A program made the translations under genes and the position numbers. The notes below the pieces were generated by a model. It made no database searches. It had not been told where the DNA came from and worked only from the letters and a program-made list of their open reading frames with translations. This document shows positions 1-31,594 of a stretch of DNA of 31,594 bases, piece after piece. Location of the stretch: IMG/VR virus record IMGVR_UViG_3300034096_000634, positions 1-31,594 of that record. The stretch is one strand, 5' to 3'. The stretch's first letter is position 1. Each line of letters starts with the position of its first letter. The DNA is from a virus.

Positions 1-1
1 C

Positions 2-265
2 ACCTGTTACTTTACTATTAACTTAACAGGTGTTCCAACAACCAACGATAGAATTATTACCTTCACAGCAATCATCACACAAGGCTCTACAGGTTACTAC
101 CCAAGCGCCTTCCAGATTGATGGCTCTGCTCAAACTATTAAGTGGGGCGGTGGTGCTGCAGTTGCTGCAACATCAGGAGCTGGAAAGATTGACATTTATA
201 CATTCAACCTCCTCCGAACAGGATCAGCTTGGACTGTGTTTGGCGCTGGAAGCGTTAACTACTAA
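2..265 (+). CDS. Tail fibre protein, C-terminal end (5' partial)
   Basis: The frame is open from the window edge to a TAA at 263-265, giving 88 residues with no start inside the window. It ends in a form typical of phage fibre tips: NLTGVPTTNDRIITFT, then GYYPSAFQIDGSAQTIKW, a Gly/Ala-rich turn, and LLRTGSAWTVFGAGSVNY at the terminus. I recognise this pattern of a PTTNDR motif, QIDG..TIKW and a final RTGSAWTV strand as the C-terminal domain of many aquatic phage fibre or structural proteins; no catalytic residues are visible. A competing frame that begins with an ATG at 30 gives a Gln/Leu-rich, shadow-like translation and is rejected upstream of 279. The next gene follows 13 nt later with its own ribosome site, so the two are probably cotranscribed. 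Confidence 0.85.
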   Translation, partial: TCYFTINLTGVPTTNDRIITFTAIITQGSTGYYPSAFQIDGSAQTIKWGGGAAVAATSGAGKIDIYTFNLLRTGSAWTVFGAGSVNY

Positions 266-278
266 TTACGGAGGGGTT

Positions 279-1178
279 ATGGGTATCTATAGCAGTATTA
301 AATCAATTGGAGCAGTAGGTTCTAAAGTACTCACTACTAAGCTAAAAGCTTTTCAGGATACTTTTACTGCAACGAATAGTTCTACAGCTCTTCCTCAAAC
401 AACAGCAAAGTGGGTTGCGACAAGTGGTACATGGGGTATCACCGGGAATAAAGCCTACTCAACTACAGCAGCCTCGTCCTATCCAGTTGCGACAGTTGAT
501 ACAAACACTAAAGATGTTGTTGTTAAATCAACAGCTTCCTCATCTGGCTCCGGCTACGGCGTTTCATTTTGGGTTACAGATGCAAATAACTGGTGGGGCG
601 CACATACGGAAAAGACAACTTTTTCTGCAGCCCCATATAACTGTCCAAGCGGAGGCACTGCTTATGGTTCAAATTGTAATTATGCTTACGGCGCATCTGG
701 TGGTCCATATTCCTATTGCGGCGGCTGCGGCGGCGCAACTTTTGGTTGCGATTGCTATAACTGCTGCTGGGTCTTCGCCGGTCCTGCGCAAGTTTATAAT
801 GCAAGCGCCCCGTATAACTGTCCATCGGGAGGAAGTTTGTCGGGTTCTACTTGTTATGTGACATATGGTGGAACGCTGACTACATGGTATAAACACGATT
901 TCAAAGTTGTTAAAAAAACAGCTGGTTCCGTATCCGTTGTTGCAACACAACTTGTTGGAAACACAACTTCTAATACTGATTATATAGCATATATTCAAGC
1001 TAATACTCAACCTAATAGTGCAATAATTACTGCGCAAATGAGCACTGGTGGGGCTGTAGCCAGCTATACGGCTCCCGCAGGCACTCCTGGTAGATCTAAT
1101 TTGCATGGATTAATTGCCGGACCAGCAACCCTTAGTGAGACAACATCTGTTGAAACTTTTGATTATACGCCTAATTAA
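279..1178 (+). CDS. Cys-rich phage structural/appendage protein
   Basis: This encodes 299 residues. The start is set at ATG 279 because GGAGG at 269-273 sits 5 nt upstream; the frame is open further upstream, but there the real coding frame is that of the preceding fibre gene. Residues 35-115 look like a jelly-roll or LamG-like beta domain: WVATSGTWGITGNKAY, then a VVVKSTAS strand and GYGVSFWVTDANNWWGA. This pattern occurs in phage and actinobacterial secreted proteins. An insertion at residues 118-200 carries ten cysteines, with YNCPSGG near both edges and a dense CGGCGG/CDCYNCC cluster in the middle. After it the beta domain resumes with TTWYKHDFKVVKKTAGSVSV and ends in SVETFDYTPN. It is probably a virion surface protein that binds the host or a ligand, and the Cys cluster could form disulphides or bind metal. 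The function is inferred from position and fold pattern only. Confidence 0.75.
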   Translation: MGIYSSIKSIGAVGSKVLTTKLKAFQDTFTATNSSTALPQTTAKWVATSGTWGITGNKAYSTTAASSYPVATVDTNTKDVVVKSTASSSGSGYGVSFWVTDANNWWGAHTEKTTFSAAPYNCPSGGTAYGSNCNYAYGASGGPYSYCGGCGGATFGCDCYNCCWVFAGPAQVYNASAPYNCPSGGSLSGSTCYVTYGGTLTTWYKHDFKVVKKTAGSVSVVATQLVGNTTSNTDYIAYIQANTQPNSAIITAQMSTGGAVASYTAPAGTPGRSNLHGLIAGPATLSETTSVETFDYTPN

Positions 1179-1181
1179 TAT

Positions 1182-1367
1182 ATGAATAAATATAATACAT
1201 TAAAAGAAATGTCTGAAAGAAGATTGAGTATATGTAATGATTGTCCACGTTTTTTTAAAACGACAAAGACATGCTTGGAGTGCGGATGTTTTATGAAAGT
1301 TAAAACACTAATGTCAAGCAGTTCCTGTCCGATAGGAAGATGGGGTAAGGAGGAAGGTGATGCATAG
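1182..1367 (+). CDS. Small four-Cys zinc-binding-like protein
   Basis: This is a 61-residue protein with the pattern RLSICNDCPRF...TCLECGCFMKVK....SSCPIGRW. The two CxxC pairs (C18/C21 and C31/C34) plus C36 and C49 suggest a zinc-ribbon or treble-clef-like knuckle. I recognise this architecture (ICxxCP, then CxxCGCFM, then CPxGxW) as a small protein family recurrent in aquatic phages, often close to fibre or hydroxylase genes; its role is not known to me. It starts 3 nt after the previous stop without a clear Shine-Dalgarno, consistent with translational coupling. Its 3' end overlaps the next gene by 8 nt, and that overlap contains the next gene's start. DNA or RNA binding is possible but not shown. 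Confidence 0.8.
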   Translation: MNKYNTLKEMSERRLSICNDCPRFFKTTKTCLECGCFMKVKTLMSSSSCPIGRWGKEEGDA

Positions 1368-1635
1368 CAGAAATATATCCATAAACACTAGCGAGGAAAT
1401 GACCGAGATGCTTAATGGCATCTTGTTCTATTTAAACATTTCTAGGCAAGAAATTATCAATGAAGAATATGGCAATCTTAGCAACGAGAGTATCTCTTCC
1501 ATTGATGATGCTATTCTTCTTGCAAAAGCCTTGGTTTATATGTGTCTAAGCGAAAGCCTGGTTGAAGGCGCTACTTATGACTTAAATAAGTGGTTTGAAG
1601 ATAACCGGGATTTTTTAATCAATTTCGTGAAATAG
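1360..1635 (+). CDS. Hypothetical acidic phage protein
   Basis: This encodes 91 residues. ATG 1360 is preferred over GTG 1357 because AAGGAGG at 1347-1353 lies 6 nt from the ATG but only 3 nt from the GTG. The protein is acidic and mostly helical in pattern (MTEMLNGILFYLNISRQEII, then SSIDDAILLAKALVYMCLSE and a C-terminal WFEDNRDFLINFV). I see no signal peptide, convincing membrane segment or catalytic motif, and I do not recognise the family. It overlaps the zinc-binding-like gene by 8 nt and should be translated with it. It lies in the accessory block before the hydroxylases, and its size and charge would suit a small regulator or an anti-host factor, but nothing in the sequence proves this. 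Confidence 0.65.
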   Translation: MHSRNISINTSEEMTEMLNGILFYLNISRQEIINEEYGNLSNESISSIDDAILLAKALVYMCLSESLVEGATYDLNKWFEDNRDFLINFVK

Positions 1636-1644
1636 TTGTGCTTT

Positions 1645-1661
1645 TATGATATGATTTTGTT
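1645..1661 (+). promoter_or_regulatory. Overlapping -10 boxes, probable leaderless start
   Basis: Two overlapping TATGAT hexamers occupy 1645-1650 and 1650-1655. The second ends 6 nt before the ATG at 1662, and no Shine-Dalgarno is present. I see no convincing -35. The spacing matches a transcript that begins at or next to the start codon. Confidence 0.45.
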
Positions 1662-2057
1662 ATGAAATCATACATGGTTAAAGCAACAGCATACGGTCCG
1701 GCAGTCGTTTATAATAACGACATTGTTTTCCTCACGGATAGCAAGAGATTGTTTGATTTGGTCGATGAGATTCCAACCCTTCTTGCTGATATTCATCAAA
1801 CAGTAATTGACGACTTTAAAATGCACTCAGGGTTTTTGATTGATTCTTTGATCCATTATCAAAAGCTTGATCCCGTTAATACACGAATGGCTCTTGATGT
1901 TGTTCAAAGCTATCATCGTTTTATCTATTCAGAGTACCCAGAATATCGGGCTCAGATGGCTGAGATTTTTGTTGGTAATAGAAACACTGAATCTATTATT
2001 GAAACAAATCCTCCGCATGTTAATGAATTCTACGACCTTCTGTCTGGAAAACATTAA
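1662..2057 (+). CDS. Hypothetical phage protein
   Basis: This encodes 131 residues and I do not recognise the family. The N-terminus is a short beta-like segment (YMVKATAYGPAVVYNNDIVFL), followed by a helical body containing VDEIPTLLADIHQTVIDDF, a Tyr/His-rich stretch (SYHRFIYSEYPEYRAQMAEIF) and a C-terminal NEFYDLLSGKH. It has no signal peptide, membrane helix or metal motif. The start lacks a Shine-Dalgarno and lies just downstream of -10-like hexamers, suggesting its own leaderless transcript. It stops 2 nt before the hydroxylase gene and may form an operon with it. An overlapping ORF in another frame (1867-2076) is rejected as a shadow. Confidence 0.6.
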   Translation: MKSYMVKATAYGPAVVYNNDIVFLTDSKRLFDLVDEIPTLLADIHQTVIDDFKMHSGFLIDSLIHYQKLDPVNTRMALDVVQSYHRFIYSEYPEYRAQMAEIFVGNRNTESIIETNPPHVNEFYDLLSGKH

Positions 2058-2059
2058 TT

Positions 2060-2674
2060 ATGAGAATGTCTTTTGACTACAACACAATACTCTCTACCAA
2101 TCTAGCCTCAATGACATTGGACAATGTTTTTTCGGAAGAAGAGTGTAACATTATTTCAAAAATTGGTCAAAACTCCGGTCTGGCAGACTCTATGTTGTTT
2201 AATTCCGATATTGAACCAACTATTAGAAAGTCAAAGAGCGCCTTTCTTCATCCGGTTGAGGAAAATCTCTGGTTTTTTGAAAAAATAATGAGCGCTGTTA
2301 ATTGGGTTAATGAAAATTATTTTCAATTTGAACTATATGGATTTTCGAGTATGCAATATACGGAGTATGGACCAGACGGCGACTTTTATAATTGGCATAA
2401 AGATTTAATGTTTAAGCCTAACAATGGCGACAGGGCGAGCACAACTCATAGTCGAAAATTATCCGCAAGCGTAATTCTTTCAAATCGTGATGAATACCTT
2501 GGCGGCGAGCTTTATATTGAAAGAGATTCAAATAATTACCCAGTGAATAGAATTTTGCAAAACATTGGCTCAATTGTATTCTTCCCGTCATTTATCGATC
2601 ATATGGTTGCCCCGGTTACCGAAGGCACAAGGAAGTCTCTTGTCGTTTGGGTTGAGGGACCCAAATTAAAATGA
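2060..2674 (+). CDS. 2-oxoglutarate/Fe(II)-dependent oxygenase (PKHD/prolyl hydroxylase type)
   Basis: This 204-residue protein has the double-stranded beta-helix signature of Fe(II)/2OG dioxygenases. H113 and D115 (NWHKD) form the HxD pair, H181 (IDHMVAP) is the distal ligand, and R191 (TRKSLVVWVEGP) is placed to bind 2-oxoglutarate. YLGGELYIE at 146-154 and GSIVFFPSFIDH before the distal His are typical of PKHD/YbiX/PiuC-like hydroxylases. The N-terminus (LDNVFSEEECNII) is the usual lead-in helix of this family. It should couple oxidative decarboxylation of 2OG to hydroxylation of a substrate that cannot be read from sequence; proteins, nucleotides and small molecules are all known for the superfamily. 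ATG 2066 is an alternative start. The 3' end overlaps the next gene by 4 nt (ATGA). Confidence 0.88.
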   Translation: MRMSFDYNTILSTNLASMTLDNVFSEEECNIISKIGQNSGLADSMLFNSDIEPTIRKSKSAFLHPVEENLWFFEKIMSAVNWVNENYFQFELYGFSSMQYTEYGPDGDFYNWHKDLMFKPNNGDRASTTHSRKLSASVILSNRDEYLGGELYIERDSNNYPVNRILQNIGSIVFFPSFIDHMVAPVTEGTRKSLVVWVEGPKLK

Positions 2675-3426
2675 TGGATAAGGAAAATGATACCATTACT
2701 GTTTACTGGGCTCCTTCGTGGATTGGTAATGACACCAATAATGATATTTTTTATCACGAACCAATTTCTGTATACAAAGACTTATTGAGTAAATTCAATC
2801 CCCCAACAGCGACTAAAAACTTTATGAGCTGTCCGGCTGTGAAGGGTAATCTTGAAAATACATTTTTTATATTAAACCCAACAGATGCTGATATGCAAGT
2901 GTCTTTTGACAAGGATGGGAATATTGACGGACTGCGAAACAATAATGTTGAACATAGCGCAATCCCCGCGAGGCTACAGCACTCTCCAACCCTCACTAAT
3001 CAATTACTTATTGAATACGGCATGTCTTATTGTTTTTTTTCAGAAGAACCTTTGAATGTATTAATGACTTCTCCCTATTTCCACAACACCCACTATCTTA
3101 ACTATGGAGCGATAGTTCCAGGCGGGTTTGATATCGGTCAGTGGTATAGGCCGTTTAATTTTGAAATAAATTTATGGGATGGCAATGGCAGACTGATTAT
3201 TAAAAAAAACGAACCGCTGGTTTATTTAAAGTTCGATACGGATAAGAAAATTGTTTTTAAAAGATATCACGCAAGTGAGAAAATGCATAAAATTGCCGCA
3301 TCCCTTGTGCATTTCAAGGATGCCCCGAGGTGGAGAAAATTGATTACAAGATATCAATTTTTTAATAGAGCAGATATGAGAAGCGTTGTGTTGCAAGAAA
3401 TAAAAAATAATTTAATTGAGGCATAA
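2671..3426 (+). CDS. Conserved phage hypothetical protein (DUF6065-like?)
   Basis: This encodes 251 residues; ATG 2671 overlaps the upstream stop (ATGATGG), and ATG 2674 is equally possible. It opens with ITVYWAPSWIG, then MSCPAVKGNLENTFFILNPTD, a CPA...NTF.I..P motif that I associate with a phage protein often found next to hydroxylase genes. Later come GFDIGQWYRPFNFEINLWDG and EPLVYLKFDTDKKIVFKRYH, both beta-rich. There is no signal peptide, membrane segment or obvious catalytic triad. The tight overlap with a 2OG oxygenase upstream and direct abutment to another oxygenase-like gene downstream suggests one pathway. The DUF6065 label is from memory and needs a profile search. Confidence 0.65.
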   Translation: MMDKENDTITVYWAPSWIGNDTNNDIFYHEPISVYKDLLSKFNPPTATKNFMSCPAVKGNLENTFFILNPTDADMQVSFDKDGNIDGLRNNNVEHSAIPARLQHSPTLTNQLLIEYGMSYCFFSEEPLNVLMTSPYFHNTHYLNYGAIVPGGFDIGQWYRPFNFEINLWDGNGRLIIKKNEPLVYLKFDTDKKIVFKRYHASEKMHKIAASLVHFKDAPRWRKLITRYQFFNRADMRSVVLQEIKNNLIEA

Positions 3427-3945
3427 GTGATATTTATTAAAAAATCAAATTTAATTATTGATAATCAGCAAAATTTTATTGACTGCATTAAAGAGTCAAC
3501 TGGCAAATTGCAGCAAATATTTGGTACTAATGACTACACAAAGCTTTATAGGCAATATAATATATTCGGAGTTACTGCGACTAACATATTAATGTATTCA
3601 TTATTTAATGAGTTAAAAACTTTAGTTCGCGCTGAGATCGGGAACGACAGACCTCTCTGGATGCAGTCATGGGTGAACTACCAAGACTGCAATAGTCTTC
3701 TCCCGTGGCATGACCATAAGTGGGAATGGCACGGTTATATCTGTATTGAGCCGAAAAATACTGTTACTGTATTTGAAGATTGGGAGATACATAATAAAGT
3801 TGGACAAATATATTTTGGAGAAGGGCATAAGCCGCACCGTGTTGATGCCGTAGAACCTTTCGATGGTCACAGAATTACGATAGGGTATGATGTTACATCA
3901 GTTCAAAACAGGCAATCACCATATCTAGGGCTGATTCCTTTTTAA
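3427..3945 (+). CDS. Putative 2OG-Fe(II) oxygenase/cupin-like protein
   Basis: This encodes 172 residues from a GTG directly after the preceding stop; no better start is nearby. The core SWVNYQDCNSLLPWHDHKW, then HGYICIEPKNTVTVFE, KVGQIYFGEGHKPHRVDAVE and HRITIGYDV reads as a double-stranded beta-helix. Candidate iron ligands are H95 and H97 (WHDH), possibly H102, and the distal H137 (KPHRV); R149 could bind the cosubstrate. The WHxH in place of HxD is notable, but I recall the same layout in phage proteins annotated as putative 2OG-Fe(II) oxygenases. It lies between a conserved hypothetical and a clear hydroxylase. A non-oxygenase cupin is the main alternative. Confidence 0.7.
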   Translation: MIFIKKSNLIIDNQQNFIDCIKESTGKLQQIFGTNDYTKLYRQYNIFGVTATNILMYSLFNELKTLVRAEIGNDRPLWMQSWVNYQDCNSLLPWHDHKWEWHGYICIEPKNTVTVFEDWEIHNKVGQIYFGEGHKPHRVDAVEPFDGHRITIGYDVTSVQNRQSPYLGLIPF

Positions 3946-3955
3946 TAGGAGATTT

Positions 3956-4552
3956 ATGAAAAAATATAGTATAGATAATTTTATTGGCGTATTTGATGGA
4001 TTTTTTGAAAAATCCTACTGCAACGATTTGATTAAATATTTTAATATGCGACAGGCGTACTCCGAAAATATTAGCGATACGAAGCGCAGGGACCGCTCTT
4101 TGTCTTTTAATCACCAAAACGATATAGACAGAACTACTCGTTACAACATAGACCCACTTGAATCTCCAGCCTTACTGGAAGCTTTTCAAACTATTTTTTG
4201 GAAAGATTGTTACGAAAAATATCTTAACGAGTATTCTTATAGTAAACAAATGAGCCATTTGGCGATTTCTTCTATGAAGATACAAAAAACAATTCCCGGC
4301 GGCGGTTATCACCCATTTCATTTTGAGTCATTAGATTCATTAACTTCAAAAAGAGTGATGTTTGTAATATTATACCTTAATGATGTCAACTATGGCGGAG
4401 AGACCGAGTTCCTGTATCAGCAGAAAAGAGTGGAGCCTAAAACCGGTCGTCTGTTACTCTCTCCGGCTGCATATACCCATCCACATAGAGGAAACCCCCC
4501 GCTTGAAGGGGAGAAGTATATTTTGACAACATGGATTGAATTCGGGAATTAA
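3956..4552 (+). CDS. 2-oxoglutarate/Fe(II) oxygenase (prolyl 4-hydroxylase-like, HxE variant)
   Basis: This encodes 198 residues from an ATG with AGGAG (3947-3951) 4 nt upstream. Residues 105-198 match the catalytic half of prolyl 4-hydroxylase-like phage proteins: GGGYHPFHFES, then VILYLNDVNYGGETEFLYQQ, PKTGRLLLSPAAYTHPHRGN and GEKYILTTWIEF. H122 and E124 sit where HxD is expected, H175 is the distal ligand, and K187 is the likely 2OG-binding residue. The Glu in place of Asp is unusual in the wider superfamily but, as I recall, occurs in phage members. It is the last gene of the accessory block; 102 nt without a gene separate it from the lysis operon promoter and start. The substrate is unknown. 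Confidence 0.87.
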   Translation: MKKYSIDNFIGVFDGFFEKSYCNDLIKYFNMRQAYSENISDTKRRDRSLSFNHQNDIDRTTRYNIDPLESPALLEAFQTIFWKDCYEKYLNEYSYSKQMSHLAISSMKIQKTIPGGGYHPFHFESLDSLTSKRVMFVILYLNDVNYGGETEFLYQQKRVEPKTGRLLLSPAAYTHPHRGNPPLEGEKYILTTWIEFGN

Positions 4553-4617
4553 ATTGGATTGAATGTGTCCATTTGGTATTTTTTTCATCTCTACATTTAT
4601 CTATAGATTTTATTGTT

Positions 4618-4647
4618 TTGTCAAATTAAAACTTTTTAAGTTATAAT
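4618..4647 (+). promoter_or_regulatory. Sigma70-like promoter of the lysis operon
   Basis: TTGTCA at 4618-4623 (5/6 to consensus) and TATAAT at 4642-4647 (6/6) are separated by 18 nt. The GTG start of the lipoprotein gene lies 7 nt after the -10, so the transcript would be leaderless. It sits in the 102-nt gene-free gap 4553-4654; the rest of the gap is AT-rich and shows no hairpin terminator. Confidence 0.7.
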
Positions 4648-4654
4648 TGTTGAT

Positions 4655-4879
4655 GTGAAATCAATAATCTCTTCATTACTGTTGCCATTAACTTTGCTAT
4701 CTTGTGGTTATGACGGCGGTTATCGCTATTCATGTCAAGATCCAGAAAACTGGGATAACAAGGAGTGTCAACCACCAATATGCGAAGTAGATGGAAATTG
4801 CACAAAGTATTTGCTTGGATTCGATCCAAACGAGCCGTCAACAACGCTCGTAGAAGTAACAGAGGAGACCGCCCCGTGA
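4655..4879 (+). CDS. Small phage lipoprotein
   Basis: This encodes 74 residues from GTG. Residues 1-16 are a short lipoprotein signal: a Lys near the N-terminus, then SSLLLPLTLLSC, with C17 in an LLSC lipobox as the predicted lipidated residue. The mature part is Cys-bearing and acidic (YRYSCQDPENWDNKECQPP, then CEVDGNCTKYLLG). I recognise YRY.CQDP.NW....C.PP.CE..G.C as a family common in aquatic phages near lysis genes. Its place at the head of the lysis operon suggests a role at the membrane face, possibly lysis or exclusion of other phages, but no function is established. The start has no Shine-Dalgarno and sits 7 nt after a -10 box. The 3' end overlaps the next gene by 4 nt (GTGA). Confidence 0.8.
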   Translation: MKSIISSLLLPLTLLSCGYDGGYRYSCQDPENWDNKECQPPICEVDGNCTKYLLGFDPNEPSTTLVEVTEETAP

Positions 4880-5136
4880 AAAAAAGATTAACCCCCGAAG
4901 AATTGGATGCCCGACTTAAATTCGTTATTGGCTGCATGCTTGGCGGCGTATTATTGATTACCACAACTTTTATCCTTTATGCTCTTGTATTCGTTACCCA
5001 GCCGATTGGTGCTCAAGCAGAAAACGACAAAATGTTCTTTGGTGTCTTGTCATCGGTTGCAACATTTATTACAGGAACACTGGCGGGTCTAATGATCTCT
5101 ACAGGAAGGAATAAGCAAGATCCGCCAGAGGCTTGA
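4876..5136 (+). CDS. Two-helix membrane protein, holin-like
   Basis: This encodes 86 residues. GTG 4876 in the GTGA overlap is preferred; an ATG at 4765 would force 111 nt of overlap and add an Arg-rich shadow-like extension. After a charged N-terminus (LTPEELDARLKF) comes a transmembrane helix (VIGCMLGGVLLITTTFILYA), a short loop, and a second one (FFGVLSSVATFITGTLAGLM), then a basic/acidic tail. This hairpin with a charged amphipathic N-terminus fits class II holin-like or accessory lysis proteins, and I recall near-identical LTPEEL.LRLKF.IGCMLG proteins in aquatic phages. Its stop shares one base with the ATG of the next gene (TGATG), implying translational coupling. Confidence 0.75.
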   Translation: MKKRLTPEELDARLKFVIGCMLGGVLLITTTFILYALVFVTQPIGAQAENDKMFFGVLSSVATFITGTLAGLMISTGRNKQDPPEA

Positions 5137-7802
5137 TGAAACGAATATCTTTTAAAAAAGGTTCGTGGGCGCTCATTCCTGCCCTGATCATATCTCTTGC
5201 CTCAATATTTGTTCCGTCAGTTACAAGCGCAAACGGTAGTTCTACCCCCATTGCAGATGCGGGTTTTGAAGATGGACTTTTTACTGGCTGGGATAAGGGT
5301 AGTCAAACAGGAACGCTCGGAAACACAATAACCCAACAGGGGTCTGGCGTAACAATTTTTACTGGTTCACGAACTTTTACTCACGGCTCCAGAGGTGCTG
5401 TTGGAAGTCCGTCAAGTCCTTATTATGCCCCAGCAGTCAATGCTGGAAGCTGGACATTTTCTCCAAATAGCGCCAGTAAGGCTGTAGCTCTTCAGCCAAA
5501 AGGAGAGCAAAGTTTTAATCAAGCGGTAGATGCCTTGGATCTTTCGGCTGACTCGGTAACTGAAATACGCAACATGCTCACATCGCAAGCGCAAGCATCT
5601 GGATACGGGGCAGGACAGCCAACCGATGCGGCATGGATTACTCGTGAGGTTGAATTAACCGCTGGTATTACATACACAATGGCGTGGAACTATATCGGGA
5701 CCGACTATGTGCCATATAACGATGGTTCCATAACTTCACTTACCCCAGTAACTGTTTCTGGAACACCCGTTATAACAGTCAATAACTACACAAAGCCTTA
5801 CGCTCTTCTTGGCTTTACCAATCCTGGAACTGGTGATTATTCAACAAACTCCTTTGGTTCAACTGGCTGGCAGACTTCAACATACGAGGTTTCTGTAAGC
5901 GGTACATACAAACTTGGATTTGCGTCTTTCAATTTAGATGACCAAGGACTATCCCCACTATTGATGGTTGATAGCGTAGCTGGCTCAACACAGCGATGCG
6001 CACAGAATGGGAGTGATTGCGCTGTATTCGGCGGGGTTGAGCCGAATAATGAAACAGCACCAACTGTTGCTCCTACTACAACAGAAGAGTCTACAACTAC
6101 TACAAGCACAACTACTACAACGACCACTACAACCACTACAACAACAGTTCCAAATACAACTACTACAACTACCACCACGACCACCAGTATTGCGCCCTAC
6201 TTTAATTCAATTCAAAATTTAACAGCTACAGCGAATGAAAATGGAAGTGTAACTCTAGATTGGGATGCACCTAGTACAAGCAACACACAGCCATACATGT
6301 ATAACATTCTTTTTTATGATTTGAATAACGGGGTAGAGTCTGGCGGCTGGGGTGTCTGGACATATGGCGCAAACACTACTTACACAATCAACACATCCTC
6401 ACAAACTGGCTATGGCTCTGTGCGATTTAAAATTCAAGCAGGTACATCTCCATGTGTGGGGGAAGGGGTTGGGAATTGCCTGTATGGTCCTCAAGAAGTT
6501 ATTGACATAACAACATCTGAACCTATTACATCTACAACCACCACAACGACTATAGCGACTATAACAACCACAGTTGTTATAAATACTCCAGAGCCCCCTG
6601 TCATTGAGTATCCAACTATAAATACAACAGTGGAGCTCCCAGAGCCCTCTGAGCCCCTTCCTGAGATTGAAGTGGTAATTGAGGAACCAGCAATTACGGT
6701 ACCTGAGTTTGAACCCGTAGACTCAATTTTAGAAGAAGTTGAAGTGGACACCAGTTTGCCAGACTTTGAAATCATAGATACCGAAATCATAGAACCTGAA
6801 ATTATTGATACTTTCATTCCAGAGTTTGAAATTGTTATAACTGAAGAGGCATTAACAGAAGAGCAGGTTGGTCAAGTCATTGACGAGATCATGAACGCTC
6901 CCCTAGAAGATGTCATATATTTAATTGACACACTTTCTGTTGAGCAACTAGATCAGGTTTTTGAAGAAGTATCTGTAGAGCAGTTAACGGAAATCCTAGA
7001 CAGCCTTTCGGCAGAAGAGGTGCTGGGTGTTATTGAGAACATTGAATCAGTTGAAGCATTAGAGAATGTAATTGATGCAATCAGTGAAGAGACAATTGAT
7101 CCAGATACGGCAATTGCGGTTATTGAAAACGGGAACTTTGAAGAACTTCCTGCTGAGCAAGTTGCAGCAGTGTTTGCTGCTATTGAGCCAGATCAGTTTA
7201 CAGAGGAGCAGAAGTCGGATCTTGCTGCGGTGCTTACTGACGCTCCTGCTGAAGTGAAAGAATCGTTTGAAGAGGAAATTGACATTTATGGTGACGGGTT
7301 TGATGATTATGTTCCAACTGGATCAGACATTGATGTAGGAACTCGCAAGACAGTGCTTGCTGCAGCTGCAGCCGCAGCAACGGTGATTGCGGGCGCAAGC
7401 TCTGCTGGCTCGTCTAGCGGAGGGTCTAGCGGCGGCTCTGGTGGAGGCTCAGGTGGTTCGGGTGGATCTTCAGGCGGAGAGGGTCGTTCAAGAAAGGAAG
7501 AGGATTCTGGCAATGAACCTTCTGGAGAAATTGCGGGTCCAGAGGATGATGATGGCGAAGAGTTTACAAAAAATAGTATTTTCAAGTATTATATAAAGGA
7601 GGGTGAAGAAATGAAGAAATTTAATTGGTTTGGTTTTACTAAAAAAATGTGGGATATAACCGCTGCTTTAGTATTTACCCTTGCTGGTAGCTTTGTTGTG
7701 TACATTACATTGTCTGGTACAACTCAAAGACTTGCTGGAATATCAACTGTAATTGCTATTCTTGTGCATTATGTGCATGAAATTCTAAAGAATGACGAAT
7801 AA
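5136..7802 (+). CDS. Large secreted modular surface protein with poly-Thr linkers, Fn3 domain and membrane tail
   Basis: This encodes 888 residues from ATG 5136. Residues 1-33 are a signal peptide (basic start, hydrophobic core, cleavage near TSA/NG). Residues 36-300 form a beta-rich, lectin- or carbohydrate-binding-like region (IADAGFEDGLFTGWDKG; ITYTMAWNYIG). A poly-Thr linker spans about 313-352, then a fibronectin type III-like domain (LTATANENGSVTLDWDAPS) to about 457. A second Thr-rich and Pro/Glu-rich spacer follows to about 568, then an acidic helical region of degenerate 12-residue repeats (SVEQLDQVFEE, SVEQLTEILDS, SAEEVLGVIEN) to about 718. A hydrophobic Ala-rich helix lies at 737-755, then a Gly/Ser-rich and charged stretch, and finally a two-helix membrane segment (826-888) that also has its own start. 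The plan is that of a bacterial cell-surface protein rather than a virion part. It could act in adhesion, superinfection exclusion or lysis. Confidence 0.8.
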   Translation: MKRISFKKGSWALIPALIISLASIFVPSVTSANGSSTPIADAGFEDGLFTGWDKGSQTGTLGNTITQQGSGVTIFTGSRTFTHGSRGAVGSPSSPYYAPAVNAGSWTFSPNSASKAVALQPKGEQSFNQAVDALDLSADSVTEIRNMLTSQAQASGYGAGQPTDAAWITREVELTAGITYTMAWNYIGTDYVPYNDGSITSLTPVTVSGTPVITVNNYTKPYALLGFTNPGTGDYSTNSFGSTGWQTSTYEVSVSGTYKLGFASFNLDDQGLSPLLMVDSVAGSTQRCAQNGSDCAVFGGVEPNNETAPTVAPTTTEESTTTTSTTTTTTTTTTTTTVPNTTTTTTTTTTSIAPYFNSIQNLTATANENGSVTLDWDAPSTSNTQPYMYNILFYDLNNGVESGGWGVWTYGANTTYTINTSSQTGYGSVRFKIQAGTSPCVGEGVGNCLYGPQEVIDITTSEPITSTTTTTTIATITTTVVINTPEPPVIEYPTINTTVELPEPSEPLPEIEVVIEEPAITVPEFEPVDSILEEVEVDTSLPDFEIIDTEIIEPEIIDTFIPEFEIVITEEALTEEQVGQVIDEIMNAPLEDVIYLIDTLSVEQLDQVFEEVSVEQLTEILDSLSAEEVLGVIENIESVEALENVIDAISEETIDPDTAIAVIENGNFEELPAEQVAAVFAAIEPDQFTEEQKSDLAAVLTDAPAEVKESFEEEIDIYGDGFDDYVPTGSDIDVGTRKTVLAAAAAAATVIAGASSAGSSSGGSSGGSGGGSGGSGGSSGGEGRSRKEEDSGNEPSGEIAGPEDDDGEEFTKNSIFKYYIKEGEEMKKFNWFGFTKKMWDITAALVFTLAGSFVVYITLSGTTQRLAGISTVIAILVHYVHEILKNDE
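7595..7603 (+). promoter_or_regulatory. Strong internal ribosome binding site
   Basis: An AAAGGAGGG run lies 7 nt before ATG 7611, inside and in frame with the 888-residue gene. It is the strongest Shine-Dalgarno in this part of the window and marks an internal translation start. Confidence 0.7.
7611..7802 (+). CDS. Internal in-frame start: 63-residue two-helix membrane protein (holin-like)
   Basis: ATG 7611 is in frame with the long upstream ORF (codon 826) and is preceded by AAAGGAGGG with 7-nt spacing. The product would be 63 residues: a basic N-terminus (MKKFNWFGFTKKMW), a hydrophobic helix (ITAALVFTLAGSFVVYITL), a short polar turn with an Arg, a second helix (LAGISTVIAILVHYVHEIL) and a charged end. 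That size and plan match small phage holins. Either the surface protein and a holin share one reading frame, giving a fused and a free form, or a stop codon once separating two genes has been lost. The next two genes are also small membrane proteins, so this lies in a cluster of lysis candidates. Use of the start is inferred, not shown. Confidence 0.55.
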   Translation: MKKFNWFGFTKKMWDITAALVFTLAGSFVVYITLSGTTQRLAGISTVIAILVHYVHEILKNDE

Positions 7803-7820
7803 ATAACTCTAAGATATAAT
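7792..7820 (+). promoter_or_regulatory. Candidate promoter before the first holin-like gene
   Basis: ATGACG at 7792-7797 (4/6) and TATAAT at 7815-7820 (6/6) are 17 nt apart. Transcription would start near 7827, downstream of ATG 7819 but upstream of the AAGGAGG at 7841-7847 and TTG 7855. Confidence 0.45.
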
Positions 7821-8052
7821 GGGTATCAGCCCATTAGGGCAAGGAGGTGGTCTTTTGTCTACTTTGTTAAATGAGAATAATAAGAAAATGCTTGCGTCAT
7901 GGGCGCGGTCGTTCGTTGGTGCATCTTTGGCTGTCTATATGACAGGCAATCAAGATCCAAAAGCAATTGCTACTGCAGGTCTTGCAGCCTTGGCTCCAGT
8001 TATCATGCGTTGGTTGAATCCAAACGACGCAGCTTTTGGTAGAAAGAAGTAA
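7819..8052 (+). CDS. Holin-like small membrane protein (start may be TTG 7855)
   Basis: This encodes 77 residues from ATG 7819, or 65 from TTG 7855. The TTG has AAGGAGG (7841-7847) at 7-nt spacing, while ATG 7819 overlaps a -10 box and lacks a Shine-Dalgarno, so I favour the shorter product. The sequence LLNENNKKMLASWARSFVGA, then SLAVYMTGNQDPKAIATAGL and AALAPVIMRWLNPNDAAFGR matches a small protein I recognise from actinophage lysis regions (an N-terminal amphipathic part, one or two weak membrane helices, and RWLNPND.AFG at the end). Its role as a holin, pinholin or antiholin is unproven. It is followed 8 nt later by another holin-like gene and then the endolysin. Confidence 0.75.
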   Translation: MGISPLGQGGGLLSTLLNENNKKMLASWARSFVGASLAVYMTGNQDPKAIATAGLAALAPVIMRWLNPNDAAFGRKK

Positions 8053-8060
8053 TATTTAAA

Positions 8061-8309
8061 ATGGCACAGATTAAAAACATCCTCCTGAGAATCGTTGCAA
8101 CATTTGCGGCTTCTGGCTTGGGTGTTGTCGGTGCCGGTACGATTGCGGGTGTCCCGCTATGGAAAGCAATTTTCATGGCGGGCATCGCAGGCGTAGCAAC
8201 TGTCATTGAAGGACTGTCACGAGCATTCCTAGATGATGGTAAACTTAGTCTAGACGAAATTGATCGTGTCTTTTCAAAAGTTGAAAAGAAAAAAGAGGAG
8301 ATTAAATAA
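8061..8309 (+). CDS. Holin-like membrane protein
   Basis: This encodes 82 residues from ATG 8061. Two glycine-rich hydrophobic segments (IVATFAASGLGVVGAGTIAG and LWKAIFMAGIAGVATVIEGL) are followed by a charged tail (DDGKLSLDEIDRVFSKVEKK). The run AASGLGVVGAGTIAGVPLWKA...GVATV.EGLSRAFLDDGKL is a pattern I recognise from small actinophage proteins encoded directly before the endolysin and usually called holins. The hydrophilic tail carries an EF-hand-like DDGKLSLDEID, which in this family is probably just a conserved acidic tail. The stop overlaps the endolysin ATG by one base (TAATG), coupling the two. With two other membrane proteins close by, which of them forms the lethal hole cannot be decided here. 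Confidence 0.8.
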   Translation: MAQIKNILLRIVATFAASGLGVVGAGTIAGVPLWKAIFMAGIAGVATVIEGLSRAFLDDGKLSLDEIDRVFSKVEKKKEEIK

Positions 8310-9151
8310 TGGCTAAGAAAACTGAATGGGATTATATTGTTGATGTAAAGATGCCGGCGGCGTTGAAGAGCGTAGAGCCAGGCAAACTACACGCAAGTCT
8401 TTTGCGTGACATTCCAACTGGGGGCAAGTTGTTTTACCTTGCAGCAGATGCTTGGAATGCAATGGTTGAGGCAGCAAAGGCTGATGGCGTAGAGCTCAAG
8501 CCCACGAGTAGCGGCGATTTATATCGTAGTTACGACAGTCAAAAGGCTGGCTTTTTAAGTCGCTACAGTCTTCAAGATACGGGAACTGGTTCAACAAAAA
8601 CTTTTGAAGGTAAGACTTGGTATTTGAAGAAAGGCATGGCGATGCTTGCCACACCAGGTAAGTCTCAGCACAATCTCGGCTTGGCTGTTGATATTGCTAA
8701 TGCTTCAGAGAAAAAAAGAATTAATTGGTTGATTGCCAATGTTGAAAAGTTCGGGTGGAGTTGGGAAGTTGTTCCTTCAGAGCCTTGGCATATTCGTTAT
8801 GTATGTGGTGATGCAGTACCGCAAGCAGTGAAAGACTATGTTGCTCGTAATCCAAAGCCGGGTAGTGTATTTGGTTCAGTTGCGGAACAGAAAGTTGCAG
8901 CAGAACAGAAGGCAGCAGCTCCCGCAGCCAATGTTGCGGCTGCAGCGGGTAAGGCTGTTATTCGTTTAGGTCAAAAAGGTTTGGATATCAGAGAGGCACA
9001 GAGATTATTGAATAAGCATGGTTTTGAATGCAAACCTGATGGAGATTTCGGCCCTAAAACACAAGGACTTGTTAAGCAATTCCAGAAAGCAAAAGGTATC
9101 CCAGTTACTGGTGATGTCGATCAGCCTACATGGGCTGCATTGCTGGCATAA
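8309..9151 (+). CDS. Endolysin: M15 D-Ala-D-Ala carboxypeptidase + peptidoglycan-binding domain
   Basis: This encodes 280 residues. Residues 1-175 form an M15/VanY-type zinc peptidase: SQHNLGLAVDIA supplies H121 and D128, and EPWHIRYV supplies catalytic E158 and zinc ligand H161, the usual SxHxxGxAxD plus ExxWHxxY set. The substrate is the stem peptide of peptidoglycan. An Ala/Gln-rich linker (190-215) leads to a PG_binding_1 domain at 216-279 (LGQKGLDIREAQRLLNKHGF, DGDFGPKTQGLVKQFQKAKG, TWAALL). There is no signal peptide, so export relies on a holin. The start shares one base with the holin stop, and a GAGGAG lies about 10 nt upstream. The architecture is complete and typical of phages of Gram-positive hosts. 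Confidence 0.93.
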   Translation: MAKKTEWDYIVDVKMPAALKSVEPGKLHASLLRDIPTGGKLFYLAADAWNAMVEAAKADGVELKPTSSGDLYRSYDSQKAGFLSRYSLQDTGTGSTKTFEGKTWYLKKGMAMLATPGKSQHNLGLAVDIANASEKKRINWLIANVEKFGWSWEVVPSEPWHIRYVCGDAVPQAVKDYVARNPKPGSVFGSVAEQKVAAEQKAAAPAANVAAAAGKAVIRLGQKGLDIREAQRLLNKHGFECKPDGDFGPKTQGLVKQFQKAKGIPVTGDVDQPTWAALLA

Positions 9152-9183
9152 CTGATCTTTGATAATATCTTATAGGAGATATT

Positions 9184-9516
9184 ATGGCTGCAACAGTTAA
9201 TATTCAAATTTATCAAGGTGATACTTATGTTCATCAATTGTCTTTGAAGAGTAGCGCGAATGCGGTTATAAATATTTCAACTAGAACATATGCTGGTCAA
9301 ATTAGAAAAAGAAGCTCTTCTGATGCAATTACGGCGACATTTTCTACTGAAATAACAGATGGCGCTAACGGCGTTGTTGTGTTTAGTTTGGCACCGAATA
9401 TTACTTCAAACATAGCATCCGGGTCGTATGTATATGATTTCCAGGAAACAAATGGCGCTGTTGTTACAACACTTCTGAAGGGGAGTGTTGCCGTGATAGG
9501 TGAGGTTACAAGGTAA
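9184..9516 (+). CDS. Small Ig-like phage structural protein (BppU N-terminal-like)
   Basis: This encodes 110 residues with AGGAGA (9174-9179) 4 nt before the ATG. The protein is all beta in pattern: NIQIYQGDTYVHQLSLKSS near the N-terminus, then NISTRTYAGQIRKRSSSDAI, VVFSLAPNITSNIASGSYVY and TTLLKGSVAVIGEVTR. The QGDT....L and YAGQIRK..SS..A..F motifs recall the N-terminal domains of siphophage upper-baseplate (BppU-like) proteins and similar small aquatic-phage virion proteins. It opens the fibre operon directly after the endolysin, separated by 32 nt containing a possible GATAAT -10 (9161-9166). Its stop overlaps the next ATG (TAATG). It probably anchors fibres to the tail tip. Confidence 0.7.
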   Translation: MAATVNIQIYQGDTYVHQLSLKSSANAVINISTRTYAGQIRKRSSSDAITATFSTEITDGANGVVVFSLAPNITSNIASGSYVYDFQETNGAVVTTLLKGSVAVIGEVTR

Positions 9517-9752
9517 TGGCTGATGCAACAACCGTTCAAATCAGTACGAGTAATGTCTCCAATGTCTCTCAGGTAATTAATACTACTGTATTAAGCCAAT
9601 CTAGTGGTACAATTAATATACCAAGTTTAAGTTTAGCAACAACGGTTACCGATGTCGCTAGAAGTGGAGTTGTGGGTGTGAGTAACTTGGCGGCTAGGGC
9701 AGATCATGTCCACAGTGCAGCCAATCTTTTAGTTGATGGAGGGAATTACTAA
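9516..9752 (+). CDS. Small fibre-associated structural protein
   Basis: This encodes 78 residues. The N-terminal half is Ser/Thr/Val-rich (VQISTSNVSNVSQVINTTVL). The C-terminal half carries ATTVTDVARSGVVGVSNLAA followed by RADHVHSAANLLVDGGNY. The ADHVHS motif and DGGNY ending are common in phage fibre proteins, where the His residues can belong to a shaft or chaperone-like segment. On its own the protein looks like a detached fibre module. It overlaps both neighbours by TAATG and so is translationally coupled to the long fibre downstream, whose C-terminus ends in a similar IDGGTF. There is no membrane or signal sequence. Confidence 0.7.
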   Translation: MADATTVQISTSNVSNVSQVINTTVLSQSSGTINIPSLSLATTVTDVARSGVVGVSNLAARADHVHSAANLLVDGGNY

Positions 9753-10945
9753 TGGCGAATACGCTAAGAATCAAGAGAAGGGCGACCGGCAATGCTGGTG
9801 CACCTACAAGTTTAGAGAATGCGGAATTAGCATTTAACGAAGTAGATAACATTCTTTACTACGGTAAAGGGTCTGGTGGTGTAGGTGGAACCGCAACTAC
9901 TGTTGAAGCAATCGGTGGTCTTGGTGCTTTTATCACCTTGACTGGTGAACAAACAATCACTGGTAACAAGACTTTTAGTGGAAACACAATTGTCCCTACT
10001 CCAACCGCAAACGGTCATGCTGCTACTAAGCTTTATGTTGATGGCGCTATAGCTAATGTTGCTACAGCATTTACTGTATCTGGAGACAGCGGTTTCAATC
10101 AAACGATCACATCTGGCGCAGATACCTTAACAATTGCTGGCGGTACCGGTCTTTCGTCGATAGGAAGTAATACCGATACATTAACAATTAATCTTGACAA
10201 TACCGCTGTTACAGCAGCAACTTATGGTAACGCAAGCTCAGTTGGAACATTCACTGTTGACGCCCAGGGTCGCTTGACCAATGCGGTATCTACATCGATT
10301 TCAATCACTGCTTCACAAGTTAGTGATAGAGCAACAAACCTTGTAACGGGTCTGACAGGAACTGCAAATGAAATTGCAGTATCAAACTCTGGTGTTGGTG
10401 CAGTAACGCTTAGCCTTCCAGCTAATGTTACTATCTCAAATAACCTTACAGTCTCTGGAGATTTGATTGTTAATGGTAATACAACAACTCTTAACACAGC
10501 AACACTTGTTGTTGAGGACAAGAATATTGTTCTTGCTAATGTTGAAACACCGACAGATACTACTGCTGATGGTGCTGGATTTACAATCAAAGGTGCAACA
10601 GATAAGACATTAAATTGGGTTGATGCTACCGATGCTTGGACATCTTCTGAGCATTTCAATATTGTCGCTGGTAAGTCATTTTATATTGGCGGATCGGCAG
10701 TACTTTCAAATACAACTTTGGCTTCAAGCGTTGTTACTTCAAGCCTTACATCTGTAGGAACAATTGGTACTGGTGTATGGCAAGGTACTGCTATTGGTAT
10801 CGCTTACGGTGGAACTGGTTCAACAACTACTGGAGATGCAAGAACTGCTTTAGGTCTTGCTATTGGTACGGATGTTCAAGCTTTCAGCTCGCAACTCACA
10901 GCGCTTGCTGCGAACACTGCTACTATTGATGGCGGTACTTTCTAA
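9752..10945 (+). CDS. Tail fibre protein 1 (Mtd-N-like head)
   Basis: This encodes 397 residues. The N-terminus LRIKRRATGNAGAPTSLENA then ELAFNEVDNILYYGKG is the common fibre anchor similar to the N-terminal domain of the major tropism determinant. It is followed by LTGEQTITGNKTFSGNTIVP and HAATKLYVDGAI, the usual fibre-shaft motifs. Residues 100-330 are repetitive Thr/Ser/Asn-rich beta strands (GLSSIGSNTDTLTINLDNTA; NLTVSGDLIVNGNTTTLNTA) typical of trimeric beta-helical shafts. The C-terminus holds GIAYGGTGSTTTGDARTALG and SSQLTALAANTATIDGGTF. It should form a trimeric fibre for host contact. No cleavage-type chaperone domain is visible. Coding is supported by in-frame overlap with the preceding gene and a spacing of only 13 nt to the next. 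Confidence 0.85.
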   Translation: MANTLRIKRRATGNAGAPTSLENAELAFNEVDNILYYGKGSGGVGGTATTVEAIGGLGAFITLTGEQTITGNKTFSGNTIVPTPTANGHAATKLYVDGAIANVATAFTVSGDSGFNQTITSGADTLTIAGGTGLSSIGSNTDTLTINLDNTAVTAATYGNASSVGTFTVDAQGRLTNAVSTSISITASQVSDRATNLVTGLTGTANEIAVSNSGVGAVTLSLPANVTISNNLTVSGDLIVNGNTTTLNTATLVVEDKNIVLANVETPTDTTADGAGFTIKGATDKTLNWVDATDAWTSSEHFNIVAGKSFYIGGSAVLSNTTLASSVVTSSLTSVGTIGTGVWQGTAIGIAYGGTGSTTTGDARTALGLAIGTDVQAFSSQLTALAANTATIDGGTF

Positions 10946-10958
10946 ATAAGAGGCTTGA

Positions 10959-12317
10959 ATGGCTAATGTAATTAAATTAAAAAATTCAGGAACAGCAAAC
11001 AGCACCCCCACTTCACTTGAGGTGGGGGAGCTTGCTATTAACTATGCTGACGGTATTTTGTATTATAAGAATTCTAGTAATGCAATTTCTATATTAAGCT
11101 CTGCGTTATCTGCTCAAGGTACTAGCAGTATAGAAATTGCTACAACACCACCAGCATCGCCATCAGAGGGTGATCTGTGGTTTGAATCAGACACTGGAAA
11201 AACATTTATTTATTATGATAGTTTCTGGGTGGAAACTTCCGGCGCGGATGGCTCACAAGGATCAACTGGCTCCACTGGCCCCACAGGTCCAGAAGGTGGT
11301 ACAACAACCTTAACAACAAAGGGAGATATTTTAGCAAGAGGCACTTCAGGGTCTGTGCGCCTTCCTGTTGGAACTGATGGAAAGGTGTTGACTGCAAACT
11401 CATCCACTACAACTGGTTTAGAGTGGGTATCCCCAACAGTTTATGCAACAGTTGCAAATCTAAGTACATTATCAAACACCGTAACAGACATTTCAGGTAA
11501 TGCAAGTACTCTTTCAAATACTGTCACAACCTTGTCTGCCAATGTCAGTACTCTTTCAAATACAGTTACAACCCTGTCTGCCAATGTCAGTACTCTTTCA
11601 AATACAGTTGCTTTAAAAGCCAACATTGCATCCCCAGCGCTTACTGGGGTGCCAACAGCCCCAACTGCCGCTAACACAGTAAATAATACACAGATCGCAA
11701 CGACTGCTTATGTAAAAACGGTTATTGGAGATTTGATAAATTCAGCACCAGAGACTCTTGATACTCTTGGAGAGATAGCAAGCTCTCTTGCTAATAATAA
11801 CACACTCTCGTCAACGCTAACAACATCTATTGCGCTTAAAGCACCGCTAGCAGACCCTACTTTTACTGGAACGGTAACAATTCCTGCTGGTGCATCTATC
11901 TCTGGATTTGCAACACTTGCTGATCCTACCTTTACAGGAAATGTTGCGGGTATTACAAAAACAATGGTCGGTCTTGGAAGTGTTGATAACACAACAGACC
12001 TTGGTAAACCAATTTCAAATGCTACACAGACAGCATTGGATCTTAAAGCTCCTCTTGCAAATGCTACATTCACAGGGACAATTGTTCTTCCAGCGACAAC
12101 ATCAATTGCTAATGTTACATCAACCGAAATTGGGTATTTAGATGGGGTTACTTCTGCAATTCAAACACAGTTGGATAATAAACAGGCAATCATTGCCAAT
12201 GTTTCTGATACAGAAATCGGTTATCTTGACGGTGTAACAAGTGCAATTCAAACACAGTTGAATACAAAAGCTTCAACAGGAAAAGCCATAGCAATGGCAA
12301 TAGTATTCGGAGGATAA
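10959..12317 (+). CDS. Tail fibre protein 2 with collagen-like and coiled-coil repeats
   Basis: This encodes 452 residues with AGAGG before the ATG. The N-terminal anchor (IKLKNSGTANSTPTSLEVGE, LAINYADGILYYKN) parallels the preceding fibre. Residues 95-114 are a short collagen-like Gly-X-Y run (GADGSQGSTGSTGPTGPEGG). Then comes TTKGDILARG...VLTANSSTTTGLEW, a known fibre connector motif. Residues 169-217 contain 3.5 copies of a 14-residue unit (TLSNTVTTLSANVS) that should form a trimeric coiled coil. The rest follows phage fibre repeat style (LKAPLADPTFTGTVTIPAGA; VGLGSVDNTTDLGKPIS), with two 29-residue repeats around TEIGYLDGVTSAIQTQL, and ends in AMAIVFGG. It is complete and clearly a long trimeric fibre. 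The collagen-like stretch is a possible substrate for the prolyl-hydroxylase-like proteins encoded upstream, though its prolines sit in the X position. Confidence 0.88.
   Translation: MANVIKLKNSGTANSTPTSLEVGELAINYADGILYYKNSSNAISILSSALSAQGTSSIEIATTPPASPSEGDLWFESDTGKTFIYYDSFWVETSGADGSQGSTGSTGPTGPEGGTTTLTTKGDILARGTSGSVRLPVGTDGKVLTANSSTTTGLEWVSPTVYATVANLSTLSNTVTDISGNASTLSNTVTTLSANVSTLSNTVTTLSANVSTLSNTVALKANIASPALTGVPTAPTAANTVNNTQIATTAYVKTVIGDLINSAPETLDTLGEIASSLANNNTLSSTLTTSIALKAPLADPTFTGTVTIPAGASISGFATLADPTFTGNVAGITKTMVGLGSVDNTTDLGKPISNATQTALDLKAPLANATFTGTIVLPATTSIANVTSTEIGYLDGVTSAIQTQLDNKQAIIANVSDTEIGYLDGVTSAIQTQLNTKASTGKAIAMAIVFGG
11241..11300 (+). other. Collagen-like Gly-X-Y stretch in fibre 2
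   Basis: Twenty codons read as six Gly-X-Y triplets plus a final Gly-Gly, with prolines in X positions (GPT, GPE). Short bacterial or phage collagen-like segments of this kind trimerise fibres. Confidence 0.7.
11463..11609 (+). repeat. 42-bp tandem repeat in fibre 2
   Basis: About 3.5 copies start at 11463 (diverged), 11505, 11547 and 11589 (partial). The last copies are nearly identical and encode the 14-residue unit TLSNTVTTLSANVS. They would allow shaft length to change by whole units through slippage or recombination. Confidence 0.8.
12111..12275 (+). repeat. 87-bp repeat in fibre 2 C-terminus
   Basis: Two copies beginning at 12111 and 12198 encode 29-residue units around TEIGYLDGVTSAIQTQL. 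The DNA has diverged at third codon positions, so these are older than the 42-bp repeats. Confidence 0.65.
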
Positions 12318-12318
12318 A

Positions 12319-12996
12319 ATGTCAGCACCAAATATCGTAGGCGTAACAAACATCAAAGGGAAAACAGCAGTTCTTGCTGTTACAACTACGGCTACACCTA
12401 TCGTCAAAAACGAGGGTAGTAGCGCAGGCACAACAATTGTTGTTACCGCCAGCGGCTCATCTGCATATGTAGTTGGAGGCTCAAACAACGCAACTATTTC
12501 TGTTGTCCGTGGTGCAACTTACACAATTCGGGTAAGCGCAGTTGGACATCCTTTTTGGATTCAGACATCGACGGGTGCGTATAACGCAGCCAATATCGTA
12601 ACTTCTGGCATTACAAATAACGGAACCGAGCTTGGCTATATCACCTATCAGGTTCCTGCTGATGCGCCAGACACTCTCTACTATGTTTGCCAAAACCACT
12701 CTGCTATGGCTGGTTCAATCACGGTTACTGGTACCGCAAGCAACTCGGGCAAGGTATTTAAAGTTAACGCTCTTTATATCTCCAATGTTGACGGAACAAA
12801 TAATGCAGATGTCACTGTTGATATCTTCCGTTCATCAACCGCATATCGTATTGTGAACACTGTTGTTGTTCCAGCAGATGCGGTTTTAGATGTTATTTCA
12901 AAAGCGTTTTACCTTGAAGAAGGAGACTCTTTGCGACTCACAGCAAGTGCTAACTCTGACCTTGAAGCCGTGTGCAGTTACGAAGAAATTTCGTAA
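12319..12996 (+). CDS. Phage structural protein with inserted cupredoxin-like domain
   Basis: This encodes 225 residues. The two ends belong to one known aquatic-phage structural protein: N-terminal APNIVGVTNIKGKTAVLAVT and C-terminal SGKVFKVNALYISNVDGTNN, then YLEEGDSLRLTASANSDLEA and SYEEIS. Between them, at about residues 38-140, lies a separate beta domain: VRGATYTIRVSAVGHPFWIQ, then LGYITYQVPADAPDTLYYVC, then QNHSAMAGSITVTG. H77, C124, H127 and M130 fall in the order and context of type-1 copper ligands (His, then Cys-x2-His, then Met), as in plastocyanin-like proteins, although the His-to-Met spacing is shorter than in plastocyanin. Similar YYxCxxHxxM domains occur in cyanophage virion proteins. 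Copper binding is inferred. It lies 1 nt after fibre 2 and directly before the adhesins, so it is probably a tail-tip component. Confidence 0.78.
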   Translation: MSAPNIVGVTNIKGKTAVLAVTTTATPIVKNEGSSAGTTIVVTASGSSAYVVGGSNNATISVVRGATYTIRVSAVGHPFWIQTSTGAYNAANIVTSGITNNGTELGYITYQVPADAPDTLYYVCQNHSAMAGSITVTGTASNSGKVFKVNALYISNVDGTNNADVTVDIFRSSTAYRIVNTVVVPADAVLDVISKAFYLEEGDSLRLTASANSDLEAVCSYEEIS

Positions 12997-13887
12997 ATGG
13001 CACAGTTCCCATCTTCAAATTCGGCTTCTGATATATGGTCATTGATTGACCAAAGAGAAGCCCAGATGGGCAGCAATTTTCCTACAATGTACATACCTCT
13101 GTCATCAATTGAATATTTAGTGATAGCAGGCGGTGGCGGTGGAGGTTCAAGACATGGTGGAGGTGGTGGTGCTGGTGGATACCGAACTTCGGTATCTGGA
13201 GCTACTTCTGGCGGTGGAGCCGCAGCAGAGTCTGCCCTGAGTATTACCCCAGGCACTTCATATACGGTCACTGTTGGCGGTGGTGGAGCGGGTAATACAA
13301 ATGGCTCTGCTGGGTATGCAGGTGCGGCTGGGCAAAACTCTGTTCTTGCCTCAATAACTTCTACAGGCGGTGGTTTTGGCGGTGGAGATTATGGCAATGG
13401 CGGCTCTGGCGGCTCTGGAGGTGGAACTGGCTATTGTGCAAGCGGTGGTGCTGGTACGGCGAATCAGGGCTACGCAGGCGGTGGTGGTTGTTCTAATTAC
13501 AACGGTGGTGCAGGAGGTGGTGCTGGCGCAGTTGGCGGAAACCATGCAAATAGAACCGGAGGCGTAGGCGTATCATCGCCAATAACTGGCTCCGCCGTTA
13601 CTCGTGGTGGTGGTGGTGGTGGTGGCTCTTGGGATGCTGGTGGAGGGGCTGGTGGTGCAGGCGGAGGTGGAAACGCAAACGGTGGTGCTGCTACAGCAAA
13701 CACTGGTGGTGGAGGCGGAGGAGGCGGCGGTGCGGGTGCTGGTGGAAATGGCGCTTCAGGCTTTGTTGCTTTACGCTATCCAGACACCTTCGATGCCGCT
13801 GTATCAACAACAGGTTCCCCAACCATAACAACAACAGGTGGATACAGAATTTATACCTTCACTGGTTCTGGGAGCATAACTTTCTAA
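12997..13887 (+). CDS. Glycine-rich adhesin 1
   Basis: This encodes 296 residues and starts directly after the previous stop. The N-terminal anchor is MAQFPSSNSASDIWSLIDQR, then IEYLVIAGGGGGG. Residues 45-250 are polyglycine-rich tracts broken by short polar or aromatic motifs (YRTSVSG, YTVTVGGGGAG, SSPITGSAVTRGG), as in the polyglycine sandwich folds of phage adhesins and the Gly_rich tail families. The C-terminal cap is FVALRYPDTF, then GSPTITTTGGYRIYTFTGSG and SITF. It is the first of three paralogues; the variable Gly loops probably contact the host receptor. Two cysteines (YCASGG; GGGCSNY) are peculiar to this copy. Long minus-strand ORFs here come from GC-rich Gly codons and are shadows. 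Confidence 0.85.
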   Translation: MAQFPSSNSASDIWSLIDQREAQMGSNFPTMYIPLSSIEYLVIAGGGGGGSRHGGGGGAGGYRTSVSGATSGGGAAAESALSITPGTSYTVTVGGGGAGNTNGSAGYAGAAGQNSVLASITSTGGGFGGGDYGNGGSGGSGGGTGYCASGGAGTANQGYAGGGGCSNYNGGAGGGAGAVGGNHANRTGGVGVSSPITGSAVTRGGGGGGGSWDAGGGAGGAGGGGNANGGAATANTGGGGGGGGGAGAGGNGASGFVALRYPDTFDAAVSTTGSPTITTTGGYRIYTFTGSGSITF

Positions 13888-14741
13888 TGGCACAGTTTCC
13901 TTCTTCTTCATCCGCCTCTGGTCGCTGGACTTTAAAATTACAAAGACGAGCAAAGATGGGAAATAATTTTCCAGCGATGGCCCCGAGCTCTGTTGAGTAT
14001 CTTATTGTAGCGGGCGGCGGTGGTGGTTCTAGCGGAACAGCTGGTGGTGCGGGAGCAGGCGGTTTACTCGCTGGTAATACGGCAATTACTGCTGGAACAG
14101 CTTACACAATTACTGTTGGCGGTGGTGGAGCAGGGGCTGGTCCTACCGCCGCTGGATCAAACGGTCAAAATAGTGCTGGGTTTGGACAGACGGCAATTGG
14201 TGGTGGTAGAAGTGCAACATCAAACCCATCAACAAATGCTGGTTCTGGTGGTTCAGGTGGTGGTGGTGCAAGTTATGCGGGCTGGGGAAGCGGTGCTGCG
14301 GGCTCTGGAACAGCAGGGCAGGGAAATAATGGTGCAACCTCGTCATGGCAAGGCGGTGGCGGTGGTGGCGGTGCAGGGGCTGCTGGTTCTGGCGCAACTG
14401 GCGGAATAGGTGTGCAATCGTCAATAACAGGTACTGCGCTTTATTACGCTGGTGGTGGCGGAGGAATGGTAGACGGTGCTGGAGCCTCTGGCGGTTTAGG
14501 CGGAGGCGGTGCGGGCGCAGAGCATGGTGCTGTTGCTGGTACTGCAAACACTGGTGGCGGAGGAGGGGGAGGCTGGAGTTATTGCTGCAGTGTTGGAGGT
14601 ACTGGTGGTTCGGGTGTTGTGATTGTTCGTTACCCCGACACATTCCCTCTTGCAACAGCAACAACTGGTTCCCCTACAATAACAAACCCAACGGGTTATA
14701 GAGTTTATAGATTCACTGCTTCGGGGAGTATAACCTTCTAA
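13887..14741 (+). CDS. Glycine-rich adhesin 2
   Basis: This encodes 284 residues. ATG 13887 shares one base with the previous stop (TAATG); the frame is open upstream to 13629, but that part is an Arg/Trp-rich shadow of adhesin 1. The N-terminus MAQFPSSSSASGRWTLKLQR then GNNFPAMAPSSVEYLIVAGG matches the other two copies. The middle is polyglycine with SITGTALYYAGGGGG and a Cys pair (WSYCCSVGG), different in detail from adhesin 1. The cap is VVIVRYPDTFPLATATTGSP then TITNPTGYRVYRFTASGSIT. The conserved ends and divergent centre are what is expected of paralogues diversifying their receptor-contact loops. Coupling by overlap implies similar expression of all three. Confidence 0.85.
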   Translation: MAQFPSSSSASGRWTLKLQRRAKMGNNFPAMAPSSVEYLIVAGGGGGSSGTAGGAGAGGLLAGNTAITAGTAYTITVGGGGAGAGPTAAGSNGQNSAGFGQTAIGGGRSATSNPSTNAGSGGSGGGGASYAGWGSGAAGSGTAGQGNNGATSSWQGGGGGGGAGAAGSGATGGIGVQSSITGTALYYAGGGGGMVDGAGASGGLGGGGAGAEHGAVAGTANTGGGGGGGWSYCCSVGGTGGSGVVIVRYPDTFPLATATTGSPTITNPTGYRVYRFTASGSITF

Positions 14742-15667
14742 TGCCTGATTTTCCTTCCTCCTCCTCAGCCTCTGGAATCTGGACGCTTGATAAACATGTA
14801 AAAGCAAAGATGGGTGGTAATTTTCCTATAAGCTCTATTGCCGTTCAATATCTCGTTATTGCTGGCGGAGGTGGTGGTGGTTCTGGTGCTACCAGCGCAA
14901 ATAACGGAGGCGGTGGTGGTGCTGGTGGTTATCGCTCGTCTGTCACAGGTGAATCAACTGGTGGAGGGGGTACGCTAGAAAGCCCTCTGGACCTCTCACT
15001 TGGTGTTCAATATACGGTGACAGTGGGTGCTGGCGGTGCAGTAAATACATCTGGTGTCAATTCGGTTTTTTCAACAATTACCTCTACGGCTGGAGGCAAG
15101 GGTGGTGGGTTGAGCCCTGCTGTTGCACCCGCAACTGGAGGTTCAGGTGGTGGTGGTGGTCCTGCTGGGTCAGGAAGCAATTTACATTTAGGTGCGGCTG
15201 GAACTGCCAGTCAAGGTTATTCAGGCGGTAATGGCAATCCTGCCTCTCCCTATCGTGGAGGTGGAGGTGGAGGTGCTGGAGCAGCGGGTAATGCTGGCGT
15301 AACAAACGGAAATGGTGGTGCTGGTATTTCATCATCTATTACTGGAAGTGCCGTGACTCGTGCGGGTGGCGGTGCAGGCTCAGGTGATGATGGCGGTGGA
15401 ACAGGTGGTTCAGGTGGTGGTGGTAATGGAGGAGTTTTGAGCGGAGCGCAGGCTGTTGCTGGTACAGCAAACACTGGTGGCGGTGGTGGCGGTGGTGTTT
15501 CTCAAGGGGCGCAAATAGTCGGTGCCGCTGGTGGTTCTGGTGTAGTAATTCTTCGCTATCCCGACACTTTCTCACTCGCAACTGCAACAACTGGCTCACC
15601 AACCATAGCAACCACTGGCGGGTTTAGGATATATACTTTCACTGCATCAGGAAGTATCACTTTATAA
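14741..15667 (+). CDS. Glycine-rich adhesin 3
   Basis: This encodes 308 residues from an ATG overlapping the previous stop (TAATG). The N-terminus MPDFPSSSSASGIWTLDKHV then GGNFPISSIAVQYLVIAGGG and the cap VVILRYPDTFSLATATTGSP then TIATTGGFRIYTFTASGSIT match adhesins 1 and 2. The centre includes SSVTGESTGGGGTLESPLDL and SSITGSAVTRAGGGAGSGDD and lacks cysteines. It is the longest copy and the last of the array. A 64-nt gap with its own promoter follows. As for the others, a role in receptor binding at the tail tip is inferred from the family and position; none of the three looks truncated. Confidence 0.85.
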   Translation: MPDFPSSSSASGIWTLDKHVKAKMGGNFPISSIAVQYLVIAGGGGGGSGATSANNGGGGGAGGYRSSVTGESTGGGGTLESPLDLSLGVQYTVTVGAGGAVNTSGVNSVFSTITSTAGGKGGGLSPAVAPATGGSGGGGGPAGSGSNLHLGAAGTASQGYSGGNGNPASPYRGGGGGGAGAAGNAGVTNGNGGAGISSSITGSAVTRAGGGAGSGDDGGGTGGSGGGGNGGVLSGAQAVAGTANTGGGGGGGVSQGAQIVGAAGGSGVVILRYPDTFSLATATTGSPTIATTGGFRIYTFTASGSITL

Positions 15668-15671
15668 GTGG

Positions 15672-15700
15672 TAGACAGATCAATGAATTTTTGATATTAT
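15672..15700 (+). promoter_or_regulatory. Sigma70-like promoter
   Basis: TAGACA at 15672-15677 (5/6) and TATTAT at 15695-15700 (5/6) are 17 nt apart, in the 64-nt gap after the adhesins. A GGAG at 15721-15724 then serves the ATG at 15732, so this transcript would have a normal leader. Confidence 0.55.
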
Positions 15701-15731
15701 AAAAGATATTACTAATAATAGGAGAATATAG

Positions 15732-16097
15732 ATGGCACATTTTGCTGAACTTGGTGAAGACAACATTGTATTGCGAGTAATCGTAGTATCTAATAATGAA
15801 TTGCTCGATGAGAACGGTGACGAATCAGAGACTAAGGGAGCCGACTTTTGCCGCAATCTTCTTGGCGGTACTTGGAAACAAACATCTTATAACGGTAACA
15901 TGCGAGGTCGTTATGCTGGCATTGGTTATACCTATTCAAGTGCTCATGATGCTTTTATTGCCCCGAAACCTTTTCCATCATGGACTCTCAACGAAGAAAC
16001 CACTGAATGGGAAGCCCCAGTTGCTTACCCAGAAGAGGGGATGTATGCATGGGACGAAGACGAGCAGGAATGGGTAGAAATATCTTTTCCTAATTAA
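15732..16097 (+). CDS. Conserved small phage protein (fibre-associated)
   Basis: This encodes 121 residues with GGAG 7 nt before the ATG. The sequence MAHFAELGEDNIVLRVIVVS then ADFCRNLLGGTWKQTSYNGN, RGRYAGIGYTYSSAHDAFIA and PKPFPSWTLNEETTEWEAPV matches a very widespread aquatic-phage family (MAHFA.....IV..VIVV, FC...LGG.W.QTSYN, AGIGY.Y....DAFI.PKP.PSW.L). Its function is not established to my knowledge; it is usually found beside fibre and tail genes and may be a tail accessory. It is acidic, soluble, single-domain and complete. It stands alone between the adhesin array and a region of fibre-gene relics, behind its own promoter. Confidence 0.85.
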   Translation: MAHFAELGEDNIVLRVIVVSNNELLDENGDESETKGADFCRNLLGGTWKQTSYNGNMRGRYAGIGYTYSSAHDAFIAPKPFPSWTLNEETTEWEAPVAYPEEGMYAWDEDEQEWVEISFPN

Positions 16098-16100
16098 TCA

Positions 16101-16152
16101 ATGGCACTTTTCTTTCTTTTAACTCATCAGGAAATTTGGTAATTGGATAATG
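16101..16152 (+). pseudogene. Possible relic of a fourth adhesin N-terminus
   Basis: The bases after ATG 16101 resemble the start of the glycine-rich adhesin genes (ATGGCAC, then a pyrimidine-rich run, then TCATCAGG). Read one frame over, they give FLSFNSSGNLVIG followed by a stop, compared with FPSSNSASG in the intact copies. This is a short, weak similarity. No other gene is seen in 16098-16212, which otherwise holds only -10-like boxes. Confidence 0.25.
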
Positions 16153-16188
16153 ATTTTATATTCCACTTATGTTCGTAAAAAGACATTA

Positions 16189-16201
16189 TATAATCTATAA
16201 T
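16189..16201 (+). promoter_or_regulatory. Two adjacent -10 boxes
   Basis: TATAAT occurs at 16189-16194 and again at 16196-16201, 11 nt before the ATG at 16213. No convincing -35 is visible. Confidence 0.4.
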
Positions 16202-16212
16202 GGATATTAACC

Positions 16213-16374
16213 ATGACTGCCATTAACTTCCCGTCCAACCCCAGTTTAAATGATCAGCATTCTTCTGGTGCTAAAACATGGACATGGGATGGGGAGAAAT
16301 GGATTTTAAATACACAGAATGTCACTAATAAAATTAATGACTTAGAAGTGTCATTGGTAATGCAGACTTTTTAA
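16213..16374 (+). CDS. Truncated tail-fibre N-terminal fragment
   Basis: This encodes 53 residues. The first half, MTAINFPSNPSLNDQHSSGA then KTWTWDGEKWILNTQN, is the standard virion-anchor sequence of many aquatic-phage fibres (M.AINFPS.PS.ND....G.KTW.WDG.KW). Those proteins normally continue for hundreds of residues, whereas here the frame stops 18 codons later (INDLEVSLVMQTF, stop). It is therefore either a decayed or recombined fibre gene or a stand-alone anchor peptide. It has no Shine-Dalgarno but two -10 boxes just upstream. It marks the border between fibre genes and neck genes, a natural place for module exchange. Confidence 0.6.
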   Translation: MTAINFPSNPSLNDQHSSGAKTWTWDGEKWILNTQNVTNKINDLEVSLVMQTF

Positions 16375-16383
16375 AGGCTGAAA

Positions 16384-16398
16384 AACAGTAATACTGTT
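16384..16398 (+). promoter_or_regulatory. 15-nt palindrome, possible operator
   Basis: AACAGTA and TACTGTT are perfect 7-nt inverted arms around a single A. The last base of the palindrome is also the first base of the TATAAT at 16398-16403. A repressor bound here would cover the promoter of the neck and tail genes. It is too short in stem and lacks a T-run to be a terminator. Confidence 0.45.
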
Positions 16399-16403
16399 AT
16401 AAT
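16398..16403 (+). promoter_or_regulatory. -10 box of the neck/tail operon, leaderless start
   Basis: A perfect TATAAT lies 6 nt before ATG 16410, with no Shine-Dalgarno between them. No clear -35 is seen; the palindrome fills the spacer position. Confidence 0.5.
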
Positions 16404-16409
16404 TGAATT

Positions 16410-17336
16410 ATGGAAGATGTAAAGATTGACACAAGCAAGACACTAACTCTGACGCTTCCTTCTGACCCTACATCGAACGCAGTATCTGTTAGTTTGTATC
16501 ATGAGTTTGGAAATTTAGTAACCGGCCCGACCGCAGCAACAAGAATATCTGCTGGAGTTTACACAATAACATATGGACAGCAAGCTTCTGGGCATTATGT
16601 CCTTAATTCAGCAGGTAGGCATCGTGCTGATTTTACATATACTGTATCTGGCACTTCTTATACGAAATCTCAATATATAAATGTCTACACCCCTTACATC
16701 ACGGCTGATGCCTTCTTTGAGGATCACCCAGAGCTCGAAAACGACTGGTTTGATAAGTTTGACAAGATGGAGAAGAAAGTCCGGAACATCATCAATACAT
16801 TTTGCGGGCAAAGTTTTGATCGTTACTTGGATAAGTCATTTGTTATATCTGGAACCAATAAGAAATCCCTTCATCTCCCCTACCCAGTAGATACTTTAAC
16901 GAAAGTAACTATGAATGTCGGTGAAGATGATGAGGCGACGCTATTCGATTCTTCAGACCCTTCATATACCAGTATCCAGAAGTCAAAAGAACCGCACAAT
17001 TTTGGGAGCTCTTATTATATTGAATATAGAAGATCAACTCTTGACAGCGTTCAAACAATTATTACAACGGCTAAGTTTAGGTCAGATGACTTCTTCACAA
17101 TTGAGGGGGATTTTGGATGGCAGTTTGTTCCTAACAATATTGAGCAAGCAGCCGATCTTCTGCTGGAAGATATGATGAATAATGATTCGGAATTCAGGAG
17201 GCATGGATTGCACTCCGTAGATATGGATATAGTCAAGTATCAAACTAGTGATAATTTTTATGAATCCACTGGAAACATTGACGCAGATGTTTTGCTGATG
17301 GACTACACCCTGTTCATTATGGATTATGTTGTGTAA
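16410..17336 (+). CDS. Head-tail connector/adaptor protein with N-terminal Ig-like domain
   Basis: This encodes 308 residues. Residues 1-95 are beta-rich (VKIDTSKTLTLTLPSDPTSN; GRHRADFTYTVSGTSYTKSQ), like Ig-type domains added to phage connector proteins. Residues 95-308 start with YITADAFFEDHPELENDWFD and a helix (DKMEKKVRNIINTFCGQSFD), continue with a beta region (DTLTKVTMNVGEDDEATLFD) and end in helices (NIEQAADLLLEDMMNND). This helix/beta-hairpin/helix plan is that of gp6/gp15-type adaptors that sit below the portal. Assignment rests on this pattern and on position directly before head-closure, terminator and tail-tube genes. The portal is not in the window. The 3' end overlaps the next gene (TAATG). 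Confidence 0.65.
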   Translation: MEDVKIDTSKTLTLTLPSDPTSNAVSVSLYHEFGNLVTGPTAATRISAGVYTITYGQQASGHYVLNSAGRHRADFTYTVSGTSYTKSQYINVYTPYITADAFFEDHPELENDWFDKFDKMEKKVRNIINTFCGQSFDRYLDKSFVISGTNKKSLHLPYPVDTLTKVTMNVGEDDEATLFDSSDPSYTSIQKSKEPHNFGSSYYIEYRRSTLDSVQTIITTAKFRSDDFFTIEGDFGWQFVPNNIEQAADLLLEDMMNNDSEFRRHGLHSVDMDIVKYQTSDNFYESTGNIDADVLLMDYTLFIMDYVV

Positions 17337-17728
17337 TGTCAAATGGGACTTATTTTCGATTCTATCACAAATGTGATATCTATCAAAAAACATTTGCAAC
17401 AAATGATGCCGGGCAGCAGTATCCCGCATATGCATTAGTGGACACTATCGAGATGCACTTCCAAGCCCCAACGACTCAATCCACTGGCTCTAGCGACAGA
17501 AGGCTTGTCCCTTACCAAGAAAATTTGGCAAGATACGAAGCAATTATTCCTTCTGAAAATATTACACATATTGCGTATGACAATAGGATTACAAACATAA
17601 TTGATCGCTATTCAAATGTGATTGAGAGTGATATTTTCGAGATTGTATCGATACAGCCTAAGTTCGGTTTTTCTGGCAGAAAGCATCATATCATAGTCTC
17701 TCTAAGAAGAGTGGTTGAGGTTCAGTAA
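17336..17728 (+). CDS. Head closure (head-tail joining) protein
   Basis: This encodes 130 residues. The early strand FRFYHKCDIYQKTFATNDAG then QQYPAYALVDTIEMHFQAPT resembles the head-tail joining (SPP1 gp16-like) beta-barrel family, in which a D.Y.......G.....Y...... opening is typical. It ends with SDIFEIVSIQPKFGFSGRKH and HIIVSLRRVVEV, the usual final strands giving an interpretable barrel. It lies between the adaptor and the neck/terminator genes, where the closure protein is normally encoded. Both ends overlap the neighbours by TAATG. I have moderate confidence because the identification depends on order plus fold pattern. Confidence 0.65.
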   Translation: MSNGTYFRFYHKCDIYQKTFATNDAGQQYPAYALVDTIEMHFQAPTTQSTGSSDRRLVPYQENLARYEAIIPSENITHIAYDNRITNIIDRYSNVIESDIFEIVSIQPKFGFSGRKHHIIVSLRRVVEVQ

Positions 17729-18066
17729 TGAAAGTCACTGGATTGGAAACCATTAGAGCAATGTCTAATAAAGTAGACGCACTCCCCATCGACATACAGT
17801 CGGCAGTCGCAGAGGGCTTGATGGCGAGCGAGTCTTCGGCTGTCGAGATTATTACTCAAGAGTACGGTGAGATTTTTTTAAATGTTGAAAGTCAAATTAC
17901 AGGAGAGTCCGGGATGGAGATTTCTTTGAACCCAGGAGATGTTGAATATTTTAAAAATACAACAGGAGCTGATCTTAGTTATTTTAAAAATCCAATCTCG
18001 GAAATGGTCTTGGGTAATATAAGAATAGCCTTGGCTAGAAATACTGGTGGCAAGAATGTCTCTTAA
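17728..18066 (+). CDS. Neck-region protein (HK97 gp10-like position)
   Basis: This encodes 112 residues, start overlapping the previous stop (TAATG). The N-terminal half is helical (LETIRAMSNKVDALPIDIQS then AVAEGLMASESSAVEIITQE); the second half is short and contains YFKNTTGADLSYFKNPISEM. Between closure and terminator genes siphophages usually carry an HK97 gp10-like protein, and the helical MSNKVDAL..DI..AV.....ASE..... opening is compatible with that family. The typical downstream beta hairpin is poorly defined here. I do not recognise it with certainty. Its last 11 nt overlap the next gene if that gene starts at ATG 18056. Confidence 0.5.
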   Translation: MKVTGLETIRAMSNKVDALPIDIQSAVAEGLMASESSAVEIITQEYGEIFLNVESQITGESGMEISLNPGDVEYFKNTTGADLSYFKNPISEMVLGNIRIALARNTGGKNVS

Positions 18067-18472
18067 TCTTACTGCCTACAGCGTAAACACCGCACTCAAA
18101 GCGGACTCTGACTTGTCAAATATTGCGGGTAAAGTAATGAACTTCTTCCCAGTGATTGCGACAAATGGAGAGCCAGCCCCATTTGTTATATATTATTATC
18201 AACCAATGGTTCCCAATGTGGAGGCCTATTGGATGAGAAAAGACAGTATTCGGTATTCGATCTTTGACACCGATGCGGACAGGCTGTTTAAGATCGCAGA
18301 AAGAATAATCGACATATTGAGCGTCGGGGATCAAGTCGCCCAGTCTGGCGGTATTACTGGCGCTAACTCTAGAATACTTTCTTCATACCAAACTGGCTCT
18401 AGCTTGGTAGCCCCTCTTGAAAAAGAAGGCTGGTACAGAATGAATTTAGACTTTAAAATCTGCAATGTCTAG
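18056..18472 (+). CDS. Tail terminator protein
   Basis: This encodes 138 residues from ATG 18056 (GTG 18047 would add three residues). LTAYSVNTALKADSDLSNIA opens with the helix usual in terminators, followed by FPVIATNGEPAPFVIYYYQP, a beta segment, RYSIFDTDADRLFKIAERII then DILSVG, and a final strand WYRMNLDFKICNV. The pattern of an N-terminal helix, P-FV-Y/I strand, xFxxDADxLFKIAE helix and C-terminal Y.....D..... strand matches the gpU/HK97 gp10-14 style tail terminators encoded just before the tube protein. It should cap the tail tube and fix its attachment to the neck. A small gene and then the tube gene follow. Confidence 0.65.
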   Translation: MSLNLTAYSVNTALKADSDLSNIAGKVMNFFPVIATNGEPAPFVIYYYQPMVPNVEAYWMRKDSIRYSIFDTDADRLFKIAERIIDILSVGDQVAQSGGITGANSRILSSYQTGSSLVAPLEKEGWYRMNLDFKICNV

Positions 18473-18482
18473 TGAGGTATGG

Positions 18483-18488
18483 TAAAAT
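18483..18488 (+). promoter_or_regulatory. -10 box, probable leaderless start
   Basis: TAAAAT (5/6) lies 8 nt before ATG 18497. An AGGA next to the ATG is too close to act as a ribosome site. No clear -35 was found. Confidence 0.35.
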
Positions 18489-18496
18489 AATAGGAT

Positions 18497-18694
18497 ATGA
18501 AGTATAGTACTATTACATACATTGGCAAAAGCTCTGGTTATGTCGTCAAGCTTCGTAACACTGTTTACGAATTTGAATGGAATAAAGGTCTCGGTATTGG
18601 CAATCGTCTTGGCGAAGTCAATGCTAAAGATATAGATAGGATCGCCAAATGGCGAGACAAGAAGGGCAGGAAAATATTCCGCCTGGATAAATAG
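18497..18694 (+). CDS. Small basic tail-region protein
   Basis: This encodes 65 residues: TYIGKSSGYVVKLRNTVYEF then EWNKGLGIGNRLGEVNAKDI and DRIAKWRDKKGRKIFRL. It is strongly basic, with a beta N-terminal half and a helical C-terminus. I recall similar YVVRL.NTVYEF....GIGNR..V....A...AKW.D..GRK.F proteins just before the tail-tube gene in actinophages, but know no function. The rather conserved GIGN turn and AKW/GRK end suggest a real structural or assembly role. It is likely cotranscribed with the tube gene, which starts 11 nt later behind AGGAGG. Confidence 0.7.
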   Translation: MKYSTITYIGKSSGYVVKLRNTVYEFEWNKGLGIGNRLGEVNAKDIDRIAKWRDKKGRKIFRLDK

Positions 18695-18705
18695 GAGGAA
18701 GTAAT

Positions 18706-19272
18706 ATGGCAGTTAATGTTTCTAACATTATCGTTGGCGAGGCAACCATTAAACTTGGTACAAACGCTAACGCAGTTTCCATTTCAGCAATGAACAACTT
18801 TGCTGACATTGGAGCAACACAAAACGGTTTGGAAATCTCGTGGGAGCCAGATATGGTTGACATCGAAATCGATCAATTTGGCGATGCCGCAAAGATCATT
18901 CAGTCGAAAGTTAAGGTAATGGTTAAGACAACCCTTGCAGAAGGAACCTTGACAAACCTTTCGACAGCATGGAACTACGATGCATCGGATATCGCATCCG
19001 CTCAAGATGGTGCAAACACCGCAACATTTAACTTTGGCGCACAGGGAGTAATTCCTTACGAGAAGGCACTTGTTGTAACAGGTACAGCACCAGGCTCAAC
19101 AGCTGGCGCAACAAAGACCAGATCATTCTACACAAAACGTGCAATTTCGATGGAATCATCGACAATCGCAATGAAGCGAGCAGAAGCAACAATGTTCACA
19201 GTTGGTTTTAGAATTTTGCCAACAGTGGCAGACACTGGTTACGAGTACGGTAAGATCGTCGATCAAACCTAA
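18706..19272 (+). CDS. Major tail (tube) protein
   Basis: This encodes 188 residues with AGGAGG about 8 nt before the ATG. The sequence runs VSNIIVGEATIKLGTNANAV then FADIGATQNGLEISWEPDMV, DIEIDQFGDAAKIIQSKVKV and MVKTTLAEGTLTNLSTAWNY, and later RAISMESSTIAMKRAEATMF then TVGFRILPTVADTGYEYGKI. The G.A......T..G...W..D...IE.DQ..D......KV.V...LAE.TL.NL..A pattern is that of siphophage tail-tube proteins, and the final strand F.V.F..LP is the usual end. The position directly upstream of a frameshifted chaperone pair and tape measure is the canonical one. It should polymerise as hexameric rings. A perfect hairpin follows the stop. Confidence 0.85.
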   Translation: MAVNVSNIIVGEATIKLGTNANAVSISAMNNFADIGATQNGLEISWEPDMVDIEIDQFGDAAKIIQSKVKVMVKTTLAEGTLTNLSTAWNYDASDIASAQDGANTATFNFGAQGVIPYEKALVVTGTAPGSTAGATKTRSFYTKRAISMESSTIAMKRAEATMFTVGFRILPTVADTGYEYGKIVDQT

Positions 19273-19306
19273 TAATTAAGTAAAAAAAATAATTTAGCAA
19301 AGGCAA

Positions 19307-19347
19307 TGCCCCTGTATATTCTGTGATAAACTTAATATACAGGGGCA
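19307..19347 (+). other. Perfect 14-bp stem-loop after the tail-tube gene
   Basis: TGCCCCTGTATATT at 19307-19320 pairs perfectly with 19334-19347 around a 13-nt loop. There is no T-run after it, so it is not a classical terminator on the + strand. It lies in the only 103-nt gap of the tail operon and may stabilise the abundant tube mRNA 3' end, act as a processing or attenuation site, or bind a protein as DNA. Confidence 0.75.
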
Positions 19348-19375
19348 AACCTGTTAACAAATAAAGGATGGTAAA

Positions 19376-19681
19376 GTGAGCGAAAAAAATAAAGACATTC
19401 TTGCCGGTACAGAAATTGTATTTGCAGATGGCAAAACACGAGTAATTAAGCCTTTAACAATTCGTAACCTTAGAAAGTTTATGAAAGTCGTAAAGGATCT
19501 CAAGAGCGAAGATACGCTTGATGACAAAGATATTGACATCATGGTGGAAGCAGCCGGTATCGCCTTGGCAGCAGTAGACCCAGAGTTGGGTAATGATAAA
19601 GAGAAGCTGGAAGATGTGCTTGACTTGCGTTCGTTTGGTGAACTTATGTCAGCCGCGATGGGTTCAGACCCTTCCTTCTAG
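19376..19681 (+). CDS. Tail assembly chaperone (gpG-like)
   Basis: This encodes 101 residues from GTG 19376, with AAGGATGG upstream. LAGTEIVFADGKTRVIKPLT is followed by IRNLRKFMKVVKDLKSEDTL then a helical rest (MVEAAGIALAAVDPELGNDK, EKLEDVLDLRSFGELMSAAM), ending GSDPSF. The KPLTIRNLRKFMKVV...... pattern, with a later D...L..L......... helix, is typical of tail assembly chaperones (gpG class) of siphophages. It should bind the tape measure during tail assembly. The ORF stops at 19681, but a second chaperone segment continues in the -1 frame without a start codon of its own, as in lambda G/GT. It lies between the tube gene and the tape-measure gene, as expected. Confidence 0.8.
   Translation: MSEKNKDILAGTEIVFADGKTRVIKPLTIRNLRKFMKVVKDLKSEDTLDDKDIDIMVEAAGIALAAVDPELGNDKEKLEDVLDLRSFGELMSAAMGSDPSF
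19669..19675 (+). other. Candidate -1 frameshift site
   Basis: C CCT TCC in the 0 frame re-pairs as CCC TTC after a -1 shift. The P site re-pairs well, but the A site has a second-position mismatch, so this is not a standard XXXYYYZ heptamer. G GGT TCA at 19660-19666 is an alternative. The two frames overlap only in 19642-19681, so any shift must occur there. Confidence 0.45.
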
Positions 19682-20010
19682 GCGAAGAGGGAGACAGTGC
19701 ATCCTCCCAGTCATGGGAGGATCTTCCTCTTCTAAAGTATGAATCCGAAGTTTTTGTAAAAACTGGTGCATGGATTAATTTTGATCTCCTTGAATCGAGT
19801 CTTACATTAAACGAATTGTTTCTTTTGTATAGAGCAGCTATGAATGAAACAAGCACTGCTATGAAAATCGCCGCAGCCTCTCAGGGTGCTGAAGTTGATT
19901 TCGATGATGACTGGTATGATCCCGCACCGATTGTTGCTGCGAATTCACACGATATTCGCCAAATGGGATTCGGGTTGGGCTATGAGCAAGTTCCTGTTTC
20001 CAATGATTAA
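19669..20010 (+). CDS. Tail assembly chaperone, frameshift extension (gpT-like)
   Basis: About 113 codons in the -1 frame relative to the gpG-like gene are open from 19642 to a TGA-free stop (TAA) at 20008-20010. The peptide (GEEGDSASSQSWEDLPLLKY, ESEVFVKTGAWINFDLLESS, TLNELFLLYRAAMNETSTAM, KIAAASQGAEVDFDDDWYDP) has the look of the downstream chaperone half: aromatic, acidic, with a helix ending in AA.QG.....D. No ATG occurs until 19840, and the TTG at 19816 would drop a third of the conserved-looking part. I therefore read it as the C-terminal part of a G-T fusion made by a -1 shift near 19670, starting upstream at 19376. The exact shift point is unproven. Confidence 0.7.
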   Translation, partial: PFLLGEEGDSASSQSWEDLPLLKYESEVFVKTGAWINFDLLESSLTLNELFLLYRAAMNETSTAMKIAAASQGAEVDFDDDWYDPAPIVAANSHDIRQMGFGLGYEQVPVSND

Positions 20011-20027
20011 TCTTAAAAATTATTTCT

Positions 20028-20056
20028 TTGCTTTAATTGCCCTAATATGCGATAAT
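20028..20056 (+). promoter_or_regulatory. Candidate promoter before the tape-measure gene
   Basis: TTGCTT at 20028-20033 (3/6) and GATAAT at 20051-20056 (5/6) are 17 nt apart in the 62-nt gap before ATG 20073. The start has no Shine-Dalgarno. The weak -35 makes this tentative. Confidence 0.35.
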
Positions 20057-20072
20057 TACTATTGGCTAAATT

Positions 20073-23000
20073 ATGTCTGACACAGGTGATCTCACAGCGC
20101 GATTAGGTATTGATGCATCTGTTACTGGTGCTGATTCCGTATCGGGTCTTGCTCAAAATGTAGCGTCCTTATCACAACAGCTTCTTCAGTTATCGCAAGG
20201 GGCCATCAGGCAGGCTAGTGTTCAGGATCAGTTGTCTAAGGCACTAGATCGCACCAAGTTGAGTACGAGCTTAGCACGGACTGCATTGCACGACTATCGT
20301 CAAAGCGCAGCCTTGGCTAATACGGTTATTAGACAAACAGAGAAGCACCTTATTGCTCTAGACGCTGCGCAAAGGAAAGTTGCTGCATCAGGCGGTATGA
20401 CCCCAGCGATTCAAAAGTCTTATGCCCAAACAAATACTCATTTGAATTCGATGATTGCTTCTTCTGGCAAACTGGAAAAAGTTATGAAAGGAAATGCCAT
20501 TGAAGCTTATGGTAACAAAATTTCTAAAGCCGGAATTGCTGCTCAAAGAAGTTCTTATTACATGGCGGCAGCAGTAACTGCCCCGATCTTGCAAGCATTC
20601 AGGACTGCATTTTTCAACTATACAAAACTTGAAAGAGAGCAAGTTAGATTGACAAAATTAATTTCTGACGGATTTGGAACTGGCGCAGAAGCAATAGTTC
20701 TGGCAAGAAAAGAAATGGAAAAAATGAATGCTCCATTGGATAAGATCACAAGGACATTCGGAGTTTCCAGAATACTTGTGCAGGGACTTGCAGGTGATTT
20801 TGCTGAACTTGGTGTATCGACAGCGTTTTTTACCAACCTTGACGGTCAAGTCAGTAACGCCATAACTGAGCTTGTGGATCTAACTGTAAAGCTTGAGAAA
20901 TTAGGTAACTTGGACATTGGTCAATCCCAGGCCTTCATTCAGTCGGTATATCAGAACATATTGAGAGTCCGTAGAGATTTGGCGACTCAGGGCGGGTATA
21001 CCCTTGACTTGACTGATGCCGATACTATGCAAAAGATCATTGCTGAATTAACAGGTCAGCTTGCAATTTTCAACTTGGTTGAAAACAAAACAACGCTGTC
21101 TTTGAAGGATATAGCAGATGCATTCCCTGAAGTGTCTGCTGCAGCGACAACTTTCGGTTTGTCAATGTCGGAAACAACAGCACTTCTAGCGCCGATGGTT
21201 GCTGCCGGATATCAAGTGGGAGCATCAGCGAACTCCATTAAAGTTTCTCTGCAGAGAATGGTCGCTATGACCAAGCAAAACACGGGTATAATTCAAGGCT
21301 TGAATCAAGCCCTTGGTGATGATTTCCAATATTCCGCTGGCGTAGGTATGGAAAATATTCAAATGCTCGTTGATGGTTTTAATTCTTTGTTGTCGATCAA
21401 AGGTGAGCAAGGAACTCTTGAGTTATTTGCAAGACTTTTCGGTGTCAGACAGGGACCCCGAATGGAAACCTCAATTAGGCAACTTGCTGCTTTCCAAACG
21501 GAGCTCGATAAAGTTGGAAGCGCAGAAAGAACTATCGCTAATGAGTTGGAAAATAAAGTTAACCAAAGACTCAAAGCATATGGCTATGAAGGTGTCTCTC
21601 TAAAGAAGATAGTTGACTTAAGTAATCTCCATAGAATGGCGACAAAAGAAGTTAATGGTGAGTACACACAGCAAGCAAAGCTGGTACAAGAAGGACAGAA
21701 GGATGCTGCCAAAGCATTGCAAGGAGTTTACTCTGATACTACAGATTTTATTGCAAAAGTTGGAACTGAAGCTGGAAAGATTTATTTCATGGAAGCCATG
21801 GGTGGAGCGAGCTTTGCTGGCGCACAAATGGAGCAAGAACTTAATGCAGCAATTGATACTGCCGCTATTCGCTTTGATAAATTAAGAGAGGCGCTCCTCG
21901 GAATAGGTCGGGCAATAATTCCAGTTGTCGATAGCGTTGTTAAAATTATTCTACCCCTATTCCAGAAAGTTGAAGATTTTCTAAAAGGATTAGGGCCCGG
22001 CACAAGAAAGGCGTTAGGATTTCTAGTTTTTGCTGCGCTGTTAATTCCTCAATTTAAAATAATTATGGCTACTATGAAAGTTCTGTTCGGAGGGGCAATA
22101 TCTGGTTTCGGCAAAATGATTTTTGGCGCAAACGGTTTGCGCTCATCGCTTATGGGCGTAAAAGCCGTAACAGTTTCATTACAAGATATTCTTACAAACC
22201 CTAAAATAACTCGGGGTTATAATAAGTTAACTCAATACACAGATGACACATTTTTATTGGAGCAAAAAAGGGATGCACCGGGTTATCGAAAAGGAATTCT
22301 AAATAGAAGAAAAATGGTCCCTGATGCCTCGGGTGTCAGTCTACCAGTTCGTGAATTACTTGAGAATTCTGGCATGGCTGATCCGTCTGGCAAGAAATCT
22401 GTTAAATCAATATTGGGCGCATCATCTAAGTTGGGGTTAAAAAATACTGAAGAGTTAATTGATTCTATGCTCAGAGATATGGGTGCCATCCCAGCGAAGA
22501 TTGCTGACGCTTCAACAAAAGCAACAGAGAGCACTGCTAAGTCAATTGCTAAATCTTTAAAGGGAACGATATTTCAAAACAATACTTTTATTGGAAACAA
22601 GTTTGGAGGCGGAACTGCTGGTCCTGGTGGTACTGGCACTGGACCGCGCACTCCAAAAACTCCAGCAACAGGTGGAACACCAATAGGCGCACCAATCACT
22701 CCACGATCAGGCGGAAGACCAGCGAGTGGGTTTGGAAGCCGCAAAGCTTTTGGTGGAATCAGTGATGTACTTATCGGTGAAGAGGAGAGATTGGCTGATT
22801 CTATGGCAACGCCAAGTCGCTATTTTACAGACCCAAGATTTGACCAAGCAAGTTCAAGAAAGATTTCAATCCCATCGGCTAAAGACATGGGTAAGGCTGC
22901 AACAATTAGTGCACCTATTGCGGCAGCTGTCAAGGAAGTAGCTGATGGAGCCAAAGCTGAATTGGAAGCACTTAGCAAAACAGTTACAAAAGAAGTTGAA

Positions 23001-26000
23001 AAAGCTAAAGAGGTTGTTAAAGAAGCTACTAAGCCAAAGGGTAAGTCACCCCGTGGTTCGCCAAAGAAAGTAAAAACAGCAGTTGAAAAAACTGTTGGTG
23101 AAGCTGTTAGTGCAGCAACTGCACCTCTAAAGGAGACAGTTGGGGCAGTAACAGAAGCATCGGCTGGAACAAGTGCTGCAGTAGAAAAAGCAACAAAGAA
23201 TGCCGTTAAAGCTGGGAAGGTTGTTTCAAAAGCAACAAGAGCCCCGGCTGGACAAGCTGCTCTCGTAAAGCTTTCCTATAAAGAAATTGCTGATTTCTTT
23301 GATAGCGCTGGTCAGCAAATCCCTGATGAATATGAATTTATCAAAACAACTCAAAGAGAAATGGAGCTCACCAAGAAGGCCAAATCTGATTTCTTTAAAA
23401 ATCTTACAAAGCAATTTGAAAAGAAATCACCAACACCTTTTGGATCCTTTAGAGGTAAAAATTTCTTTGCGTTTAACGCAGAAAGGTCTGCGTCCTCTAG
23501 ACCGTATCTGCCAGTAATAAGTCAACTTTTGTCGGATCAAACGGACCCGAGAGTTAATCCTAGAATGTCTCAAACAATGAATGTTAATGCTAAAAATAAA
23601 GCAAGAAATTATGTTGGCTCGATTCAAGAAAAACTGGCACTTGATCAAGCAAGCAGAAGGTCGGGTGTATCAAATAGAGAAAAAGCCGAAGCGGTAAAGC
23701 AAAGGAAAGCGGCGCAGGCCGCAAGGCTTGCAGCATATTCCTTTGAAGACGGACCCCCTGTTGGTGTTGAACAAATACAAGGGCCGGCTAATGCTAATGT
23801 AATTAAAAAATTACAAGATGATTTGGATGCTGCTAAAAAAGCATTCGATGCTCCAATTCAGCAGAAAGATTTGATTGGTTCATCAGTCGAAAAAGTTAGA
23901 GCAAAACAGAGGGGCGTGATAAGGAAATCTCAAGATGCTCTGGTTAAGGCACTAATGTTGAACACTGAAAAATTCATCCCAGCGACCCCGGCAACTTCTG
24001 CACTATTAAATGTGCAAAATCAAATGCCCTCGTCTCAGCTTCAAAACATGCCGTCTCAGAAAAAAGATTATTCAAATCTTCTTTCAAATGTGGTTAAAGA
24101 TATTGACGCAACAGGTCTTGATCCAAAAGCCAGGGTGCTGTATGAAACAAATTTGCAAAAACAAATTGACTCTTTAAGAACAACAAAAGATAAAGTGCTT
24201 AAGCAAGTAATTGAAGAAGAATTTGCGCAAATCAAAGCAGATAACCTTTCTAAAGCGCCGTTAGGTAGCAAAATTACTTCTGCTGGAGAAAAGAAGATTA
24301 GAGAGCAAGCTCTTCGGAATGTAGCTCAAAAAAGAGGTCTGGACAGTATTCAGGCATTCAACCCTCTCTCAGTTGATTACGATTCCGGTGCTGAAAAAGC
24401 ATTGTTGTCGAATAAAAAAGCTGTTGATGCTACAAAGAAAATGTTTAAAAACATGGGAGACAGTGGAAAGGTATTTGCTGGTCATCTTGACGAAATGGTT
24501 GCAGATGTTTCTCCTGCAAAAACGGCAGCCCGAACTAAAGCGCTTAACCAATTCAAAAAGATGCGGGACAAGCTACCAGCTGTCAGCGGCGGAATGGGTG
24601 CTGTCGGCAAGGAGATGCAATCACTTAGGGATATTGTAAATAAATCTATTGATGATTTCGTAAATCAGCTTCCAAAGTCGTTTGGTGACAATAAGAAAGC
24701 AATCATTCGACAAGTTGCTCAGGCTACTGTTGGAGCAACTCCTGGAGCAGGAGTTGGACCAGTACTTGCAACAAGTCTTGATTTGATGAATCAGGAAGTT
24801 GATAGCGCTACTGCTAAATCAATTAAATCTAGATTAGATAATACTATTAAAGATTTATTGATATCAATTAAACAAACCCCTCAACTAGGTAAAGGTAGCG
24901 CCAGCCCGGGCCAAATGGCGAAGAAAAGTTTGGGGAGGGTATTTGAAAAAGCCAAAGGTCTTGCTAAGAATGTAACGGCTAATCATACATTGCTTGTGCA
25001 ATCCCTGTCTGATATTTTGACTGACTCCCTGGCATCGGGTACATATGCTGTTGCAGAGGCTGAGAAGGGCGCTCAGGGCATATTTAAACGAGCAGCTGGT
25101 CTTGCAGGAACCCTTAAGCAAAATACATTAATTGAAATGGGCAATATTGTCCAAGATGTGAGGAGAGGGAAGGCAGTTAAGGCGCAACGCTCTGCGGCAG
25201 GAGTCGGACCAGCTCAAACTAGCCGACCCGCTGTTCGAAAGGCATCTCAGGCAGCAAGTAAGCTTGAAACAGAGGCAATACTAAATAAAGTAACAGGAGG
25301 GAAAGGAGCCGCACCTGCTGCACCTGCTGCTCCCGCTGCTCCCGCTGCTCCTGCCGCACCTGCTGCACCTGCCGCACCTGCCGCACCTGCTGCGCCCGCC
25401 GCACCTCCTGCGCCTCCTGCGCCTCCTGCGCCTCCTGCGCCCCCAGCGCCCCCTGCTCTTGCTGATGAGCAAATCACAAAAGCACTAGGCAAGGCGAAAG
25501 TTGCACAGATTGCTAAAATAGAAAGTCAGATTGCCGCAATGACCGCAGAGCAGCTTGCATCAGAAAGCGGCTTAAAAGTCCAAAAGGCTCAGAAAGAACT
25601 AAAGGCAAAATTAAATACACTCGTTAAAGCACAAACTGAAGTCGCCGCTGCCCAAGCTAATGCTGAAGAGCTAGGTCGTTCTACAACAACTAGATTAAAA
25701 GCAGCAAAAGAAAAACTTGTTGGAGCAACGAATAATGCAAAGACCGCTACCGATAAGCTCGCCAGAGCGGTCTCCGCTGCAGCGACTAGTGTTGCTGCAC
25801 CAACCTCTGCTCCGAAACCCGCACCCGCTCCTCGGCTTGGCCCTACTGCACCCGCTACACCTTCTGCCGTTACTGCTCCGAAGATAAATATAAAAGACCT
25901 GAAAGGTATTGTGCCAGACACCGACTCGGGTTCAAGTCGAATAGTCAAGGCGGTTAAAGAGACCGCTGTAAGTTTTGATAAATCACTCGCTAACTTCTTT

Positions 26001-29000
26001 AAAGGACCGAACTTCTTCCAGGGACCAAACATTTTCCAAGGGAAGCTGATAACGGCGGATAAGTTAAAATTCAATATAACCGATAGAGCAAAAGATGCGT
26101 CTAGGCTTGCCAAAGCAAGAGGCGATTTGATTGATCCAGATGATCCACGGGCTGTTGCGGCAAGGCAATCAATGGCAAGAAGGAATTTTGCTAAATTAAA
26201 AGGTCGGATAGAAACAAGAACTGGTAAGTCATTAACAGACGATCAACTTGCTAGCCTAGGCAGAAAAACTGGATATACTTTACCAAAAGGTTTAGTTTCA
26301 AAACCAAAAGCTCCAGTATTCCCAACACCAACTGGTGCTGCAATACCAAAAGCCCCTTTCTTCCCAACGCCATCTGGTGCTCCGATAGATAAGATTACAA
26401 AATCACTAGGTACTCTTCAAGCAAAAGTTTCGAGTGTATCAAATGCTATAACTAGCAAATTAACTGGCGCAATGTCATCCGCATTTAAAGGTGCATCAGA
26501 TGCCGCTGCGGGATTGGGCTCGGCTTACGCAAGAGCTGGCGGTGGCTTTATCGCCTCGCATCTAAAGTTGGCATCTTCTGGGTTGAGTGTGCTGGCAGAG
26601 GGGTACCGAATTTCATCTACGGCGGCCTCAACATTTACCAAGATGTCGCTAGCAGCTTCTCGTGCTGCGGATAAAATTGGTTTTAGCGGTAAATTAACGA
26701 GCTCAGTAATAAAAGATCTCGGATTTGCGTTCGGAAAAGTCGGAAGCGTACTCGCCTCAACAACTAATGCGGAATTTAAAACATTCCTATCCACCTTGCA
26801 AAGATCAAAAGTAACTAAGGCCTGGACATTTATGTTGACTGCGGGAATGATTACTTTTGTTAAATCATTGAAATCTGCCATTATGTATCTCAATATATTT
26901 GGCAATACCCGTGCAAGAGTGGAAGCAATGCGGGCGGCAATCGCAGCTCTGCCTGCTGGAGTTAGTAGGTTTAGAAAATCACTCGTAGGCCTAGCTGCCT
27001 TCACTCAGATAGGAGCGGCTCTAAAAGCTGGCTTTGGCGGAATTCTAAAAACAATTTTCTCAGTATTAGCAATTGCTATCAAACTCAATGCCGCAATGCT
27101 GTTGTTTGCTCCAATAGTTATTGTAATAGGCGCAATATTTTTCCAATTGAAGAGAGGAGTCACTGATAATTCTAAAGCAATAGCTATCTTGAAAGAGGGA
27201 GTTATTTTAATAAAGGGAGCCTTCTATGCATTAGCAAATCCAATTATGGACATTATAAATGCTTATGGTGGATTTACAAAAGCAACCGATCAAAGCGGAA
27301 AAACTGCTGGTGTAATTTACACCCTTGCAAGGGCGTTCAGGGCGGTTGCTAAGGCATTTAATGACTTCGCAAGAGGCACTGGCGCTAGTTTTATGAAGAA
27401 TACGCTCGGCCCTGTTGTTATTAGATTAGTAAACAGATTCATCCTTTTAGGTAGAGCGATAAAAGGGGCGTTCTCGGGATCCGCAAGTGCTAGCAATAAT
27501 TTTAAAGCATTCCTCCTTTCTCTTCTGTATGAAGTTTTGGCGTTTACTTCAAAAATTCTTGGTTATATGGAAACACTACTCCCTCATCTTGGCGGTGTTA
27601 TCGGAGCGATCATTGGAGGTGTTGCAAAAGCAACCATAAAGATGCTTGAATACCTTGGCGGTTACGCTCAAGAAATCGCCATCCTATTTGGATCGCTAAT
27701 AGCCGGAATCGGTATTGCCCTGCTTCCATTTACGGTGGGGGCCTCAGCAAAAATTGTTGCCGTGGGTGGGGCGCTGGTAACAGTCGGGCTTGCTGGGGAA
27801 GTGATTGGTAAGAAACTTGCTAAATCTAGTGGTGATATCGATAAATGGGCTTCTGGAGTTGGTCAGTCAATAGCTAACGGATTGGGCTCGGTCGCTGGGT
27901 CTGTAAATAACAAAGTTAAAGAAGGCATGGACAATATAGATAAATCGTATGCCAAGAAAATTGGAAGAGGAATAAATAAAGCACTTGCTGATGGAACAGG
28001 AGACCCTGATGGTATTAAGAAGGCAATAGATGAGTCCCTTAAGAAAAATGCCCCCGCCGCAACGGCTGGTGGAGAGGCGCTGGGGTCTGCAATAGCTAAG
28101 GGCATGAAAAAGAAGTTGCTCGAAGTCAAAGAAGACTTTACTGGCAGATTCTTCTCCAGAGCTGATGCTGGTGTCGATAGATACATTGACACATTAAAGC
28201 GAGGTCTTGATGATCAGAAAGATAAGGCACTAGAGGCTTTTGATGCGCAAATAGATGCAATTGGTCAGCTTGCTGACGCAGAAGAAAGATTGACGGCAAA
28301 AATAGAGTACGAAGAAAAGAGAAGGGAGATGATCAGGACTAAGGCCCTAGATCGAGAAAATTATTTACGAGAAAGAAAAGTTGCTTCGTATGAAGGCAGA
28401 ACGGAAGATGTTCGATCACTCGACCTCTCATTCCAGAAAACAGAAAGGGATTCCAATAAAGAGCTTAAAGATTTTGATTTAGAAAGAGTTAAGACGCAGC
28501 AGTCTGAGCAAAGAGAAAAGGCTATTGATGTAATCAATAAAGAAAAAGATTTGCTCGTTAAGCAGTATGAGCAAATGTTTAGAGACTTTGATAAGCAAAT
28601 TGAAGACATCAAGACAGTTGGCTTCTCCACAGAGGATGAGTTTAAAACATTGCTATCAAGACTTGGTGTTGCATCTCAAGGTTTCTCCGATGAAATAGCT
28701 TCAACATTTGATACTGCAATGAATAGCCTGCCTATGTCTATAAATGAAGTGAGTGACAGGTCAATCGGTATGTTCTCGACTTCAATGGATAAGCTGGTGG
28801 ATGAGGCTAAATCAAAATTTGGAGCAGCCAATGGCACTGCTAATGCTACATCAATACTTGGAGCCGCATACATGTTGGCAACAGGAATGCCTGATGCATT
28901 CAAGACAGCATTTAATGATGGAATCATTGCCCAGTATGTAACTCCTTGGTCTAGCAAAGTTACTGCATCAATTGCTGGAATCATACCTAGAGATTTGTGG

Positions 29001-31594
29001 GTTGAGGCAGCCGGTTTCGCACTTGTTGAAATGGTCAATGAGTTGAAACGGAGACTTGTTGCCCTCAAGGGAACTTTATGGGCGGAATTTAAGGCAATCT
29101 TTGCCGCAATGCCTGAAGCTGATTTCCAAAGAGTATTTGGCGGAGCATTTGCAGATCTAGAGGATATTAAAGCAAAGATGACTGGGTTATTCGCTGAGAT
29201 AGTAAGTATCGCAGCAGAGATCAACACAATCGAAATAAGCAGGGAGCAGGCGGACAGTGGAGGTGGAGGTGAAGGTGCGGCTAAAGGCTCTACTGACGGA
29301 ATTGCACCTGGAGAGTCGATGGGCAATAGGGATCCAAAATATGGAGAGCACCTAGTAAGAAGACCTCTCATCCCTAAGGTAGCTATTGAGGTTGGTGACG
29401 AAAAGAGTGGCGGTGGTTTCTTTAGCTCGATAGCGGATGGTGCAAAAAATCTTGCCGACATGCTTGGTCCTGTTAAAACAGCAATACTTGGAGCCGTTGG
29501 TGCAATAGCAGGGTTCTTCTCTCTTAAAATTTTGTTTGGAATAATACAAGCTGCCTTTGCAAAGATAATTTCGTTCATTGCAGTTTTGGCTACGGCAAGT
29601 GCGGCAGTAGCGCTAACAGTGGGTGTGATCATAGGAGTGCTCATATATTTATACATTAAAGTGGAGGCCTTTAGGAATTTTGTAAACAATGTCTTTACAA
29701 AGGCATGGGAAATTCTTGGCACTGTAGTCACGGGTGTGTTTGATGGAGTAATGCTGGCAATCAATGGAGTTTGGGATTCCATAAAGGCAATCGGTCAGAA
29801 CATATTGGGCTTCATGAAAGAAATATGGGGTGCCATTGGCGGAATTGTTAAAGATACTTTCAACAAGATTGTTTCATTCTTTGTCGATGGTTACAATGCT
29901 CTTAAAGACAATTTTGCAAACCTAGCATCTAGCATTTGGAATTCCTTCAGCGGAGTAGCAGGTGCTGTGTTTGATGGGATTAAGGAAATACTGTCCCCCA
30001 TAATGGAGCTTGTAGGAAAAATTGCTGCAGGAATCGGCATCGCTATTGGCATTATTGTTGGCGCTGTTATGGCTGTCGTGGGCGGAGTAGTCGTCGTAAT
30101 TGTAAACATCTTTAACGCAATCAAGGGTCCATTATTCTCAGTAATAGGTTTCGTCATGGATGTCATTGCGAAAATATACGATATCGTAGGCCCAGTTCTT
30201 GAGTTCGTAATTGGTATGGTTGCGAAAGTCATATCTGCTCCGTTTAAAATAATAAATGGAGTGATTGATTTGGTTATCAGCATGGTATCTGGGATATCGG
30301 GAGCGATTATCCCAATTGGTTCAATAATTCTTAATGTCCTTTTAGCGCCGTTTAAATTGTTGATAGATGTATTCAAAAAAATTGCTGAAAATCCAATTGT
30401 CAGCTGGGTTGCTAGATTCGTCGCCATGCTTGCTCTTGTAGCTGCAGTTATTGCAACATGGGGTGTCAAGCTAGCTCTTGAAGCCGTTTGGGGCATGATT
30501 AAGAAAGTCGGGGACATACTGTCCAGTCTGGCAAAGATTGTAATTGATGTGGTTGGCACTGCGTTTAGTTTTGTTAAAGACTTGGTTCTTGGCGTGTGGG
30601 ATGCAATCTATAGTAAAGTTACAGGGTTTATCGATTGGTGGCATGAGAATATCGGATCCCTCTGGTTAATATTTGTTGCGGTATTCGCAATCTTGTACGA
30701 AGCGGCAAGATGGTTCTTTAGTTGGATGAAAGACACATTCGGTCCAATACTTGCAAAAGTATGGGATGGTTTCAAGGATGCTGTTGGTGTTGTGTGGGAT
30801 CTTTTGAAGCAAGTTGGTTCTTGGATTGGATCGGCATTCAGTGCGGCTTGGGATGTGTTAAAGAAAGCAGCTTCATTGTTCTGGGACTATCTGGGCGGGG
30901 CTATTGGTTTTGCTTGGGGCATCATGAAGACAGTTGCTTCATGGATCGGCACAGCATTTGGAGCCGCTTGGGATTTCTTAAAGAAAGCAGCTTCACTGTA
31001 CTGGGATTACCTAAGTTTCATCATTCCGTTTGCATGGGGTGTTTTGAAAAAAGTTGCTGGCTGGATTCAGACCGCATTTGTTTTTGCATGGAATGTCCTT
31101 AAGACTGCCATTAGTTTTGTGTGGGATGTAATTAAGGAAGGCGTAAATGCTGTACTTCCAACGCTCACTATTTTAGCTAATTTTATCGGAACAGTACTAG
31201 GGGCGGCTTGGGATATTTTGAGGCAGGGTATTAGTTTTGTTTGGGATGCAATTACAGTTGGCTTTGATTTGGTATCCCCAACTCTTGGCTTCTTTGCTGA
31301 CATTGTGGGCAATGTCCTTGGGGGCGCATGGGGATTTTTGAAAGAGGGTGTGAATTTTGTCTGGGATGCAATCACAGCGGGTTGGAGCTTTATATCCCCA
31401 ACTCTCGGCTTCTTTGCTGACATTGTGGGCAATGTGCTTGGTGGTGCTTGGAATGTTCTAAAAGAAGGTATTGGCTTTGTTTGGGATGCAATCAAAACGG
31501 GCTGGAACTTTGTGTCTCCAATACTCGGTTTCTTTGCTGATGCCATAGGAAAAGTTATTAGAGGTGCTATTGAGAAAGTTATAGATATCTGGAA
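20073..31594 (+). CDS. Tape-measure protein (3' partial, at least 3,840 codons)
   Basis: One frame is open from ATG 20073 to the window edge with no stop; I followed it codon by codon over most of its length. Residues 175-645 form the phage minor-tail/TMP core; a helix around 360-395 (LSMSETTALLAPMVAAGYQV) is the classic TMP motif. Residues 850-1750 are rich in Ala, Lys and Thr, mostly helical or disordered. A Pro-Ala hinge spans 1746-1795. Residues 2708-2853 form a long coiled coil (DQKDKALEAFDAQIDAIGQL, EQREKAIDVINKEKDLLVKQ). Hydrophobic helices lie near 3163-3196 (VALTVGVIIGVLIYLYI) and 3317-3347 (IGIAIGIIVGAVMAVVGGVV), as needed for membrane entry. From 3583 come 40-residue Trp repeats. 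The protein sets tail length and probably forms a channel at DNA entry. No lytic domain is visible in the part seen. Confidence 0.9.
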   Translation, partial: MSDTGDLTARLGIDASVTGADSVSGLAQNVASLSQQLLQLSQGAIRQASVQDQLSKALDRTKLSTSLARTALHDYRQSAALANTVIRQTEKHLIALDAAQRKVAASGGMTPAIQKSYAQTNTHLNSMIASSGKLEKVMKGNAIEAYGNKISKAGIAAQRSSYYMAAAVTAPILQAFRTAFFNYTKLEREQVRLTKLISDGFGTGAEAIVLARKEMEKMNAPLDKITRTFGVSRILVQGLAGDFAELGVSTAFFTNLDGQVSNAITELVDLTVKLEKLGNLDIGQSQAFIQSVYQNILRVRRDLATQGGYTLDLTDADTMQKIIAELTGQLAIFNLVENKTTLSLKDIADAFPEVSAAATTFGLSMSETTALLAPMVAAGYQVGASANSIKVSLQRMVAMTKQNTGIIQGLNQALGDDFQYSAGVGMENIQMLVDGFNSLLSIKGEQGTLELFARLFGVRQGPRMETSIRQLAAFQTELDKVGSAERTIANELENKVNQRLKAYGYEGVSLKKIVDLSNLHRMATKEVNGEYTQQAKLVQEGQKDAAKALQGVYSDTTDFIAKVGTEAGKIYFMEAMGGASFAGAQMEQELNAAIDTAAIRFDKLREALLGIGRAIIPVVDSVVKIILPLFQKVEDFLKGLGPGTRKALGFLVFAALLIPQFKIIMATMKVLFGGAISGFGKMIFGANGLRSSLMGVKAVTVSLQDILTNPKITRGYNKLTQYTDDTFLLEQKRDAPGYRKGILNRRKMVPDASGVSLPVRELLENSGMADPSGKKSVKSILGASSKLGLKNTEELIDSMLRDMGAIPAKIADASTKATESTAKSIAKSLKGTIFQNNTFIGNKFGGGTAGPGGTGTGPRTPKTPATGGTPIGAPITPRSGGRPASGFGSRKAFGGISDVLIGEEERLADSMATPSRYFTDPRFDQASSRKISIPSAKDMGKAATISAPIAAAVKEVADGAKAELEALSKTVTKEVEKAKEVVKEATKPKGKSPRGSPKKVKTAVEKTVGEAVSAATAPLKETVGAVTEASAGTSAAVEKATKNAVKAGKVVSKATRAPAGQAALVKLSYKEIADFFDSAGQQIPDEYEFIKTTQREMELTKKAKSDFFKNLTKQFEKKSPTPFGSFRGKNFFAFNAERSASSRPYLPVISQLLSDQTDPRVNPRMSQTMNVNAKNKARNYVGSIQEKLALDQASRRSGVSNREKAEAVKQRKAAQAARLAAYSFEDGPPVGVEQIQGPANANVIKKLQDDLDAAKKAFDAPIQQKDLIGSSVEKVRAKQRGVIRKSQDALVKALMLNTEKFIPATPATSALLNVQNQMPSSQLQNMPSQKKDYSNLLSNVVKDIDATGLDPKARVLYETNLQKQIDSLRTTKDKVLKQVIEEEFAQIKADNLSKAPLGSKITSAGEKKIREQALRNVAQKRGLDSIQAFNPLSVDYDSGAEKALLSNKKAVDATKKMFKNMGDSGKVFAGHLDEMVADVSPAKTAARTKALNQFKKMRDKLPAVSGGMGAVGKEMQSLRDIVNKSIDDFVNQLPKSFGDNKKAIIRQVAQATVGATPGAGVGPVLATSLDLMNQEVDSATAKSIKSRLDNTIKDLLISIKQTPQLGKGSASPGQMAKKSLGRVFEKAKGLAKNVTANHTLLVQSLSDILTDSLASGTYAVAEAEKGAQGIFKRAAGLAGTLKQNTLIEMGNIVQDVRRGKAVKAQRSAAGVGPAQTSRPAVRKASQAASKLETEAILNKVTGGKGAAPAAPAAPAAPAAPAAPAAPAAPAAPAAPAAPPAPPAPPAPPAPPAPPALADEQITKALGKAKVAQIAKIESQIAAMTAEQLASESGLKVQKAQKELKAKLNTLVKAQTEVAAAQANAEELGRSTTTRLKAAKEKLVGATNNAKTATDKLARAVSAAATSVAAPTSAPKPAPAPRLGPTAPATPSAVTAPKINIKDLKGIVPDTDSGSSRIVKAVKETAVSFDKSLANFFKGPNFFQGPNIFQGKLITADKLKFNITDRAKDASRLAKARGDLIDPDDPRAVAARQSMARRNFAKLKGRIETRTGKSLTDDQLASLGRKTGYTLPKGLVSKPKAPVFPTPTGAAIPKAPFFPTPSGAPIDKITKSLGTLQAKVSSVSNAITSKLTGAMSSAFKGASDAAAGLGSAYARAGGGFIASHLKLASSGLSVLAEGYRISSTAASTFTKMSLAASRAADKIGFSGKLTSSVIKDLGFAFGKVGSVLASTTNAEFKTFLSTLQRSKVTKAWTFMLTAGMITFVKSLKSAIMYLNIFGNTRARVEAMRAAIAALPAGVSRFRKSLVGLAAFTQIGAALKAGFGGILKTIFSVLAIAIKLNAAMLLFAPIVIVIGAIFFQLKRGVTDNSKAIAILKEGVILIKGAFYALANPIMDIINAYGGFTKATDQSGKTAGVIYTLARAFRAVAKAFNDFARGTGASFMKNTLGPVVIRLVNRFILLGRAIKGAFSGSASASNNFKAFLLSLLYEVLAFTSKILGYMETLLPHLGGVIGAIIGGVAKATIKMLEYLGGYAQEIAILFGSLIAGIGIALLPFTVGASAKIVAVGGALVTVGLAGEVIGKKLAKSSGDIDKWASGVGQSIANGLGSVAGSVNNKVKEGMDNIDKSYAKKIGRGINKALADGTGDPDGIKKAIDESLKKNAPAATAGGEALGSAIAKGMKKKLLEVKEDFTGRFFSRADAGVDRYIDTLKRGLDDQKDKALEAFDAQIDAIGQLADAEERLTAKIEYEEKRREMIRTKALDRENYLRERKVASYEGRTEDVRSLDLSFQKTERDSNKELKDFDLERVKTQQSEQREKAIDVINKEKDLLVKQYEQMFRDFDKQIEDIKTVGFSTEDEFKTLLSRLGVASQGFSDEIASTFDTAMNSLPMSINEVSDRSIGMFSTSMDKLVDEAKSKFGAANGTANATSILGAAYMLATGMPDAFKTAFNDGIIAQYVTPWSSKVTASIAGIIPRDLWVEAAGFALVEMVNELKRRLVALKGTLWAEFKAIFAAMPEADFQRVFGGAFADLEDIKAKMTGLFAEIVSIAAEINTIEISREQADSGGGGEGAAKGSTDGIAPGESMGNRDPKYGEHLVRRPLIPKVAIEVGDEKSGGGFFSSIADGAKNLADMLGPVKTAILGAVGAIAGFFSLKILFGIIQAAFAKIISFIAVLATASAAVALTVGVIIGVLIYLYIKVEAFRNFVNNVFTKAWEILGTVVTGVFDGVMLAINGVWDSIKAIGQNILGFMKEIWGAIGGIVKDTFNKIVSFFVDGYNALKDNFANLASSIWNSFSGVAGAVFDGIKEILSPIMELVGKIAAGIGIAIGIIVGAVMAVVGGVVVVIVNIFNAIKGPLFSVIGFVMDVIAKIYDIVGPVLEFVIGMVAKVISAPFKIINGVIDLVISMVSGISGAIIPIGSIILNVLLAPFKLLIDVFKKIAENPIVSWVARFVAMLALVAAVIATWGVKLALEAVWGMIKKVGDILSSLAKIVIDVVGTAFSFVKDLVLGVWDAIYSKVTGFIDWWHENIGSLWLIFVAVFAILYEAARWFFSWMKDTFGPILAKVWDGFKDAVGVVWDLLKQVGSWIGSAFSAAWDVLKKAASLFWDYLGGAIGFAWGIMKTVASWIGTAFGAAWDFLKKAASLYWDYLSFIIPFAWGVLKKVAGWIQTAFVFAWNVLKTAISFVWDVIKEGVNAVLPTLTILANFIGTVLGAAWDILRQGISFVWDAITVGFDLVSPTLGFFADIVGNVLGGAWGFLKEGVNFVWDAITAGWSFISPTLGFFADIVGNVLGGAWNVLKEGIGFVWDAIKTGWNFVSPILGFFADAIGKVIRGAIEKVIDIW
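25308..25457 (+). repeat. Pro-Ala hinge (PAA)n/(PPA)n in the tape measure
   Basis: Fifty codons of Ala and Pro are first mostly Pro-Ala-Ala, then Pro-Pro-Ala. The DNA is a 9-nt simple repeat with synonymous drift, much richer in GC than its surroundings. It should form a stiff extended rod within the tape measure and could change length by slippage. Confidence 0.8.
30819..31594 (+). repeat. 120-bp/40-residue tandem Trp repeats in the tape measure
   Basis: Units start at 30819, 30939, 31059, 31179, 31299, 31419 and 31539, the last cut by the window. The first is SWIGSAFSAAWDVLKKAASL then FWDYLGGAIGFAWGIMKTVA. Trp falls at unit positions 2, 11, 22 and 33 in the first two units, giving an 11-residue-like rhythm. 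The units at 31299 and 31419 are close to identical in DNA (shared run around CTGACATTGTGGGCAATGT), implying recent duplication. Confidence 0.85.

Follow-up and report, generated by a model that had tools for sequence, protein, structure and literature searches.

A predicted cupredoxin domain with a candidate type-1 copper site, inserted in a small phage protein and recurring in tail proteins of aquatic phages

The window that we analyzed covers an entire virus record, 31,594 bases in length. We focused on an open reading frame that encodes a protein of 225 amino acids (Table 1); the coordinates given for it in a first-pass annotation were correct on checking. The gene lies directly between a tail fiber gene and a gene for a glycine-rich adhesin-like protein, and this gene order suggests that the protein belongs to the tail region of the virion. 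The glycine-rich gene is the first of three in tandem (the others are at about 13884-14741 and at 14741-15667). Their DNA is 64-73% alike, and they are probably a duplicated adhesin set.

Table 1. Features of the 225-amino-acid protein and its surroundings in the window.
Feature	Position	Strand	Evidence
Tail fiber gene, 452 aa, directly upstream	10959..12317	+	phrog_454, phrog_7032, and others
225-aa protein, small tail-region carrier with inserted cupredoxin domain (predicted)	12319..12996	+	ORF and homologue alignment
Carrier N-terminal part, residues 1-37	12319..12429	+	Residues 1-34 alignable to insert-free homologues
Inserted cupredoxin domain (predicted), residues 38-140	12430..12738	+	Fold, sequence profile, conservation
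H77 codon, first predicted copper ligand, motif GHPFWI; invariant P78 next	12547..12549	+	Profile alignment, conservation
Y122 codon, invariant aromatic two before the ligand Cys	12682..12684	+	Conservation
C124 codon, predicted copper ligand	12688..12690	+	Profile alignment, conservation
H127 codon, predicted copper ligand	12697..12699	+	Profile alignment, conservation
M130 codon, predicted axial ligand, spacing C-x2-H-x2-M	12706..12708	+	Profile alignment, conservation
Carrier C-terminal part, residues 141-225	12739..12993	+	94-95% identity to insert-free L029/L027
Glycine-rich adhesin-like protein, 296 aa, directly downstream, first of three alike	12997..13887	+	phrog_2295
Overlap, 100% identical, with L032-L036; their next genes include that for a 1449-aa tail protein with a second copy of the domain	30434..31594		

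A protein search of IMG/VR returned two kinds of homologue, one of 225 amino acids with an insert versus one of 117 amino acids that lacks it. The shorter proteins (for example, those at loci L027 and L029) match the window protein at residues 1-34 and 143-225, and the whole of residues 38-140 is absent from them. The carrier alone, residues 1-37 plus 141-225, comprises approximately 117 amino acids, and the insert 103. Among the related ORFs at the loci examined, 29 have the insert (a count that takes in the window, a duplicate of the window record, and overlapping contigs) and 56 do not, and the junction is the same. Because a MAFFT alignment of the DNA misplaced residues 16-37 of the insert-free genes, we placed the junction from the protein alignment. 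The first-pass annotation had proposed a separate domain within a two-part protein, and the existence of homologues with and without the insert bears this out. It had also read the two ends as one known small structural protein. The ends do form one carrier, but "known structural" was an overstatement: the annotation of the family consists of a weak match to phrog_1276 and the name "putative lectin" in one record. Insert-free relatives are encoded by Pelagibacter phage HTVC033P, Synechococcus phages Bellamy and S-SKS1, and phage DSL-LC04. In HTVC033P and Bellamy, at most a few genes separate it from an annotated fiber gene.

The structural model of the insert was that of a cupredoxin (pLDDT 97.2; pTM 0.88), and a model of the full-length protein gave the same fold. 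Residues 38-140 fold independently in the model, with the first strand formed by residues 38-45 and the last by residues 131-139. The best 50 matches listed in a fold search of the PDB were all copper proteins with the cupredoxin fold. Rusticyanin came first (TMq 0.63-0.69), followed in order by AcoP, plastocyanin, nitrite reductase, amicyanin, pseudoazurin, CuA domains, and laccases. Fold matches in BFVD agreed with a cupredoxin and extended to beta-sandwich proteins of giant viruses. Two of these, A0A481Z6J5 and A0A481YVH3, annotated as "Beta-sandwich proteins" of Pithovirus LCPAC302 and Marseillevirus LCMAC201, matched with TMq of 0.81-0.83.

Sequence comparisons gave the same answer when several relatives were combined. 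A phmmer search of the PDB with the single window sequence returned only noise, so a profile of 11 relatives was needed. This profile found rusticyanin (E 0.0012), auracyanin, amicyanin, plastocyanin, azurin, nitrite reductase, and laccase. A larger and more phage-weighted profile was less sensitive, finding one nitrite reductase. A Pfam search with the window protein gave no cupredoxin match, only a chance match to PSMbeta. Among 63 members of the family, six matched Pfam Copper-bind (PF00127) at E ≤ 0.1, and a copy in a fiber of phage P-SSM2 scored 23.3 bits against a curated cut-off of 21.2. We conclude that the insert is almost certainly a cupredoxin domain. A plastocyanin-like domain had been proposed for residues 38-140; the predicted structure is indeed a cupredoxin whose best relatives in the PDB are type-1 copper proteins.

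In the alignments of the 11-relative profile with rusticyanin, the phage GHPF falls on GHSF, and the subsequent C, H, and M each fall on the same residue of rusticyanin, whose known copper ligands are His85, Cys138, His143, and Met148. The type-1 order that had been noted for H77, C124, H127, and M130 is present as H...C-x2-H-x2-M, and the four residues align to these ligands. Conservation of the Cys, His, and Met in homologues had been set beforehand as a test, and there was no exception. All 155 distinct full-length domains have these four residues; raw counts are inflated because the retrieval patterns partly included the motifs, and hidden Markov models (HMMs) that were blind to the motifs or masked lessen this bias, with some remaining. 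Following the matches to an HMM that ended before the Cys, the pattern C-x2-H-x2-4-M was found in 156 of 162 cases, the other six being a contig end or weak partial matches. With an HMM that started after the first His, HP was found upstream in all 157 cases, and with the ligand columns masked, all 156 domains bore the ligands. The only invariant columns are H77, P78, Y122, C124, H127, and M130, across 42 clusters at <70% identity with members down to approximately 23%. Pairs of insert-bearing genes gave a dN/dS of 0.03-0.19 for the insert. Judging from these comparisons of sequences, the ligands are under selection. The conservation excludes a chance motif. A disulfide at C124 was also rejected: C124 is the only Cys in the domain, and C219 belongs to the carrier and is found in insert-free homologues as well.

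The insert thus has a complete predicted type-1 copper site, consisting of H77, C124, H127, and the axial M130. The fold match and the alignment support convergence of the ligand side chains on one point in the modeled domain, and the native protein probably contains copper. One feature would favor a different chemistry. Small blue copper proteins usually have Asn or Ser after the first His, and every member of the phage family has Pro. This invariant Pro could indicate a site for zinc, or for Cu(I) without type-1 character, or a Cys124 that serves as a reactive thiol. We consider such a site quite unlikely, because every close match, by structure or by profile, is to a copper site for electron transfer that has these four ligands. 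In addition, fungal laccases have HPF at the place of the first His, so the Pro after H77 is no fatal objection to copper; the laccase columns were weakly aligned in the search with the 11-relative profile. It is also conceivable that the insert is a metal-free structural beta barrel that merely inherited the cupredoxin fold, as phage tails have many beta-sandwich accessory domains and the carrier family is without an assigned function. This is highly improbable given that conservation is highest at the four ligands, across unrelated carriers, though the family diverges to approximately 23% identity.

The idea that the domain is unique to this protein was rejected, given the copies across unrelated phage tail carriers. 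Using tblastn with the 225-amino-acid protein, we found matches in 304 phage records, a few of which match the carrier part instead of the insert (for example, S-SKS1); 298 of the 304 are named as Synechococcus phages, Prochlorococcus phages, or cyanophages. The domain forms the C-terminus of gp9, the baseplate-fiber connector, in S-RIM8, ACG-2014a, and P-TIM68. It is present in two copies in the S74 fiber of P-SSM2 and in a collagen-like fiber (L109), and in one YHYH protein of an actinobacterial phage. It lies inside a LamG/PA14 tail protein of 1449 amino acids (L032), and it is also found in fusions with a glycine-rich adhesin (L061) and with a head-fiber-like protein (L065). Because the last part of the window and the first part of L032 are identical, the phage from which the window comes very probably has a second copy of the domain, approximately 2.4 kb past the window end. 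A strict pattern search of 84,980 prokaryote genomes found three loci only. One of these encodes a gp9-like protein and so is probably viral in origin. There are several unrelated carriers, and carriers exist both with and without the domain. On the evidence of these sequences, we regard the domain as a widespread movable module of tail-fiber-type proteins in aquatic phages. Gene order and the copies on gp9 suggest that it is carried in the virion.

There were two further observations on the genes around these copies. At ten of the 56 insert-free loci, a cupredoxin domain is on another nearby ORF, and at seven of these ten the ORF with the domain extends up to or close to where the gene for the small protein starts (for example, L061:6351-7583). 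In Actinomycetia phage DSL-LC01, the gene for a protein with cupredoxin and YHYH parts (L084:4122-7122) directly precedes a gene annotated as a tryptophan halogenase.

The model suggests how such a domain could be accommodated in different proteins. The C-H-M loop is at the far end of the last strand, and strands 38-45 and 131-139 abut the carrier. The domain begins with its first strand and ends with its last, which would place both termini opposite the ligand loop, so that it could be dropped into a loop of the carrier with the carrier undisturbed and the metal end outward. Based on the strand order and the known topology of cupredoxins, the metal end should be directed away from the carrier. 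We infer that this end is exposed, that it binds copper, and that it functions in contacts: bound copper would staple the exposed loops together so that they form a single rigid face. Either this face or the surface of the barrel may then interact weakly with the cell surface or neighboring tail parts. An accessory or adhesion role is argued from the company that the domain keeps, and we hold that the chances of this role are about even. Our preferred reading as a whole, which we judge to be equally balanced between right and wrong, is that a cupredoxin with a complete type-1 site serves as a copper-stapled accessory or adhesion module, like the Ig-like domains of phages. More tentatively, and doubtful at present, aquatic tailed phages, marine cyanophages above all, may display folded blue-copper domains at the tail surface and use virion copper in attachment or in triggering of the baseplate.

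Two other uses of the metal have to be weighed against a role in accessory contacts. The copper could act as a lure or cargo, displayed for docking on a metal-uptake surface of the host or returned to the next host. The intact ligand set at the outward pole of tail proteins and the strong bias to marine cyanophages would fit such a use, as would the precedent of iron in phage tail fibers and the Trojan-horse idea (PMC11705849). The presence of the domain in a head-fiber-like protein, too, argues against it. Type-1 sites also hold copper tightly, making them poor donors, and we know of no copper-uptake receptor in these hosts. In our judgment, a metal lure is unlikely. Alternatively, the domain could exchange electrons at the cell surface, for example as a sensor for the triggering of the baseplate or with a redox protein of the host as partner. 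A full predicted type-1 site with an axial Met and a conserved aromatic before the Cys, found on the fiber-baseplate connector gp9 in many cyanophages, is consistent with redox activity. Nonetheless, we rate electron exchange as very unlikely, since no redox partner domain or enzyme was seen fused to the domain, and copies in many unrelated places fit decoration better than a circuit.

Comparison with known systems helps to place the copper-stapled module that we favor. The phage domain shares with type-1 cupredoxins (PF00127) the fold and the four ligands in order, and with rusticyanin also GHxFxI before the first His and YYxCQ before the ligand loop. It differs from rusticyanin in having Pro after the first His and a shorter loop, C-x2-H-x2-M, which is comparable to the short ligand loop of amicyanin. 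Cupredoxins are textbook electron carriers, and rusticyanin is a free one in the periplasm, whereas the phage domain sits inside tail proteins and its copper is predicted. Cyanophages also carry a plastocyanin (petE), but this is a metabolic gene for host photosynthesis and not part of tail-region proteins. The Ig-like domains of tailed phages are beta-sandwich modules that are present in many unrelated virion proteins and are shuffled by recombination. The phage cupredoxin is likewise added to or inserted in unrelated proteins and shuffled, but it belongs to another fold family, and only it has an invariant set of metal ligands. The C-terminal approximately 105 residues of cyanophage gp9, the "baseplate wedge tail fiber connector" (phrog_677), are the same domain, with positions 301-409 of phrog_677 matching the insert at E 3e-21. 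In gp9 the domain is C-terminal on an N-terminus of the T4 gp9/10 type, whereas here it is inside a carrier of 117 amino acids. Metal in a phage tail fiber has been described for the iron-binding HxH motifs of T4 gp37 and Alteromonas phage R22Y (PMC11705849). Those motifs are short and lie in a trimeric fiber, in contrast to a folded domain with a predicted metal.

The history of the insertion can be read in part from the three segments of the gene. The insert of the window protein is 81-89% identical to the inserts of other insert-bearers, and its N-terminal part likewise resembles theirs. The C-terminal part is 71-78% identical to those of the other insert-bearers versus 94-95% to those of L029 and L027. 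DNA identity shows the same switch of resemblance around codon 150. In a tree of the C-terminal parts, which is rough and based on few columns, the insert label needs five changes, at least two of which are forced by well-supported branches. The single junction and the scattered C-terminal parts suggest that the domain was inserted once and that recombination, at its border or immediately beyond, came later. Repeated gain or loss of the insert is a possible alternative.

We found no cupredoxin or plastocyanin-like domain described in phage tails or virions in the open literature that we searched. The fold and the site are known; the same searches did not reveal their shuffled use in phage tail proteins, and the nearest published idea is iron held by HxH motifs of tail fibers (PMC11705849). 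The strictly conserved predicted type-1 site in hundreds of phages, including in gp9 of many cultured marine cyanophages, raises the question of whether there is copper in these virions and for what purpose. If there is, then phage particles would join the pool of copper ligands in the water, copper would affect phage attachment, and these virion parts would be a class of metalloproteins new to description. At the least, many records annotated as "hypothetical protein" or "baseplate connector" can be given a sharper annotation.

Several other features of the window were observed. From 19300 to 28700 the ORFs are mostly short and many are on the minus strand; recoding of this region was considered and rejected, as reading TAG as Q produced no long frames. 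A near-identity search with positions 1-25000 against a phage collection gave no match. There is a direct repeat at 31200-31540, with two overlapping copies of approximately 220 bases each that are 79% identical. The tail fiber upstream of the 225-amino-acid protein contains a collagen-like stretch, GSQGSTGSTGPTGPEGG, and the same run of genes includes two for 2OG-Fe(II) oxygenases (PF13640), at 2060-2674 and 3956-4552, with a weak match at 3427-3945. Oxygenases of this type are also encoded near the gene for the small protein in HTVC033P, Bellamy, and DSL-LC04, and a possible link to the fiber is hydroxylation of fiber residues.
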